From contig OX639973.1 in assembly GCA_951828385.1 (NCBI GenBank), positions 3,029,200-3,093,199 of the forward strand: a stretch of 64,000 bases of DNA, in the 5' to 3' direction. Positions within the stretch are counted from its first letter, which is position 1, and every line of letters starts with the position of its first letter. A program made the position numbers and the translations under genes. Source of the stretch: an uncultured Poribacteria bacterium. Lineage in GTDB: Bacteria > Poribacteria > WGA-4E > WGA-3G. The notes under the pieces are model-generated. The model saw nothing but the letters and a program-made list of their open reading frames with translations. It searched no databases and had not been told where the DNA came from. This document shows positions 1 through 64,000 of this stretch, in pieces.

Positions 1-197
1 CCTAATATACGACCCATCATTGTCGTTCCGCTGCGACTGTTCCCTACAACAAATATCATTTTTTAAAAGTTATCGGTTATCAGTTTGCCTCACAATGAGA
101 GTTATCAGTAACCCGTTTGTAGCAGACAAACGTTTTCACCTACCACAGTCGGTAGGAACCGAGTGCTCCAGTCGCTACAAAGACTGAAGACTGAAGG
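1..197. other. Intergenic stretch with TTATCAGT-type repeat
   Basis: No convincing gene is seen here. Positions about 70-115 contain a copy of the dispersed TTATCGGTTATCAGT-like repeat that recurs in front of or behind several genes in this window (near 5217, 20432, 23913, 25185, 38271, 61555 and 63881). The stretch lies downstream of the minus-strand gene that ends at 198. Confidence 0.5.
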
Positions 198-1817
198 CTA
201 TTTCGCTATTTTGAGGATTCCGAAACTATTTTTAGGAATAGTAAACTCTGTTGCCTTTCCAGCCCATTCTTGGATACGGACTTCGATTTCACCGGATCCC
301 TCCATTTCAGCATTGCCCCCGTTCGTTGCTGTGAGCCTCTCATTGGCAACATAACGATAGGTAACACTGCCTTTATAGTGTTTGCCATCAATGAAAAGTT
401 GTGGCGTGTGTTGCTCACTTGTGCGATTACTGATGAGGATAATAAGATGCTTTGCCGCTTTGTCGCCGATCACTTGTGCCTGAATACCGGACATCTGTTT
501 CCCCACGTACGCCATAGCACCCATGAGAACGGGTTGATTTTGCGTTGAGAGATCAAACTGTGTATCTGCGTGCGCAAATGCTTCGCCGATCAGTTGAAAA
601 GTAGGATAGACAGCACGCCGAATCGTGTTGCCGTAATCCGATTCTGGTTCACCACCATACTTCCAAAAGGTGCCCGGTGTCATAGGCGTTATCGGTGAAA
701 ATACGGGGAATCCTTTGCCAGGACCAGCAATCACGTGAAAGTTTGCTTGTGTAACATTAGGCATCGTTAACATTTTAAGAAAAAAGTCGCCCACATACAT
801 TGCATGGAGTTGTGTATTTGCAACACGGTTGGCAGGATTAGCGATGTTCCACTCGGTTATCCACATCTCCTTATCTGGGAATAATTTTTCATAGTAATCA
901 AGTGCTTCGGAGACAGCAAAGTGAATCCATCCCATCAGGTACCCTTGCATCTCTTCCATCTCTTTTTTCTGGACGGCTTTGTAGGCGTAGACATGGACGC
1001 TGTAAGCATCGTAAAAACTGGTGTCCTCTGCAAGGCCTTTATCCCATTTGCGTTGCTGTGTTTTCACCAACCACCCCTCTTTGTGGAATGCAATCGGTGT
1101 AGCACAAACAGATACCTTTATATCCGGGTTAACGGCTTTCATCGCTGCGGCATGTTTCTTGGCTTCCGTGATGTAGGCTTCAACGGTAGGGTATTTGTTA
1201 AGATAGTGCGGTAGATAGTACTCGTTGCCGAGTTCCCAATGTTTAACCTCATATCCGTTGGCTTTGGCATAATTGACCCATGCAGCACTTTCCTCTGGGC
1301 TGCCCGTCCATAAATTTACAACGACAACAGGCGTTATATTTAGTGTGTTACACAACTGCATAAAATCGTCAAAAAGAATTTTTCCGTCCCGCCGTTTTTG
1401 AAGTTTGACGTAATTTCCTTTATTTCGTTGATTCAGTCTCGGATTCAGAGTTGATGCCATCTCCTCTTCAAAAAAGCCGCCGGGCTCCCAGTGATAGAAG
1501 TTTCCAACTGCGCCCCCTGGAAATCGCAAGGTCTTTGGAGCAAGTGTCTTCGTTAGTTCAACGAAATCAGCATCAAGGTAACCATAATCACCACTTATCA
1601 TGTTCGTGTTGAAGCCGTAAAGTGCTTGACGGAGCGGTTGTGCGTTGCGTGTGTTAATTTCTAAAGACAGGGCATCCGGCAACGGTTTTTCCTTTTCACA
1701 TCCGATGTTCAGAAACAGTATCATCAACACTAACAAGGTTCCACAGAATTTTTGGTAAAACCCGTTAGAAGTGCTATAAGCATTAGCAAATTGGAAACGT
1801 GTATCTACAATTAACAT
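198..1817 (-). CDS. Alpha-L-arabinofuranosidase-like glycoside hydrolase, lipoprotein
   Basis: Predicted secreted glycosidase of the GH51/GH39-like clan. A hydrophobic segment followed by the lipobox LNIGC near residue 40 suggests a lipid-anchored envelope protein. Family-like motifs follow: LRFPGGAVGNFYHW near residue 100, the acid/base motif WELGNE (Glu near 200) and the nucleophile motif WITEWN (Glu near 322). The length of about 539 residues suits the family. An upstream TTG at 1826 is possible, but the ATG at 1817 is preferred; neither has a clear ribosome site. It follows the polymerase-like gene by only a few bases, so it is probably the last gene of the minus-strand polysaccharide operon and may trim that polymer. 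Exact substrate is not visible from the sequence. Confidence 0.75.
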   Translation of the reverse strand: MLIVDTRFQFANAYSTSNGFYQKFCGTLLVLMILFLNIGCEKEKPLPDALSLEINTRNAQPLRQALYGFNTNMISGDYGYLDADFVELTKTLAPKTLRFPGGAVGNFYHWEPGGFFEEEMASTLNPRLNQRNKGNYVKLQKRRDGKILFDDFMQLCNTLNITPVVVVNLWTGSPEESAAWVNYAKANGYEVKHWELGNEYYLPHYLNKYPTVEAYITEAKKHAAAMKAVNPDIKVSVCATPIAFHKEGWLVKTQQRKWDKGLAEDTSFYDAYSVHVYAYKAVQKKEMEEMQGYLMGWIHFAVSEALDYYEKLFPDKEMWITEWNIANPANRVANTQLHAMYVGDFFLKMLTMPNVTQANFHVIAGPGKGFPVFSPITPMTPGTFWKYGGEPESDYGNTIRRAVYPTFQLIGEAFAHADTQFDLSTQNQPVLMGAMAYVGKQMSGIQAQVIGDKAAKHLIILISNRTSEQHTPQLFIDGKHYKGSVTYRYVANERLTATNGGNAEMEGSGEIEVRIQEWAGKATEFTIPKNSFGILKIAK

Positions 1818-1830
1818 AAGCGTCAAAACT

Positions 1831-3264
1831 TCATAGCGTTATCTTCAAAGGTCTATAGGTTGGAAGCGACCTATCGCTTGCGAACATGAGTCCCGCACAG
1901 AGCCAGAAATAGAAGCCGTAGCCTCGAAACTCGAGCGTTCGATTGAAAAAAAGCAAGAATACCGTAACAGCAACCAGACAGAGCATGATGATTGCAATCC
2001 GCTGTGTCAGGCGCGACGAAATCACATCTCGCGCCATAGTAAATGATCTACTAATGGACCGTTTGTAAAGTTTGAGAGCGGCGCGAAAGAGTTGATAAAA
2101 GATTAAGGCAAAAAAAACGAGTCCTAACACACCATAGAAACAGAGAATTGCTACCCAATACACATCCTTGAACCCGTTCTTACTGAGAACTTTCAGAAGG
2201 AATGACCGTTTGCTCATATTAAGCCTTTCAATCGTGGTGTTCTGGTCCGCGCCATACCCCAAGATCGGTTTGTTCACGAGAACCGTTGGAACATTCCCAA
2301 TTAATGCACCGAGTCGTTGTTTTTGTGCAACACGGACGTAAGAACCGGAGAATACACCTGTCACATTACCGACAAGACCAACCCTCGCCTTGCGTGGATT
2401 TATGTATTCAAGGTTGAACGGGTTTACGACTGCCAGTAAAAGGCCGAAGACCAACACAGTCGTGCATGCTAACTGGAGCGTCTTTTTCCATCCGAAATGG
2501 AAATAATACCACGCGCCCCCAGCGAGGAGTGCAGAAAAGGTCGCAGCGCGCGAATATGAACGCGCGATAAAGAAAAATAGCACTGCTGCCCCGAGTAGAT
2601 TCAGATACTCCAATCGTCGGATACGAGATAGATAGACGATGAGCACAAGAATCATAAAGACACCATAAATCACGGTATCGCCTAAAGTCCCGTAGACACT
2701 ACCAATTTCCCTGCCGAGTTCAAGCAATCTATACTCTTTGGTAAATCCACCGATGCTGAGTGTTGATTCTCGGGGTAGGAAGAAATCGAAAGCGGCGGGT
2801 CCGCCCACCCACTGAATAACCCCAGCGGCGAGTTGGAAGATGCCGACACCCAGAATGATGCGCAAAAGCGTTGTAATTCGTCTATCCGATAGCGAGGAGT
2901 TTGCAACAAGATAGAAGAGCACGATATACCGCGCAAATGGTCGGATGTTATAAAGACTTCCTATCAACGGGGATCCGTTTACCAATATTGAGAGGAGGAC
3001 GACAGTATAAAAGCCGATAATTGGTAAATCAATCGCTGTTTTGACGAAGGGGATACCTCTATAGAGTTTATGGATAACGAGTTTTCCAAAGGCAACATAG
3101 ATGAGAATTTCACCGAAGAACCTTAAATAGGAGTAGACAGCATCACTCACCGGTAAAAACTTCAGTATAAACTCTTCAAAAGCGACGTATCCCGTCAAAA
3201 AGTAAATCATATTTTGGTTGTTGGTTAAAGAGACATACTGTAACAATTCATAGGATTTACGCAA
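1831..3264 (-). CDS. O-antigen ligase/polymerase (Wzy/WaaL-like) membrane protein
   Basis: A 477-residue, very hydrophobic protein with roughly ten or more predicted membrane helices and one large polar loop near residues 290-350, the layout of the O-antigen ligase/Wzy polymerase superfamily. It would join or polymerise lipid-linked oligosaccharides on the outer face of the inner membrane. Adjacent sulfotransferases, a flippase and an epimerase support a role in polysaccharide assembly. The assigned start is a TTG at 3264 that lies inside the terminal repeat of a MITE-like element; an in-frame ATG at 3210 is an alternative. No ribosome site is clear for either. Motifs in this superfamily are weak, so polymerase versus ligase cannot be decided. 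Confidence 0.75.
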   Translation of the reverse strand: MRKSYELLQYVSLTNNQNMIYFLTGYVAFEEFILKFLPVSDAVYSYLRFFGEILIYVAFGKLVIHKLYRGIPFVKTAIDLPIIGFYTVVLLSILVNGSPLIGSLYNIRPFARYIVLFYLVANSSLSDRRITTLLRIILGVGIFQLAAGVIQWVGGPAAFDFFLPRESTLSIGGFTKEYRLLELGREIGSVYGTLGDTVIYGVFMILVLIVYLSRIRRLEYLNLLGAAVLFFFIARSYSRAATFSALLAGGAWYYFHFGWKKTLQLACTTVLVFGLLLAVVNPFNLEYINPRKARVGLVGNVTGVFSGSYVRVAQKQRLGALIGNVPTVLVNKPILGYGADQNTTIERLNMSKRSFLLKVLSKNGFKDVYWVAILCFYGVLGLVFFALIFYQLFRAALKLYKRSISRSFTMARDVISSRLTQRIAIIMLCLVAVTVFLLFFNRTLEFRGYGFYFWLCAGLMFASDRSLPTYRPLKITL

Positions 3265-3372
3265 TTCGCTGGTAGGTGCGGTTTGAATGCGGGTCGCTTA
3301 TAGGCGAGTCCGCCGCAAAACCGCACCTACCGCGTGCGATCGGACATAATTCCGCTATTTTGCGTAAGTCCT
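3252..3372. repeat. MITE-like element with two nested inverted repeats
   Basis: The ends are AGGATTTACGCAA (3252-3264) and TTGCGTAAGTCCT (3360-3372), inverted copies with one mismatch. Inside lies a perfect 14-bp inverted repeat, GGTAGGTGCGGTTT (3271-3284) and its complement (3318-3331). There is no coding capacity. It fills the space between the second-sulfotransferase stop codon (3374) and the polymerase-like gene and covers the assigned TTG start of the latter. Confidence 0.7.
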
Positions 3373-3373
3373 G

Positions 3374-4294
3374 TTATAACCAATCTGTCAGGTCTCTGTC
3401 TAACAATTCAGCTAATTGTTCGTTAAAGGGTTTAAAATATGCTATTTGGCGTTCGCGTGTCTCTGGATTGAGCGGTGGCGGAACCGATTTCGCATCTTTC
3501 TGTGGTTTGTCGTTCCAATTTAGAATGGCTTTTCTCAACTTGTAAGCGGTGGCATCTGGTATGAGTTTGCGAATGGCTTTTCTCAACGGGTTGTGAGATG
3601 CCAGAAATTGTGTAAACAGAAAGTTGAACCGCTCGGAACGCGGCAGTGCAGCTTGGTTATGTCTTTCGCCGATGATGGGAGTGAAATCGGTCGGAACGCC
3701 AATATGATGAAAGAGTTGTTGGCAAACAGCTGTAGCATCTTCTTTCAGATCGTCCGTCAGAAGGCAATGCACACGGTTTGAACCGAATTGGGTTATCAGA
3801 TTCTTGACATGCGGATAATAGACACCGTTGTACTGATAAGCACACTGTCGCCATTTAAACCAGTCTTCGTTTATGCGTGTCTCTTCAGCAGCAAGAGCCT
3901 CTTCATAGGTTTTGATGTTCTCCCACCCTCTCCGCCGAGCCCACCAATAAGCGGAATAAGCACGTGCTACCGGTTCTCGTAGGAGAACGACGAGATGTAT
4001 GTCAGTATTGTGTTCATAAATCCGCTGCATGACTTCTGGCGAATGCATCACCATCACATTTTTAGCGATAAGTTGTTTCCCCGCAATTTCACTGTCAGTC
4101 TGTTCTCCAGCAAAGTACTTGACGAAAGCCCACTCATATCCACGTGTATATTCACGCTCCTGTAAGAAAAACGTCATCTCTGGCTGTGCATGCGTGTGTA
4201 TATCCGGGTGTTGCGCCAAATAGCGAAGCAATGAAGATGTTCCTGACTTTTGCGCGCCAACAATCATTAATTGGATTTTTCTGACGGTTTCCAT
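3374..4294 (-). CDS. Sulfotransferase (PAPS-dependent)
   Basis: A 306-residue sulfotransferase-domain protein, expected to move sulfate from PAPS to a sugar hydroxyl. The 5'-phosphosulfate loop is seen near residue 12 (GAQKSGTSSL). The 3'-phosphate-binding segment is near residue 105 (LREPVARAYSAYW). Size and motif spacing match heparan-sulfate-type and bacterial carbohydrate sulfotransferases. Its start overlaps the end of the upstream sulfotransferase by 28 bases, so the two are probably translated together. The setting between a flippase and a polymerase-like gene suggests the acceptor is an exopolysaccharide or its lipid-linked repeat unit; the exact acceptor is unknown. Confidence 0.88.
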   Translation of the reverse strand: METVRKIQLMIVGAQKSGTSSLLRYLAQHPDIHTHAQPEMTFFLQEREYTRGYEWAFVKYFAGEQTDSEIAGKQLIAKNVMVMHSPEVMQRIYEHNTDIHLVVLLREPVARAYSAYWWARRRGWENIKTYEEALAAEETRINEDWFKWRQCAYQYNGVYYPHVKNLITQFGSNRVHCLLTDDLKEDATAVCQQLFHHIGVPTDFTPIIGERHNQAALPRSERFNFLFTQFLASHNPLRKAIRKLIPDATAYKLRKAILNWNDKPQKDAKSVPPPLNPETRERQIAYFKPFNEQLAELLDRDLTDWL

Positions 4295-5208
4295 GGTGGT
4301 GGTTTCCCTATTAATTTCGAGAGAGCCTCAATATCACACTGATAATAATCGACTAAGCGATGTTGTGTTTCTTCTGATATCTGAATCTTTTCGTCCACTT
4401 GCGTGTTTAAACGGAGATAGAGCGGTTCAATTGTTCGTCTGATTGTGCGCAACGGGTTATGAATGCTGGGTTTGTCGTGTGTCCATTGTCGCAATCGGAA
4501 TCGGAAGTCTCTATATTTGCGATGCAGCCCGGAATTACGCATTTTTTCGGTGCGGTTTGTTACTTTAAAAGCATAGTCCCTGTAAAAACCGGCATCTATA
4601 CCGGCGAAGTCGGATAAATCCATCATGACCTTCGCGGGTTGTGCCGCCAGTCCCTCATAAAAGAGGACATGGATACGCGTTGGGCCGAATCGGTTAAAAT
4701 AGCGTTCCAAGTAGATAGCATAACACCCCTGGCGGAGTGTTCGCAAGTGCTGTTCTTCATTCTCCGCGTTGCTGTCTAAGACAGTGAAGAGCAATTCAAC
4801 ATAGGCATCAAAACTTAGCGTTTCTGGTAATTTACCAATCTGCTTTGCGAATCGATACCATGAAATTAACCTTGAAACGGGTTCACGCAGACTAAAAACT
4901 AACTTGGCATGTGGTAGAAAATCAGTGATTCTCTCACATGCCTTTTCACAATATAGGTAGTCTGGGGTTGACTCCATCCGTAATTGCGTTTCATCACAGT
5001 TAGGAAACAGGGAGGTATATTCTTCGACATCACCTTTATATCGATATTTTGAGGGGAGCGGATAATCGCTGCTGAGGAAGAATCGGGTCTCCTTATAGGT
5101 AGCAGCGCAAACAGCCGGATGGTCGGTCAGATAAGCAAACAGCGACGTTGTCGCGGCTTTCGTAGTACCACCCACAATAAGATAATTGTAATCCCCAACA
5201 TTTTTCAT
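4267..5208 (-). CDS. Sulfotransferase (PAPS-dependent), second copy
   Basis: A 313-residue sulfotransferase-domain protein that is clearly diverged from its downstream neighbour. The 5'-phosphosulfate loop reads GGTTKAATTSL near residue 13 and the 3'-phosphate site reads SLREPVSRLISWYR near residue 107. It overlaps the next sulfotransferase gene by 28 bases, which points to translational coupling. Two different sulfotransferases side by side suggest sulfation at two positions of the same glycan. A copy of the TTATCAGT-type repeat lies directly upstream (about 5217-5240). Confidence 0.87.
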   Translation of the reverse strand: MKNVGDYNYLIVGGTTKAATTSLFAYLTDHPAVCAATYKETRFFLSSDYPLPSKYRYKGDVEEYTSLFPNCDETQLRMESTPDYLYCEKACERITDFLPHAKLVFSLREPVSRLISWYRFAKQIGKLPETLSFDAYVELLFTVLDSNAENEEQHLRTLRQGCYAIYLERYFNRFGPTRIHVLFYEGLAAQPAKVMMDLSDFAGIDAGFYRDYAFKVTNRTEKMRNSGLHRKYRDFRFRLRQWTHDKPSIHNPLRTIRRTIEPLYLRLNTQVDEKIQISEETQHRLVDYYQCDIEALSKLIGKPPPWKPSEKSN

Positions 5209-5282
5209 AATAATTTTCAGTTATCGGCCATCAGTTTTCAGCTAAAGAGGTGTGTTGTACGGACAACCTCCTAAACAACTTC

Positions 5283-6623
5283 CTAAAACCAAGAGACCCG
5301 TGTCCTTCGGAGGAGGTACGTCAAGTTTCCGACAGCAAGAAGTGCGGTAACTGATACGGACAACGCGACACCGAGGATCCACCATGTTTTAATTAATCCG
5401 TACGCAATAAGAAAATTAAGCAGTGCCATTGCTATCATATTTGTGAAAATAGACCGGTACGCCTTTTGTGCGTAAAGTCCGGCATTTAGCACAGGGATGA
5501 GACAAGAGAATAGCATACCAGCACTGAGCCAGAAGAGGAGTTGTCCTATTAGTTCCACTACGGCATCATCACGTTCAGCACGTCCGTATATGAACCAACT
5601 AATTTTTTCATGAAATATCAACATGAACAAGGTCGCCAAGAACCCGATGATTATAGCGGCGCGTGCATTTCGGTTGAGTGTCTGTTCTAATTTTCGTTTA
5701 TCATTTACTGCGTTGTTGGCTGCCATATCGGGCAAGCCTGTTGTCGCGATACTTGTACCGATGAGTGTCTGTAACGCGGAGAAAATCCGGAAGGCAGCGT
5801 CATAGAGTGCAATAATTCCTTCTCCAAGTTTCGAGACGAGATATATTTCAACCAACAAGCGGTTCGTGATTTGTCGGATAGTGAAGCCGAGTGTCGGTAA
5901 GGTCACACTATTTTTCAAAGCATGTAGTGTATCGAGAGAGATACCTGTAACCTCATACCGGTGTCCAGTCTGATACGCGCCGATACACAACCAACCGAAA
6001 TATGCTATGAAGCCGCCTGTGTAAGCGACCGCCACATAGTTTTCAAGGTTTTGTGTATTCCACAGAAGCAAAAATACAAATCCTGCAGCCCCAGCAGGTA
6101 AAGCGTTTCGGAGTGCAACCGTTTTAAAACGCTGCCGACTGTTCAGGAACGCCCCGAGTACCGTGCTACCCCATCCGAATATGATCAGTGGTGCACAGAG
6201 GCGTAACAGGAACGTCGCTTTTTGGACCTCTATCGTAGGTTTCCTTAGCAATCCGCCTACTATCCATGGCGCAAGAAACTCGATTAGAACGAAAAATCCA
6301 CTACCAACACAGATGAAAAAAAATAAAAGGCTATTTGTGAAGTGTTGGTAGGCTGTACGGGTCATCTCCTTTTCGCGTGTGACAAAGAGCGGAACAAGAC
6401 TAAATTTAGCACCTTCTCGCACAATCGTATCGACGACTAATACAATTTTCAATGCGGTTATAATCTCATCAGCAATGCCGCTGAAACCGAATCGCGTTGG
6501 GATCAAAATAGAACGAACGAGGAGGCTCAACCCCATCCCAGCGAAGGTAATGATCATTACCCAAAAAGTTTTATGCTGTAGGAGTTTTTTGAGCATAGCC
6601 ATTGCCGGGTTACGGATGGACAA
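5283..6623 (-). CDS. Polysaccharide flippase (Wzx/MurJ-like, MOP superfamily)
   Basis: A 446-residue integral membrane protein with about 12-14 hydrophobic segments across its length and few large soluble loops, the pattern of MOP/MVF-type lipid-linked oligosaccharide flippases. It should move an undecaprenyl-linked repeat unit across the inner membrane for later polymerisation. Its start lies 2 bases downstream of the epimerase stop, showing an operon. Alternative in-frame Met codons exist at residues 7 and 9, so the exact N-terminus is uncertain. Wzx and MurJ cannot be cleanly separated by eye, but the operon favours a Wzx-like role. Confidence 0.75.
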   Translation of the reverse strand: MSIRNPAMAMLKKLLQHKTFWVMIITFAGMGLSLLVRSILIPTRFGFSGIADEIITALKIVLVVDTIVREGAKFSLVPLFVTREKEMTRTAYQHFTNSLLFFFICVGSGFFVLIEFLAPWIVGGLLRKPTIEVQKATFLLRLCAPLIIFGWGSTVLGAFLNSRQRFKTVALRNALPAGAAGFVFLLLWNTQNLENYVAVAYTGGFIAYFGWLCIGAYQTGHRYEVTGISLDTLHALKNSVTLPTLGFTIRQITNRLLVEIYLVSKLGEGIIALYDAAFRIFSALQTLIGTSIATTGLPDMAANNAVNDKRKLEQTLNRNARAAIIIGFLATLFMLIFHEKISWFIYGRAERDDAVVELIGQLLFWLSAGMLFSCLIPVLNAGLYAQKAYRSIFTNMIAMALLNFLIAYGLIKTWWILGVALSVSVTALLAVGNLTYLLRRTRVSWF

Positions 6624-6625
6624 AC

Positions 6626-7621
6626 CTATTTCCAGCCATCGGGTAGATTTTTGCGAATTTCAATGTCACTAAACTCGGTAGCCGGACGGGGGCCAACCGA
6701 TTTAGCCCACATTGCCATGCGACGAAGCCCCGCGTCTAATGCAACTTGCGATGTTTTTCCGAAAACCTGCTGAAACCTCTCATGGGAACAATAGGCGTGT
6801 TTAACCTCCTCCCTCGCGTGAACATTAATGACAGGCACTTCCCTATCCATAGCTGTCATCACTAAATCTGCCAGCTGGTTCACGGAGACATGTTCATCCG
6901 AACCGAGGTTAAAAATTTGACCCGATGCTTCCGATATATCCACAGCACGGGCGATGTGTGGCGCGACATCTGCGATATGTGTGAAGGCGCGCGTCTGCTC
7001 CCCATCTCCAAAAATGCGCAGCGGCTTATCCTGCATAATGTTGTTCATGAAGATGCCGATAACGTTTCGATACTTGTCGCTGATATTCTGGAGTTCACCA
7101 TAGACGTTGTGCGGACGGAAAATCGTATAATCCAAACCGAAGAGCCGTTTAGAAACAGCGAGTTCCTGTTCCACCGCGTATTTAGCAATACCGTAGGAGT
7201 CTTCAGGCATCGGTGTAAGTGCTTCGTGCATCGGGAGTTGGTTCTCTCCATAAACAGCGATAGAAGAAGTGAACACAAACCTTTTGACATTGTGGTTTAT
7301 TGCCGCATTGATGAGGTTTACACTTCCAATCAGGTTGTTCTGATAGTTAAAGCGTTTGATAAAATGACTCAGTCCCTCCGCTGCATAAGCAGCGAGGTGA
7401 TAGATATAGTCGAATTGATATTCCTCACAGAGCTGATTTATCAGCTTCACATCAAGGATGCTTCCCTCCACAAAGGTTGCGCTCGGATTAAGATTCTCTC
7501 GGAAGCCGCCGCTCAGATCGTCAAGTGCAACGACATCTATGTTACCTTGACGAAGAAGTTCGTCAACAACGTGCGCGCCCATAAAGCCCGCGCCGCCTGT
7601 GACTAATGCTTTTTTTTTCAT
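6626..7621 (-). CDS. NAD-dependent sugar-nucleotide epimerase/dehydratase
   Basis: An extended short-chain dehydrogenase of 331 residues, resembling UDP-glucose 4-epimerases. The Rossmann glycine motif TGGAGFMGAHV is at residues 8-18, and the catalytic Tyr-Lys pair is in SYGIAKYAVE near residue 153, with the partner TSS (SIAVYGE) near 129. It would supply an epimerised nucleotide sugar for the polysaccharide made by the following genes. It is the first gene of the tightly packed minus-strand cluster that runs to 198. The start ATG at 7621 is clear. GalE versus another epimerase/dehydratase activity is not resolved. Confidence 0.85.
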   Translation of the reverse strand: MKKKALVTGGAGFMGAHVVDELLRQGNIDVVALDDLSGGFRENLNPSATFVEGSILDVKLINQLCEEYQFDYIYHLAAYAAEGLSHFIKRFNYQNNLIGSVNLINAAINHNVKRFVFTSSIAVYGENQLPMHEALTPMPEDSYGIAKYAVEQELAVSKRLFGLDYTIFRPHNVYGELQNISDKYRNVIGIFMNNIMQDKPLRIFGDGEQTRAFTHIADVAPHIARAVDISEASGQIFNLGSDEHVSVNQLADLVMTAMDREVPVINVHAREEVKHAYCSHERFQQVFGKTSQVALDAGLRRMAMWAKSVGPRPATEFSDIEIRKNLPDGWK

Positions 7622-7908
7622 ATTTTTTAATTGGACACCAAGCGTAAAATAATACCATTGGTAATTTCACAGTTTTTGCTTAAGGTCCGCAAGCCTCCGT
7701 TGTCGACTTGCTTGTAGCATTGTATTATGTTCCTCTTTCTTCCACTTTTTGACTCATAAAACCATAGAAAAAAATAAAAAAATTGCTCTACCAATCCTGT
7801 TTGTATAGAGTCACCTTGTATTTCTTCAACCTTTTCATAAAAGAGGCAAAAGTCTTTTGCCTTTATAGTTTTCGTTGTAATGCGTGCTAATGCTCTAATT
7901 AATTTAAG
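7622..7908. other. Intergenic region upstream of the epimerase operon
   Basis: A 287-bp AT-rich gap with no credible gene. It should contain the promoter of the epimerase-to-glycosidase operon, but no single promoter stands out. It contains the terminator hairpin listed at 7844-7862. Confidence 0.5.
7844..7862 (-). terminator. Rho-independent terminator after the LRR gene
   Basis: AGGCAAAA (7844-7851) pairs perfectly with TTTTGCCT (7855-7862) around a 3-nt loop. On the minus strand the hairpin is followed by CTTTTATG, giving a short U tract about 47 nt after the stop codon of the LRR gene that ends at 7909. Confidence 0.6.
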
Positions 7909-10038
7909 TTACTTCCGTATGATCATTTTACGGGAAGCCGTGAAATCATCAGCAGTGAACGTATAGAAATAGATACCACTCGCCACAGATTCCCCCAACG
8001 CATTCCGGCCATCCCAATAGGCAGCACGGGATTTGCTATGATACACACCTGCAGACAAGTGCCCGAAATTCAACGTCCGAACAAGCTTCCCATCCGTGGA
8101 ATGGATGAAAATAATAACCTTCGCCGGTTTTGACAATTGATACGGTATCCACGTCTCTGGATTGAATGGATTTGGGTAGTTTGCCAGCAGTGCTGTCTCT
8201 TGTGGTAATGCTTCCGCGAGGGTCAAGGTGGCTAAGAGTTGTTCTAAGACGGCAATCCCCTTTTGTGTGTGTGGTTCCCATCTATCAAGTTGCTTGGCGA
8301 GTTGTATCCATTGTGCAAGTTTCTCGGCAGAGAGATAAGTTATCCCAATTGATTTTTCTTTAAGTGTGGGTGCGGCTGCAGCAGCGTCAATTCCCGCTGC
8401 GACAGCGACCAAGTCTGACACATTAACGATCCCATCGCCGTTGACATCTGGATAGATGTCGGAACCGGCGGAATCCGCGAAATTAGGATTGTGAAAGTTG
8501 GATGCAACTAAGGTAAGGTCTATCACGTTTACGACTCCATCACGATTCACGTCTACTGACATGATGACTGAGTCTGTGTGATATTCCTCCAAGTTTCCTA
8601 TTAACCCGGCGATGGGTGAGAAATTTGTTATCTGATTTTCACTAATATCTAACACGGTGAGATTTATCAGATTTTTGAGCGGGGACACATCCGATATCAG
8701 GTTGTCCCGAAGGTCAAGTTCCACCAAGTTTAGCAGGGCACTAAGAGGTGATAAATCTGATACCTTGTTGCCATCAAGATCCAGGACTGTCAGTCTTGTC
8801 ATATTTGTGAGTGCGGACAGGTCGGATATGTTGTTGTCGTCAAGATCTAAATCTTCTATATTTCTGCAGTTCCTGATAGGTGATATATCTGATATTTGAT
8901 TATCGTGAAGATCCAGAATTTTCAGGTAGCCCATACGGCTGAGGGCTGATATATCTGATATCCGGTTTTCATCGAGGTCCAGATTTCTCAGTCGTATTGA
9001 ATTTTGGAGAGGCGATATATCTGATATTTGGTTGGCATCAAGATCCAACACAGTTAAGTGTCCGAAGGAATTGAATGAAGATATATCCGATATCTGGTTT
9101 TTGTGCAGTTTCAGGACTCCCAGTCCCGTCAGATTTTCGAGAGAAGATACATCTGATATCTGGTTGTTGTGGGCATCTAAGCGCCACAGCTTTATCAAAT
9201 CTTTGACAGGTGATATATCTGATATTTGGTTGTCGTCGATATCCAGATTTTTTAGTCTTTTCAAATATTTAAGTGATGATATGTCGGCTATTTGGTTGTC
9301 AGAAAGATCCAGCACGGTAAGATTTATCAAATGTTTGACGGGTGATGCATCCACTATTTCATTCTCATCAAGATCCAGATTGTCCAGTTTTGTCAAATTT
9401 TTCAGTGGCGACATATCTGGTACCTTGTTGGTTTCAAGATCCAGGTATGTCAGGTTTATCAAACCTTCGAGTGGAGACACGTCCGATATCATGAGATTGT
9501 ATCCAAGTCGCAGATATGTAAGTTTTGTCAAATTTTTCAGTGGCGACATATCTGATACCCGATTACCTCTAAGATTTAGTGAGGTGAGGTTTGTTAAACC
9601 TTGGAGTGCAGATATATCTGATATCTTCCGATAGTTACGTAGAAGGTCATGTCGATAGAGATCGATCAGGGTGAGATTTGTTAAACCTTTAAGGGGTGAT
9701 ATATCCACTATCCGATTGCGGGCGAGATGCAGCTCTGTTAGATTAATAGCAAACTCAATCCCAGTTAGATCGAAAATGCGGGATTCGGATGCCTCAAGGA
9801 ATTTCAGGTGTGCCATTTCCGCTTGAGTGATATCTGCCCCTACTTCTTTGCCGAGTGTCAACTCAATAGCACTGCGAAGACCGGAGTCCGGTATATTCAC
9901 AATCTGTGCGGTTGCCATCTGATGTGGTACCCAAAAGAGCACACACCCTGTAAAAATCAGTCTGATAACATGCGCGAGTCCGAGGTTCGGTTTTGAAGGC
10001 AATGTGTGCGTTGATGTAATATGTGTGAAAAATTTCAA
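7909..10038 (-). CDS. Secreted leucine-rich-repeat protein with dockerin-like repeats and C-terminal sorting-type domain
   Basis: A 709-residue surface or secreted protein. After a signal peptide ending near ATAQ (residue 45), there are about 18 to 20 internalin-type 22-residue repeats (consensus NLTxLDLxxNxISDISPLKNL, residues about 70-490). Then come two calcium-loop repeats, DVNRDGVVNVIDL and DVNGDGIVNVSDL, like dockerin type I. The end carries NYPNPFNPETWIPYQL followed by a FlgD/T9SS-sorting-like beta domain ending KMIIRK. LRRs of this class bind proteins, so adhesion to host or neighbour cells is plausible but inferred. It is paralogous to the next gene. The repeated codons create long meaningless open frames on the plus strand. 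Confidence 0.88.
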   Translation of the reverse strand: MKFFTHITSTHTLPSKPNLGLAHVIRLIFTGCVLFWVPHQMATAQIVNIPDSGLRSAIELTLGKEVGADITQAEMAHLKFLEASESRIFDLTGIEFAINLTELHLARNRIVDISPLKGLTNLTLIDLYRHDLLRNYRKISDISALQGLTNLTSLNLRGNRVSDMSPLKNLTKLTYLRLGYNLMISDVSPLEGLINLTYLDLETNKVPDMSPLKNLTKLDNLDLDENEIVDASPVKHLINLTVLDLSDNQIADISSLKYLKRLKNLDIDDNQISDISPVKDLIKLWRLDAHNNQISDVSSLENLTGLGVLKLHKNQISDISSFNSFGHLTVLDLDANQISDISPLQNSIRLRNLDLDENRISDISALSRMGYLKILDLHDNQISDISPIRNCRNIEDLDLDDNNISDLSALTNMTRLTVLDLDGNKVSDLSPLSALLNLVELDLRDNLISDVSPLKNLINLTVLDISENQITNFSPIAGLIGNLEEYHTDSVIMSVDVNRDGVVNVIDLTLVASNFHNPNFADSAGSDIYPDVNGDGIVNVSDLVAVAAGIDAAAAAPTLKEKSIGITYLSAEKLAQWIQLAKQLDRWEPHTQKGIAVLEQLLATLTLAEALPQETALLANYPNPFNPETWIPYQLSKPAKVIIFIHSTDGKLVRTLNFGHLSAGVYHSKSRAAYWDGRNALGESVASGIYFYTFTADDFTASRKMIIRK

Positions 10039-10171
10039 AAGATGTCTACTCCCTTATTTTTCTGAGTTTGTGTCGCGTGTGCTCACCACGACGTTCGAGA
10101 ATATAGAAGATGCTCCTACCTTACCTTTGTTTTCAAAAGAATTCGGGTACTTGGACAGACATAGTTTGGTA

Positions 10172-11962
10172 TTACTTCCGAATAATCATCTTTCGGGTAG
10201 CCGTGAAATCACCAGCAGTGAGCGTATAGAAATAGACGGCACTCGCGACAGATTCACCGCACTCGTTCCGACCATCCCAATACGCTGCACGGGATTTGTT
10301 GTGATAAACACCAGCAGCCAATTGTCCTAACGACAACGTCCGCACTAGGTTTCCATCCGCAGAATGGATGGAAATGTTAACTACTGCGGGTTTTGCCAAC
10401 TGATAGGGTATCCAAGTCTCAGGATTAAAGGGGTTCGGGTAGTTCGCCAGCAATGCTGTTTCTTTGGGGTGTGCTTCCAAGAAGGTGAGAGTTAACAAGA
10501 GTTGTTCAAGGACAGTAATTCCCTTTTGTAGATAGGGTGCTTGTGTATTAAGCCGCTTAGCAAGCCGTATCCAGTGTGTAAGTTTCTTGGCAGAGAGGTT
10601 GGCTCTCTCGGCTGAGTTTTCGTTGAGCGTCGGTGCGGCTGCATCGGGGTTTATCTCCGCAGCGACAGCGACCAAATCTGATACATCTACAATTCTATCA
10701 CCATTAATATCCGGATAGATGTTAAAACTCGCGTAATCCGCAAAGTCTGGATTGCGATAGTTGATGGCAACCAAGACGAGGTCTGTCACATCCACAATTC
10801 CATCACGGTTTACATCCTCCGGTTTGATAACGGAAGTTGTTTGGTTGCTGGAATCATATTTTTTCAGATTCGCTATCAATCCGACGAGCGGTGAAAAATC
10901 GGATATACGGTTGTCGCTAAGATCTAGGACCGTCAGGTTTATCAACCCTTTGAGAGGCGACACATCTGATATTTTATTGCTGTGGAGATCTAATTTTGTA
11001 AGAGTCGTCAAATCTTTGAGAGGGGACAGATCCGATATTTGGTTCTCGTGCAGCATTAGGACCCTCAGATTTGTCAAATCTTTGAGAGGGGACAGATCCG
11101 ATATCTGATTCTCGTGCAATCTCAGGACCCTCAGGTTTATCAAATCTTTAAGCAAAGATATATCTGCTATGCCATTGCCGTGAAGATTGATGGATGTTAG
11201 ATTTGTTAAATTTGTAAGAGGGGACAGATCCGATATACGGTTGTCGTTAATATTCAAGAATGTGAGCGTCGTTAAATCTTTAAGTGGAGTCATGTCCGAT
11301 ATATTGTTATCGTCAAGGTGCAGTTCTGTTAAATTCGGCAAATCTTTAAGAGGGGACAGATCCGATATACGGTTGTCGTCAAGATTCAGAAATGTGAGTG
11401 TTGTCAGGTCTTTAAGTGGGGATAGGTCCGATATGTTATTGTACCCTATATGTAGAAATGTGAGTGTTGCCAAATCTTTGAGTGGGGACATATCCGATAT
11501 TGTGTTACCTCTGAGAGACAGGTGTCTCAGATTCGTTAGATTTTTGAGTGGGGATATATCTGATATTTTTTTGTTGCGGTGCAGATCCAATTCTATTAGA
11601 TTTGTCAAACCTTTCAGGGATACCAGATCCGATATTTCGTTAAGGCCGAGGTGCAGCTTTGTCAAGTTTGTAGCAAACTCAAGACCTATTAGATTGCGAA
11701 TGCCGGATCCAACTGCCTCAAGCGACTCTAAACTTGCCATCTCTACTTGTGTGATGTCAGCACCTATGTCCTTACCTAGTGTTAACTCAAGAGCAGCGCG
11801 GAGGTTGGGATCTGGAATATGGACTACTTGTGCGGTTGCTGTCTGATGTGGTATCAGAAAGAACGCGCATGTAATGAGAGTTGGGATGACGACGCTAGCA
11901 ATTCTTGAGGTCTGGCTTAAGAACGGTGTATGCATTAATTCAGCACATGTGAACACTTTCAA
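10172..11962 (-). CDS. Secreted leucine-rich-repeat protein, paralogue of the neighbouring LRR gene
   Basis: A 596-residue protein with the same order of parts as the 7909-10038 product: signal peptide ending ATAQ, about 14 to 15 LRRs (SDLSPLKDLTTLTFLNL type), two dockerin-like DVNRDGIVDVTDL/DINGDRIVDVSDL loops, and the C-terminal NYPNPFNPETWIPYQL block ending KMIIRK. The shorter length comes from fewer LRR units, as expected from unequal repeat exchange. Several LRR units are nearly identical at DNA level (for example around 11000-11130), so recombination within the array looks recent. Predicted extracellular protein-binding role; the ligand is unknown. Confidence 0.88.
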   Translation of the reverse strand: MKVFTCAELMHTPFLSQTSRIASVVIPTLITCAFFLIPHQTATAQVVHIPDPNLRAALELTLGKDIGADITQVEMASLESLEAVGSGIRNLIGLEFATNLTKLHLGLNEISDLVSLKGLTNLIELDLHRNKKISDISPLKNLTNLRHLSLRGNTISDMSPLKDLATLTFLHIGYNNISDLSPLKDLTTLTFLNLDDNRISDLSPLKDLPNLTELHLDDNNISDMTPLKDLTTLTFLNINDNRISDLSPLTNLTNLTSINLHGNGIADISLLKDLINLRVLRLHENQISDLSPLKDLTNLRVLMLHENQISDLSPLKDLTTLTKLDLHSNKISDVSPLKGLINLTVLDLSDNRISDFSPLVGLIANLKKYDSSNQTTSVIKPEDVNRDGIVDVTDLVLVAINYRNPDFADYASFNIYPDINGDRIVDVSDLVAVAAEINPDAAAPTLNENSAERANLSAKKLTHWIRLAKRLNTQAPYLQKGITVLEQLLLTLTFLEAHPKETALLANYPNPFNPETWIPYQLAKPAVVNISIHSADGNLVRTLSLGQLAAGVYHNKSRAAYWDGRNECGESVASAVYFYTLTAGDFTATRKMIIRK

Positions 11963-11998
11963 AAAATTTATACTCCTTCAAATAAGCAATAGCGGGAG

Positions 11999-12058
11999 AT
12001 TCTGAAGATTGGAAGGCGGAACAAATGGACCCATTTGCTACCTTCCAATCTTCAGAAT
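11999..12058. repeat. Strong nested hairpin between lamin-tail and LRR genes
   Basis: A perfect 18-bp inverted repeat (11999-12016 with 12041-12058, beginning ATTCTGAAGATTGGAAGG) encloses a second perfect one (CAAATGG 12022-12028 with CCATTTG 12031-12037). Arms and loop form a long cruciform or RNA stem. There is no U tract, so it may be a mobile palindromic repeat or processing site rather than a simple terminator. Confidence 0.7.
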
Positions 12059-12133
12059 TCTATTTGACAAATCCGGTTGGTTACTTCAGGAACTCAGGCT
12101 TCACTGAAGCAATTTCAGGTAGTTACTGGGGTT

Positions 12134-12802
12134 CTAATTTGCCATGTTTTGCGCACCAGGAGTTGCCTGTACAATTTGAAAATCACCGGTACCATCGGGC
12201 AAGCGTCCGTAAGCAACATCTGTCTCCTGCTCCCCAAATGTAACGCTATCCAGCACTTGATTGCCATTTGCATCGGTATCGACGAACAGGGCAACTTCCC
12301 CCCCTTTAGACAGTTTGAAATCAGCATGCAGCCCTTCTGGATCATCTATGTCTTCATCTAACCAGACAATCAAGTATCCATTTGCTGGAATTTCGGTGTT
12401 TTCGGGGAATACCCACTTTGTGGGCTCGTCTTCTTTGTCAGAAAGATACATTCCAGTGAGCAGCACAGCACTATCAGTGCGGTTGTACAACTCAAGCCAG
12501 TCGTCATAGTCTCCTTGCGGGTCGGCGATGGTATTGTCGTTATCTGCCATCAACTCGTTTATAACGACGGAGGGTCCTGTCACCATATCAGTGGCATCCG
12601 TTGTGTCAGTGGTATCCGTCGTGTCAGTAGCATCCGTTGTGTCAGTGGCATCTGTCGTGTCAGTGGCATCTGTTGTGTCAGTGGCATCTGTCGTGTCTTC
12701 ACCTGGCATCATCGGTCCTGCCATTTGTTGGGCCCGCTCACAAGACACAAAAGTAATGCAACTCATCAAAATAACAACCAGACATATTTGAAATTTTAAC
12801 AT
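12134..12802 (-). CDS. Lamin-tail-domain lipoprotein with Thr/Asp repeat linker
   Basis: A 222-residue protein. A short signal peptide ends in the lipobox CITFVSC (Cys near residue 21), suggesting a lipid anchor. Residues about 35-70 are a low-complexity run of TTDATD units, encoded by an 18-bp tandem repeat. The C-terminal half (from VVINELMADN near residue 77) matches the lamin tail domain: WLELYN, YLSDKEDEPTKW, NGYLIVW and GEVALF segments. LTDs in bacteria occur on secreted or surface proteins and are thought to act in binding. A ribosome site (AAAGGAC) precedes the ATG at 12802. It lies between the LRR genes and the glycosyltransferase; no enzymatic role is apparent. Confidence 0.8.
   Translation of the reverse strand: MLKFQICLVVILMSCITFVSCERAQQMAGPMMPGEDTTDATDTTDATDTTDATDTTDATDTTDTTDTTDATDMVTGPSVVINELMADNDNTIADPQGDYDDWLELYNRTDSAVLLTGMYLSDKEDEPTKWVFPENTEIPANGYLIVWLDEDIDDPEGLHADFKLSKGGEVALFVDTDANGNQVLDSVTFGEQETDVAYGRLPDGTGDFQIVQATPGAQNMAN
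12590..12697. repeat. 18-bp tandem repeat, six copies, in the lipoprotein linker
   Basis: Six consecutive 18-bp units of the form AGTGGCATCTGTTGTGTC, with scattered C/T changes, encode the TTDATD linker on the minus strand. The array keeps the reading frame when units are gained or lost. It could therefore vary in length between strains. Confidence 0.9.
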
Positions 12803-13131
12803 AGTTAATGTCCTTTATTTTTAAGTTGTATAAGCAATATTAGGAAACAAATTTTAGGTTTCAAGGAAAGGTGGAAAAAGGAAGGAAACCGGAAGAAACA
12901 CTGTATCCGCTATCTTCCACACTTTCCAACTTCCAAATTTCCAACATGAAGGGTTCAATATAGAACTGTGTCAAGGAATTATATCACATAAAGAATTATA
13001 CCATATCTGGTCTCAATTTTCAAAAAATTTTATGCTTATCCGCGGTTTTTATTTAAAAGTGTCCCATAAATGGTTTACCGAACTGAAGCAGAGAGGCAGC
13101 GTTTAACAAAATCTGATTTAGGAGAGAGTCT
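12803..13131. other. Intergenic region with imperfect inverted repeat
   Basis: No gene is seen in this 329-bp gap. An imperfect inverted repeat (GGAAAGGTGGAA 12865-12876 against TTCCACACTTTCC 12915-12927) resembles the purine-rich hairpin at 11999-12058. The promoter of the lipoprotein gene should lie in the left part, but no clear consensus is seen. Confidence 0.45.
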
Positions 13132-14334
13132 TTACAAAAATTGTTGATAGACATTCATAATTCTTCCATAGTGAATATCGGCATTAAACTCGGTTTCCAT
13201 CTTTTCGCGACCTATACGTCCCATCTCTACAGCCTCGTTTTTATGTTCAGCCATCCACGACAGACGCTCTCGTAGTTCTTCTTCTCCGCCTGACGGTACA
13301 AGAAATCCATCAACACCATCCACAATAAGCTCTGGAATCCCACCGATATCGGCACCAATGACCGGTTTCCCGTAAGCATAGGATTCTAAAACAGACATCG
13401 GACAGTTCTCATACCATTCGGAGGGTAAGACTGTACAGATACTATTGCGGATCAGCTCACGGAGTTCATCACCCTGTTTAAAGCCGAGGAGGTGAATATG
13501 TTCAGATCCATTTTGTTCAACAATGCGTTGGACTTCCGGCATCGCTTCGCCATCGCCGACGATATAGAGCGGTACCTGTTTCAGAGGTGCGGCAGCCTCT
13601 ATGAGCGTCAAAATCCCTTTACTCTGATGTACCCTACCGAAGTAAAGCACATATTCTCCGACCGAGAAATTCGGCGTGATGGTGGAAACATCAACAAAGT
13701 TGTGAACGGTCGAGATTTTATTTTTCGGGATACCGTGGGAGATCATCTTTTTTCGGAGGAAATGAGAGACTGAAATGAAATGGTCAAATTTCTCAACAGC
13801 ACCCAGCATTTTAGAGACATAAGACTCGGTAACACTCAACGCTGTGCGAGCGAGTGAGCCCCTATTACATCGTTTTGGGAGCGCGCGCCAAAAATGTTCA
13901 CCGGCACAGGCTTCACAAATCTCATCGTTTGAGAGATGATTATAGACCGGGCACGTCAATTTATACTCATGTAATGTCTGAATGAGCGGGATGCCCGCTG
14001 CCTTGAGTCCACCTAAAATTGAGGCAGTCAGTTTTCCGTAGTAGATGTGAAAATGTGCGAGGTCAATGTCTGTATCATTTAGCAACTGTTGAATTGATTT
14101 AACAGCATCGCGAGAATATAAAAAGCGGAGCAAGTCGCCTACCCCTGGGTGTTCAAAATCTGCCCCACGTGGAAAATAGCGTTCCCATTCAGACGGTTCG
14201 TTTTTAGGACTTGCTGCTGTAAATGGGATGACTTGGTGTCCGTGCTTTTGTAGCAGTTCGGCGAGCGTAAAAAAGTACCGGTCAGAACCGCCGCGAATAT
14301 AGTGGTTTTGCGAGATGTTCAGAATAGTGTGCAT
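13132..14334 (-). CDS. Glycosyltransferase family 4 (GT-B fold)
   Basis: A 400-residue retaining glycosyltransferase. The N-terminal acceptor half begins with the glycine-rich RGGSDRYFFTLAELL near residue 16. The C-terminal donor half has LYFGRVHQSKGI near 228 and the EX7E region ENCPMSVLESYAYGKPVIG near 308, followed by GGIPELI. This is the classic GT4 layout for nucleotide-sugar donors. It acts in the cytoplasm, probably on a lipid-linked or polymer acceptor, and fits with the polysaccharide genes on either side. The start at 14334 has only a weak ribosome site. Confidence 0.88.
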   Translation of the reverse strand: MHTILNISQNHYIRGGSDRYFFTLAELLQKHGHQVIPFTAASPKNEPSEWERYFPRGADFEHPGVGDLLRFLYSRDAVKSIQQLLNDTDIDLAHFHIYYGKLTASILGGLKAAGIPLIQTLHEYKLTCPVYNHLSNDEICEACAGEHFWRALPKRCNRGSLARTALSVTESYVSKMLGAVEKFDHFISVSHFLRKKMISHGIPKNKISTVHNFVDVSTITPNFSVGEYVLYFGRVHQSKGILTLIEAAAPLKQVPLYIVGDGEAMPEVQRIVEQNGSEHIHLLGFKQGDELRELIRNSICTVLPSEWYENCPMSVLESYAYGKPVIGADIGGIPELIVDGVDGFLVPSGGEEELRERLSWMAEHKNEAVEMGRIGREKMETEFNADIHYGRIMNVYQQFL

Positions 14335-14460
14335 TCTGTTACAGCCAATAATGTCGCTTGGGCTTTCAAATGTGAAAGCGATAACCGCTCAGAAATCGTG
14401 GAAAACACATTCAATATGCCAATATCGTAGCATTCCCGGCATAAAATGTCAAGCCGCCAG

Positions 14461-15354
14461 TTATCTCGAAGGCATTCTATAGTATAAAGAATTCACCCAT
14501 TTACCCAACCGTTGCGGGATTGTTGTGAGTTGCGCACGGAAAAGGGCGAGTCCAGCATCATCGGCAATCGGAATAGTCTTCAATTGATAGGGTGAAGCCT
14601 CCACCGTATTCCAGCCTATATCCGTTGTGCGCGCCGATCGGAACCCTGCTGTTTTCACAATCTCAATTTCGCGTTCAGTATAATCGCCGTTGGGATAACT
14701 GAAATGGGAGCACTCAATCCCTAAAAGTTTCTCTAAATCCACCTTGCTCCCAAGAATTTCTTGTCTACATTCGGTTTCGGTACAGTGCGGCAGAATCGGA
14801 TGGAACTGTGTATGCGGTTGAAAGTCCACATCCGCCACCATCTCTTTCATTTCCACGATATTCAGTGCCTGCCTGTCTGGATAAACCTTTTCAGGTTCAA
14901 AATCAGTTGTCCGCTTCAGGTGTGCCAATCGTTTTGCATTCGGCAGTCGTTTCAGTCTTTCTTTTTCTGCCTTGGACTGCCCTTTTATTTTGAACCAGAA
15001 ATGCCGATATGTATTGATAATCTGCGTACAAACAAAGAGTGTCGAACGAATACGGTACTGCTTGAAAAGGTGCAAAAGTTCGATATTACCGGCGTGGCCG
15101 TCGTCGATTGTAATTATAACGCTCTTTGCGGGAATCCGTGAAAAATCCTTCTGGTAGATAGCATCAACCAAGACATCAAGTGAAATAATCGTCCAATGGC
15201 GCGAGAGATAGTCGAGATGTTTAGCGAAGACCTCCGGTTTCGCGTCGTGATACATAAGGATGGCGACTCGATTCCGGCAGAGGAATTCGCGAATGAGGAT
15301 GTGTACGCCTGACAAACAGATGAGGGCTGCCACGATGTTTTTCAGAATTTTCAT
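14461..15354 (-). CDS. Polysaccharide deacetylase (NodB/CE4 domain)
   Basis: A membrane-anchored carbohydrate deacetylase-type protein of about 297 residues. An N-terminal hydrophobic segment (ILKNIVAALICLSGV) precedes the NodB fold. Motifs visible are ILMYHD near residue 32, the metal/base motif TIDDGHAGN (ITIDDGH) near 80, and FSYPNGDY near 218. Such enzymes remove N-acetyl groups from peptidoglycan, chitin-like or biofilm polymers. The ATG at 15354 is preferred over a GTG at 15381. It lies 45 bases downstream of the beta-helix lipoprotein gene, so both may share a transcript. The usual His-x-x-x-His metal pair is not obvious, so activity is uncertain. Confidence 0.8.
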   Translation of the reverse strand: MKILKNIVAALICLSGVHILIREFLCRNRVAILMYHDAKPEVFAKHLDYLSRHWTIISLDVLVDAIYQKDFSRIPAKSVIITIDDGHAGNIELLHLFKQYRIRSTLFVCTQIINTYRHFWFKIKGQSKAEKERLKRLPNAKRLAHLKRTTDFEPEKVYPDRQALNIVEMKEMVADVDFQPHTQFHPILPHCTETECRQEILGSKVDLEKLLGIECSHFSYPNGDYTEREIEIVKTAGFRSARTTDIGWNTVEASPYQLKTIPIADDAGLALFRAQLTTIPQRLGKWVNSLYYRMPSR

Positions 15355-15399
15355 TTTCCTTGTGGTGCTTGTGAACAACACACAGCGTGGGTTCTCCGA

Positions 15400-16302
15400 C
15401 TATTTTAATCCAGTGAGGAGCGTCGGATATGGAAAACCTGCCTCGGCTATTCGGGTCTCCGCAAACGGTTCATAAAGAACTGTGCCTATTTGCTTCGCGA
15501 TTAACCCCGGATCAGCACCATCTATAATGACATCCGCTATTTCAATAGGATCTGTACTCCCCCACCAATTGTTGGCTACCGCAAGATCAAATTTTACATT
15601 CAAGCGGAGTGCAAAGACATTCGCATTCAGGTTGTTGTGTCGGATGGTAGACTGGACATTTTCACAAAAGATACCGGTTTCGTTCTTAGCAATATTATTA
15701 TTTTCAATTCGCGGAAGTGTTTGCCGCCCGACTGTGCTAATCCCGATGTCGTTGTCAATAATATCGTTGTATCGAATGTGGGCATCACTACCATCTAAAG
15801 CGATAGCTGTTTCGTTGAAACGGAGTGTACACTCTGCTACAGTAGGCGATGTCGTCTTGATGTCCAGAGCGATCGTGGCATATTCTATAACTGCCCCTCT
15901 GATAAAACTTTCTAAATCGTGTGTATGGTCAAAGAAGATACCGTTCCAATCTCCCGAAGCAGGGCCGATATTGTCAGATGTAAGATGTACAAGTTGGGTT
16001 ACCCGCGAAGGTGTGCCAATTTTTAGGATACCTTTTACGGTGACGAGCGCGTTTCGCCCAAATTTAACAGTGGTACCCGGTGAAATGTTGAGGGTTATAT
16101 CTCGCGGAATTTCCAACGTGCCATTTACAATATACGTCTTCTCAGGCTCCCACGTTTCATTCTCGGTCAGTCGATAGTTTTCAAGCACGACTTCGGAGAT
16201 ATTTTCGGGTGTGACAGGATTGGAAGTCTCTTGCGGCGGACATCCGGTACCTACTAAACTCAGTCCCAAAATTAACAAGCAATATATGAATCGAATTTCC
16301 AT
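15400..16302 (-). CDS. Right-handed beta-helix lipoprotein (NosD/pectate-lyase-like)
   Basis: A protein of about 300 residues with a lipoprotein signal (lipobox LVGTGC, Cys near residue 20) followed by repeating short strands typical of a parallel beta-helix: NITLNISPGTTVKFG, GTPSRVTQLVHLTSDN, NNIAKNETGIFCEN, RHNNLNANVF. The WWGSTDP segment near the end is common in bacterial beta-helix domains attached to polysaccharide-handling proteins. The ATG at 16302 is chosen because the signal peptide starts there; an in-frame upstream start at 16353 would add a non-signal extension. It may bind or modify exopolysaccharide in the envelope. No catalytic residues can be assigned. Confidence 0.78.
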   Translation of the reverse strand: MEIRFIYCLLILGLSLVGTGCPPQETSNPVTPENISEVVLENYRLTENETWEPEKTYIVNGTLEIPRDITLNISPGTTVKFGRNALVTVKGILKIGTPSRVTQLVHLTSDNIGPASGDWNGIFFDHTHDLESFIRGAVIEYATIALDIKTTSPTVAECTLRFNETAIALDGSDAHIRYNDIIDNDIGISTVGRQTLPRIENNNIAKNETGIFCENVQSTIRHNNLNANVFALRLNVKFDLAVANNWWGSTDPIEIADVIIDGADPGLIAKQIGTVLYEPFAETRIAEAGFPYPTLLTGLK

Positions 16303-16379
16303 TTTCGTATGTATTATTTCAGCAAAATCCCTATTTTGTAAGGTTTGTTGCAATCTTCAAAGATTTTCATCAAAAAACT

Positions 16380-18962
16380 TTAAAGTCTTGGATCGACTGC
16401 TTCACTTTCGAGTGACAGAATTCCGAAGACGCATTCATGAACATGGGACAACGGTTCACGATGAACGAAACGCTCCAGTGCCTCAACACCCAACGCAAAC
16501 TCTCGAAGTGCCAGCGAACGTTTGTGAGAGAGCCCACGGGCGCGGAGGCGTTCTAAGTTGCGCGGCAATGTATATTCGGGGCCATAGATGATCCGTAGGT
16601 ATTCACGACCTCGACACTTCACAGCGGGTTGGACCAAGCCTCGCTGGTCTCCCTGAACGATAAAATCGAGAGGCTTGATGACCATGCCTTCACCACCCTG
16701 CGCGGTGAGCTCCCCCCACCGATGGATCGCCTCAGCTTGACTGGTGTCATCCGTTACATCAACCGTTCCATAGGCAGTTGCGAACAACAGGTTACCCTCA
16801 GAATTTTGACAGAGTTTGGTAAGCGTTTCCATGTGCCACAGATGGTCTTTGTCGAAGTATACCGCGCCTTCCGTTGCGAGTAAGTGGAAGGGGGCTAACT
16901 TCAGGTCTGCAATAGAGTGGACACGCCAACAGTACTGCTGATAAGCCTTGACATATTCGGTCACTGCTTCTACGCGTTGACGATAATCTTCCAATATAGG
17001 ATTTACGTCAATGCCGTGTTCGGCAGCGGTTTCCAAGGCAGCAACCGCTTCTCCCAAAGCGACACGCGCCGATGCCCCTACGGGCGCATATTGTTGCCGT
17101 AACAATTCCTGTGCCTTAACTGACCACGGCATGAGTTCACAGTCGAGACAGATCCAATCTGTATCAAATGTCTCCCAGTAATTCGCTGTGTCCATTGCCG
17201 CTTTTACCTGTCCCAACAGTTCGGCTTCAATCGTCGTATCCTCAAAGAAGCGTCTGCCGGTCCGTGTGTAACAGATGCCAAGTGTATCCTCTGCGACACC
17301 AAATCGCTTTTTTGCGGTTTCAGGATCTCGGCAAACAATAAGGACAGCACGCGACCCCATGTGTTTTTCTTCCCAGACGACATCGGATACACCTTGTTTG
17401 CGATAATAAGTGAACGCTTCCGTCGGATGTTCAAGTAAACCGGGACTGTTCGTTGTTTCAGTCGGAGACATTGTCGGTGGAAGATATATAAGCCACTTCG
17501 GATTTACAGCAAAACGACTCATCACTTCCAATGCGTTTATTGTATTCTCTTCACGGATTGTCACATTGTGATGTAACCGCGTGCTGATAACACGTTTTCC
17601 GAGTACATCATCAATGTTTAGAATATCGTCATACGCGTGTATTTTGGCAGCAGATCGTTCGTCCGTTTCATCAAGAAACGGTTTGATCGGTTGATAATAC
17701 GTCTGGTGTGCGGGAACAGATACGAGTTCTTTTTCAGGGTATCGTAGTGCCGTGAGTTTGCCGCCGAAAACACATCCGGTATCAATGTTGATTGTGCGGT
17801 TTATCCATTGCGCTTCGGCGACTGGCGTGTGCCCATAAACAACCATTGCAGTACCGCGATACTCGTCAGTCCAATTGAGTCGAATCGGTAAGCCGAATTC
17901 ATCGATTTCTCCTGTGGTTTCGCCATAGAGTGCGAATTCACGAACGCGCCCGGATGCCCTGCCCTGTAATTCCGCCTTCATGCCAGCATGCGCAACAACC
18001 AGATTTCCATTATCAAGGACGTAGTGACTCACCAAACTATCCAAGAATTCCGAGACTTGCGTCTTGAACTCGGTTGATTCTTCCTCCAATTGCGCGAGCG
18101 ATTCCGCTAACCCGTGTGTCGGATTCACTTTTCTGCCGCGAAGCGCACGCACCAGTTTTACATCGTGATTCCCCGGCACACAGATCGCTGCGTCAGCCTT
18201 TTGCATCTGCATGACCAAGCGTAACACTTCGGCGACCTTTGGACCCCGATCAACAAAATCCCCGACGAAGACAGCTTTCCTGCCTTGTGGCGGTTCAACA
18301 ACAGTTTCACCGTCGGGTTGCGTTGAGATGCCATAACCGAGCTCTTTGAGCAATTCAACAAGTTCATCGAAACAGCCGTGAATATCACCGATGATGTCAA
18401 ACGGTCCGTGTTCGTCCGTGCGGTTCGTCCATAAGGGTTGGCGTTCCATACGGGCAGCATCAACGGCTTCGGGTGTAGACATTACATAGAGGAAGTTCCG
18501 AAAACCTTCGCGTTTAAGAGTGCGCAGCGAACGGCGGAGTTGTTGGTTCTGCTGGCGGACGACATGTGGTTTAAAATTGCGGTCAGGACGTGCCTCGTTT
18601 CTTTCCTGACAGAGTTTCGGGGGCATGTTAAACACAATAGCAACGGTTAAGTAGTGGTGTTCGCGCGCCAGTGCAATCAAAGGCTTCCGTGCTTCAACTT
18701 GGACGTTCGTTGCATCAATGACCGTCAATTTTCCGGCAGCGAGTCGTTTTGCAGCAATGAAATGTAGCACCTCAAACGCATCGTTCGTTGCTGCCTGATT
18801 AGTCTCATCGTCTGAAACAAGCCCTCTGCAGAAATCCGATGAAAGAATCTCAGTCGGCTTAAAATGCTTATGTGCAAAGGTAGACTTGCCTGAACCGGAG
18901 GGTCCAATGAGGAGGATAAGTGAAGGTTCAGGAATCCTAATAAACATTCTCAGCACCCTCAC
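16380..18962 (-). CDS. pnkp: Polynucleotide kinase-phosphatase-ligase (RNA repair)
   Basis: An 860-residue three-domain RNA repair enzyme. The N-terminal kinase has P-loop GPSGSGKST at residues 20-28. A calcineurin-type phosphatase follows with GDIHGCFDE (192-200), GDFVDRGP (234-241), GNHD (264-267) and YGHTP (376-380). The C-terminal adenylyltransferase/ligase-like domain has the active-site lysine in EEKHMGSR (Lys533). This matches the order and length of bacterial Pnkp, which heals and seals tRNAs or other RNAs cut by ribotoxins. It follows hen1 by 33 bases on the same strand, the standard Pnkp-Hen1 arrangement. All catalytic motifs look intact. Confidence 0.95.
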   Translation of the reverse strand: MRVLRMFIRIPEPSLILLIGPSGSGKSTFAHKHFKPTEILSSDFCRGLVSDDETNQAATNDAFEVLHFIAAKRLAAGKLTVIDATNVQVEARKPLIALAREHHYLTVAIVFNMPPKLCQERNEARPDRNFKPHVVRQQNQQLRRSLRTLKREGFRNFLYVMSTPEAVDAARMERQPLWTNRTDEHGPFDIIGDIHGCFDELVELLKELGYGISTQPDGETVVEPPQGRKAVFVGDFVDRGPKVAEVLRLVMQMQKADAAICVPGNHDVKLVRALRGRKVNPTHGLAESLAQLEEESTEFKTQVSEFLDSLVSHYVLDNGNLVVAHAGMKAELQGRASGRVREFALYGETTGEIDEFGLPIRLNWTDEYRGTAMVVYGHTPVAEAQWINRTINIDTGCVFGGKLTALRYPEKELVSVPAHQTYYQPIKPFLDETDERSAAKIHAYDDILNIDDVLGKRVISTRLHHNVTIREENTINALEVMSRFAVNPKWLIYLPPTMSPTETTNSPGLLEHPTEAFTYYRKQGVSDVVWEEKHMGSRAVLIVCRDPETAKKRFGVAEDTLGICYTRTGRRFFEDTTIEAELLGQVKAAMDTANYWETFDTDWICLDCELMPWSVKAQELLRQQYAPVGASARVALGEAVAALETAAEHGIDVNPILEDYRQRVEAVTEYVKAYQQYCWRVHSIADLKLAPFHLLATEGAVYFDKDHLWHMETLTKLCQNSEGNLLFATAYGTVDVTDDTSQAEAIHRWGELTAQGGEGMVIKPLDFIVQGDQRGLVQPAVKCRGREYLRIIYGPEYTLPRNLERLRARGLSHKRSLALREFALGVEALERFVHREPLSHVHECVFGILSLESEAVDPRL

Positions 18963-18995
18963 TCTTTATTTTTACCACCATAAACACCTGTTTTC

Positions 18996-20414
18996 TCATG
19001 TTATCTCTTCCGCAGAATCTTCGCGGGTAAAGACCGCCATCTGTGTCGGGAAGCCAACATCTTCAGCCTCCGGTCCGATCGGGTGAAACACAACGGCGTA
19101 ACCGAAGCGTTTGGCGACACCTGATGCCCAAGACTGAAATTCGTCTCGCGTCCACTCGAAACGGTGATCTTTGTGCCGAAAGTTCCCCGCCTGTAGATTC
19201 TCAAATTTGACGTTGTATTCTATGTTTGGTGTCGTCAGCACAACTGTCCGTGGAGAGGCAAACTCAAAAAGGACTCGCTCAAAAGCCGCGAGTCGTGACA
19301 CATCTAAGTGTTCAATGACTTCTACCACAGCGGCGGCATCGTATCCAGTCAAGCGTTTATCGCGATATCCGAGCGATCCTTGAAACAAGCGGATCCGTTC
19401 TTTCTGCTTCTCCGGTAACCGGTCATAATGAAGCCGTTCTTGTGCGATCTTCAGGGCGCGATGTGAAACATCCATTCCGACGATCTCTTCAAACTGCTTT
19501 TCAGCTAACAATTTACGCAGCAGCTTCCCTTCACCACACCCCAAATCAAGAACCCGTTTCGCGCCAGACTGCTTGAGGGCCTCAGTCACCGTTGCTAAAC
19601 GGATCTCGTTGAGTCCGATCCGTTCTTCAACCGCTGCCTCTTCTTGTGCTTGTGTTGCTTCGCCAGTCTCTTGAACATCTTCCTCGCGCAATTGGGCGAG
19701 TGCTTCACGCGTCAGGTGGCGTTGATGTTTCAGGTAGCGACGGGCAATAGATTCTTGTTCTGGATGCTCAGCGAGCCACTCGTTACCATGCTTTAAGAGT
19801 TTTTCGATCTCCGCCTCGCCGACCCAGTAGTGCTTTTCATCGTCAAGCACAGGCATCAAAACGTAGAGATGCGTGAGGAGTTCGCTCAAGCGACACGTAT
19901 TTTCGAGTGTTACTGTAAAATAACGACTCTGCCCCCAATCCGGGAATTGTCGGTCTAATGCGTGTTGACCTGCCGTTACTGTATAACCCAGTGGATCGAA
20001 AAGTCGACGTAATAATTTCTCTCCACCGCGACAGGGTAAGATGGACACCTGTGCCTTTAAAGGGATAGCAGTCTCTACGAGTTGTGGACGATCTTTGCAT
20101 TTGCCGGACAACGCACTGCCAAACACCCGCGCGATTGCGACACTCAAGAACGACGAAGCGACGTACGGACGATCGCTAACGTATTGCGCCAGCGCGAAAT
20201 TTTCTGCGAATTGCCCGTGAGGACGGCGGACAAGTCCAACTGGATCGACATCCAGCAGCAGTGCTGCAGTACATTTTTCGGGACGTGCCTCCGGGTAGAA
20301 GACGTGTGCTTGCCCAAAAGTAAGTTCAAAAGATTGCATCCGCGCAGGGTGTTTATGTAACAGATAACCGAGGTCCGTTGCAGGAGAATATGTGGTTGAT
20401 ATTGTCAATAGCAT
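18996..20414 (-). CDS. hen1: 3'-terminal RNA ribose 2'-O-methyltransferase Hen1
   Basis: A 472-residue bacterial Hen1. The N-terminal half (begins MLLTISTTYSPATDLGYLLHK) is the ligase-activating domain that helps Pnkp seal. The C-terminal half is a Rossmann methyltransferase with SAM motif VLDLGCGEGKLLRK near residue 290, the metal-binding EVIEHLD near 365 and the downstream NFRHKDHRFEWTRDEF segment whose histidines complete the site. It methylates the 2'-OH at the repair site so the RNA resists being cut again. Upstream of pnkp in a two-gene operon. The start ATG at 20414 fits the family N-terminus. Confidence 0.95.
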   Translation of the reverse strand: MLLTISTTYSPATDLGYLLHKHPARMQSFELTFGQAHVFYPEARPEKCTAALLLDVDPVGLVRRPHGQFAENFALAQYVSDRPYVASSFLSVAIARVFGSALSGKCKDRPQLVETAIPLKAQVSILPCRGGEKLLRRLFDPLGYTVTAGQHALDRQFPDWGQSRYFTVTLENTCRLSELLTHLYVLMPVLDDEKHYWVGEAEIEKLLKHGNEWLAEHPEQESIARRYLKHQRHLTREALAQLREEDVQETGEATQAQEEAAVEERIGLNEIRLATVTEALKQSGAKRVLDLGCGEGKLLRKLLAEKQFEEIVGMDVSHRALKIAQERLHYDRLPEKQKERIRLFQGSLGYRDKRLTGYDAAAVVEVIEHLDVSRLAAFERVLFEFASPRTVVLTTPNIEYNVKFENLQAGNFRHKDHRFEWTRDEFQSWASGVAKRFGYAVVFHPIGPEAEDVGFPTQMAVFTREDSAEEIT

Positions 20415-20587
20415 AGCAATTTGTCAAGAAAATGGCTATCAGCCGTCAGCCATCAGTGGTCAGTAGGATTTTCTTGTCTCGCGATTGGTAGTCCTGTAGG
20501 TTGGGTTGAACGGCGTTAAGAAAGCGTATGTTGGTATGCCAATACCGTCAAATCCAACTTGGTATCATATACATCCAAAAACATAGT

Positions 20588-20641
20588 GAAACCCAACTTG
20601 AGCCCCTCAGGTGCCCGGAAACCGCAAAGGCGTTGGGTTTC
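20588..20641. repeat. Inverted repeat GAAACCCAAC ... GTTGGGTTTC
   Basis: Ten-base perfect inverted arms lie at 20588-20597 and 20632-20641, with a related GGTTGGGTTG at 20499-20508. The core motif resembles short intergenic repeats seen in many copies in some bacterial genomes. It has no coding content. Confidence 0.6.
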
Positions 20642-20839
20642 TCTCGGTTTTCTGTTTGGCATGCCATCTATAGTACGGGTTGAGTGTTGTGTTAGTTTTC
20701 AGCGTTTTGGGGATATCCGTTCAACCTAAGGGAAATCCGCAGAAATCCGCAGAAACACCCAAGCAAAAACACCTATCAAATACCCCAAGCAAAAACACCT
20801 ACGAGACAATACGTTTTTTTTAAATTGACACCTATGGTA

Positions 20840-20862
20840 ACGTTTTAAACGTCACATGTGAC
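20840..20862. promoter_or_regulatory. Overlapping palindromes, possible operator
   Basis: ACGTTTTAAACGT (20840-20852) is an inverted repeat about one central base. It runs into the perfect palindrome GTCACATGTGAC (20851-20862). Further GTCA/TGAC half-sites follow to about 20895. Such clustering suggests a binding site for a dimeric regulator, possibly of the CRP family, but this is inference. Confidence 0.35.
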
Positions 20863-21077
20863 ATGCATAAGTCAAGTGACACGCGGAATGTGACGTAATT
20901 TTCGTTTTTTTTTTTCGGACTAAGGCTTATCCTCTCTATTTGATTTTTGCTGGGTGTTTTATCCTGTGTTTTAAAAGATACCAAAAACGGATTTTTTGTG
21001 CCGAAAAGATACCAGGGCAAATGTGATATTAGCGTTACTGCGGATTTTATGCAAGATATTTTCAAACTTATTCTTAG

Positions 21078-21097
21078 TATAGTATAATTATACTATA
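21078..21097. promoter_or_regulatory. Perfect 20-bp AT palindrome
   Basis: TATAGTATAATTATACTATA is exactly self-complementary. It contains a TATAAT box on each strand and lies about 150 bp before the next plus-strand gene. It may be an operator or a symmetric promoter element. Confidence 0.4.
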
Positions 21098-21246
21098 TTT
21101 CCGCGCGGTTGTCAAGTTTTTTAGGGGCATAGCGTAGCAAAATTTGTTTTAATCTCCCGAAAGCAGTATAATAGAATCAACTTCTCTTGTTGAAGACCTT
21201 GCACCATAAAAGTGCGATTGGCGTTACGCTCGGAGGACAACCTGAA

Positions 21247-22743
21247 ATGGCAGATCTTGATTCACTTTCATACACACCAGCATATCCGGGTCCGAATGAT
21301 GATGTGCTTGAGGCACAAGCACGCGTTTGCACAGGACCGCATCAGACACGTCCGTTGGGTGTGAACCCCTCGGATTTCCCGCAACCGGCACCGATTCTTG
21401 AAATAGTTTTAAAATCCATAACGGGTGAACTCCCAACATCGGATGCGGCGTCGGCAGCACAGATGGGTGCGTTCTTTGCGGCGATGACGCTCCGCGCCTA
21501 CTTCCCAGAGGCGACACAGTGGAGTCCGGCAGAAGCAGCAGCGTTTCGTAAATACCACTCGGCACTGACGGAACAACTGCCACCGGAAATTCAATACCTC
21601 ATGAACCCTGAACAGGGTTATGTTCCCGCGAACGCGACGGAGGCAGTTGTCGTGAACGCGTTGGAGAAGATTTTACGAGCAAAACATTTAAGTTACACCG
21701 AAACGCGTGAGATGTGCGAAGCGATCCTTAGCGACGCTGTTAACCCTGCGCTCAAAGGTGCCGCCCTTATCGGGCAACGGATGAACCGTGAAACATATCA
21801 AGAGGTCCAGGGGTATCTTGACGCGTTTTTTGCACCGGAAGCGGTTCAGCCAATCGATGTAGCGGCGTTAACACATTTCGGGCAGCCTTACGATGGGGCG
21901 ACGCGCTATTTTCGTCCAACACTGTTTGTAGCAGCGGTGCGCGCCGCACTCGGCGAGGCATCGCTCCTTCATAGTGTGGATGCAATGCCACCGAAAAATG
22001 GTGTGACAGAGGAGACAATCTTAAAAGCACTCGGGGCTAACACACACCTATCGCTTCCACAGACAGCATCACTGATTACAGACGCATCGGTGGGGTTTGG
22101 GTATATCAGTCAGCGCGAGTATTGCCGTGCCGCATACGATTTGCGCGAATTGCGGGTGCATATCAAGAAACGTCCGCCTTGGGCAGCGACGGAAAAAGCA
22201 CAGCAGTTCTTTTCAGCACGGGAGTCGAATTATATGGTACTGGGTTACTACCATATCGGTTATGAAAAACCGCTACTACAATTGGCGTGGGAACGCGGTT
22301 GTGATGCAGCGGTTGCTATCAAAGGTGAGGAAGGCACAAGCCACTACGCGCTGCGTCTCGGAAAACCTTCTACACCCGCTCCCGCGAGAAATGAAAATGC
22401 CAGGATGGCGGTCAACTATTCGCAAGGCTTTCAGCGTGTGGATGGTGCGCGCGAAGACTTCGCGATGGATATAGACCCAGCGGTTTATGGACTTGACTAT
22501 GCGCGGAGCCCACGCCCAGAAGTTGTGAGTGCAAAAGCGTTTGCGGAATTAGGCGTGGCGGCTCTATCGGGAGAAAAAGGACATATCTACGATAGGATCC
22601 TACTGAACACAGCGATGGTAGATTATCTGTTAGGGATTTGTCCTGAACCTGCGGAGGCACTCGCTCGAACACGGTCAGTGATAGATAGTGGGCGAGCGTT
22701 GGAACATTTGCGAGCATATCTCAGAGAGAGCCATCGGGTATAG
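21247..22743 (+). CDS. TrpD2/YbiB-like phosphoribosyltransferase-family protein
   Basis: A protein of 498 residues whose first half resembles the helical N-terminal domain of the anthranilate phosphoribosyltransferase family (ITGELPTSDAASAAQMGAF). Its second half has the pattern IKKRPPWAATEK, followed by HIGYEKPLLQLAWERGCDAAVAIKGEEG, which recalls the YbiB/TrpD2 branch. The usual TrpD GTGGD motif is not seen, so anthranilate transfer is doubtful. It is longer than the roughly 320-340 residues usual for the family. The ATG at 21247 is chosen because GGAGG lies 10 bases upstream; a TTG at 21187 lacks this. No tryptophan genes are nearby. Function is unknown. Confidence 0.5.
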   Translation: MADLDSLSYTPAYPGPNDDVLEAQARVCTGPHQTRPLGVNPSDFPQPAPILEIVLKSITGELPTSDAASAAQMGAFFAAMTLRAYFPEATQWSPAEAAAFRKYHSALTEQLPPEIQYLMNPEQGYVPANATEAVVVNALEKILRAKHLSYTETREMCEAILSDAVNPALKGAALIGQRMNRETYQEVQGYLDAFFAPEAVQPIDVAALTHFGQPYDGATRYFRPTLFVAAVRAALGEASLLHSVDAMPPKNGVTEETILKALGANTHLSLPQTASLITDASVGFGYISQREYCRAAYDLRELRVHIKKRPPWAATEKAQQFFSARESNYMVLGYYHIGYEKPLLQLAWERGCDAAVAIKGEEGTSHYALRLGKPSTPAPARNENARMAVNYSQGFQRVDGAREDFAMDIDPAVYGLDYARSPRPEVVSAKAFAELGVAALSGEKGHIYDRILLNTAMVDYLLGICPEPAEALARTRSVIDSGRALEHLRAYLRESHRV

Positions 22744-22904
22744 CATTTTGTCTGCATCAACAGCACGCCTGATAAATAGTTTGAGCGTATTGTTAGATGA
22801 CAATTTCGTATGGAAACCCCTAAATTCCCCTTATCAGGGGGACTTTAAGACAGAATGCGTAAATCCGAATAAAATGTTTAAAACGAAACAGAGGTTACAT
22901 TATA

Positions 22905-23819
22905 ATGCAACTCGGATTTGTGAGCGCGATTTTGCCGGAACAGTCGTTGACAGAAGTTGTCCAATTTGCTGCGGATACCGGCTTTGATTGCGTCGAATTG
23001 ATGTGCTGGCCCAAAGGGAAAGCGGAACGGCGTTACGCCGGTGTTACGCACGTTGATGTAGCGGAACTTTCCGAAGCGGAAGCAGATAAAATCCTACAAT
23101 GCGTCGCGGACGCGGGGATAACGATTAGCGGCTTAGGCTACTATCCAAACCCACTCACACCTGATGAAACCGAAGCGGCTGTCTATAGCGAACATCTCAA
23201 AAAACTGATTCTGGCAGCAAAACGTCTGTCGGTAGACATCGTGAATACGTTTATCGGCAGAGATCAGACACACACGATAGATGAGAATTGGCACCGCTTT
23301 AAGCAGGTCTGGGTGCCGCTCATTCAATTTGCTGCCGACCACGGCATCCGTATCGGGATTGAGAATTGCCCAATGTTTTTCACTGAGGACGAATGGCCCG
23401 CCGGTCAAAACCTTGCTTACTGCCCCGCCGTTTGGGAACGGATGTTTGCCGAGATCCCCGCCCCGAATTTCGGACTCAATTTCGACCCATCTCATTTTAT
23501 ATGGCTCCAGATGGACTACCTGAAGCCGCTCGTTACTTTTGCCGATCGAATCTTTCACGTGCATGCGAAGGATGTCCGGTTAGACAGGGCAAAACTGGAT
23601 GAAGTCGGTATCCTCGCAACCCCCTTGTCTTATCATACGCCGAAACTGCCCGGACTTGGCGATGTCGATTGGGGCAGTTTCTTCTCTGTCTTGAGCGATA
23701 CGGGTTACAACGGTGCGGTTTGTGTTGAGGTGGAGGATCGGGCTTATGAGGAGACGTTAGAGACACGGCAGCGTGCTTTAAGCCAAAGTCATATCTTCCT
23801 GAGACAGTTCATGGGTTGA
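22905..23819 (+). CDS. Sugar phosphate isomerase/epimerase-like TIM barrel
   Basis: A 304-residue protein of the xylose-isomerase-like TIM barrel (AP endonuclease family 2) superfamily. Metal-ligand style segments are visible: [10 protein letters not shown] near residue 29, GIENCPMF near 151, FDPSHFIW near 191, HVHAKDV near 212 and CVEVEDR near 275. These supply the Glu/Asp/His cluster typical of the family. Such enzymes isomerise or epimerise sugars or inositol derivatives. The ATG follows GAGG by 10 bases. Substrate cannot be determined from the neighbours. Confidence 0.82.
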
Positions 23820-23912
23820 GACAGGAGTAGTTAATAGTTAATGGTTAATAGTTAAAAGTTAAAGAAGGTTTGGGGACATCAAGTACGATGGAGTCCCTTC
23901 CAACGGTCTCTT

Positions 23913-23957
23913 AACTGATAACTGATAACTGATAACCGATAACTGATAACTGATAAC
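23913..23957. repeat. Seven-base TAACTGA tandem repeat, six copies
   Basis: Six near-perfect TAACTGA units (one TAACCGA) end two bases before the start codon of the BioF-like gene. A looser TTAATAG-type run lies at about 23828-23861. The unit is the core of the dispersed repeat seen at several other gaps in the window. It leaves no room for a normal ribosome site. Confidence 0.85.
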
Positions 23958-23958
23958 G

Positions 23959-25143
23959 ATGGATAGCCACGATTGGTTGGACACAGAATGCGCGGCACTC
24001 GAACAAGCAGGCTTACGCCGTCACCTCCGTACGGTCATGAGTGCGCCCACAGGCACAATCCATCTTGATGGACGCGATGTCGTGCTGCTCGGTTCAAACA
24101 ATTATCTGGGGTTAAGCACACACCCGCAAGTGATCGCCGCTGCTGTTGAGGCGACGCAAGTTTTCGGCACAGGCGCAAGCGGCTCGCGTCTCATCTCCGG
24201 GAACAATGAACGCTACACAACGTTAGAAACCAACCTCGCCACAACGAAACACACCGAAGCCGCGCTTGTTTTTAGTTCAGGGTATGCTGCCAATACAAGT
24301 ATCATTCCGCTCCTTGTAGGCGAAGGGGATCTCATCTTAAGCGACACCCTCAATCACGCCAGCATCATTGACGGATGTCGTCTCAGTCGCGCCACAACCC
24401 AGGTTTATCAACACTGCGATGTCGAACACCTTAAGACCTTACTTTCCGAATCCGCGGCGTTTCGGCGGAGGCTTATCGTGACAGATGGCGTTTTCAGTAT
24501 GGACGGCGATATCGCGCCACTACCGGATATTTACGAAGTAGCAACACGCTACGATGCGATGTTACTCGTAGATGATGCACACGGGTTTGGTGTGTTAGGG
24601 AGAGACGGAAGGGGCACCGTCTCACATTTCGGGTTGGATGGCGAAAGTATCATTCAGATGGGTACGCTTAGCAAAGCTATCGGCGCACTCGGCGGGTATA
24701 TTGCGGGAAGGCACGCCTTGGTTGAATTGCTCATCAACAAGGCACGCGGTTTTATCTTTACGACAGGGCTGCCACCTGCGACTTTAGCAGCGGCGAATGC
24801 TGCGCTGGATGTGATGCGTTCTTCACCGGATTTACGGCAACGTCTATTCTCACACGCGAAACGTCTCAAAACGGCGTTGACTCATTTAGGGTATACGCTA
24901 TTGCCGAGTGAAACACAGATCCTTCCGGTCGTATTGGGGAATCCGCAACGGGCAACACGTATAGCGGATGCATTGCTCGCCGAGGGGGTATTCGCACCAG
25001 CGATCCGTCCACCAGCTGTGCCGCCGGATACGAGCCGTTTAAGGCTGACCGTCATGGCAACCCACACCGAAGCAGAAATACAGCAGGCGATTGATGCATT
25101 TGCAACGGTTTCCCAAGATTCCGTTAGCAGTTCATATTCCTAA
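23959..25143 (+). CDS. Alpha-oxoamine synthase, 8-amino-7-oxononanoate synthase-like
   Basis: A 394-residue PLP-dependent acyl-CoA:amino-acid condensing enzyme. Family landmarks are SNNYLGLSTHP near residue 47, GTGASGSRLISGN near 72, DTLNHASIIDG near 130, VDDAHGFGVLG near 200 and the PLP lysine in MGTLSKAIGALGG near 236. The family includes BioF, glycine C-acetyltransferase and serine palmitoyltransferase. BioF is the closest in pattern, but no other biotin genes are adjacent. The start codon directly follows the TAACTGA repeat and has no Shine-Dalgarno sequence. Confidence 0.85.
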   Translation: MDSHDWLDTECAALEQAGLRRHLRTVMSAPTGTIHLDGRDVVLLGSNNYLGLSTHPQVIAAAVEATQVFGTGASGSRLISGNNERYTTLETNLATTKHTEAALVFSSGYAANTSIIPLLVGEGDLILSDTLNHASIIDGCRLSRATTQVYQHCDVEHLKTLLSESAAFRRRLIVTDGVFSMDGDIAPLPDIYEVATRYDAMLLVDDAHGFGVLGRDGRGTVSHFGLDGESIIQMGTLSKAIGALGGYIAGRHALVELLINKARGFIFTTGLPPATLAAANAALDVMRSSPDLRQRLFSHAKRLKTALTHLGYTLLPSETQILPVVLGNPQRATRIADALLAEGVFAPAIRPPAVPPDTSRLRLTVMATHTEAEIQQAIDAFATVSQDSVSSSYS

Positions 25144-25309
25144 GAATCCAGCAATCCCACAAATCCTGATGATTTAGATGGATGAGCTGTCAACTACGCC
25201 TCTGACAACTGAAAACCGATGACTGATAACCATTTCCCCTTTACCCTTGAATTTTTTCTCTCGCCGTGCTAAACTGAGGCAAATCTTAAGAAAAAGCGAC
25301 GGATCAGAG

Positions 25310-25723
25310 ATGCCTACGAAAGCACACGTAATCGATTTTGGAAAACAGAACCCTATTGACCGCGGCACCGGCGTGAAAACCGTCCCGTTAGCCGGTAAAT
25401 GGCTCGACTCCACTTCACTCACCAACGGTGTGACGACGTTTGAACCGGGTGCAGCGATCGCACGCCACTACCACAACTGTGATGAATCTGTCACGATTCT
25501 TGAAGGCGAAGCCTCCTGTGAGGTTGATGGCGAAGTCTTTACCATGAAAGCATACGATACGACCTTCGTCCCCGCTGGCATCCCCCATCGGTTCTGGAAT
25601 GATAGCGACGCGCAGATGAAAATTTTGTGGACGTATGCCTCTGTCACTGTGACCCGAACGTTTACGGAGACCGGTGAAACAGTCGGGCACTTGTCAGCTG
25701 CGGATCAGGCTGTCGTTACCTAA
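25310..25723 (+). CDS. Cupin-domain protein
   Basis: A 137-residue single-domain cupin. Motif 1 is GAAIARHYHNCDESVTILEGE (His, His and Glu ligands) and motif 2 is the FVPAGIPHRFWN segment with the last metal His. This is a small metal-binding barrel, often a sensor or a sugar/amino-acid modifying enzyme. The ATG at 25310 gives the usual small-cupin start; a TTG at 25247 would add a charged extension. Its stop lies 21 bases before the M20 peptidase gene, so the two are probably co-transcribed. Specific activity is unknown. Confidence 0.82.
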   Translation: MPTKAHVIDFGKQNPIDRGTGVKTVPLAGKWLDSTSLTNGVTTFEPGAAIARHYHNCDESVTILEGEASCEVDGEVFTMKAYDTTFVPAGIPHRFWNDSDAQMKILWTYASVTVTRTFTETGETVGHLSAADQAVVT

Positions 25724-25744
25724 CAGCGACTCAGGAGACCGAAA

Positions 25745-26983
25745 ATGTCCGTACAAGCCTATATCAAGGACAATCAAGCCGCGCTTTGCGCGTTGCTGCA
25801 GGAACTCGTCAGGATTCCTACTGTCAATCCGCCCGGCGAAAATTATGCCGAGATTGTCGGGCTACTTGCGGCAAAATGCAAGGCCTTGGGGATGCGGACA
25901 CAGATTGCCGAGGTCCCGAAACGGCGTGCTGAGCAGATTATCGTAAACGCAGATAACTATCCACGGCTAAACCTCATCGCGCGTTGGGATGTCGGCGCAG
26001 AAAAGACAGTGCATTTCAACGCACACTACGATGTGGTCCCCGTTGCAGGAGACTGGCGTTTCGGTGATCCGTTCAGCGGTGAGATTGATGGCGAGTGGCT
26101 TTACGGACGCGGTGCTGACGATATGAAGGATGCCATCGCTGCACTCCTATTTGCAATCGAAGCCGTTCAAGAGACCGATACCGAACCGAAGTTCAACGTT
26201 GAATGCTCATTTACCTGCGATGAAGAGACCGGCGGGCAGTTGGGCGCGGGATATGTCGTCGAAGAAGGTTTGGTGAATGCCGACTATGTTGTTAATTGCG
26301 AGGGCGGTGCGGAGATGAACATCGGCAACGGACACAACGGCGTACTCTGGTTGGAAATTGAGGTCAAGGGCAAAGCCGCGCACGGTGCACAGCCGGATAA
26401 GGGCATAAACGCCTTTGAGAAGACTGCTGAACTTGTTACGGCACTCCAACGCGTTAAACGACATCTAAGATCGCCGGAACGCGCATTTAAACTCCCGGAT
26501 GGCAGTGATCGTTATCCGACGTTGAACATCGGTGGGACGTTTCGTGGCACCGATGGCGACAAAGTCAACACTGTCCCGGCAAGCCTCACGTTCTCGATTG
26601 ACCGACGGATTACGCCAAACGAAGAACTTGAATTTGCTGAATTGGAATTGCGAGAAGCGATTTCTGGGGCGTGTCAATACTATCCTGATTTGGAAGCAGA
26701 GGCACGCGCCCTCTTGCGCATTGAACCCTGCTTGACGGATACCGCTTCGCCAATAGCACAAGCGTTCGCCGAGGCGGTGCGGATTGTCCGCTTCAATCAA
26801 CCCCGATTTAAAGGCACTACAGGGTTTACGGACTTGCACTATTTCGTCAATTCAGGCTTGCCGGGCATCGGGTATGGACCGCGCGGTGAGGGCGGGCATG
26901 CCATCAACGAGCGTGTGCATATCCCCGATCTCGTGCGGACTTCCACTATCTACGCAACCTTCATGACCCGCGCAGAACTTTAA
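25745..26983 (+). CDS. M20 metallopeptidase (ArgE/DapE/ACY1 family)
   Basis: A 412-residue zinc amidohydrolase. The first metal site is HFNAHYDVVPV near residue 95. The bridging Asp lies in GRGADDMKD near 123, the catalytic pair in TCDEETGG near 158 and the last ligand at GEGGHAINE near 388. The dimerisation domain lies between (KGKAAHGAQPDKGINA near 210). Members hydrolyse N-acyl amino acids or small peptides. An AGGAG ribosome site lies 7 bases upstream. Pairing with a cupin is unusual but not specific. Confidence 0.88.
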   Translation: MSVQAYIKDNQAALCALLQELVRIPTVNPPGENYAEIVGLLAAKCKALGMRTQIAEVPKRRAEQIIVNADNYPRLNLIARWDVGAEKTVHFNAHYDVVPVAGDWRFGDPFSGEIDGEWLYGRGADDMKDAIAALLFAIEAVQETDTEPKFNVECSFTCDEETGGQLGAGYVVEEGLVNADYVVNCEGGAEMNIGNGHNGVLWLEIEVKGKAAHGAQPDKGINAFEKTAELVTALQRVKRHLRSPERAFKLPDGSDRYPTLNIGGTFRGTDGDKVNTVPASLTFSIDRRITPNEELEFAELELREAISGACQYYPDLEAEARALLRIEPCLTDTASPIAQAFAEAVRIVRFNQPRFKGTTGFTDLHYFVNSGLPGIGYGPRGEGGHAINERVHIPDLVRTSTIYATFMTRAEL

Positions 26984-27084
26984 AATACACTAAAACACAC
27001 CGTAGTGCAAGGGCTCCCTGCCTCAGCGCACACACACAGAACTTCAAAATACACTGTAGCGCAAGGACCCCGTGCCTCAGCGCA
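26975..27084. repeat. Imperfect direct repeat between peptidase and WD40 array
   Basis: Two related copies (about 26975-27030 and 27039-27084) share AACTT-AAAATACACT, a GTAG-GCAAGG core and TGCCTCAGCGCA. The first copy includes the last codons and stop of the M20 gene. This suggests a local duplication or an insertion whose target lay at the gene end. No coding content. Confidence 0.65.
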
Positions 27085-27102
27085 TTCGATAAAAAAGATA
27101 CA

Positions 27103-29316
27103 ATGCAAAACCGAAGACCAGCACCATTCAATGTCGTACCCGAGGACACCACAGGAACCACGTGGGCATTACCCGAAGGCGCAATAGTTCGATTGGGAAA
27201 AGGCGTACTCAACTCGGGCCCAGATTTGGATAGTGTAGCACTCTCGCCAGATAGCACATATTTTGCCGCTGGAACTGGAATGGGATTGTGGTTCTATGAT
27301 GTTTCAACAATGTTGCCGATCGCTTTGTGGGAAACGGAAAGAGGGTTAACTTCTGCTGTGGATATTTCGCCGGATGGTAAGTTTGTTGCTATTGCCAATT
27401 GGGATGGCATCGTTAAAGTCCTGGATGTTCATAGCGGTGAATGTATAGTTCAGATGAAGCGATCCGAAAAATCATATACACACGCGAGTTTTATTGTCTT
27501 TTCACCGGATGGTAAACGGATTGCCACTGCAACTGACAGAGGCGTTATTGAGGTGTTGGATATCCAGCGTAGTGAGTGCTTTGCGCAACCTGAGCCAGAT
27601 TCGAGAGGCGAGAACCGAAATGTTACTTCCCAACTTGCATTTTCACCCAATAGCAAAATCATCGCCGCGACCTGCAACACGCCAGCGAGATCAGGATTGG
27701 GTTGGGTCAGCGTCGCCACAAAAGATCCACAAACCTACCTATGGCACCCTGAGACCGGCGAGCGGATAGCCAAATTTGCTGGTGGCGGGTTCGCATTTTC
27801 GCCGGATAGCCGCCTGTTGGCGTGCACGAGTCCAGCAGACACTAATAATGATACCACCAGTGTTCACCGTTTTGTTTCAGTGTGGGATATAGAAACAAAG
27901 GAACGTATTGCTTGTTTCAGAGAACACGAAAATCAGGTGAATTTTGTTGTCTTCTCACCGTGCGGAAAGTGGATCGCTTCAAGCGATAGCGGCGGAACCC
28001 TACGCCTGTGGGACTTCACAACCAACACACAGCAGATGAAATATACCGACTACGGCATTGCTTCAAGGCATTGGTTGTGGAAAATTGTACGCTGGTTGCA
28101 GAAGAGGGTCGATTCAAAGAATCTTGGCTCGGTTTCGTCTCGGATAGAACCCATGCATTCACAAGAAGGCACGCTGCTTGCAGCTGTGCTTCCTGCGCCT
28201 ATTAACACGAGCCCTCACACATATCCTATTGAAGTCTGGGATATTGAACGCCGTGAAAAATTACTGACAATTGAACGCAAACCCCGCAGCATCGGTGCTG
28301 CATGGTTTTCAAAATGTCCTAAATTAGGAGTCGCGTATGCACTCTCCAATAAACGCCAAGTGACTGACGAAACGCACACATTTTCAACGCTCCGTGAACC
28401 GACGTGTTATCCAGATCCAGTAGCGTTTTCACCCGATGGGCAGGTGCTTGCGAGCACTGATGGTGATGAGAAAGGTGTTGTGTTATGGGATGTTGCGCGC
28501 GGGCAGGCGCGGGAAACGTTAATGAAAGATACGCGTATCAATTCTTTCATTTTTTCCGCAAGTGGCAATTTGCTTGCAGCCGGCATCAGTGGAAATACAC
28601 TTAGGGTATGGGATTTTGAGAAACAGCACAAACCTGTTGCTGAGTTCTCCGCACCTGGATTAGCGTCCCCAGTGGTTTTCGCACCGCCATGTGACCGGAT
28701 AGCGACAGTGCATAGCGAGTCTAATAAGGAACGTATTGACCGTACACTCTATATCTGGAATCTTCAATCTCGCGAAAAGTTGGAAGTAGATACAGGACAT
28801 AAGGAATACATCCACGCTATGGCGTTTTCACCAGATGGAACGCGGTTGGCGATTGCTTGTTCAGAGGGGATCGCTCAATTGTGGGATGCCGAGACTGGTA
28901 GAGAAATTGCCACAATGGAGGATCATCGTCGTGAAATTCGCGGGATAACGTTTTCTCCATGTGGAAACTTTATTGCCGGAGGATGGGCGGATGAAATCCG
29001 ATTGTGGCGTGCTGACGGATTTGACCCTTTACACACGATGCCGCAACCTGAAGGCAGCCAGAAACCCTATGCGCTTACCTTTTCACCGTGTAGCAAATAT
29101 TTGGCATCAGGAACTTGGTGGTGGTGGCAGGAAGGATTAGAGAAGATGGCCATCCGTTTATGGGAGGTTGAAACCGGTGAAAATATCCATACCTTCTGGG
29201 GACATACGTCAGACATACAATCACTCGCCTTTTCCCCGGACAGCATGCTTATCACAAGTGGAAGTCATGATGGGACAATCCTATTGTGGGATGTCAAATC
29301 CTTTATCAGTTCTTAA
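27103..29316 (+). CDS. WD40 repeat protein, first of a tandem family
   Basis: A 737-residue protein built almost wholly of WD40 repeats (for example VAFSPDGQVLAS, FSPCGNFIAGGW, FSPDSMLITSGSHDGTILLWDV), enough for about two beta-propellers. No signal peptide or membrane segment is seen, so it is probably cytoplasmic. It begins with a conserved non-WD leader, MQNRRPAPFNVVPED followed by TTWALPEGAI, shared with the next two genes. WD40 propellers bind proteins or peptides; no fused enzyme, NACHT or kinase domain is present. The 5' ends of this gene and the next are nearly identical at DNA level, showing recent duplication or conversion. Partner unknown. Confidence 0.85.
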   Translation: MQNRRPAPFNVVPEDTTGTTWALPEGAIVRLGKGVLNSGPDLDSVALSPDSTYFAAGTGMGLWFYDVSTMLPIALWETERGLTSAVDISPDGKFVAIANWDGIVKVLDVHSGECIVQMKRSEKSYTHASFIVFSPDGKRIATATDRGVIEVLDIQRSECFAQPEPDSRGENRNVTSQLAFSPNSKIIAATCNTPARSGLGWVSVATKDPQTYLWHPETGERIAKFAGGGFAFSPDSRLLACTSPADTNNDTTSVHRFVSVWDIETKERIACFREHENQVNFVVFSPCGKWIASSDSGGTLRLWDFTTNTQQMKYTDYGIASRHWLWKIVRWLQKRVDSKNLGSVSSRIEPMHSQEGTLLAAVLPAPINTSPHTYPIEVWDIERREKLLTIERKPRSIGAAWFSKCPKLGVAYALSNKRQVTDETHTFSTLREPTCYPDPVAFSPDGQVLASTDGDEKGVVLWDVARGQARETLMKDTRINSFIFSASGNLLAAGISGNTLRVWDFEKQHKPVAEFSAPGLASPVVFAPPCDRIATVHSESNKERIDRTLYIWNLQSREKLEVDTGHKEYIHAMAFSPDGTRLAIACSEGIAQLWDAETGREIATMEDHRREIRGITFSPCGNFIAGGWADEIRLWRADGFDPLHTMPQPEGSQKPYALTFSPCSKYLASGTWWWWQEGLEKMAIRLWEVETGENIHTFWGHTSDIQSLAFSPDSMLITSGSHDGTILLWDVKSFISS

Positions 29317-29353
29317 AACACGGAACACTGACTCATTCAGGGAACAAAATACA

Positions 29354-31438
29354 ATGCAAAACCGAAGACCAGCACCATTCAATGTCGTACCAGAAGACAC
29401 TATGGGAACAACATGGGCATTGCCGGAAGGCGCAATCGCCCGATTTGGAAAAGGGGACGTAGATGAAGGTGATGTTAAAGTGTCTCCAGATGGCACATAT
29501 TTTGCCGTTGGAACCCTCATGGGACTTTGGTGGTATGACATCCCGTCGATGTCCCCGATTTCATTGTGGGAAACGAAAAGGGGAATGGTTAATTCCATCG
29601 ATTTTTCGCATGATGGCAAATGGATTATCATTCGTACAGCGGATGCCCTCATTAAAGTACTGGATGTTCAAAGTGGAGAGTGTCTCACACAGATGGAAGG
29701 TTTAGATGCTTTTGGTGGGCTTGCCTGCTCATCGAACGGCAAGTGGATTGCTACCGCAGCGATGCAGGGGGTTGTGAAGGTATTAGATATTCGTAACGGC
29801 GAATGTGTTGCACAGATGGATCGAGGCGCGCACGAATTCCAATCGAATGATATTCATCAACTCGATTTTTCGCCCGATGGCAAACTCCTTGCCGCTACAG
29901 CAGCCAATCCCGAACTTTCACGCGACGGACAGGTTCTGAACCCTGACACGGAAGACACACAAACTTACGTGTGGCATCCGGAGACGGGTGAGACAATCGT
30001 CAAGTTCGCGGGTAGAAATTTTGCCTTTTCCCCGGACAGCCATCTGTTGGCGGGCGCAGCTGCTGACGAAGCCTCTGGTAATACCGATCGCGTTGACAGC
30101 TGTGTCTCGGTATGGAATTTAACGACCGGTAAGCGGATCTGGCACTTCTCAGCGCATACGGATTGGGTGGAGGATATAACCTTTTCGCCGTGTGGCGAAT
30201 TTCTTGTGTCGAGTAGTAGAGATAAAAGCCTACGCGTGTGGAACCTTGCAGAGGGTATACAAAAGCAGGTTTATACCGACTCTGAAACAGATTGGGGGCT
30301 TCCATTCTACTCACCAGAGGGGCAGTTGTTGACTGCTGTGTTCCGCAATGAGAACGCGACTTGGGCTATTGACATCTGCAGTGCAGAACCGCGTAAAAAG
30401 TTACAAACAATTGAACTCTTGAAAGGAAGCGTTGGTGCGATGTGGTTTTTCAGATGTCCACAGTTGACTATCGCCTACGCGCTGTCCAACAAAAGGACGG
30501 ATGGCAAAAAACAAACATTCCCAGCACTTCGTGAACCTCATTTCCCGTGGCCCTATCCGAAAGTCGCTTGGTTGGATAACCAAACGCTCGTAAGCACCCG
30601 CAATCATCCGGGTATCGAATTGTGGGATGTTGCTCAGAAGTGTCCACGCGAAACATTGTTGAAGGATGAGAATATTTATACCTACACTGTTCTGCCTTGT
30701 AGAAGGATACTGGGTACCCGCCTCCACAATGAGACCAAGGTATGGGATGCCAGCAATCCGGACGAACCTGTCGCTGAGTTCACAGCACCTAAGGAACCTT
30801 CAGAGTGGGTGCGTCATGAGGTGTTCGCGCCTACTGGCGATCAGCTTGCAGCGGGGAGTAGGGAAGGCACGGTTTATGTATGGAACTTCCAGAACCCAGA
30901 GGAGCCAACACGCCTCACGGGGCATACGGATTACGTTACATCACTGGCGTTTTCGTCGGATGGCAAGCGGTTAGCCAGCGGAGCGCGCGACGACACCACT
31001 CGTCTGTGGGATGTTGCGTCAGGTGAACAAATTGCGACGCTACCCATGGATGAACCTCGCACGACTATGGGAATAGCATTCTCACCCTGTGGCAAGATAA
31101 TCGCGGGAGGAATGGACAATGAAATCCGATTCTGGTGTGCTGAGCAACTGACGACGTTACGCACGATACCGCAACCTGAGAACAGCCGACGGACGTATGC
31201 GCTCGCTTTTTCGCCGTGTGGCAAATATCTCGTATCGGGGACTTGGTGGCAAAGGGGAATGGAAAAGATGGCAATCCGTTTATGGAAGGTTGCTACTGCA
31301 GAGAATATCCATACCTTCTGGGGACATACAACGGACGTGCAGTCACTCGATTTTTCGCCGGACGGTACGCTCCTGGCGAGTGGTGCGGATGATGGCACAA
31401 TCTTGCTATGGGATGTGAAGCCCTTCATCGATTCTTAA
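29354..31438 (+). CDS. WD40 repeat protein, second of a tandem family
   Basis: A 694-residue paralogue of the preceding gene, with the same N-terminal leader and two propellers' worth of WD40 repeats, ending SLDFSPDGTLLASGADDG then ILLWDVKPF. The ATG at 29354 is chosen because it aligns with the paralogues; the longer open frame starting at 29168 only runs back through the end of the previous gene. There are 37 bases between the two genes, so they are likely one transcript. Segments such as the NIHTFWGHT repeat are almost identical among the three proteins, while the middle regions differ, as if the binding faces diverged. Confidence 0.85.
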   Translation: MQNRRPAPFNVVPEDTMGTTWALPEGAIARFGKGDVDEGDVKVSPDGTYFAVGTLMGLWWYDIPSMSPISLWETKRGMVNSIDFSHDGKWIIIRTADALIKVLDVQSGECLTQMEGLDAFGGLACSSNGKWIATAAMQGVVKVLDIRNGECVAQMDRGAHEFQSNDIHQLDFSPDGKLLAATAANPELSRDGQVLNPDTEDTQTYVWHPETGETIVKFAGRNFAFSPDSHLLAGAAADEASGNTDRVDSCVSVWNLTTGKRIWHFSAHTDWVEDITFSPCGEFLVSSSRDKSLRVWNLAEGIQKQVYTDSETDWGLPFYSPEGQLLTAVFRNENATWAIDICSAEPRKKLQTIELLKGSVGAMWFFRCPQLTIAYALSNKRTDGKKQTFPALREPHFPWPYPKVAWLDNQTLVSTRNHPGIELWDVAQKCPRETLLKDENIYTYTVLPCRRILGTRLHNETKVWDASNPDEPVAEFTAPKEPSEWVRHEVFAPTGDQLAAGSREGTVYVWNFQNPEEPTRLTGHTDYVTSLAFSSDGKRLASGARDDTTRLWDVASGEQIATLPMDEPRTTMGIAFSPCGKIIAGGMDNEIRFWCAEQLTTLRTIPQPENSRRTYALAFSPCGKYLVSGTWWQRGMEKMAIRLWKVATAENIHTFWGHTTDVQSLDFSPDGTLLASGADDGTILLWDVKPFIDS

Positions 31439-31481
31439 AATGTAAGACACTGAATCCCAAATCTGTTAAGGAGTGGATACC

Positions 31482-33538
31482 ATGCAAAGCTGCAGACCAG
31501 CACCCCTGAATGTAGTATCAGAGGACCCCGAAGGAACAACGTGGGCACTACCGGAAAATGCGATCGTCCGGTTAGGGAAAGGATTTCAATCTTATCAAAA
31601 CGATAGCGATATAGCACTTTCTCCCGATGGCGCGTATTTTGTTGTTGGAACGTGTGTAGGGCTCTGGTGGTATGATGTATCATCCATGTCTCTCATCGCG
31701 TTGTGGGAAACAGAGCGAGGGATGATCTCCGCAGTCGATTTTTCGCCGGATGGTCAGTGGATTGCCACCGCGAATTGGGATGGCGTTATTAAGATGCTGG
31801 ATATCCAAAGCGGTGAGTGTGTCGCTCAGATGAAGCCGTCAGAGGAACATAATATCCATAAACACATTGCCTTTTCTCCTGACAGTAAATGGATTGCCAC
31901 CGCGAGGATTGCTCCTGCGAATCAGGTGGGTACTATTGAGATATTGGATGTTCAAAACGGTGTGGGCATCGCGCAGCTGGAACGGGAATCGCGTGATGGA
32001 CAATCAAACTATATGCCCCAACTCGGATTTTCGCCCGATGGGCGGTATGTCGCTGCTACAGTAGGAAAGCAAACCTACATCTGGGATCCGAGGACGGGTG
32101 TGCCAATCACCAATTTTACAGGCATAAAATTTGCCTTTTCCCCGGACAGCCGCCTGCTGGCGTGTGAGAATCCTTATACAATCCCTCATACAACTCCCCC
32201 TCGCGGGGCCAGCCACATCTCAGTGTGGGATATAGCGACAGGCGAGCGCATCGCTCACTTCACGGAGCATAGCAATACACTGAGGACTATCACATTTTCA
32301 CCCTGCGGTCAGTTCCTTGCCTCAAGTGATGGAAACAGTAAACTACACGTATGGGATCTCACAGAGGGCGTACTGAAGGAAATTTATGCAGATTACGAGT
32401 GGTCTCGGGTAGAACCTTTTTATTTTCCAGAAGGGACGCTACTTGCCACCGTGTTTACCCAGAACACGATTGAGGTGTGGAACATAGAACAGCGTCAAAA
32501 ACTGTGGATCTATGAACGGCAACCTGAAAGTATTGGTGATCAATGGTTTTCAGAATGCCCGGAGCTCCCTATTGCGCATTTCCGGTCTGATGAACCGAAG
32601 CCGATTGATGAAAAACACACCTTCCCAACGCTTCATGAGCCTCTGTGTTATCTATATCCGGCAGCATTTTCTCCTAATGGAGAGACTCTTGCCAGCGGGA
32701 GGGCGCTAAAAGGTCTTGTGCTATGGGATATTGGACGTAAGCAGGCGCGTGATATATTAATCCATGATAAACTTTTGCTGTTTTCGATGTTTTGGATTTT
32801 TTACCTTGTGGAGATATATTAACTGTCAGCAGAAATCGCGATGCCTTCAAAGTGTGGCGCATTAGTGAAACAGAAGAGGTTTCAATTGCTGAGTTCACGT
32901 CTCCCGTAGAGTTAAGACGACATGTTTTTGCGTTCTCAGGCTATCAAGTCGCCTGTGGCGGTAAAGGTGGCATACTTTATCTATGGGACCTTGAGCACAA
33001 CCCAAAACCGAAATCGCTTACCGGACATACAGAGCACATCTGGTCGGTGGCGTTTTCACCGGATGGCAAACGGCTTGTAAGTGGGTCAAGCGATAAAACC
33101 ACTCGGCTCTGGAATGTTGAAATAGGCGAAGAAATAACCACGCTGCCTTTGGATACGCCTCGTACGACTATGGCACTTGCCTTTTCGCGATGTGGTACCA
33201 TGATTGCTGGTGGGATGTTCGGCGAACTTCGGTTGTGGTGTGCCGAAACGCTGACAACGCTTTTTGTAATACCACAGCCACAGACAGAGGATCCGTACGC
33301 ACTCGCTTTTTCGCCGTGTGGTAAGTATCTCGCTTCTGGCACATGGTGGCAGAAGGGAATGGAGAAGATGGCCATCCGTTTATGGGACGTTGCCACGGGT
33401 GAGAATATTCATACCTTCTGGGGGCATACAACGGACGCGCAATCACTCGACTTCTCTCCAGATGGCACGCTACTGGCGAGTGGAAGTTTTGATGGGACAA
33501 TCCTGCTATGGGATGTGAAATCCTTCATAAACGTTTAA
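31482..33538 (+). pseudogene. WD40 repeat protein, third of a tandem family, frameshifted
   Basis: The reading frame starts at the ATG at 31482 (AAGGAG 8 bases upstream; leader MQSCRPAPLNVVSED) and runs to a stop at 32822. The paralogue alignment continues in another frame from about 32792 to 33538. The join falls at the T4 run at 32790-32793. Restoring one T gives the expected propeller strand (DFLPCGDILTV), matching FIFSASGNLLAAG in the first paralogue. The rebuilt product would be about 686 residues, in line with the other two. Either a real single-base loss or a homopolymer sequencing error is possible. Both halves remain otherwise open, so any inactivation is recent. Confidence 0.85.
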
Positions 33539-33582
33539 AATTTCATTAGACGCGATTTTCTTGTTATTCTATCGCTCCAAGG

Positions 33583-33600
33583 ATGGGCGTAACTGCCCAT
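33583..33600 (+). terminator. Weak terminator-like hairpin after the WD40 array
   Basis: ATGGGC (33583-33588) pairs with GCCCAT (33595-33600) around a 6-nt loop and is followed by TTTTGGTTTG. The stem is short, so termination strength is doubtful. It sits 45 bp after the last WD40 stop codon. Confidence 0.4.
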
Positions 33601-33619
33601 TTTGGTTTGATTTCCTGCC

Positions 33620-33648
33620 TTGGATATGTTATTATTTCCATATTATAT
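33620..33648 (+). promoter_or_regulatory. Possible sigma-70 promoter of the ATPase-DUF4276 operon
   Basis: TTGGAT (33620-33625) and TTATAT (33643-33648) are 17 bp apart and lie 38 bp before the ATPase start codon. Both boxes match consensus at four of six positions or better. The region is AT-rich. Confidence 0.35.
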
Positions 33649-33686
33649 TCGCGGCAATAGAAATTTTTTAAAGGGAACTGCTTGTT

Positions 33687-34841
33687 ATGATTATCAATCG
33701 GCTTATTGTCAAAAACTGGCGGAATTTTCAGCATATTGATGTTCCGCTTAGGGAGCGGCAATTTATTGTCGGTCCGAATGCTTCAGGTAAATCCAATCTG
33801 TTAGACATCTTTCGCTTTCTCCGCGATATCGCCAAAGCCGAAGGTGGTGGACTCCAAAAAGCAATCAGTGACCGAGGCGGTGTTTCCAACATTCGGTGCC
33901 TGTCCGCGGGACAAGACCCAGAGGTTGCCATCGAAATTCACATCGCCGACACGCCAGATGCTCCCGTCACATGGCGATATGGTATCGGATTCCGACAAGA
34001 ACCGCGTGAACATTGTCAAACGCATCTCACATACGAACGCGTCTGGAGAGAGGATGAACTCCTTCTTGATAGACCCGATGCAGACGATAACGAGGACCCA
34101 GATCGCCTTACCCAGACCGCGCTTGAACAGAATGCTGCTAATGCGAAATTCCGGGAGATTGGACGATTCCTTCGTAACGTTACCTATCTCCATCTCGTGC
34201 CACAACTTATCCGTTTTAGGGACGCAATCCAAGGCAAAGTTATTGAAGACGATCCGTTCGGTCAGGGATTTCTCGAACACGTCGCGAGTGTACATCCAAG
34301 TACTCGCCGGGCTCGTCTCAAAAGGATTGAACGTGCCTTGAAAATTGTGGTGCCGCAGTTTGAGGAATTGGCGTTTATTCGCGATAAACGCACGGGACAT
34401 CCGCATTTACAAGCGCGTTATTCCCACTGGCAGTTCAACGAAGAGTGGCAGCGCGAAGACCAATTTTCGGATGGGACGCTTCGGTTGATTGGGCTTCTGT
34501 GGGCACTCTTTGAGAATGACTCGCTTATTTTGTTGGAGGAACCTGAACTCTCCTTAAATATAGGCATTGTCTCTAAACTTGCACCGCTGTTTGCCCGTAT
34601 ACCGAGAATCCACCAGTGTCAAGTGTTTGTCAGCACACATAGCAGTACTCTTCTAACAGAACCCTGCATTGACGGCATAGAAGTGCTTTTGCTCACACCT
34701 GCAAAGGCGGGAACATCGGTTAAAGTCTCGTCTGATATTAAGGACATTCGCATACTTTTAGAGAATGGGTTCACAGTAGGTGAGGTTGTCCTTTCACGAA
34801 CCAGACCTAAAGATACTGCCGGAGTCAGTCTGATACAATGA
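33687..34841 (+). CDS. AAA family ATPase (AAA_21/OLD-type), partner of DUF4276 protein
   Basis: A 384-residue ATPase of the SMC/RecF-like group. The start MIINRLIVKNWRNFQHID is typical, with Walker A FIVGPNASGKSNLLD near residue 26. The C-terminal half has the signature-like FSDGTLRLIGLLWAL, Walker B LILLEEPELSLN near 281 and the switch VFVSTHSSTLL near 312. Such ATPases sense invaders in several two-gene defence systems (OLD, Gabija and PARIS are analogues). It overlaps the DUF4276 gene by 4 bases, strongly suggesting a complex. A ribosome site AAAGGGA lies upstream. DNA- or phage-related activity is inferred, not shown. Confidence 0.85.
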   Translation: MIINRLIVKNWRNFQHIDVPLRERQFIVGPNASGKSNLLDIFRFLRDIAKAEGGGLQKAISDRGGVSNIRCLSAGQDPEVAIEIHIADTPDAPVTWRYGIGFRQEPREHCQTHLTYERVWREDELLLDRPDADDNEDPDRLTQTALEQNAANAKFREIGRFLRNVTYLHLVPQLIRFRDAIQGKVIEDDPFGQGFLEHVASVHPSTRRARLKRIERALKIVVPQFEELAFIRDKRTGHPHLQARYSHWQFNEEWQREDQFSDGTLRLIGLLWALFENDSLILLEEPELSLNIGIVSKLAPLFARIPRIHQCQVFVSTHSSTLLTEPCIDGIEVLLLTPAKAGTSVKVSSDIKDIRILLENGFTVGEVVLSRTRPKDTAGVSLIQ

Positions 34842-35449
34842 GATTAAAGCACGTAATTCTGGCAGTTGAGGATGAACTCGGTGAGGCGGTTTCAGCGCAA
34901 ATTCTTAAGAGGTTTGACATCGAAATTTGGGACACAGTCTTCGGTGAAGGTTATACTTACCTTCAACGAAAAGCAATAGAGTTCAACCGTTCTGCTAATG
35001 GCGCAGCTATTTTTATGTTGACCGATTTAGATTCACCCCAAAATTGTCCACCACGACTCATCCAATCTTGGATTAAAGGGGCTCTAAATCCTCAGTTTTT
35101 CTTCCGCGTCGCAGTTATGGAGGTCGAATCTTGGGTAATGGCGGATCGAGATGGTACAGCGAATTTTCTATCAATACCTGTTAATCACATCTCGCGAAAC
35201 ACTGATGAGATTCCGAACCCAAAAGAATTTCTGGTTTCACTTGCCCGTCGGAGCCAAAAGAGAACGGTGCGTGAGGCATTGATTCCAGCGCAGGGCGCGA
35301 TGCTTCCTGTGGGCAATGAATACAACGCATTTTTGAGTGAATTCGTCCAAGAGCACTGGGATTTAGAACGCGCTGCTACCGCATCTCCGAGTCTAAAACG
35401 AACATTAGACAGACTCGCACAAGGCAAAAATGTGAGTACTGACCAGTGA
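34838..35449 (+). CDS. DUF4276 (TOPRIM-like) protein, putative effector
   Basis: A 203-residue protein that resembles DUF4276. An early acidic motif LAVEDELGEAV, the FMLTDLDSP segment with an Asp-x-Asp near residue 60 and VMEVESWVMAD near 91 are arranged like TOPRIM metal-binding residues. TOPRIM proteins paired with AAA ATPases act as nucleases in OLD- and PARIS-like immunity, so this is a candidate effector. It overlaps the ATPase gene by 4 bases (ATGA) and the RNHCP gene by 4 bases (GTGA), so all three are coupled. The assignment rests on motif pattern only. Confidence 0.7.
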   Translation: MRLKHVILAVEDELGEAVSAQILKRFDIEIWDTVFGEGYTYLQRKAIEFNRSANGAAIFMLTDLDSPQNCPPRLIQSWIKGALNPQFFFRVAVMEVESWVMADRDGTANFLSIPVNHISRNTDEIPNPKEFLVSLARRSQKRTVREALIPAQGAMLPVGNEYNAFLSEFVQEHWDLERAATASPSLKRTLDRLAQGKNVSTDQ

Positions 35450-35751
35450 ACAAAAAATTCCAACGCCACATTGAAGATTTTATCTGCTCACAGTGTGGTG
35501 CTGCTGTCAAGGGAGATGGCTATACCAATCACTGTCCAGAATGTCTCTGGAGCCGACACGTTGATGTCAACCCCGGCGACCGATCCGCATTCTGTCAAGG
35601 CATGATGGAACCGATAGCGTTTACCGTAAAGCACGGCAAATATATCCTTACGCACCGCTGCACGGCGTGCGGCATAGAGAAAAAGAACAAAACCTCAAAG
35701 AATGACAACTTTGAGGCGATCCTTCGTCTACAAGGAGAAATAAATGCCTAA
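35446..35751 (+). CDS. RNHCP-domain zinc protein
   Basis: A 101-residue protein that matches the RNHCP family over its whole length. It has FICSQCGAAVK, then TNHCPECLWSRHVD (the family's name-giving motif, here TNHCP), PGDRSAFCQGMMEP and HRCTACGIEKKNK. Three pairs of Cys/His groups suggest zinc binding. Family function is unknown. It starts with GTG overlapping the DUF4276 stop codon and its own stop overlaps the OmpA-like start. That coupling to a likely defence pair is unusual and worth attention. Confidence 0.88.
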   Translation: MNKKFQRHIEDFICSQCGAAVKGDGYTNHCPECLWSRHVDVNPGDRSAFCQGMMEPIAFTVKHGKYILTHRCTACGIEKKNKTSKNDNFEAILRLQGEINA

Positions 35752-36667
35752 GAACAAAATTCTGGCGATCGTATCTACCTCTGTTCTCGTTATTGCCACC
35801 GTTGTTTTGGGAGTCCTGCTCTATTCAACTTCAAAGGGACTCAAACAGACGCAGGCAGAATTAGAGACGACCCAAACTACATTGCAAAAAACTGAAACTG
35901 CTAAAGCTGATCTCGAAAAGAAATTAGCCGAAACCGAAAGCACACTATCTGAAACGCAAGTTACCTTAGCAGAGACACGCTCAGAACTCAATCAGACGAA
36001 AGAGATATTGCAAAACGCAAGCGAAGCTGCCCGAAAGATCGCCGCTGAACGGAACACGCTCCAGCAGGACAAAAGCGCGCTCGAAAGTGAAAAAGAGAGT
36101 CTCCGCGCAAAACTCACCGAGATTGAATCCGAATTACAACGGATCCGGGAGCAATCACAACGTTCAATTACGGCTATCCAAGAAAGGTTTAAAGATACAG
36201 TCGGTGCTGTGTTAGATGACGCAGGACGGTTGAAACTTGATGTTAAGGGGAAAATCTTGTTTGAAACCGGCAGCGCGATTCTAAGCACAGAAGGGAAAGC
36301 ACTTTTGGATGCAATCTCGGAAGAGGTTTTACTCAACGCAGACTATTCAGCTTACGCCATTCGGGTTGAGGGACACACGGATAACACACCTATCGGCGGC
36401 GACGCACTGCGGAACTGGAACCTCTCCACCGAACGCGCAATCGCGGCGGTGAAATACTTGCAGGAACATGCGAATGTGACTGCGGAACGTCTGGCAGCCA
36501 CTGGCTACGCATTCTACCAACCCATAGATACCGCCGAAACGCCGGAGGCGAAAGCCAAAAATCGGAGGATCGAAATTATACTCGTGCCACCGAAAGATTT
36601 TTTGTCCGAACTCCTAACATCGCTCCAAAATGTGATGCAATCTATTGGAACGGCGGAGTCTCAGTAG
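35744..36667 (+). CDS. OmpA-family peptidoglycan-binding protein with coiled coil
   Basis: A 307-residue envelope protein. A membrane helix lies at residues 6-27 (ILAIVSTSVLVIATVVLGVLL), then a long coiled coil of about 110 residues rich in TETxxxLxxT heptads. An OmpA C-terminal domain follows with VEGHTDNTPIGG, NWNLSTERAIAAVKYL and NRRIEIILVP. The domain holds the cell wall; the coiled coil may reach an inner-membrane partner. AAGGAG lies 6 bases before the ATG, which overlaps the RNHCP stop. ZorB of Zorya also carries an OmpA domain, but no ZorA-like motor gene is present, so that link is not claimed. Confidence 0.85.
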   Translation: MPKNKILAIVSTSVLVIATVVLGVLLYSTSKGLKQTQAELETTQTTLQKTETAKADLEKKLAETESTLSETQVTLAETRSELNQTKEILQNASEAARKIAAERNTLQQDKSALESEKESLRAKLTEIESELQRIREQSQRSITAIQERFKDTVGAVLDDAGRLKLDVKGKILFETGSAILSTEGKALLDAISEEVLLNADYSAYAIRVEGHTDNTPIGGDALRNWNLSTERAIAAVKYLQEHANVTAERLAATGYAFYQPIDTAETPEAKAKNRRIEIILVPPKDFLSELLTSLQNVMQSIGTAESQ

Positions 36668-36708
36668 CCTTATCCGCTGCTTTTTTCTCAGAAATCGCGC
36701 GTTTGCTT

Positions 36709-37518
36709 TTACCGCAGTTCTGTCGCACGCGTGATTAACCGTTGCGTTTCGTCAATCTGTTTGAGTATCTGCTGATTTGTCCACGAAACGGAAACAAGAT
36801 AACGCAATTCATCTGGATCGTTCAAGGTTTCAGCACCGAGTGCAACCTGAAGTCCGCTCAATGCAGCGTATCGCATACCGACGTTCACACCGGCACCATC
36901 AAATTCCAAACTTGTCGTAATGTTTCCCCTCGCAAAAGCCGGTCGGAATTCTTTACGCAACCCAACAAACAGACCGATAGGACCTTCCGAAAACGCAAAC
37001 CGCTGCGTGCCGATACCGATGTGACCAGAAAATTGGTGAATCCGCGGCAGGTTAAAAGTTTTACTAATAGCAAGAAACGCTGAGGAACTTTCATCTGCTT
37101 CCGCTTCTGAATCCCACAAAACAATATCCCTACCAAGTTTCTCTATACCTACCGCTATACTGGGGATCGCGCCAGTCTCCGGTTCTTTTAAGAGTTGGAA
37201 CTTTAAATTTGCAGTCCGGTCAGCAGAGGGTTGCTCACCATATTCGTTCCACAGGTGTGTCAACCCGACTTCAACTCGATCAAACAGTCCAAAGTTGAGA
37301 CGAACCGCAACGGCATCACCCAGGTTTGTTGTAGAACGGTCCATCACCCGTTGTTGAAAACCGAGATAAGTGCCTGCTTCAAATATTCCGTGTTGCAATA
37401 CCTGACCTGTTGGAATATCTACCAATCCGCTGCCTGTAAACACTTCACCGCGGACAGGCTTAGAAACCGTGATCGATGCAAAAACAATCAAGAAAAGGAA
37501 AATCGTGTGTCGAAGCAT
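36709..37518 (-). CDS. Predicted outer-membrane beta-barrel, YjbH-like
   Basis: A 269-residue protein with a signal peptide ending near PVRGEV (residue 25) followed by alternating short amphipathic strands without long hydrophobic helices, as in outer-membrane barrels. The start of the mature part, GSGLVDIPTGQVLQHGIF, recalls the first strand of YjbH-type porins, which occur with exopolysaccharide systems. The end is a short helical tail. The ATG at 37518 is 5 bases after the rpiA stop, so it is in an operon with rpiA. The family call is based on strand pattern only. Confidence 0.5.
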   Translation of the reverse strand: MLRHTIFLFLIVFASITVSKPVRGEVFTGSGLVDIPTGQVLQHGIFEAGTYLGFQQRVMDRSTTNLGDAVAVRLNFGLFDRVEVGLTHLWNEYGEQPSADRTANLKFQLLKEPETGAIPSIAVGIEKLGRDIVLWDSEAEADESSSAFLAISKTFNLPRIHQFSGHIGIGTQRFAFSEGPIGLFVGLRKEFRPAFARGNITTSLEFDGAGVNVGMRYAALSGLQVALGAETLNDPDELRYLVSVSWTNQQILKQIDETQRLITRATELR

Positions 37519-37523
37519 TGATG

Positions 37524-38213
37524 CTACTCCATATACCGGATACCGGAAGCCGTGCCGATGATAACTTTGTCAGCGCGATTGACAAAAATCCCGTTCTCTA
37601 CCACACCCGGAATATTATTTAGCTGCATCTCTACCGCTTGTGGTGCAGGGATACCGTCAAAGTGGCAGTCAAGGATATAGTTGCCGTTGTCGGTGATGAG
37701 TGGGGATCCGTCTCCGTCTTGTGAGGTATTCTGTCGCAGTGTTGATTTTCCACAAATCCGATTGACTTCGGTCTGTGTGGCTTCCCATCCGAACCGCACG
37801 ATTTCCACAGGGAGCGAGAAGGTCGTACCGAGAACACGTGATACCTTGCTTTCATCGACGACAATCAATATCTCTTTAGATGCATTAGCGATGATTTTTT
37901 CTCTAACCAGCGCGGCACCGCCACCTTTAATCAGATTAAGATGTGCGTCCACTTCATCAGCACCGTCAATTGTTAAGTCAATAGTAGGATGTGTGGCGAG
38001 TGTTGTCAACGGTATCTTTTCTGCGAACGCGATTTTCTCAGTTCCCTCGGAGGTAGGGATGCCGACAATATCAAGTCCTTCCCTTACCATCGCTCCGAGT
38101 TTCAAGAGCGCGTAATAGACGGTGGAACCTGTCCCCAATCCTACGACCATACCGGACCGGACATCTTCTGTCGCTTTTTCTGCAGCTATTTTTTTCTGGC
38201 TTTCAGTATTCAT
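37524..38213 (-). CDS. rpiA: Ribose-5-phosphate isomerase A
   Basis: A protein of about 229 residues that interconverts ribose 5-phosphate and ribulose 5-phosphate in the pentose phosphate pathway. RpiA motifs are clear: VVGLGTGSTVYYAL near residue 26, TIDGADEVD near 85, LIKGGGAAL near 97 with EKI following, and VDESK near 120. The ATG at 38213 gives the standard N-terminus (MNTESQKKIAAEKA); an in-frame extension to 38252 is unlikely. It is followed by the barrel protein gene after 5 bases. All catalytic Asp/Glu/Lys positions look present. Confidence 0.95.
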   Translation of the reverse strand: MNTESQKKIAAEKATEDVRSGMVVGLGTGSTVYYALLKLGAMVREGLDIVGIPTSEGTEKIAFAEKIPLTTLATHPTIDLTIDGADEVDAHLNLIKGGGAALVREKIIANASKEILIVVDESKVSRVLGTTFSLPVEIVRFGWEATQTEVNRICGKSTLRQNTSQDGDGSPLITDNGNYILDCHFDGIPAPQAVEMQLNNIPGVVENGIFVNRADKVIIGTASGIRYME

Positions 38214-38270
38214 GATACATACAAGTTTACCAGAAGATTCTCTTGAAATCAAGTTTATATCGTTGTCGAT

Positions 38271-38344
38271 TATCGGTTATCAGTTAAAACGGGTTATTCG
38301 GTTAACAAATTCACCTCTTAACTAATAACTGATAACTAACAACT
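38271..38344. repeat. TTATCAGT-type dispersed repeat
   Basis: Copies of TTATCGGTTATCAGTT and ATAACTGATAACTA fill most of the divergent gap between rpiA and the aspartoacylase-family gene. Both orientations of the motif are present, giving weak stem potential. The divergent promoters must lie in or beside this repeat. Confidence 0.6.
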
Positions 38345-38398
38345 ATTCCTCCAACAAAACACTTGATTCTTTTTACCGGTTGTGCTACAATACCCGTT

Positions 38399-39385
38399 AT
38401 GAGGAATAATATTCGCCATAGCAGCTTGGTGGTTGGACAATTGGTTGCTGAACCCGCAACTCGGAGGGAAGGTTACCTCAAAGTTGGTACAATGCCTGAC
38501 GGAACCGCTGTCCGACTGCCTGCTGTACTCATCAACGGGAGGCACCCCGGCAAAACACTTTATATCCAAGCGATTAGCGACGGAGATGAACTCAACGGTA
38601 TCGCCGTTATTCACAAAATTCTCCGAACAGTCATGCCAGAGCAGTTGCACGGTAGGATCATTGCCGTGCCGATTGTTAACTTCCACGCGTTTCATGCCAA
38701 ACAGGCATTCAGTCCTGTAGATAACAGGAAAATGAACCGCTGTTTCCCGGGCAGGCGCGATGGCACGTCAAGTGAACGGATCGCCCATCGTCTTTTCCAT
38801 CATGCTGTACAACAAGCCGACTACTGCCTCGATCTGCACCAAGGCGGTGTACAGCCGATGATTGATGAAGTCCGTGTCCGCGTTGATCAAAAACATACAC
38901 TCCACAAGGCATGTCTTGAACTCGCCCGCGTCTTCGGTATCGGACACATTCTCGATCAGAAGGGCCCGAAGGGACAACTCGCCCAAGCAGCACCGGAGGT
39001 CGGCATTCCAACGATCGATCCTGAATTGGGTGGAACGCACGGATGGGATGCCGCAAGCATCGAAAAAGGCGTGCGCGGCGTGCGCAATGTACTACAATAC
39101 TATCAATTTATCTCAGGAACCCCAGAGATTCCTGAGCAGCAAATCGTTGTCAAAAAATTCGTGCCACTCGTCAGTAATGAAGGCGGTTTTGTCTATTATA
39201 GAGCGGAATTGTCCGAGCACCTTACAGCGTCTCAGCCAATCGCTGATATTTGCGATGTCTTTGGCAATGTCCGGGAATCCATAGCTTCACCCGTTGAGGG
39301 TGTTTTCTGGGCGAAACCTATCTATCCGATGGTTGCGAGTGGCGGCACGGTTGGTAAAATCGGCACGCCTATTGGGTATCTCTAA
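38399..39385 (+). CDS. Succinylglutamate desuccinylase/aspartoacylase-family protein
   Basis: A 328-residue zinc carboxypeptidase-fold enzyme of the AstE/AspA family (M14-like). The zinc motif is seen in QAISDGDELNGI (in place of the more common HGNE), and the third ligand region in DLHQGGVQ near residue 140. The N-terminal beta strands and the C-terminal GGFVYYRAEL domain match related deacylases. The ATG at 38399 is used; a TTG at 38363 would add residues encoded in the repeat-flanked leader. The replaced first histidine makes catalytic activity uncertain. Substrate is unknown. Confidence 0.78.
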   Translation: MRNNIRHSSLVVGQLVAEPATRREGYLKVGTMPDGTAVRLPAVLINGRHPGKTLYIQAISDGDELNGIAVIHKILRTVMPEQLHGRIIAVPIVNFHAFHAKQAFSPVDNRKMNRCFPGRRDGTSSERIAHRLFHHAVQQADYCLDLHQGGVQPMIDEVRVRVDQKHTLHKACLELARVFGIGHILDQKGPKGQLAQAAPEVGIPTIDPELGGTHGWDAASIEKGVRGVRNVLQYYQFISGTPEIPEQQIVVKKFVPLVSNEGGFVYYRAELSEHLTASQPIADICDVFGNVRESIASPVEGVFWAKPIYPMVASGGTVGKIGTPIGYL

Positions 39386-39406
39386 CATTCACAAGGAGGA
39401 CACGGC

Positions 39407-40717
39407 TTGCACAAACAGAATCGTAAAGCCTTTATTAAAAAAATGGGACGAGGCGGCGTTGCTATCTTCGCCAGTGCACCGCCCGCGCAGTGGAACCACG
39501 ACACCGAATATCTTTATCGTCCGGATCCGAATTTTTATTACCTTACAGGGTTTGAAGAACCGGAGTCAATTTGTGTTATCGCACCCGAACATCCGAAGCA
39601 CCAATACATTCTGTTTGTGCGTCCGAAAGACAAACAGGCAGAAATTTGGAACGGTAAGCGCGTCGGCGTTAAGGACGCACGTAAACACTATGGCGCAGAT
39701 AAAGTCTATCCGATAGAAAAGTTCAGTGAAAAAATCGGGAAATACCTACAAGACGCGAAAAGGCTTTACTATACCCTCGGTTCTAATGAGATTATTGACA
39801 CCGAAATTCTGAGTCTCTTCACACAGTCTGTCAGGTCACGCATTCGGTCTGGGAAAGGGTTTGATACGCTTGTTGACCCGAGCCCCATTCTTAGCGAGCT
39901 GCGGTTAATTAAAAATGAGACGGAACTGCAGCGCATCCGGCAAGCAACGGAGATTACCGTAGCCGGTCATGTCGCAGCGATGAAGGCGGTTCGCCCTGGA
40001 CTCTATGAATACCAGTTGGAATCGCTTGTTGAATCGACGTTCCGTATGAACGGTGCTGGCGGTGCAGCATACCCAACAATCGTGGCGAGTGGTGGCAACG
40101 CGACGACGCTTCATTATACAACAAATGACTGCGAAATTGAGGACGGAAATCTCGTGCTCCTTGACGCAGGCGCGGAATACGGTCGGTACTCCGGCGACGT
40201 AACCCGCACCTTCCCGGCAAGCGGCACCTTCACTGAGGCACAGCGAGAAGTCTATCAGCTTGTCCTTGACGCGCATAAGACTATTATCGACGGTATCCGT
40301 CCAGGTGTTTCTATTGACGAACCGCACCAAAAGTCGATTGAACTGTTGACAGAGGGGATGCTGAGTCTCGGTCTCCTAAAGAAGAAGAAAAAAATAGAGA
40401 AATTGATAGAGGACGGCGCGTACCGGCAGTTTTACATGTACCGGATCGGACACATGCTCGGTTTAGATGTACACGATGTCAATTGTGTCCGAGAAGCAAA
40501 TGGCGATTACAAGACCTTCCAACCGGGAATGGTAATCACCATTGAACCGGGACTCTATGTCGCTGAAGGTACCAAAGGCGTTCCCCCGCAGTACTTAGGC
40601 ATCGGTGTCCGCATAGAGGACGACATCCTTGTCACAGAATCCGGCAACGAAAACCTAACCAGCGGTGTCCCGAAAGAGATTGATGAAGTCGAAGCACTTG
40701 TCCGTGGGGCAAAGTAG
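39407..40717 (+). CDS. pepP: Xaa-Pro aminopeptidase (M24B family)
   Basis: A 436-residue metallo-aminopeptidase that removes N-terminal residues before proline. The N-terminal creatinase-like domain contains FYYLTGFEEPE near residue 45. The pita-bread catalytic domain has NLVLLDAGAEYGRYSGDVTRTF (two metal Asp), HMLGLDVHD (metal His), TIEPGLYV (Glu) and GVRIEDDILVTE (Glu), so all five ligands are present. It starts at a TTG, supported by AAGGAGGA 6 bases upstream. Metabolic gene; it sits immediately before the defence-like locus. Confidence 0.92.
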   Translation: MHKQNRKAFIKKMGRGGVAIFASAPPAQWNHDTEYLYRPDPNFYYLTGFEEPESICVIAPEHPKHQYILFVRPKDKQAEIWNGKRVGVKDARKHYGADKVYPIEKFSEKIGKYLQDAKRLYYTLGSNEIIDTEILSLFTQSVRSRIRSGKGFDTLVDPSPILSELRLIKNETELQRIRQATEITVAGHVAAMKAVRPGLYEYQLESLVESTFRMNGAGGAAYPTIVASGGNATTLHYTTNDCEIEDGNLVLLDAGAEYGRYSGDVTRTFPASGTFTEAQREVYQLVLDAHKTIIDGIRPGVSIDEPHQKSIELLTEGMLSLGLLKKKKKIEKLIEDGAYRQFYMYRIGHMLGLDVHDVNCVREANGDYKTFQPGMVITIEPGLYVAEGTKGVPPQYLGIGVRIEDDILVTESGNENLTSGVPKEIDEVEALVRGAK

Positions 40718-40719
40718 TA

Positions 40720-40736
40720 GGCACACTCCGTGTGCC
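40720..40736. repeat. Hairpin GGCACAC/GTGTGCC
   Basis: A perfect 7-bp stem with a 3-nt loop lies directly after the pepP stop codon. No U tract follows, so it may be a REP-like repeat or an mRNA end-protecting stem rather than a true terminator. Confidence 0.5.
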
Positions 40737-40786
40737 GTTCATCGAACAAACTCTCAGTGAACCCTCAATTTTGAAGGAGCTTTATC

Positions 40787-41068
40787 ATGATTGAAAACTT
40801 GAAAACAACAGTAGTAGAGATGAAAGACGTAATCCGCCAAAAATACAAAGCCGAGATTAAGGGGATCTTCGGTTCGTATGTTCGGAGCGATTTCCACGCA
40901 GACAGCGATCTGGATCTCTTAGTAGATTTCGATGACAGTGCTGATCTGATGGATCATGTCAATCTCCAACGATTTTTAGAAGATAGACTCGAATGCAAGA
41001 TTGATGTGGTATCACGACATTCATGCCGAGAAAAAAAGAACTTCATGCCGCTGTTTTCAATAACGTGA
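40787..41068 (+). CDS. MNT-domain nucleotidyltransferase, C-terminus frameshifted
   Basis: A 93-residue minimal nucleotidyltransferase (MntA-like). The catalytic motif GSYVRSDFHADSDLDLLVDF is at residues 29-48. It is a paralogue of the gene at 50019. In this copy the frame shifts after CRE at an A7 run (41028-41034 region). Reading on in the other frame gives ELHAAVFNNVISL and a stop at 41079, which aligns with the intact paralogue ending ELRESVFSEAIYL. MNT proteins usually silence HEPN toxins by adding AMP, but no HEPN gene is next to it. AAGGAG precedes the ATG. A sequencing error in the A run is possible. Confidence 0.85.
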   Translation: MIENLKTTVVEMKDVIRQKYKAEIKGIFGSYVRSDFHADSDLDLLVDFDDSADLMDHVNLQRFLEDRLECKIDVVSRHSCREKKNFMPLFSIT

Positions 41069-41169
41069 TTAGCTTATAAGGAATGTTTGAATTTTCCTGT
41101 AGAAGCACTCTCCCGGTCGCGACTTTAGCATTTTAGAATATCACAAACATTGAAGCAGAAACAGAACGC

Positions 41170-41197
41170 TTGACAAAACCGTGAAATATAGTAGACT
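41170..41197 (+). promoter_or_regulatory. Promoter of the helicase gene
   Basis: TTGACA (41170-41175) and TAGACT (41192-41197) are 16 bp apart, about 68 bp before the GTG start. The block from the -10 on, TAGACTATACG, is shared (TAGACTATGCG) with the promoter before the second MNT gene at 49933. Confidence 0.5.
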
Positions 41198-41265
41198 ATA
41201 CGCCGCTATTGCTTTTCTAATCTAAAGCACAAGGCATCTTCAGACTATAGAAATGGACTCCCATA

Positions 41266-44200
41266 GTGCAGCAAACAGACACAATTCACATTGGTGATCT
41301 TCAGCCCGGTATATCGTTATTCGACAAGCATCAACGGCAGGAAAGGGTAATCCATCGGATTGAGCCACACGCTACGTTTGTCCAACTCTTTTTTGAGAAT
41401 GACGATGCCTCATTTACCTGTTCCATTCAAGAACTGCAGTCCCGTTTTGAACTTGTGTCCGATGCTTTTCGAGCAGATGCCAATTTGGTAAGATTGATTG
41501 CTGAGGCACATCGACTTCAACACGCCTATCTGTTTAACCCGATTTTTGCAACGGAAACATCACTCATTGATCCGCTGCCACATCAATTTATTGCAGTTTA
41601 TGAACATCTACTGAAACATTACCCTCTGCGATTTCTGTTGGCTGATGATGCCGGCGCCGGAAAAACAATTATGACAGGTCTCTATATCCAAGAATTGTTA
41701 CTTCGGCGGCAAATAGAGCGTATATTGATTGTTCCGCCAGCAGGACTGATTGGCAACTGGGAACGCGAATTACGCGTCTGTTTTCGACTCCAATTCCGAA
41801 TTCTGTCCAGTGCTGACGCGGCAAACACCAACCCATTTGCTGATCCAGAAAATCGCTTAGCCATTATCAGCCTTGATACATTAAGACAAGAACGGATGCA
41901 GAACTATCTCTTTGAAGCACAACCTTATGATCTGATCGTTTTTGACGAAGCACATAAACTCTCCGCACGATTTGAAGGAGATGGGACTGTATACAAATCG
42001 AAACGGTATGAGCTTGCCGAACAGATTGCCGCGCAAGAAAAAAATCTGTTACTACTCACGGCAACACCACACATGGGCAAAGATGATGCCTACTATTTCC
42101 TCTGGCGACTGCTTTTACCTGAGTGCCTCGCCGCACAAAAGGCATTTGAGCGTTTGCCTGACAAAGAGAAGTCCAAACATCTGCTCCGGCGTATGAAAGA
42201 GGAGATGGTTACCTTTGATGGAAAACCCATCTATCCGCCGCGGCGAAGTCAGACCATCGCCTATCCACTCAAGCAAGGAGCGGTAAGCGAGCAATCACTC
42301 TATGATGCCGTCACAGCGTATTGTGAGAAGTATTTCGATCTTGCTGGTCAATACAACCGAAGCGCAGCAAAGATGGCGATGATGGTATTACAAAGACGGC
42401 TTGCCAGCTCAACTTTCGCGCTGCTGCAAAGCCTTATCAGACGAGCGGAAAAACTCCAAACAACCCTTCGCCACTTCCAAGATGGCAGATTGTCAGTAGA
42501 GCAATTAGAAAACGAACAAGCAAAACTTAAAGACATTGACCTCAGAGAAGAAAAGACCGGTGATGAGGAAGAGATTATTGATGGAAAGGAAGAGGCAGAA
42601 CACGTTGATGAGGACCTTGAGCATGCAACTGCTGCGCGTTCGATTGTTGAGCTTGAAGCTGAAGTTGATCACGTTAAAAACTTGGTTGAGTTGGCAAGGA
42701 AAGTTTGCAACCTGAAATCCGAAAGCAAGTTTGAAAAACTCTGGGAGGCATTAACGGAGTATCCAGACACAAAAGTTCTGATTTTCACTGAGCATCGCGA
42801 TACGATGATTTTTATCATTGAACGTTTAGAGGCGTTGGGTTTTACCGGAAAAGTTGCCCAAATCCATGGCGGCATGAGATATAGTGCGCGCGAAGAACAG
42901 GTCGAATTTTTTCGCGACCCGAACGGCGCGCAATATCTCGTCGCAACCGATGCAGCAGGGGAAGGCATCAACCTCCAATTCTGTTGGCTCATGGTCAACT
43001 ACGATATTCCGTGGAATCCTGCTCGACTTGAGCAGCGGATGGGACGGATTCACCGGTACAAGCAGACACACACGGTAGTTTTGCTAAATCTCGTTGCCGA
43101 AGACACGCGTGAAGGCCGCGTGCTGAAAGTGCTGCTGGAAAAGATGCAAAACATGCGTGAAGAATTGGATGACGATAAGGTATTTGATGTTATCGGGCAA
43201 CAATTCAGTCAAATCTCTTTGAAGGAACTTATCACAAGAGCCATCACAGAAGATCAAACTGATGCCTCAATCCAGTCTATCAATACACAATTCACGTTGG
43301 AAAATATACAAAAGCAATTTGAAGGGCAGCAGAGATCGGTTGTCAGTAGCGAGGTCAAACGATTACTCAGCAATGTTCAGGAACAACGAGAATCCGCTGA
43401 AACCCTTCGCATGCTACCCGCTTATGTCCGAAGTTTCTTTGAAGACGCAGCACCATTGCTCGGCTATCGGATTAACGGTGATATTGAGGCAATTTTTAAG
43501 TTATCCCGATGTCCTGCCTCTGTGCAAAATGCGATTGATGAGTATCCGCCAAATCTCCGAAATCGGTTAACGTTTTCACGCGAACTTGCATTGCCCACTG
43601 GATCAGAGAAACCAGAAGCAATTTTTCTGCACCCCGGCGAACCGATTTTTGACGTAACCCGCTCCCGATTTTTGGAAAAATTCAACGTTGAAGGCGAGCG
43701 TGGAGCAGTCTATTTTGATCCGCAAGCAGATGAACCGTATCTGTTCTATTTGGCGAGAATACCTGTGATACGGCAAACGGATGACAAACCTCATGTCCTT
43801 CATGAAATGCTTGTCGGAATCAAACGTTTTGCAGATGGACGATGGGAAGAAACACCGGCGCATCTATTGTTGACCCTAATACCACGGACAGAACAACACA
43901 GCATGCCTGCAACTTTGTCCGCTGAATGGATTAACCGCGCTGACGAAACGCAACCTGTTAAAAATTTTGTCTATGAAAACATCGGAAATCCGAAACTTTC
44001 TCACATCCGCGATATGCTTCAATCTGAAATGGATGAGAAAAAGGAGCGGATCAAGGTTTCATTCAACGCGAGGAGAGGTGAGCTTCTTAAACAGCGTCTC
44101 AGTCTCAAAAAAGATGTCGCCAAAGGTATACCGGCAGCACAAACAAAATTGAATAACTGCGATCAGGAGATTAAAGCACTTCCTAAAAAACGCGCAGAAG

Positions 44201-44718
44201 CAGAAGCCAATCTCATTAGAGAAATTGAAGGTATCCAATTAGGTTCCGTGAATGTCTATGTTCGCGCCTTTGTCACTACATCCCTAACTGAGGAAATTTC
44301 GACAAAAACACTACGAGACACCGAGGCTATCGCAATCAAGACTGCTATAGAATATGAGCGCAAGCGCGGTGCTGAAGTCAAAGATGTCTCTAATCCAAGC
44401 CTCAAAAAAGGGTTTGACTTACAATCCAGACACCCAAATGGTGAGGTGCGTTATATTGAAGTCAAAGGCCGTACAGGAATTACAGGTGTTGAATTGACAG
44501 CAAACGAATGGCGGCAAGCCATGAATCACCGCGATCGGTACTGGCTCTATGTCGTCTATCATTGTGAGACTGAACCACAGTTACACCGATGCCAAGATCC
44601 TTTTGAAACTCTAACCGAAAAGGCCACAGGAAGCATACGGATCAATGCCGGTGACATCATGAAAAACTCGGATGTAGAGGCGTTCAATGCAAACGTCAAT
44701 CCAACCATAAGAGGGTAG
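41266..44718 (+). CDS. SNF2-type DEAD/DEAH helicase with C-terminal DUF3883
   Basis: An 1150-residue ATP-driven DNA translocase. Motif I is LLADDAGAGKTIM near residue 125, motif II FDEAHKL near 226, motif III TATPHMGK near 262, and motif VI RLEQRMGRIHRYKQ near 590. The last 110 residues form a DUF3883-type domain (GFDLQSRHPNGEVRYIEVKGRTG), seen on defence helicases. The stretch around residue 870-1000 is rich in charged coiled coil. The start is a GTG at 41266 with a poor ribosome site. The stop lies 5 bases before the next ATPase, so the two are coupled. SNF2 helicases of this type serve in DISARM-like systems; the exact role here is inferred. Confidence 0.9.
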   Translation: MQQTDTIHIGDLQPGISLFDKHQRQERVIHRIEPHATFVQLFFENDDASFTCSIQELQSRFELVSDAFRADANLVRLIAEAHRLQHAYLFNPIFATETSLIDPLPHQFIAVYEHLLKHYPLRFLLADDAGAGKTIMTGLYIQELLLRRQIERILIVPPAGLIGNWERELRVCFRLQFRILSSADAANTNPFADPENRLAIISLDTLRQERMQNYLFEAQPYDLIVFDEAHKLSARFEGDGTVYKSKRYELAEQIAAQEKNLLLLTATPHMGKDDAYYFLWRLLLPECLAAQKAFERLPDKEKSKHLLRRMKEEMVTFDGKPIYPPRRSQTIAYPLKQGAVSEQSLYDAVTAYCEKYFDLAGQYNRSAAKMAMMVLQRRLASSTFALLQSLIRRAEKLQTTLRHFQDGRLSVEQLENEQAKLKDIDLREEKTGDEEEIIDGKEEAEHVDEDLEHATAARSIVELEAEVDHVKNLVELARKVCNLKSESKFEKLWEALTEYPDTKVLIFTEHRDTMIFIIERLEALGFTGKVAQIHGGMRYSAREEQVEFFRDPNGAQYLVATDAAGEGINLQFCWLMVNYDIPWNPARLEQRMGRIHRYKQTHTVVLLNLVAEDTREGRVLKVLLEKMQNMREELDDDKVFDVIGQQFSQISLKELITRAITEDQTDASIQSINTQFTLENIQKQFEGQQRSVVSSEVKRLLSNVQEQRESAETLRMLPAYVRSFFEDAAPLLGYRINGDIEAIFKLSRCPASVQNAIDEYPPNLRNRLTFSRELALPTGSEKPEAIFLHPGEPIFDVTRSRFLEKFNVEGERGAVYFDPQADEPYLFYLARIPVIRQTDDKPHVLHEMLVGIKRFADGRWEETPAHLLLTLIPRTEQHSMPATLSAEWINRADETQPVKNFVYENIGNPKLSHIRDMLQSEMDEKKERIKVSFNARRGELLKQRLSLKKDVAKGIPAAQTKLNNCDQEIKALPKKRAEAEANLIREIEGIQLGSVNVYVRAFVTTSLTEEISTKTLRDTEAIAIKTAIEYERKRGAEVKDVSNPSLKKGFDLQSRHPNGEVRYIEVKGRTGITGVELTANEWRQAMNHRDRYWLYVVYHCETEPQLHRCQDPFETLTEKATGSIRINAGDIMKNSDVEAFNANVNPTIRG

Positions 44719-44723
44719 ATTAA

Positions 44724-45986
44724 ATGTTTCTCAAATCAATCCATCTAAACAATGTCAAATGTTTTTCTGATATTGCTTTATCTTATGAAGACGAGAATGG
44801 CGACATCCGCAAGTGGACCCTCTTGCTGGCTGAAAATGGCATGGGGAAGAGTACACTGCTGAAAGCTATCGCCTTGGTAACTGGCGGCAGTGACGCGATA
44901 GCCGACCTGTTAGGGGAACCCTCCGACTGGATCCGGTACAAAACGCAGAGGTGTGAAATTTCAGCCGTTTTGGTTACAACGGAAGGAGAGGAACGCGAGG
45001 TTCGCTTACAGATCGCGCCCGAAGATACCCGCGCCGATGTCATCAGGAAAAACGAACAGAGTCTCGCCTGGCTTGATGACGCACTCAACGAAAAAAAGAG
45101 AGACTATTTTGTTCTCGGTTTCGGTGCGTCCCGCCATCTCAATGCAGCAAACACTCGAAGAACAAAAACATCGGAATTCACAAACAAAAGAGCACAACGC
45201 GTCGCTACCCTATTCAACCCCGATGCGACCACCAAACCGATCGATTCCTGGGCAATGGACCTCGACTACATAGGAAACGGCACTGCACTGGAAACCGTCC
45301 GAAAGGTACTCAGCAATCTACTACCGGAGATAAAGTTTCACAGCATTGATAAACAGAATGGGCACTTACTGTTTGAGACTCCAGATGGTATTGTGCCGTT
45401 ACATTGTCTCAGCGACGGGTATCTCGCAATGGCAGCTTGGATAGGCGACTTGTTGTTCCAAATTTCAGAAGTCTCTGGTGACGCACAGGAAAAACCGCTT
45501 ACCGCAAAGGGACTCCTCCTCATTGATGAGGTCGACCTGCATCTCCATCCAAAGCGGCAACGCCAACTATTATCGCTTCTTAACAAATGGTTACCGAATT
45601 TTCAGTTCGTTGTAACGACGCACTCGCCCATGGCCGCGCAACAGGCAGGTGAAGGTGAACTTCACTATTTGACGCGCGAAAGAGGGAAAATTCACCTCTA
45701 TCCATTTTCCGGTGCCCCTAACACGCTCCTTTTACACCAACTGGTAATGTCTCCCGCGTTCGGGTTAGATACCGATGAGTCAAAATCGGTTGAGGACATG
45801 AAGAACCGATACCGCTCCCTCCGGGACAAAGCGGATCTGTCGTCTAAGGAGCAAGCGGAATTGGATAAACTAACTACCGTCATTACTGAACTGCCCCTTG
45901 GCGGTAGAGCAAGTATGATACTTTCTGAAGAACATGAGCAGCTCCTGCGAAAAATTGAGCAAGAATTGCAGGAGGGCACAGCGTGA
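44724..45986 (+). CDS. AAA family ATPase (SMC/RecF-like), helicase partner
   Basis: A 420-residue ABC-type AAA ATPase. N-terminal IHLNNVKCFSDIAL leads to Walker A LLAENGMGKSTLLKAI near residue 36. The C-terminal half has Walker B LLIDEVDLHLHPKRQRQ near 263 and the switch VVTTHSPMAAQQ near 291, then a helical tail. No TOPRIM domain follows, unlike OLD proteins, so any nuclease must be separate. It lies 5 bases after the helicase stop and shares its promoter. It is not closely similar to the ATPase at 33687. A sensor or loading role in the same system is inferred. Confidence 0.85.
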   Translation: MFLKSIHLNNVKCFSDIALSYEDENGDIRKWTLLLAENGMGKSTLLKAIALVTGGSDAIADLLGEPSDWIRYKTQRCEISAVLVTTEGEEREVRLQIAPEDTRADVIRKNEQSLAWLDDALNEKKRDYFVLGFGASRHLNAANTRRTKTSEFTNKRAQRVATLFNPDATTKPIDSWAMDLDYIGNGTALETVRKVLSNLLPEIKFHSIDKQNGHLLFETPDGIVPLHCLSDGYLAMAAWIGDLLFQISEVSGDAQEKPLTAKGLLLIDEVDLHLHPKRQRQLLSLLNKWLPNFQFVVTTHSPMAAQQAGEGELHYLTRERGKIHLYPFSGAPNTLLLHQLVMSPAFGLDTDESKSVEDMKNRYRSLRDKADLSSKEQAELDKLTTVITELPLGGRASMILSEEHEQLLRKIEQELQEGTA

Positions 45987-45994
45987 TACGTCTA

Positions 45995-46086
45995 ATACCA
46001 AATTACCCTAAATCGTAGGGGCAGGGTTTCCCTGCCCACCCGTGTTCTCGGCAGCGAAAACAATACAAATCTCGTTAATTTGGTAT
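45995..46086. repeat. 92-bp MITE-like element with 11-bp terminal inverted repeats
   Basis: ATACCAAATTA (45995-46005) and TAATTTGGTAT (46076-46086) are perfect inverted ends. Inside is a GC-rich hairpin, GGGGCAGGG (46018-46026) against CCCTGCCC (46030-46037). It sits directly after the ATPase stop codon; the hairpin could also end the upstream transcript. Confidence 0.75.
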
Positions 46087-46177
46087 AAGTCCGATTTCGC
46101 GCCACTACAGGTCTTCATCAAGGTTAAAAACCCCTCCTAACAGGATTCTTAAAATCGTCCAAAGTTCAGTAATAAAT

Positions 46178-46219
46178 TTGACTTACTACATTAAATATGT
46201 TATCATATATAATGTAGTA
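46178..46219 (+). promoter_or_regulatory. Promoter overlapped by an operator-like palindrome
   Basis: TTGACT (46178-46183) and TATCAT (46201-46206) are 17 bp apart. A palindrome with 16-bp arms and a single mismatch (46184-46199 and 46204-46219, loop TTAT) covers the spacer and -10 box. That position is typical of a repressor operator. It lies about 740 bp before the DUF1156 gene. Confidence 0.5.
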
Positions 46220-46291
46220 GCTCCCTGAAAAAACAACAAAGATGAAGCAATGTGGACATCACATAACTCACCGTGATTTTTTGTATTTGTA

Positions 46292-46312
46292 GCACAAACT
46301 TTTAGTTTGTGC
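46292..46312. repeat. Hairpin GCACAAAC/GTTTGTGC
   Basis: A perfect 8-bp stem with a 5-nt loop (46292-46299 with 46305-46312). Similar AATTTGTGCC sequence recurs at about 46835. No U tract follows; it appears to be a short dispersed palindromic repeat. Confidence 0.5.
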
Positions 46313-46721
46313 CTGATGAAACACAATCTAATGAAGGGATTTTGACATCACATAAATTAACGAACGTTAACCGGAGAAATTCGTATTTCATGAACAACCT
46401 CAAAACAAACCATATCTATCAAACGCCGCTAAGTCAATCAAACACTACATTTGTGGCACCTCGGAAAGACACCAACGAAAATTAAAATTACCCAATTGTT
46501 CACGAAAATTCCATAAACTTAGAATTCAACAACGCCACAAACCCTTATGATCGCTGACTTTACACCCTTTACATAGAGCGAAAAACAATCGCGAACAATT
46601 GCATGAACATTAATGAACATCGTCAGAAAAGAACAATACATACAAAACCAATTTTCCGCCACAAATGCACGTATCTAAAGGGTTCATAATCCACGAAATC
46701 ACGAACACAAGAATTCAACGC

Positions 46722-46780
46722 GTCGCGAATGTTCGCGAATGTTCATGAAATTTCGCGCTATGTTCACGAAATGTTCATGA
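46722..46780. repeat. Array of GAATGTTCRYGAA-like motifs
   Basis: About five degenerate copies of GAA(A)TGTTC followed by GC, AC or AT recur with roughly 10-12 bp spacing. Many are locally palindromic (TTCGCGAA, TTCATGAA). Looser copies extend back to about 46495. It lies upstream of the methyltransferase start and could bind a regulator or be a decayed repeat. Confidence 0.5.
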
Positions 46781-46960
46781 TTTACCCCTCAGAAATCTAT
46801 TACCGTGAATTTTATATTTTTATACCAAACCGTTAATTTGTGCCTCCGTAGCATAGACTGTTATATTGTCTCCGCGTTTGCCCGGGGACAGAACTCACAG
46901 AAAAGTACCACATCATACCATTTCTGGATAACCGTTTGTCATGTAGGAAGGAAAACCAAA

Positions 46961-49876
46961 TTGCCACGTAGACTCATTGAAGAAGCCTTCCCATTGAAAA
47001 AGGTCTCTAAAGACTCAAAACATGAAAAGAATGTGCGCCACGGGCACATCTCCACGCTCCACATCTGGCCCGCACGCCGTCCGCTTGCGGCCTGCCGTGC
47101 TGTGACAATAGCGACTCTGCTCCCCGATCCCGCCGATGCACCCGAAAAAATGAAGGCGGAATACACACGTCTTTCCGGTTCACCACTACCTGAAAAACAG
47201 CGTGAATACTTGTGTGACGATCTGATTGCTTCACTAACACGATGGGGTGACGAAAATGGACACGCCGATTGGGATGCAAAAGATAAAAACGGCCGGTGGC
47301 TCAATAAACTCCGTATCGCCAGAGAGCTTATTCTGATGGCATACAACGGAGACCCGCCGAAAGTGCTGGATATGTTTGCAGGCGGTGGCGCAATCCCGCT
47401 TGAAGCGATGCGACTCGGTTGTAAAGCGATAGCGAACGACTATAATCCAGTAGCGTGGTTTCTTCTCAAATGCACACTTGAATACCCGCAACGTCTTTCA
47501 GGAAAAACAACGCCGATTCCTGAACTTAAACTCGCTGAAAAACCCGATGTGAAAAAGGGAGATCTCGCCGATCATGTCCGCTTGTGGGGACAGTGGGTTT
47601 TGGAAAATGCCCGCAAGGAACTCACGCAGTACTATCCTATAATTGATGGCAAGCCAACCGTCGCCTATCTCTGGGCAAGAACTATTCCGTGTCAAGACCC
47701 ACAGTGTAGGGCGACGGTGCCGTTACTCAAGACGTTATGGGTTTGCAAGAAAGCAGAGAAAACCCTTAAAGATACACCAGAAAATCGGAACCGTCCTGAC
47801 TTTCTCCGACTCAAAGAAACAAAAAACCAGACGAAAGTCGTCATCAACGGAAAGCGCACCCTCAAACTCTACCCGGATTCTGAAACGAAGCAGGTCCGTT
47901 TTGAGATTATTACACCGAAAAAAACAACAGATGTTGGTGAACCTACAATGTCCAGGGCAACAGCAACCTGTCCGTTTTGTGAATCGCAGCAGCCGACGGA
48001 CTACATCAAACGGTGCGGACATGAGGGAAAACTCAAGGCACAGATGACAACCGTCGTTTACCAAGCGGAATACGGCAAAGAGTATCGTCTACCAACACAA
48101 GCAGAAATAGACGCGGCAGAGGTATCAGAAAAAGCATTGGAGGCAATTGCCGATGAAATTCCCTATGGAATGCCTGATGAACCGATGCCGGGGCCTCAAA
48201 AACTCGGATTTACTATCCCACTCTACGGTTTCAAAAAATGGTCAGATCTGTTCACAAATCGGCAGTTGTTCGCATTGATGACATTTGTAAAGTGGACGCG
48301 CGCTGCACAAGGTGAGATGGATAAATTCGGGTATTCAGCAGAATGGATTGAGGCAATTGAGATATATTTGTCAATACTTGTAGATCGAATTACTGATTAT
48401 AATTCTGCAATCTGTACGTGGCATAACAGCGGGGAAAAGATGCGAGATACTTTTGCTAGATTCGCGTTGCCGATAGTTTGGGATTTTGCTGAACTGAATC
48501 CTTTTTCTAAGTTTACGGGAGGGTATTTCGCTCACATTGGTTGGGTTGTGCGTTTTCTCGCAAACGTACTTGCAGCAAAATTGACTTCTGAACCTTGTAT
48601 CAATCAGCAATCAAGCCTCTGTCAAGTCAGTCAAACGATTGACGCAATCATTACGGATCCGCCATACTATGACGCTATTCCTTACGCAGATCTTTCTGAT
48701 TTCTTCTACGTGTGGCTCCGACGATCAATTGGAGATCAATTCCCGGATGTTTTCACTGAGGCACTCACACCAAAATTTGATGAGCTCGTCCAACATTCAG
48801 ACCATTTTGATGGGGATAATAAGGCAGCAAGGGAATTTTATGAATCTGGCATGACTACTACTTTTCAATCTGCCCATAGTTCACTGACAGAAAACGGACG
48901 AATAGTCGTTGTCTTCGCTCATAAGGATCCGAACGCTTGGGAAACGTTAACAACAGCGATGATTCAAGCGGGCCTTGTCGTTACTGCGTCATGGCCTATT
49001 GATACCGAAATGGGTAATCGTATTCGTGGAATGAACTCAGCCGCTCTTGCAACATCGCTGTGGCTTGTCTGTCGAAAACGTCCCACGAAGGCGAAAGTAG
49101 GTCATTACGGCAAAGTCAAGCGCGAAATGCAGCAACGGATTACGGAACGCCTCCGTTATTTCTGGGATGTCGGGATTCGGGGCCCCGACTTCGTTTGGGC
49201 AGCCATCGGACCTGCCCTGGAAAGCTACTCCAGTTACAAAGCAGTCAAATGGAATACAGGTGAACTTTTCACGGTGACAGAGTTTCTCACAGAGGTACGG
49301 CGGATGGTAACCGATTTCGCATTGGGGCAAATACTGCACGGCGCAAGTACGGAGGCATTGGACGAATGGACTCGCTACTATCTGATGCACAAAGACTACT
49401 TCGGCACAGAAAACGCACCCGTGGGCGAGTGTATTCTCTTGGCACAAGGCTATGGCGTGCCACTCGACGATTTACGAGACCGACACATCGGCATATTGAA
49501 GAAAGTCAGTTCTGGCAACGCACTCAAACTCCTCGGACATACCGAACGCACTTCAGACCGAATCGGTTATGCTCACACTTCCGGGAGAATTCCCATGATA
49601 GACATGATCCACAGGATCATGAGACTGTGGGATGCAGGCGAAAGAGAGCAAATCAACGCCTACTTCCACGAGCATGGACTTCAAGAGAACCCTCTTTTCA
49701 AGGCTGTTGTTCAGGCACTCATCGAAACGAGTCCCGAAGGTGCCAGTGAAAGGTCGCTTATGGAAACACTCATCAATTACGAACCGGGTGAACCGGTAAG
49801 CGGCGTTTCCAATTCTGGACGGTCAAATCCCGACGAAGTCCAACTCCGACTCCCGCTTGGCGAAAGTTCGTCGTGA
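46961..49876 (+). CDS. DUF1156 adenine-specific DNA methyltransferase with Zn ribbon
   Basis: A 971-residue DNA methyltransferase. It starts with the DUF1156 block (LPRRLIEEAFPLKKVS, then HGHISTLHIWPARRPLAACR). SAM motif I is MLDMFAGGGAIPLEAM-like (DMFAGGG) and the catalytic motif is ITDPPYYDAIPYADLSDFFY. Between them are zinc-ribbon cysteines (PCQDPQC, CPFCESQQ). The start chosen is TTG at 46961, with AGGAAGGA about 8 bases upstream; the longer open frame to 46805 adds residues unlike the family. It probably marks self DNA as N6-methyladenine for the locus. It is separated from the helicase pair by a regulatory gap and precedes the MNT-DUF499 pair. Confidence 0.88.
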   Translation: MPRRLIEEAFPLKKVSKDSKHEKNVRHGHISTLHIWPARRPLAACRAVTIATLLPDPADAPEKMKAEYTRLSGSPLPEKQREYLCDDLIASLTRWGDENGHADWDAKDKNGRWLNKLRIARELILMAYNGDPPKVLDMFAGGGAIPLEAMRLGCKAIANDYNPVAWFLLKCTLEYPQRLSGKTTPIPELKLAEKPDVKKGDLADHVRLWGQWVLENARKELTQYYPIIDGKPTVAYLWARTIPCQDPQCRATVPLLKTLWVCKKAEKTLKDTPENRNRPDFLRLKETKNQTKVVINGKRTLKLYPDSETKQVRFEIITPKKTTDVGEPTMSRATATCPFCESQQPTDYIKRCGHEGKLKAQMTTVVYQAEYGKEYRLPTQAEIDAAEVSEKALEAIADEIPYGMPDEPMPGPQKLGFTIPLYGFKKWSDLFTNRQLFALMTFVKWTRAAQGEMDKFGYSAEWIEAIEIYLSILVDRITDYNSAICTWHNSGEKMRDTFARFALPIVWDFAELNPFSKFTGGYFAHIGWVVRFLANVLAAKLTSEPCINQQSSLCQVSQTIDAIITDPPYYDAIPYADLSDFFYVWLRRSIGDQFPDVFTEALTPKFDELVQHSDHFDGDNKAAREFYESGMTTTFQSAHSSLTENGRIVVVFAHKDPNAWETLTTAMIQAGLVVTASWPIDTEMGNRIRGMNSAALATSLWLVCRKRPTKAKVGHYGKVKREMQQRITERLRYFWDVGIRGPDFVWAAIGPALESYSSYKAVKWNTGELFTVTEFLTEVRRMVTDFALGQILHGASTEALDEWTRYYLMHKDYFGTENAPVGECILLAQGYGVPLDDLRDRHIGILKKVSSGNALKLLGHTERTSDRIGYAHTSGRIPMIDMIHRIMRLWDAGEREQINAYFHEHGLQENPLFKAVVQALIETSPEGASERSLMETLINYEPGEPVSGVSNSGRSNPDEVQLRLPLGESSS

Positions 49877-49908
49877 TAAGTCCATGTAAAAGTGATCATC
49901 TTTTCTGG

Positions 49909-49938
49909 TTGACTTTGACGGACAAATCGTGTTAGACT
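49909..49938 (+). promoter_or_regulatory. Promoter of the MNT-DUF499 pair
   Basis: TTGACT (49909-49914) and TAGACT (49933-49938) are 18 bp apart, with TGT just before the -10 box (extended -10-like). The TAGACTATGCG block matches that of the helicase promoter at 41192. It lies about 80 bp before the MNT start. Confidence 0.5.
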
Positions 49939-50018
49939 ATGCGATACAACGTATGACAAGACTTATCAACGATTTGCTAAGATCCATTGGGTAAGCGGTA
50001 AACGCGCGGAGGGGCATC

Positions 50019-50306
50019 ATGATTGAGGAACTGAAAAAAATAATCGCAGAAAAAAGAGACGAAATACGCAAGCAGTACAAAGCGCAGATTGTAGCTGTTT
50101 TTGGTTCTTATGCGCGCGGTGATTTTCACGCAGATAGCGATTTAGACCTTTTGGTGGATATGGATCCCGGTGCCAGTCTATTTGATCTTGTTGGTCTTCA
50201 ACACTTTTTGGAAGACAGACTCGGATGTAAGGTGGATGTGGGGACGCGAAACTCACTCCGAGAGGAGCTGCGGGAGTCCGTGTTCAGCGAAGCCATATAT
50301 CTATAA
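50019..50306 (+). CDS. MNT-domain nucleotidyltransferase (MntA-like)
   Basis: A 95-residue minimal nucleotidyltransferase with GSYARGDFHADSDLDLLVDM at residues 29-48, the Gly-Ser and Asp-x-Asp active site. It is intact and closely similar to the broken copy at 40787. MntA proteins adenylylate and block HEPN ribonucleases, but no small HEPN gene is adjacent. GGAGGGG precedes the ATG. Its stop lies 20 bases before DUF499, indicating one transcript. It could have been recruited as a regulator or modifying subunit of the defence locus. Confidence 0.88.
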   Translation: MIEELKKIIAEKRDEIRKQYKAQIVAVFGSYARGDFHADSDLDLLVDMDPGASLFDLVGLQHFLEDRLGCKVDVGTRNSLREELRESVFSEAIYL

Positions 50307-50326
50307 GATGGAAGAGGAACAAGCCC

Positions 50327-53300
50327 ATGGGCAATAACGCATGGCATGAACATTGTATCTTAAGAGATGATGTCCGACAAGGCACACTCGAACTCGCAGA
50401 ATTCGCAGCAGACCTCTACGCCGTGCGAACCGGAGCCGCGCCCAACGTCTATCGAGTCCCCAATCTCTTTTTTGACCGCACCTATCCGACCTACAACCTC
50501 AAAACGCTGGCGCGAGATGTACTCCGACGGTTAGCCGGACAAGGTGGCAACCCCGTTATCACTGTCCAAGTCGCTTATGGTGGCGGAAAAACGCATGCAC
50601 TCATTGCCCTCTTGCATTTAGCCCAGCGAGGTGCCGAACTCCAAACACACGATACCGTCCGGGAGTTCGTAGCATCCAGCGGCTTAGATACATTGCCCCA
50701 GGCAAGAGTCGCTATTCTACCCTTTGATAAGTTTGACGTGAAAAATGGTCTTTCAGTGATCGGACCTGACGGTCAACACCGACAGGTTAAAACACCTTGG
50801 GGCGCGTTGGCATATCAACTCGCTGGCAATAAAGGACTCGCAATCGTAGCCGAGCATGAAACCGATTATATCAACCCTGCTGAACATACGCTCGTTGACC
50901 TGCTCAAAATGCCACAAAGCGAAGGGCTGTCCACCCTCATCTTGCTTGATGAGGCACTCATGTATACACGGGCTGCTGTCAATGATGATCCCAAACGGTT
51001 CGGAATCCTTCAAGATTTCTTCCAGGCACTTACACAAGCGGTCGATAAAATTAGCACTGCTGCAATCGTCGCCAGCCTCATCACTTCCGATATTGTCGGT
51101 GAAGATCCAACCGGCGTTCGCGTCTTAAATATGTTGGAAGGCGTGTTTCGACGTCTGGAAGAAAACGTTGAACCCGTCTCACGAGAAGACATTTCGGAAT
51201 TGCTCCGCCGGCGATTGTTTGAACATATTCCACCAGAGAAAACACGCAGGGCCGTTGTGGACACCCTCCTCGCTGCCAGACAAAAACTGCCACTCCGAGA
51301 GGCAGATAAGCATCAAGAAGCGTTCGACGCACTCTTGCGGTCTTATCCATTTCACCCAGATTTCATTGAAGTCTTCTACCAAAAGTGGACGCAACTCGGT
51401 AACTTCCAAGGTACCCGCGGTATGTTTCGCACCTTCGCGCTTCTCCTAAGAGATGCCACCGGAAAAGACCCAGCAGCATTCATCGGCCCAAGCGCGCTCC
51501 TTACGACCGGTGCTGAACTGTCAGAGGCCGTTCAAGAACTCATTAAAGCCTGTGAGGAAGGCACGCAGTGGACACCGATTCTTACGGGTGAACTCGAAAG
51601 AGCCCGAAATGTTCAGAAAAACCTCCCGCTGCTCAAAACCAGAGAAGTTGAAAGTGCCGTGCTATCCACCTTTTTACATTCGCAACCAGCCGGACAGAAA
51701 GCAGAATTGGCGCACCTCTATCTGCTGCTTGCACACGCCGACATTGACGCGATGTCGGTTCAACAGGGGCTTTCCGACTGGCGATCGGTCTCCTGGTTCC
51801 TCAAAGAAAACGATAGCAGTTGGGCTTTAGGAACAACGCCTAATCTTACCAACATGCACGTCCGCGCTATGGATAGACTCGCTCCAGAAGACATTGATGA
51901 AGACTTAGTACGGCGGATAAGAGATGCCAGCCTCGGTCGGAACGCCGATGCGGTTGCCGTTCACACATTACCGCAGTCAACTGCTGATATCAGCGACAAT
52001 CCCGAACTTCACTTCATCATCGCGGATCCAGAACACGCAGCGGTGCCAGGAGCGGAAATACCGCCCGAACTCAAAACGTTTTTTGAAAGAACCTACCGAA
52101 ATAACATCATCATCCTTGCTCCCGAAAACTCACTACTCACAGGATTGCGACAACGGATTCGCAAAATCCTTGGTTGGCAGAATATCGAAAGCGGCGACGA
52201 TATGAACCTTTTGAACGGAACGCAGAAGGCACTCCTCTTACAACGAAAGCAAGAAGATGAGACCGGTATTTTGGAGTCTGTCACAGCGGCTTATAGCGTG
52301 CTAATTGCCCTTGACGAAGAAGGCGACATCAAAGCAAGTACGTTGCCACCAGGAACAGACCGGCCTTTTCAACGCGTCAAAACCGCGCTGATCGCCGAAG
52401 ATAGGTTGTTGACAGACTCACTTGATCCTGAACTGCTCACACCGGACAGTTACCTTGATATTTGGGGAGAGGACGAAACCACTAAACCCGTTCAAGGCTT
52501 ATACAGGATGTTTGCAAGTCTGCCGCGCCTACCGCGCTTGTTAAATCGACAGGTATTCATAGACACACTTCGGCGCGGTCTAAAAGAAGGTCAGATTGTT
52601 TTACGCATCGTCCGTCCAGATGGTTCTCAGAATACCTATTGGCGCGAGGCATCCATCACGGACGAAGATATCTGGAACAAAACGTTAGAAATTGCTTCGA
52701 TTGAGCACGCGGAACTTCATGACCTTAGTGCTGAATTATTAGTGCCGGGACAACTGCCAGGATTGTGGCAAGGTGATAGTGTTCCAATAACGGTAGACAC
52801 AATTCGGGAATTTTTTGATGGAGACGAAATACCAAAACTCACGGCTGACGATGTTCTCGTAGAAGCCATCCAGTCTGCTGTTCAAAATGGCTTACTCATG
52901 GCACGCCGTAAAGATAAGGCATATCTTAGAGAACCCATCCCTGACGCGGAGATAACCGACGATCTGGAATTGCTTATGCCATTAGAACCTATTAGCGGTT
53001 CAGAAATCAGTCACAAAACTCTGCCGGACGCGTGGGAGAACGAAACGTCATCCGTCGGTAAGATAATGCACAGGTTAGCAGTGCTCAAAGGTTCTCCAAT
53101 CCCGTGGGCATTGGTTGTTGATGCTATCAACGACGCTGAAAATAAAAGACTCTTTGAATTTGTTGAGGGTAGTCCATCGTGGCCCTGTGCTGCTGAAGAA
53201 GCCGATAGAGTCGGTTTAAAAGTTTCACAGGCACCTGTGAAAATAGCACCAACAGATCTCATTGGAACTGATGCAATAGCCGCGTGGGAATCTGGAAGCC

Positions 53301-53671
53301 CCACACTCGCATTGATTAAAGAGGTACTTGAAGCCAAAAGAGGTATTTCCATTCCTGATGATGTGTTCCGTTATGCTGTAGAACAGGCTATTAAAGTTGG
53401 AATAATTGCCTCGGATGAGTCTTTAACCAATGGATTTTACAAAATTCGTGTACGGAAACCCGCGTGGATGCGCCATGCTGAATCCCATCTTACCGAAATT
53501 GAAATCCAGGATTTGGCTGAAGCGGTCGCTGATTTGGCGGATATTGCACCTGAACTCGACTTTAAGTTTCGCGTCACAATTACCGCCGAGGGCGAACCTC
53601 CATCAAATGAAGTGCTGGAAAAGATAAACGAAGTACTCCAGAAGGTCACAGATAAACTGAAGTTTGATTAA
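50327..53671 (+). CDS. DUF499 AAA+ ATPase
   Basis: A 1114-residue ATPase of the DUF499 family. The N-terminal part has QGTLELAEFAADLYAV, FFDRTYPTYNLK and Walker A VAYGGGKTHALIAL near residue 82. Walker B is LILLDEALMYTRAA near 205. The central domain has arginine-rich helices, and the C-terminal end includes RVTITAEGEPP, a beta region. DUF499 proteins often occur beside DUF1156 methyltransferases and SNF2 helicases in defence islands, as here. It should form the energy-using part of the complex. GGAAGAGGA lies just before the ATG. Confidence 0.9.
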   Translation: MGNNAWHEHCILRDDVRQGTLELAEFAADLYAVRTGAAPNVYRVPNLFFDRTYPTYNLKTLARDVLRRLAGQGGNPVITVQVAYGGGKTHALIALLHLAQRGAELQTHDTVREFVASSGLDTLPQARVAILPFDKFDVKNGLSVIGPDGQHRQVKTPWGALAYQLAGNKGLAIVAEHETDYINPAEHTLVDLLKMPQSEGLSTLILLDEALMYTRAAVNDDPKRFGILQDFFQALTQAVDKISTAAIVASLITSDIVGEDPTGVRVLNMLEGVFRRLEENVEPVSREDISELLRRRLFEHIPPEKTRRAVVDTLLAARQKLPLREADKHQEAFDALLRSYPFHPDFIEVFYQKWTQLGNFQGTRGMFRTFALLLRDATGKDPAAFIGPSALLTTGAELSEAVQELIKACEEGTQWTPILTGELERARNVQKNLPLLKTREVESAVLSTFLHSQPAGQKAELAHLYLLLAHADIDAMSVQQGLSDWRSVSWFLKENDSSWALGTTPNLTNMHVRAMDRLAPEDIDEDLVRRIRDASLGRNADAVAVHTLPQSTADISDNPELHFIIADPEHAAVPGAEIPPELKTFFERTYRNNIIILAPENSLLTGLRQRIRKILGWQNIESGDDMNLLNGTQKALLLQRKQEDETGILESVTAAYSVLIALDEEGDIKASTLPPGTDRPFQRVKTALIAEDRLLTDSLDPELLTPDSYLDIWGEDETTKPVQGLYRMFASLPRLPRLLNRQVFIDTLRRGLKEGQIVLRIVRPDGSQNTYWREASITDEDIWNKTLEIASIEHAELHDLSAELLVPGQLPGLWQGDSVPITVDTIREFFDGDEIPKLTADDVLVEAIQSAVQNGLLMARRKDKAYLREPIPDAEITDDLELLMPLEPISGSEISHKTLPDAWENETSSVGKIMHRLAVLKGSPIPWALVVDAINDAENKRLFEFVEGSPSWPCAAEEADRVGLKVSQAPVKIAPTDLIGTDAIAAWESGSPTLALIKEVLEAKRGISIPDDVFRYAVEQAIKVGIIASDESLTNGFYKIRVRKPAWMRHAESHLTEIEIQDLAEAVADLADIAPELDFKFRVTITAEGEPPSNEVLEKINEVLQKVTDKLKFD

Positions 53672-53745
53672 GAAAACCTATTAGTCTTGATTAACTGGAA
53701 AAAGTCGAAAAACCTGTGTTACAATTCCAATAATGGAGGAAGCAG

Positions 53746-54294
53746 ATGGCGAAGCAAAAAAAATTGGGTATGAACAAATATCAGCGGAAAGCACATCGTC
53801 GCGGTGAAGATCGATTGCGTGGCAACGAAGTTGAATACTATCTTGAACTTGCCTACTCTTCCAACGCGGATGATCGCGTCGAGGCGATGGACAATCTCTG
53901 TCCCTGTCATGTTCGGAAGAGCATTGACAAAGTTTGGGTGGCACTCTACAAAGGCATGGTCGATCCTGATGTGCGTGTCCGCAAAGCCGCATGGCACACA
54001 CTCGATGACGGCGGAAACCCCAATGATCCGAGGCTCCAACCGCTCCTCGAAAAAATAGCGAAAGAGGACACCGATCCGAAGTTACGTCAACGCGCACTTG
54101 ACCTCATCGCCGCGACTCGGAAGGTAGAAGATCAGAAAGAGATGTTGTTGGCACAGAAAACACACACCTTCTCTGGACGCTGCGATTGGTGTGGCACCTC
54201 AAACGTCCCCGTCAGTTATGATTACGAGACAGAGTTTGAAACGAGCGGGACGAAACGTTTCGCTTTGGTCTGTGAAACGTGTGAAACCGTATAG
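53746..54294 (+). CDS. HEAT-repeat-like protein with C-terminal zinc ribbon
   Basis: A 182-residue protein not assigned to a named family. A basic N-terminus (MAKQKKLGMNKYQRKAHRRG) is followed by two or three HEAT-like helical repeats (DDRVEAMDNLCPC, DPDVRVRKAAWHTLDD, DPKLRQRALDLIAA). The end has CDWCGTSN and CETCE, likely a zinc site. HEAT repeats bind proteins or nucleic acids. GGAGGAAG precedes the ATG. It follows DUF499 by 74 bases on the same strand and might belong to that locus, but this is not certain. Confidence 0.65.
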   Translation: MAKQKKLGMNKYQRKAHRRGEDRLRGNEVEYYLELAYSSNADDRVEAMDNLCPCHVRKSIDKVWVALYKGMVDPDVRVRKAAWHTLDDGGNPNDPRLQPLLEKIAKEDTDPKLRQRALDLIAATRKVEDQKEMLLAQKTHTFSGRCDWCGTSNVPVSYDYETEFETSGTKRFALVCETCETV

Positions 54295-54354
54295 ACCTCT
54301 GGCGGTTAGGTTTTACACGCGATTTGTAAAAAAATAGAATTTGTGAAAGGTGCT

Positions 54355-54828
54355 ATGGCGACCCAAAACCAATTATTTGAAGGATACTCCGATTTCATCG
54401 CGACTCGCGGTGTTAGAGAATATCGCGAGACGATTCCAGTGTGGGTAAACGCGGACGATGTTGTGTTGGAAATCGGTTGTGAGTGGGGATCAACGACAAC
54501 CTTGATCGCACCGCATTGTAAGAAAGTTATCGGCACGGACATCAGTCCCAAATGTATTGAACGTGCAAGGGAAAAACACCCCGAACTCCATTTTGAGGTG
54601 CTTGACGGCTTCGATGTCAGAGCAGCGTTAGAACTTGGCGAACCCTTCAGCAAAATTTACATTGATATGTCTGGCATATCAGGCTACAACTCGCTGCTTG
54701 ACACAATTGCACTACTTACATCCTATGCCACTGTGCTACGTCCGGAGGCGATCATCATTAAGAGTGGCGCGCTAAAACGCTTTGCCGGACACTGTAATCC
54801 GTGGCGTTCGCCGAAGCGCCAGTCATAA
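54355..54828 (+). CDS. Class I SAM-dependent methyltransferase, small
   Basis: A 157-residue Rossmann-fold methyltransferase. SAM motif I is VVLEIGCEWGSTT near residue 38, followed by the acidic VIGTDISPKCIE near 59 and the motif-IV-like KIYIDMSGISGY near 99. Length is short, covering the core fold only. The ATG at 54355 is used; a GTG at 54343 is an alternative. No substrate-specific motif is seen. It lies between the HEAT-like gene and the ECF sigma factor. Confidence 0.75.
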   Translation: MATQNQLFEGYSDFIATRGVREYRETIPVWVNADDVVLEIGCEWGSTTTLIAPHCKKVIGTDISPKCIERAREKHPELHFEVLDGFDVRAALELGEPFSKIYIDMSGISGYNSLLDTIALLTSYATVLRPEAIIIKSGALKRFAGHCNPWRSPKRQS

Positions 54829-54949
54829 TACGAAAACTTTAGTTCACGATTCTCTCTTCCGCCTTCTAAAACTGGAAACGAAAATAAATTGAAGAAGAAT
54901 TAATCTTGAAGCAACAAATTATACAACACCCTAATAAAGTGAGTTTTAC

Positions 54950-55525
54950 ATGATACCAGATGATGTGTACGTACACCAAACGGTAGAGGGTGATGCCGAG
55001 GCATTCAACGAGCTCGTGAATCGGCATCATTCAAAGATTTATGGGCTTGCATATCGGATGCTCGGTAATCCCGATGATGCCGCCGATGCAACCCAAGAAA
55101 CATTTTTAGAAGCATACAAGTCCGTTAAAACGTTCCAATTTCAGTCGCAGTTCGGCACTTGGCTATACCGCATCGGTATCAACACATGCCAGCAGTATAT
55201 CCGTAAATCGCAATCAAACGATCGGAAACTGACCGCTTACACCAGAGAGGCGGAAATCCATGGGCCCGCTTCTGAGAACGATTCGCCGGAACGCATGGCG
55301 ATTCAAACCGAGCAGAATGAGATCGTTCAAGATGCCATCGGTCAGTTGCCGCCAAAGCAACGCGAGGTCGTCACGCTCTATTACATGCAACACCTCAAGT
55401 ATCGGGAAATTGCGGAGATATTGAAATGTTCAGAAGGCACGGTCGCCTCCCGGTTGAACCAGGCACTGAAAAATCTCAAGCGGAAGCTGAGCAAATATTA
55501 TCTCCAAGGAGGGGTATCCCAATGA
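54950..55525 (+). CDS. ECF-type RNA polymerase sigma factor
   Basis: A 191-residue group IV sigma factor. Region 2 contains AFNELVNRHHSKIYGLAYRM and NPDDAADATQETFLEAY (core binding and -10 recognition). Region 4 has LPPKQREVVTLYYMQHLKYREIAEIL and the helix-turn-helix CSEGTVASRLNQALKNLK. It would redirect transcription to an envelope-stress or similar regulon. Its stop overlaps the anti-sigma gene start by 4 bases (ATGA), indicating translational coupling and control by that partner. Confidence 0.95.
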   Translation: MIPDDVYVHQTVEGDAEAFNELVNRHHSKIYGLAYRMLGNPDDAADATQETFLEAYKSVKTFQFQSQFGTWLYRIGINTCQQYIRKSQSNDRKLTAYTREAEIHGPASENDSPERMAIQTEQNEIVQDAIGQLPPKQREVVTLYYMQHLKYREIAEILKCSEGTVASRLNQALKNLKRKLSKYYLQGGVSQ

Positions 55526-56241
55526 ATTGCGAACAGACGCTTAACAATTTGCCTCATTTCGTCGTAGAAAAGAGCCCAGAAACGACGGACAGAGTTTCTG
55601 CAGGAACGCCGCAACGTGCTGTATTGGAACATCTTCGGAGCTGCCCAGAATGTCAGATGGCATACGAAGCATTGTGGCATACCGCCAGTGTACTGGAGAG
55701 CACAGATGAACCTGTTCCGCCACCGGAATTAGCCGGTAACATTCAGGCGCGCGTACGCGAACTCCATCAACGGAAGCAACTCGCATTTTTTGCGAATCCA
55801 TTGGCGTGGTGTCTTGATCGGCTGAAGCTGGATTTCTCTCCGCGGGTTGTTAACGCTACTGCATTAATTCTCTTTTTCATGGCCTCCGGTTTTACCGCTA
55901 AACTTGCGTTTTTTACAAACCCACCCGAACCAGATTCTGGCTTGATCGCAATGAAAAAGACAATGCTCAACAACATCAGAATCTCCACGTCTCCGTGGGC
56001 GGTGCTTAAAGATACTGAAACACACACGGAAGATGGACGGACATCGCAGCAGTCAATAGTGGCTGTCAAAGGTGAGCATAATCACTTCTTTAATTCAACG
56101 CTAAATTCATCGAAGATATGGCACGCGGAGACGCCAGATGCTAACGGACACACGGGTGAAACGAGCGTTGCTAATTATTTACAAAACAAGGTGAGCGAAA
56201 AACTAACCGTGTTTTGGGATAACATTAAAACAGAATTGTAG
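55522..56241 (+). CDS. Zinc-finger anti-sigma factor, membrane-anchored
   Basis: A 239-residue regulator of the ECF factor just upstream. The N-terminal anti-sigma zinc motif is HLRSCPECQMAYE near residue 33 (His-x3-Cys-x2-Cys). A single hydrophobic segment (VNATALILFFMASGFTAKLAFF) near residue 115 would place the rest outside the membrane. The start ATG at 55522 overlaps the sigma stop; the longer open frame to 55426 is not used. The C-terminal part is not recognised and may be the sensor. It would hold the sigma factor until an envelope signal appears. Confidence 0.88.
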   Translation: MNCEQTLNNLPHFVVEKSPETTDRVSAGTPQRAVLEHLRSCPECQMAYEALWHTASVLESTDEPVPPPELAGNIQARVRELHQRKQLAFFANPLAWCLDRLKLDFSPRVVNATALILFFMASGFTAKLAFFTNPPEPDSGLIAMKKTMLNNIRISTSPWAVLKDTETHTEDGRTSQQSIVAVKGEHNHFFNSTLNSSKIWHAETPDANGHTGETSVANYLQNKVSEKLTVFWDNIKTEL

Positions 56242-56365
56242 GAATGCAAAGCGGGATAAGTTCTCCTAAACTTCCCTCTCCTTTGCTGGCGCGGTTTGAA
56301 ACCCTGTTGGCGGTGTGTTAATTTCAGATGTTACGATGGCGTATTTCTTAAATACAAATTTGTCG

Positions 56366-56387
56366 GGCGAGGTCCTTGTGCCTCGCC
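56366..56387. repeat. Hairpin GGCGAGG/CCTCGCC
   Basis: A perfect 7-bp GC-rich stem with an 8-nt loop (56366-56372 with 56381-56387). It lies between the anti-sigma gene and the transporter promoter and may end transcription from the left, though no strong U tract follows. Confidence 0.5.
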
Positions 56388-56424
56388 TGCATTATTTAAC
56401 TCGCAACCGTTCCTCTGAAAAAAA

Positions 56425-56453
56425 TTGACATATAACCATTTTTCATGTATAAT
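56425..56453 (+). promoter_or_regulatory. Consensus sigma-70 promoter of the oligopeptide transporter operon
   Basis: TTGACA (56425-56430) and TATAAT (56448-56453) are both perfect and 17 bp apart. Transcription would begin near 56460. This leaves only about 8 nt before the first in-frame ATG (56468) but about 26 nt before the second (56486), favouring the latter as the start. Confidence 0.8.
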
Positions 56454-56485
56454 AGCCCAAATCTGGCATGCTGGAAAGCAAGAGA

Positions 56486-57526
56486 ATGGCTTCAACACAA
56501 GAAACATCTTATCAAGCACCGCTTCTGGAAATTTCTGGATTAAAGACAGTCTTCCCAACAGACGACGGCATCGTAAACGCCGTAAACGATGTCAGTTTCT
56601 CTATTGCACGCGGGCAGACTGTAGGTGTTGTCGGTGAAAGCGGTTGTGGGAAAAGTATCACGGGACTTTCGCTGCTCCAACTCGTGCCATCTCCGGGCAG
56701 AATTGAAGCCGGTGAAATTCTATTTTACCGTAATGGCGGTGACGAACCCTTGGATATTACACAGGTACCGCCGAAAAGCGAGTTGATACGCCAGATCCGA
56801 GGCAACGAAATAGCCATCATTTTCCAAGAACCGATGACCTCACTGAATCCGGTTTATACCGTTGGAGACCAGATTGCCGAAGCCGTCGCCCTACATGAAC
56901 AGGTTGATAAAAAAACTGCCCGCGAACGTGCAATTGAGATGCTCGTCCGCGTCGGTATCCCTGCCCCAACACAACGCGTCGATGAGTACCCACACCAACT
57001 CTCAGGTGGTATGCGCCAACGCGTCATGATCGCAATGGCACTCTGCTGTTCACCGGCACTGCTCATCGCAGATGAACCGACGACTGCCCTTGATGTCACC
57101 ATCCAAGCACAGGTACTCGGACTCATGCAAGAACTCCAAGCGGAAATGGGGATGGCGATTATGCTGATTACACACGACCTCGGCGTGATCGCTGACCTCG
57201 CCGATGAAGTGGTCGTCATGTACTCAGGACGTGTCGTTGAAAGAGGAAGCGTTGATGACATCTTCTATAATCCGTTGCATCCCTACACACAAGGCTTGCT
57301 CAGGTCTATTCCTGTTCTCGGTAGGACAGTACAGAAGACTTTACCCTCTATACCGGGAACGGTACCACACCCACTATCACTGCCAACGGGGTGTTCCTTT
57401 CAGCCTCGCTGTCCTGAACGGATGCCAGAATGTGAGCAGATGCCCGAACTTGCGTTAATTAACGAACAAACAGACAATGATAAACACGCTGTGCGATGCT
57501 GGCTTCACACTGACCAACAAGGATAA
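56486..57526 (+). CDS. Oligopeptide/dipeptide ABC transporter ATPase (OppD/DppD-like)
   Basis: A 346-residue ATPase powering peptide import. Walker A is [17 protein letters not shown] near residue 44, Q-loop [15 protein letters not shown] near 109, signature [17 protein letters not shown] near 164 and Walker [15 protein letters not shown] near 185. The C-terminal oligopeptide-transport domain carries the [14 protein letters not shown] cysteines. ATG 56486 is preferred because of promoter position and a GGAAAG/AGAG ribosome site. It is the first gene of the operon with the paired ATPase, binding protein and two permeases. Confidence 0.92.
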
Positions 57527-57637
57527 GAGTTCTCTGAACCAACTATAAACCGCACTTGGACCTAAGAGGCTTCAAATTTATCAAAACCCGCTTTTGATAA
57601 CAGAAAAAGTGGAGCGAAAACTCGATAGTCAAAAAAG

Positions 57638-58636
57638 ATGGCAAAACTGCTTCAGGTAAGCGACCTCCGAAAATACTTCCCTATACAGAAAGGGATCTTT
57701 CAACGCACCGTCGGTTATGTAAAAGCGGTGGACGGGATTAGTTTTGATGTGCAACGCGGCGAAACGCTTGGCCTCGTCGGTGAAAGCGGCTGTGGAAAAA
57801 CGACTGCCGGCCGATGCCTCCTCCGATTAATACCGGCTACAAGTGGCAGTTTCATTTTCGGCGAGGAACAAGTGGATTTGGCGACATTGACGCACCGCGA
57901 GATGCAACCTTTTCGTAGGCGGATCCAAATGATCTTCCAAGACCCGCATGCATCGCTCAACCCACGAATGACGGTAGCAGATATCGTCGGGGAACCGATG
58001 CGTGTCAATCGCACCGAGAAAGGGACGGCACTTCAGGATCGGATCGTGGAATTACTTGAATCTGTTGGCTTGCGATCACAGGATATGCGCCGGTATCCAC
58101 ACGCCTTTAGCGGCGGTCAACGCCAACGCATCGGCATCGCGCGGGCGTTAGCACTCCAACCGGAACTCATCGTCGCAGATGAGCCAGTCTCGGCGTTAGA
58201 TGTCTCGGTGCAAGCGCAAATTCTCAACCTGTTGGCAGAACTTCGCGAACAGTTCAATCTCTCTTACATCTTTATCGCACACGATCTCAGCGTTGTCGAA
58301 CACATCAGTGACCGTGTCGCGGTCATGTATCTCGGCAAAATTGTCGAGATTAGCGATGCAGAAACGCTCTATGAATCACCGAAGCATCCGTATACAGAGG
58401 CGTTAATATCCGCTGTGCCGCTCCCGGATCCGAATGCGCAGCGGAAACGTGAGCATATTCGACTTGAAGGCGATGTGCCCGATCCGTCGCAGCCACCGAC
58501 TGGCTGCTACTTTCATCCGAGATGCCGTTATGCAACCGATCTATGTAAACAGGAAACACCGGAACTCCGAGAGGTTGCACCGAGGGTTCAGGTCGCATGT
58601 CACCACAGTGATACGTTGGAGCTACAGGGGGTATAA
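57638..58636 (+). CDS. Oligopeptide/dipeptide ABC transporter ATPase (OppF/DppF-like)
   Basis: A 332-residue second ATPase of the transporter. Walker A is [19 protein letters not shown] near residue 47, Q-loop [17 protein letters not shown] near 100, signature [15 protein letters not shown] near 154 and Walker [15 protein letters not shown] near 176. The C-terminal [14 protein letters not shown] segment marks the Opp/Dpp subgroup. It works as a heterodimer with the preceding ATPase on the inner face of the membrane. Its stop lies 2 bases before the MNT-HEPN gene, so they share a transcript. Confidence 0.92.
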
Positions 58637-58638
58637 CC

Positions 58639-59598
58639 ATGCCAAATCAGAAAATGTCTCCAGATGAACTCTCGGCATGCAGAAAGCGGTTGGAACAGGT
58701 ATGGAAAAACCGAATCGTGGACGAAGGATTACTTCATCAGGCGTGGCACACCGCGCACGAGATAGCGGCACTCCTTTACGAACAGTTCGGTGCAACCCAA
58801 GTCTTCGTCTTCGGTTCACTCACAGAACCGATGCAGTTCACGAAGGGATCAGATATCGATATCGCTGTGTCAGGACTCTCCAACGATGCCTACGATAAAG
58901 CGTACGGAAAGGTTATATACTTCGATGCTCCGTTCAAAATAGACTTTATCAATTTTGATAGGTTGAAAGGGCTTTTCCGAGAACGAGTCAAACACCAAGC
59001 GATCCCTATCAAACGAGGTGAGCGACCCCGCAATGGTGTGACAGATGTGTGGCAAACCCTTTATGAACATCTTCAGCAACAAGTTTTCCCCACCGAAGAG
59101 GGAGACATTTACGAAATGAACCGAAAAAGACTCACACAACGCATCAACGATGAACTTGATAAAATAGACGGAATACTTGAAAGAATCCAAAGAGGCTTGG
59201 ATAGTATTGATGTGCTACCTGTTGCGGCAAGGGAATTCATTGAAAATACAATCGCTACGGATCTCGCCGATATCTATAGAGGCATAGAGAATATTTTTCT
59301 GCGAATTGCCCGTGAGGTGGATATGCACGTGCCGACGGGGAGTAGATGGCACAAAAATCTCCTTGCACAAATGACGGAACAACGACCAGAACGTCCCCCC
59401 GTAATTTCTGAAAATATATCTCTTCAATTGGAAGCTCTTTTGGATTTTCGTCACAAGGTGAACAATATCTACGGCAAAGAATTGAGATATGAAAAGACCA
59501 TACCGCATGCAAAATCCATCGACGCACTATTTGCAAGCGTGTCTCAAGACCTAAATACGTTCACTGACTCCCTCGAAAAGCGTGAAGAGGATGCTTAA
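58639..59598 (+). CDS. Fused MNT nucleotidyltransferase-HEPN-like protein
   Basis: A 319-residue fusion of the two parts of an MntA/HepT-type toxin-antitoxin pair. The N-terminal MNT domain has FVFGSLTEPMQFTKGSDIDIAV near residues 52-75. The C-terminal half (from about 155) is all-helical and ends in the HEPN-like segment LLDFRHKVNNIYGKEL near 277. In it, the catalytic His of the usual Arg-x4-6-His motif reads Asn; related HepT-like proteins can show this too. GGGGG precedes the ATG. It lies between the transporter ATPase and the binding protein, 2 and 1 bases from each, though it has no obvious link to transport. Confidence 0.8.
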   Translation: MPNQKMSPDELSACRKRLEQVWKNRIVDEGLLHQAWHTAHEIAALLYEQFGATQVFVFGSLTEPMQFTKGSDIDIAVSGLSNDAYDKAYGKVIYFDAPFKIDFINFDRLKGLFRERVKHQAIPIKRGERPRNGVTDVWQTLYEHLQQQVFPTEEGDIYEMNRKRLTQRINDELDKIDGILERIQRGLDSIDVLPVAAREFIENTIATDLADIYRGIENIFLRIAREVDMHVPTGSRWHKNLLAQMTEQRPERPPVISENISLQLEALLDFRHKVNNIYGKELRYEKTIPHAKSIDALFASVSQDLNTFTDSLEKREEDA

Positions 59599-59599
59599 A

Positions 59600-61555
59600 A
59601 TGCGAAAATCAACAAAAACATCTCAGATCGCAATGTGGCATCTCATTAAAGGAATGTTCATCTTGCTAATTTTCATCGCGGGATGTTCGGGAAACCCGTT
59701 AGAAGATGTTTCCGATTTCCCCCGTGGGGTTGAGGCGAAAGAGGCACCGATGTGGGCAAAACAGGTCGCGGAAGGTAAACTCCCGCCACTCTCAGAACGG
59801 CTGCCAGAAAACCCACTTATCGCCAAAACGGATTTTGACGGATATGAGCGTCCGGGGCCCTACGGTGGGACATGGCACAGGTTCCATACACACCCAGATT
59901 TAGGTACGTGGAAGATGACAGCAGGATATGCCCCGCTCATCCGCTGGAAATTTGATGCCTCTGGTTTGGAACCCGGTTTAGCAGAGTCGTGGGAGTTTAA
60001 TGAAGACGGCAGTATGCTGACGTTGCATCTGCGTACAGGTGTCAAATGGTCGGATGGACATCCTTATACTTCCGCCTCCTTCGCTTACTATTATCAACTC
60101 TGTCTTGATGAGCGGCACAAATACGGCGCGCCTGTCTGGTGTAAGGTCAACGGCATTCCGATGGAAGTTGAAACCCCCGATGACTATACAATTGTGATGA
60201 AATTCGCCGGTCCCAACTGGCTCGTACCGCTTTGGTTAGCGACCGGTTTTTGGTGGTGCAATCAATACAACATCCCAGCGCACTACATGCAGCAGTTCCA
60301 CCCAGACAGCAACCCAGCGTATACCGATTTCATCCGATTCGAGAAAGAAAATATCCCACATCAAAACCCGGAGCGTCCGACGCTGTGGCCCTGGCGGGTG
60401 ACAAAATACGAAAAGGGTGGCTTTCGCGTTGAACTTGAACGCAATCCGTATTATTACGTCGTCGATACACTCGGCAGACAACTCCCTTACATCGACAAAA
60501 TCAAGACAAGTTTGGTCCCCGAACCCCAAGTTCGCGTGCTTAAAATCCTCGCGGGCGAGATTGACTGCCAATATCGCGGAATGGAACTCCGCGATCTGGC
60601 ACTCTATCTGAAAGGACAGAAGAAAGGTGGCTATCAGGTCCGGCGGTGGAAAAGCACGGCTGGCGCGCAACCGGCTATCCTGATAAACTGGACCGCGCCC
60701 GATCCAGAGTTAAGAAAACTCATCCGCGACCAGCGATTCCGTAAAGCACTCGCTTATGGTATTGACCGCGTGAAATGTAATGAAATCGCATGGCGTGGTT
60801 TGTTGGAGCCGCAGGCAGCGACGGTTAGCCAAGAAGGATGGCACTTCGCTGATGAAGATGGTCAGACCCTCTTTGAAGAGTGGAAACGCGCAGATGCGGA
60901 TTTCGATATCGCCGCGGGCAATCGCCTCTTAGATGAAATGGGACTCACCGCGCGTGATAAAGACGGTTATAGACTACGTCCCGATGGTAAGCGCATTGAG
61001 ATACTCATGGATGTTCCAAGTTCTAATCTCAACAGCCAAGAGAACGACATCGGATTGATTATTCAAGACGGATGGGAGCAGCTCGGTTTGGAAACCTTGC
61101 TCTATACGCCGCCCGGTGCCGAATTGAGTCTCCGCCGCACACTCGGTAAATTCACAATCAGTATGCACGGTGAAGCAGAGATGGATCTTTTTACGTATCC
61201 GGATTGGGTGTTTCCGACGCTCGCAAAGTACTGGCACCCGAAGGTCGGGAAGTGGTATGAAACCGGTGGTGAAAAGGGGGAACCTCCCACTGGACCGCTC
61301 AAGAAACTGCTTGACTTATACGATGCGATTAAACGCGAACCTGACGAGAAACAGCGGCACCAATACGTTCGGGATGCGGTTAGAATTCACATTGACGAGG
61401 GACCGTTTCACCTCGGTTCCGCAGCGCGTTCGCCGTCGCTCTTGGTCGTCGCTGACCATTTTCACAACGTGCCAAATGACGGCATTTTAGGGCCGTGGGC
61501 GATTGTCACACCAGCGACCCATTACCCTGAACAGTGTTGGATATCTAAGGAATAG
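59600..61555 (+). CDS. ABC transporter peptide-binding lipoprotein (SBP family 5)
   Basis: A 651-residue extracytoplasmic solute-binding protein. The signal ends in the lipobox LIFIAGC (Cys near residue 29). Family 5 landmarks are LAESWEFNEDGSMLTLHLRTGVKWSDG near residue 125 and FRKALAYGIDRVK near 385. It is longer than the roughly 530-550 residues common in DppA/OppA, as in some large-substrate binders. The ATG at 59600 is used because GAAGAGG lies 9 bases upstream and it gives a good signal; a GTG at 59582 and ATG at 59591 are possible. It captures the substrate for the two permeases that follow. Confidence 0.92.
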   Translation: MRKSTKTSQIAMWHLIKGMFILLIFIAGCSGNPLEDVSDFPRGVEAKEAPMWAKQVAEGKLPPLSERLPENPLIAKTDFDGYERPGPYGGTWHRFHTHPDLGTWKMTAGYAPLIRWKFDASGLEPGLAESWEFNEDGSMLTLHLRTGVKWSDGHPYTSASFAYYYQLCLDERHKYGAPVWCKVNGIPMEVETPDDYTIVMKFAGPNWLVPLWLATGFWWCNQYNIPAHYMQQFHPDSNPAYTDFIRFEKENIPHQNPERPTLWPWRVTKYEKGGFRVELERNPYYYVVDTLGRQLPYIDKIKTSLVPEPQVRVLKILAGEIDCQYRGMELRDLALYLKGQKKGGYQVRRWKSTAGAQPAILINWTAPDPELRKLIRDQRFRKALAYGIDRVKCNEIAWRGLLEPQAATVSQEGWHFADEDGQTLFEEWKRADADFDIAAGNRLLDEMGLTARDKDGYRLRPDGKRIEILMDVPSSNLNSQENDIGLIIQDGWEQLGLETLLYTPPGAELSLRRTLGKFTISMHGEAEMDLFTYPDWVFPTLAKYWHPKVGKWYETGGEKGEPPTGPLKKLLDLYDAIKREPDEKQRHQYVRDAVRIHIDEGPFHLGSAARSPSLLVVADHFHNVPNDGILGPWAIVTPATHYPEQCWISKE

Positions 61556-61658
61556 TTGTCAGTATTCAGTTGTCAGTTAAGAGGACTCTTGTAACTCTCA
61601 CTGCGAGGCAAACTGAAAGATTTTTTTCGCAGAAAAAATCGTACTGACAACTGAGTAC
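61555..61658. repeat. Mobile-looking hairpin repeat before the first permease
   Basis: The element contains a TCAGTTAAGAGGACTCTTGT segment (61573-61592), and a hairpin GATTTTTT...AAAAAATC (about 61619-61640) flanked by ACTGACAACTGAGTAC. A second copy at 63881-63986 carries the first segment in the opposite orientation but the hairpin in the same orientation. It leaves about 10 bases before the permease ribosome site. Confidence 0.8.
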
Positions 61659-61679
61659 TAAAAAAAAGGAGACACACCC

Positions 61680-62666
61680 ATAATTACCTATATCATTCGC
61701 CGATGTCTCATCGCTGTTCCGACACTTCTGGCGATTTCTATCATCTCTTTCATTATTATCCAACTGCCGCAAGGCGATTATCTTGACCGCGAAATTCAAC
61801 GGTTAGAGGAGGAGTTCGGCGATAGCAGTTCGCTCGCACAAGTCGAGGAATTGCGCGAACGCTACGGGTTGAACGCACCATTGTGGAAACGTTACCTCAT
61901 CTGGATAAGCGGCTTTGTTCGCGGTAACTTCGGTGAGTCGTTTGAATATAAACGCGAAGTCGATGAACTGATATGGGACCGCATCGCCTTTACGCTCGTT
62001 ATCTCTGTCGGATCGCTTATTTTCACTTATGTAGTCGCTATCCCGCTCGGGATTTATTCCGCAACGCATCAATACAAATGGTCTGATCACCTCCTCACCT
62101 TCCTCAGCTTCGTCGGGATGTCGATACCGGCGTTTCTCTTGGCACTCTCGTTGATGGTATTTGCGTTTGAAATCTTTGGTGTTCCGCTATTTGGGCTATT
62201 CTCGGCTTACTATGAAGGCGCACCGTGGACGTGGGGTAAACTGAGCGACCTGATCACACACCTCTGGATTCCAGTGATTGTGGTCGGTATTAACGGGACC
62301 GCGAGTTTAATGCGGATCATGCGCGGTAACCTCCTGGACGTGTTAGGGCAGCCGTTTGTGCAAACCGCGCGGGCAAAAGGGCTTAAAGAGATCGTCGTGG
62401 TCAGTAAGCACGCGGTGCGAATTGCGATCAATCCACTCATCAGTATTTTAGGGATGAGTCTGCCCGGCATCCTCTCGGGTTCAGCGATTGTCTCAATTGT
62501 ATTGGGATTACCGACAGTCGGTCCGATTTTGCTGAACAGTCTGCTGAACGAGGACATCTATCTTGCTGGCACACTGATTATGATGTTGAGTCTCCTTTTA
62601 GTTATCGGCAATCTGATCGCAGATATAGCCTTAGCATGGGTAGATCCGAGGATTCGTTATGAATGA
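61680..62666 (+). CDS. ABC transporter permease (OppB/DppB-like), AUA start
   Basis: A 329-residue inner-membrane permease. The N-terminal helix ITYIIRRCLIAVPTLLAISI is typical of the family's first segment and starts immediately after the proposed start. An in-frame TAA at 61659-61661 blocks any start further up, and no ATG, GTG or TTG lies between it and this helix. AGGAG at 61667-61671 is 8 bases before the ATA, so AUA is the best start codon, a very rare one. The next start codon would remove the first helix. The conserved permease loop is seen as ARAKGLKEIVVVSKHAVR. Alternatively, the start ATG was changed by the repeat just upstream. Confidence 0.85.
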   Translation: MITYIIRRCLIAVPTLLAISIISFIIIQLPQGDYLDREIQRLEEEFGDSSSLAQVEELRERYGLNAPLWKRYLIWISGFVRGNFGESFEYKREVDELIWDRIAFTLVISVGSLIFTYVVAIPLGIYSATHQYKWSDHLLTFLSFVGMSIPAFLLALSLMVFAFEIFGVPLFGLFSAYYEGAPWTWGKLSDLITHLWIPVIVVGINGTASLMRIMRGNLLDVLGQPFVQTARAKGLKEIVVVSKHAVRIAINPLISILGMSLPGILSGSAIVSIVLGLPTVGPILLNSLLNEDIYLAGTLIMMLSLLLVIGNLIADIALAWVDPRIRYE

Positions 62667-62782
62667 TTTTTTATTTTTCCTTGCGGTTAAATGAAGTGGG
62701 TTTGGTACTTAACGTGCTATTGTGTAATCCGCTCTCCATTTCATTACGAGCTACGTTTTTAGTTCTTTTCTTTTAAAAAAAC

Positions 62783-63877
62783 ATGAAACTTACAATCGAG
62801 ACAACAGAAAATATTGAGGGTGCAGACGATCCTTGGACAGATGGGGGGCAGTTAAGTTATCGCCAATTGATCTGGCGGCGGTTCCGCAAGAATCGGATGG
62901 GGGTTATCGCTGGCGCGCTCTTGCTTCTTTTTTACATGCTTGCGATCGGCGCAGACTTTTTCGCACCTTATCACTATAACGAAATCAACATGCGCCTGCG
63001 GCACGTACCGCCGCAACGCCTTCATTTCTCAGTCAGTGACGGGTTCTATGTTCACGGTTTGAAATCCGTCCGCAACCCAGAAAGTCTTGAGTTAGAGTTC
63101 ACGAAAGATATGGAGCAACGGCATCCGGTTGAATTCTTTTTCAAGGATGCCGACGGTAGGCGACACCTGTTCAGTTCCGCGGGTCCCATGTTCCTATTAG
63201 GCACTGATCGGATGGGGCGCGATCTGCTCTCACGGATCATGTTCGGTGCACGGGTGTCGATGACACTCGGCTTGGTCGGTGTCCTTTTGAGTATCGTTCT
63301 CGGTTCTATCCTCGGCACTGTATCTGGATACTGGGGGGGATGGGTCGATAACCTGATCCAACGGATTATTGAGATTCTATCGGCGTTCCCTGACATCCCG
63401 TTGTGGATGGCACTCGGGGCCGCACTCCCACCGGGGTGGTCAAGCATCCAAATATACTTCGGGATTACGATTATTTTGTCGATTATCCGTTGGGGTGGAT
63501 TGGCACGGCAGGTGCGTGGAAAGGTCTTGGCGTATCGGGAGAGCGATTTCGTGATGGCGGCGCGTGCCGCCGGTGCGGGACACTGGCACATTATCACCAA
63601 GCATCTATTGCCTGGATGTTATAGCCATATCATCGTTATCGCGACACTTGCGATCCCCGGCATGATTTTGGGGGAGACCGCGCTCAGTTTTTTAGGGCTG
63701 GGGATCCGTCCGCCGATGACGAGTTGGGGCGTACTTTTAGAAGAGGCACAGCGCGTCACCGTTCTACTCCATTATCCGTGGCTCATTTTCCCAGCGGTGC
63801 CGGTGCTTATCGTTGTCATCGCTTTTAACTTCTTAGGAGATGCCCTCCGAGATGCCGCAGATCCATATTCAGATTAA
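62783..63877 (+). CDS. ABC transporter permease (OppC/DppC-like)
   Basis: A 364-residue second permease. The N-terminal cytoplasmic part ends in the OppC_N helix RMGVIAGALLLLFYMLAI near residue 40. The core has LLGTDRMGRDLLSRIMFGARVS near 140 and the coupling loop MAARAAGAGHWHIITKHLLPGC near 258. It pairs with the first permease to form the channel. There is no good ribosome site before the ATG. An insert of about 60 residues after the first helix (RLRHVPPQRLHFSVSDGF region) is seen in related transporters for larger substrates. Confidence 0.92.
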   Translation: MKLTIETTENIEGADDPWTDGGQLSYRQLIWRRFRKNRMGVIAGALLLLFYMLAIGADFFAPYHYNEINMRLRHVPPQRLHFSVSDGFYVHGLKSVRNPESLELEFTKDMEQRHPVEFFFKDADGRRHLFSSAGPMFLLGTDRMGRDLLSRIMFGARVSMTLGLVGVLLSIVLGSILGTVSGYWGGWVDNLIQRIIEILSAFPDIPLWMALGAALPPGWSSIQIYFGITIILSIIRWGGLARQVRGKVLAYRESDFVMAARAAGAGHWHIITKHLLPGCYSHIIVIATLAIPGMILGETALSFLGLGIRPPMTSWGVLLEEAQRVTVLLHYPWLIFPAVPVLIVVIAFNFLGDALRDAADPYSD

Positions 63878-63880
63878 AAA

Positions 63881-63986
63881 TGGTTAACAGTTAACAGTTT
63901 TCAGTTACAAGAGTCCTCTTAACTGAGAACTGAGTACTGACAACTGAAAGATTTTTTCGCAGAAAAAATCGTACTGACAACTACTT
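63881..63986. repeat. Second copy of the hairpin repeat, with inverted half
   Basis: It shares 41 nearly identical bases with the 61555-61658 copy: ACTGAAAGATTTTTT, CGCAGAAAAAATCG and TACTGACAACT in the same orientation. The 24-base segment at 63903-63926 is the exact reverse complement of 61573-61596. The window ends just beyond it with AAAAAGGAA, perhaps the ribosome site of another gene. Confidence 0.8.
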
Positions 63987-64000
63987 AAAAAGGAAATAAC

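Follow-up and report, generated by a model that had tools for sequence, protein, structure and literature searches.

A fused MNT-HEPN protein related to a known toxin-antitoxin pair is a long-standing resident of a peptide-type transporter operon in Poribacteria

The window analysed here, i.e., the whole stretch of 64,000 nucleotides, belongs to a Candidatus Poribacteria genome that consists of one contig of 6.66 Mb. It contains, in this order, genes for an ECF sigma factor and a putative anti-sigma factor, oppD, oppF, a gene encoding an MNT-HEPN fusion protein (mnt-hepn), the gene of an SBP_bac_5 lipoprotein and two permease genes. The features of this locus are as follows:

54950 to 56241, plus strand: ECF sigma factor gene (assigned by Pfam) and putative anti-sigma gene (label from position), upstream of the operon
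56425 to 56453, plus strand: sigma-70 promoter of the operon, agreeing with the consensus at 12/12 positions and conserved across the window's genus and in a single sister genus
56468 to 57526, plus strand: OppD/DppD-type ABC ATPase, by profile matches
57638 to 58636, plus strand: OppF/DppF-type ABC ATPase (NF008453, 412 bits, above cut-off)
58639 to 59598, plus strand: mnt-hepn fusion gene, an ORF of 319 aa with a dN/dS of about 0.17
58753 to 59028, plus strand: MNT (minimal nucleotidyltransferase) domain, residues about 39-130, by Polbeta and NTP_transf_2 profile matches and a fold match to MntA
58813 to 58860, plus strand: MNT catalytic motif G59-S60-x11-D72-I-D74, from the family alignment (115 rows)
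58942 to 58944, plus strand: D102, putative third carboxylate of the MNT active site, invariant in 115/115 family rows, its role by analogy with MntA D71 (PMC7641770)
59251 to 59571, plus strand: HepT-like_2 (HEPN) domain, residues 205-311, by PF20797 (95.1 bits) and a fold match to HepT
59347 to 59352, plus strand: W237-H238, nearly invariant in the family and its outgroups
59449 to 59472, plus strand: R271-H272-x3-N276-x-Y278, the RX4HXY site with Asn for His (Asn at 59464-59466, Tyr278 at 59470-59472)
59600 to 61555, plus strand: SBP_bac_5 lipoprotein (peptide/nickel-type binding protein), by profile match, with a lipobox IAGC read from the sequence
61683 to 62666, plus strand: permease gene labelled OppB, start codon uncertain, placed by operon order and by a position beside the binding-protein gene that is conserved in relatives
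62783 to 63877, plus strand: permease gene labelled OppC, placed by operon order and by a position conserved in relatives

Both ATPases (ABC_tran and oligo_HPY) and the binding protein score above their profile cut-offs and thus define a Dpp/Opp-type ABC transporter operon, in which the permeases are placed by order and position only. As the preliminary description had stated, mnt-hepn lies between the ATPase and binding-protein genes with spacings of 2 and 1 bases: oppF ends at 58636, and the ATG of the binding-protein gene (59600) follows one base after the mnt-hepn stop at 59598, an overlapping GTG start at 59582 also being possible. The promoter upstream of oppD (TTGACA-17-TATAAT, 12/12) matches the consensus at 11 or 12 of 12 positions in 10/10 relatives checked, which belong to the window's genus and one sister genus, and is unrecognisable in both loci checked from the genus g3. 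On the plus strand, from oppD to the end of mnt-hepn, we found no terminator-like site, and no further promoter-like site ahead of mnt-hepn. Co-transcription of mnt-hepn with the opp operon is likely as judged from sequence, which agrees with the promoter sharing proposed earlier. Most relatives whose flanking sequence is long enough also have the ECF sigma and putative anti-sigma genes beside the transporter operon.

The HEPN domain of the 319-aa protein matches PF20797 at residues 205-311 with an E-value of 3.4e-27 (95.1 bits against a cut-off of 27). The MNT half scores just under the cut-offs for Polbeta (25.6 bits against 26.9) and NTP_transf_2 (19.8 against 21), and the NCBIfam MntA profile gives 18.8 (cut-off 60); several mnt-hepn paralogues pass the Polbeta cut-off. 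An AlphaFold model based on a 22-sequence alignment (mean pLDDT 78.5, pTM 0.51) is locally good, with an uncertain domain orientation. Foldseek comparisons with the PDB match the N-terminal part of this model to structures of MntA/MNT antitoxins and the C-terminal part to those of HepT/HEPN toxins, AMPylated ones among them; the matches have probabilities of 1.00, but E-values above 0.001, and include 8xeo for MNT (TM by target 0.72) and 7ae6 for HEPN (0.74). A sequence search of solved structures with the single 319-aa protein gave no match, a profile search of solved structures gave weak MNT matches only, the remainder apparently being coiled-coil noise, and an Rfam search of the window returned no match. 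The single ORF, the domain profiles and the fold matches together uphold the earlier view of an MNT and a HEPN domain fused in one polypeptide; the protein is a PF20797 HEPN fused to MNT, which is a known kind of protein.

Both active-site motifs depart from those of the HepT/MntA type VII toxin-antitoxin systems (S. oneidensis SO_3166/SO_3165, L. pneumophila HEPN-MNT). The MNT motif GS-x11-DID, complemented by D102, is one residue longer than GSX10DXD; G59, S60, D72 and D102 are invariant in 115/115 family rows and D74 in 114/115. The HEPN motif reads F270-R271-H272-K-V-N275-N276-I-Y278, with Asn276 at the His position of RX4H, so that R-x4-N-x-Y is found instead of the type VII motif RX4HXY; R271, H272, N276 and Y278 are invariant in 33/33 Opp-clade rows. 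Hence, the protein shares with type VII systems the MNT and HEPN folds, the GS...DXD motif and the positions of the Arg and the AMP-acceptor Tyr, but differs from them in being one polypeptide (also in close relatives), in both motifs, in belonging to PF20797 rather than PF01934 or PF08780, and in being fixed inside a metabolic operon. Since two genes and RX4HXY are defining features of type VII, we do not file the protein as a type VII toxin-antitoxin.

The preliminary description had correctly recognised Asn at the position of the HEPN active-site His, a residue now seen to be fixed in the Opp lineage, and had proposed that a loss of ribonuclease activity might have turned the protein into a regulator. 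Our comparisons do not bear out this second step. In the 82 paralogue rows, Asn is the usual residue at position 276 (69 rows), followed by Tyr (9), His (2), Cys (1) and Arg (1), and R271 and Y278 are nearly invariant; His is retained by fused relatives from other families of the phylum (FRHLFRHTY, FRHRLRHIY). Proteins with PF20797 in two other phyla, mostly encoded beside a separate MNT gene, carry motifs such as FRHVVRNIY and FRHFFRHSY, and the PF20797 proteins with a neighbouring MNT have 10 H, 8 N, 3 Y and 2 S at the His position (6 not scored); these counts are approximate, as the motif was located by regular expression, and include a few split pairs of the window's own phylum and of other origin. 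These split pairs share with mnt-hepn the HEPN family, the WH and FRH..Y signatures and, in many cases, the Asn, but consist of two genes. R271, H272 and W237-H238 are nearly invariant in the fused family and in the split-pair proteins alike. Given that Asn is about as common as His in split pairs and that fused relatives elsewhere have His, the exchange shows neither domestication nor loss of RNase activity, and we reject it as a sign of the former. Asn is thus an old variant within the family, tied neither to the fusion nor to the transporter. Moreover, mutating R and H of RX4HXY hardly affects the RNase activity of the Legionella HEPN toxin (PMC11586414), so the RNase state of the protein is not readable from Asn276. 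A caution follows for such proteins in general, namely that loss of the HEPN His should not be read as loss of function.

The frequent Asn in split pairs, along with the fact that PF20797 proteins outside the phylum mostly adjoin separate MNT genes, as in toxin-antitoxin pairs, would also suit a passenger module of the toxin-antitoxin or phage-defence kind. This would be an RNase that acts conditionally, is kept in check by AMPylation and uses the operon for its expression only, with no effect on transport; the conserved R271, H272 and H238 could serve it as alternative catalytic residues. An orthologue of 69-86% identity lies in the operon, next to oppF and/or the binding-protein gene, in 29 of 38 genomes of the window's genus (the present genome included), and the linkage to transporter genes extends to three further genera, i.e., four in all, with the spacing of 2 and 1 bases conserved or replaced by overlap. 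Orthologues this similar in the same place exclude chance placement, and a recent chance insertion was rejected, as the linkage spans four genera. In the sister genus g4, oppF and the binding-protein gene are separated by two tandem copies; in g3, oppF is followed by one to three copies, and a dehydrogenase gene stands in place of the binding-protein and permease genes; in g2, mnt-hepn precedes the binding-protein gene. Hence, a relative of a known toxin-antitoxin pair has long been resident in a peptide-type transporter operon of Poribacteria. The preliminary description had suggested looking for the gene between oppF and the binding-protein gene of other genomes, where it is now found, and had named as contrary evidence its absence from the operon of all relatives together with an intact His in other copies; this combination is not what we find.

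Two observations on these loci stand apart. The middle one of three tandem copies after oppF in g3 (L060, L062) keeps RX4HXY (RHVFAHLY) and branches deeply. In one genus, ORFs of 577, 553 and 528 aa lie between oppF and mnt-hepn (L075 1379-6361), those of 553 and 528 aa encoding DNA methylase plus Mrr-type nuclease proteins.

The remaining nine of the 38 genomes lack mnt-hepn and all retain the transporter, with binding proteins 91-95% identical. Deletion scars persist in three of them: 20 N-terminal residues in frame with the last 36, about 30 N-terminal residues joined to the last 40, and, at L139 (G016), the first 20 residues fused in frame to the signal region of the binding protein, where the lipoprotein may have gained a longer N-terminus through the in-frame deletion. 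In the other six, the binding-protein gene follows oppF almost directly. Because of these scars and of the presence of the gene in other genera, we read the absences as losses, and a tree of oppF and binding-protein DNA places at least seven independent ones in the window's genus; a G038 locus, whose copy of 54-56% identity lies below the 65% filter, is counted here as having the gene. Hence, mnt-hepn is dispensable for the operon, and so is any control of transport that it may exert; such repeated clean losses, in which the transporter genes survive, speak against its being important for transport.

The idea of a passenger module explains well the losses, the tandem duplication to up to three copies and the relaxed constraint described below, but the fact that each lineage has kept to a single chromosomal place across genera speaks against it. 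Furthermore, addiction depends on toxin and antitoxin differing in stability, which a single polypeptide does not allow; as the two moieties could not decay separately, the fused pair would not be a classical addiction module. No defence genes adjoin mnt-hepn, and PADLOC gave for the protein weak matches to candidate MNT models only. We regard a passenger module as rather unlikely.

Stability of place is not confined to the Opp lineage. The same genome contains, near 4.60 Mb (L007 5596-15274), three more copies, one beside genes for an E1 dehydrogenase and a DUF6785 protein, and two in tandem next to a VWA-CoxE gene; one copy of this pair has lost the HEPN motif. Across genomes, a second lineage lies between the TPP-dependent E1 dehydrogenase gene and the DUF6785 gene, and a third, in one to three copies, ahead of the VWA-CoxE gene, both as firmly fixed in their loci as the Opp lineage. 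The family tree requires 9 context changes, compared with 57 in shuffles, so that context is strongly clustered; the three lineages separated before the genera split and then held their places. We rejected a mobile element, the genomic contexts being stable on the tree.

Locus-specific lineages with their own neighbours (OppDF and the binding protein; E1 dehydrogenase and DUF6785; VWA-CoxE) would be explained if the protein AMPylated a neighbouring protein or a ligand, in the manner of GlnE, GlnD and the aminoglycoside nucleotidyltransferases, with the HEPN domain a mere substrate platform. The target would be OppD/OppF or some other protein encoded in the operon, each paralogue acting in its own locus. 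Like mnt-hepn, GlnE/GlnD, KNTase/ANT and DrrA combine a nucleotidyltransferase with a HEPN fold thought to be non-catalytic, and the prevailing view of fused HEPNs is that they are inactive and serve in substrate binding or regulation (PMC3710099); AAD(9) and AadA are also among the top Foldseek matches, with full-length alignments and poor superposition. However, those enzymes modify another substrate, whereas mnt-hepn keeps the acceptor-type motif with its R, N and Y, which the C-terminal domains of aminoglycoside type lack (PMC3710099); the fused outgroups even retain the full RX4HXY, and the operon persists in nine genomes without the gene. We consider AMPylation of another molecule unlikely.

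Selection on the gene is purifying and weaker than on its neighbours. The median pairwise dN/dS is 0.17 for mnt-hepn, 0.03 for oppF and 0.05 for the binding-protein gene, i.e., the constraint is 3-5 times weaker; dS is near 1, so the values are approximate, but their ranking is clear. The two halves are alike (MNT 0.15, HEPN 0.17), and 84 residues are invariant in the Opp clade, both active-site motifs among them. A gene in decay with little present function would fit the frequent deletions, the in-frame scars and one degenerate paralogue of the same genome without the motif (L003, RYLFLCRSM); the level of dN/dS and the invariant motifs speak against it, and the selection result largely excludes decay, which we hold to be very improbable.

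The reading we tentatively prefer, while rating it as possible rather than probable, is that of an MNT-HEPN switch, fixed in its position but dispensable, which would AMPylate itself, be expressed along with the transporter, follow the ATP supply in its state and act via RNA. It would be a vertically inherited relative of type VII (HepT/MntA) systems, with both halves in a single polypeptide and its gene transcribed together with those of a peptide-type ABC transporter. Since MntA AMPylates the Tyr of RX4HXY (PMC7641770), Tyr278 is the presumed AMP acceptor, and the conserved MNT site together with this Tyr suggests that the protein AMPylates itself: the MNT half would use ATP to modify Tyr278 of its own HEPN half or that of a dimer partner. 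The ratio of modified to unmodified HEPN may then follow the ATP supply, as the degree of AMPylation in Legionella has been proposed to depend on ATP concentration (PMC11586414); nucleotide sensing may reasonably be inferred from type VII biochemistry. Unmodified HEPN would act on RNA, by weak cleavage or binding, and so damp the expression of its own operon or growth, and the switch would be accessory, as the operon survives without mnt-hepn. Catalysis, modification of Tyr278, RNA as the target and an effect on the operon are what we infer, and the invariant MNT residues, R271 and Y278, the MntA and HepT folds, the operon spacing, the conserved promoter, the locus-fixed lineages and a dN/dS of similar size in both domains are points in favour of the switch. 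The repeated losses and the weaker constraint count against it, and the reach from the MNT site to Tyr278 would hang on a domain orientation that is uncertain in the model (pTM 0.51).

That fused toxin-antitoxin pairs, MNT-HEPN proteins with an inactive HEPN among them, were domesticated into regulatory nucleotidyltransferases has already been proposed by Anantharaman et al. (2013; PMC3710099). A search of open-licence papers found none on the mnt-hepn gene in Poribacteria. MtlR of the mannitol operon likewise has a HEPN fold, which often lacks the catalytic motif, and its gene too belongs to a transporter operon (PMC3710099), but it has no MNT domain, belongs to another HEPN family, and its effect on the operon is known by experiment. 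Among the readings weighed here, we regard an accessory self-modifying switch as the most likely for mnt-hepn, and do not take the gene as proof of a new kind of regulator. A broader view seems to us distinctly doubtful, in which a toxin-antitoxin module gave rise, in Poribacteria, to a set of MNT-HEPN switches that AMPylate themselves and are each dedicated to one operon, adjusting a single transporter or metabolic locus to the ATP supply. The family provides natural test material for the domestication idea, comprising three locus-specific lineages, fused relatives with His, split pairs in which either His or Asn occurs, and the seven or more deletions that arose naturally within a single genus.

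Elsewhere in the window, an Hma-type defence island recognised by PADLOC (41266-53671) encodes the helicase HmaA, the methylase HmaB and the AAA+ ATPase HmaC; it also contains a gene for a PtuA-like ATPase and, just upstream of HmaC, a stand-alone MNT gene of 95 aa (50019-50306). A two-gene system at 33687-35449 matches HEC-01A/HEC-01B in PADLOC, and a tandem run of large WD40-type repeat proteins, which are close copies of one another as read from their translations, occupies 27103-33538.
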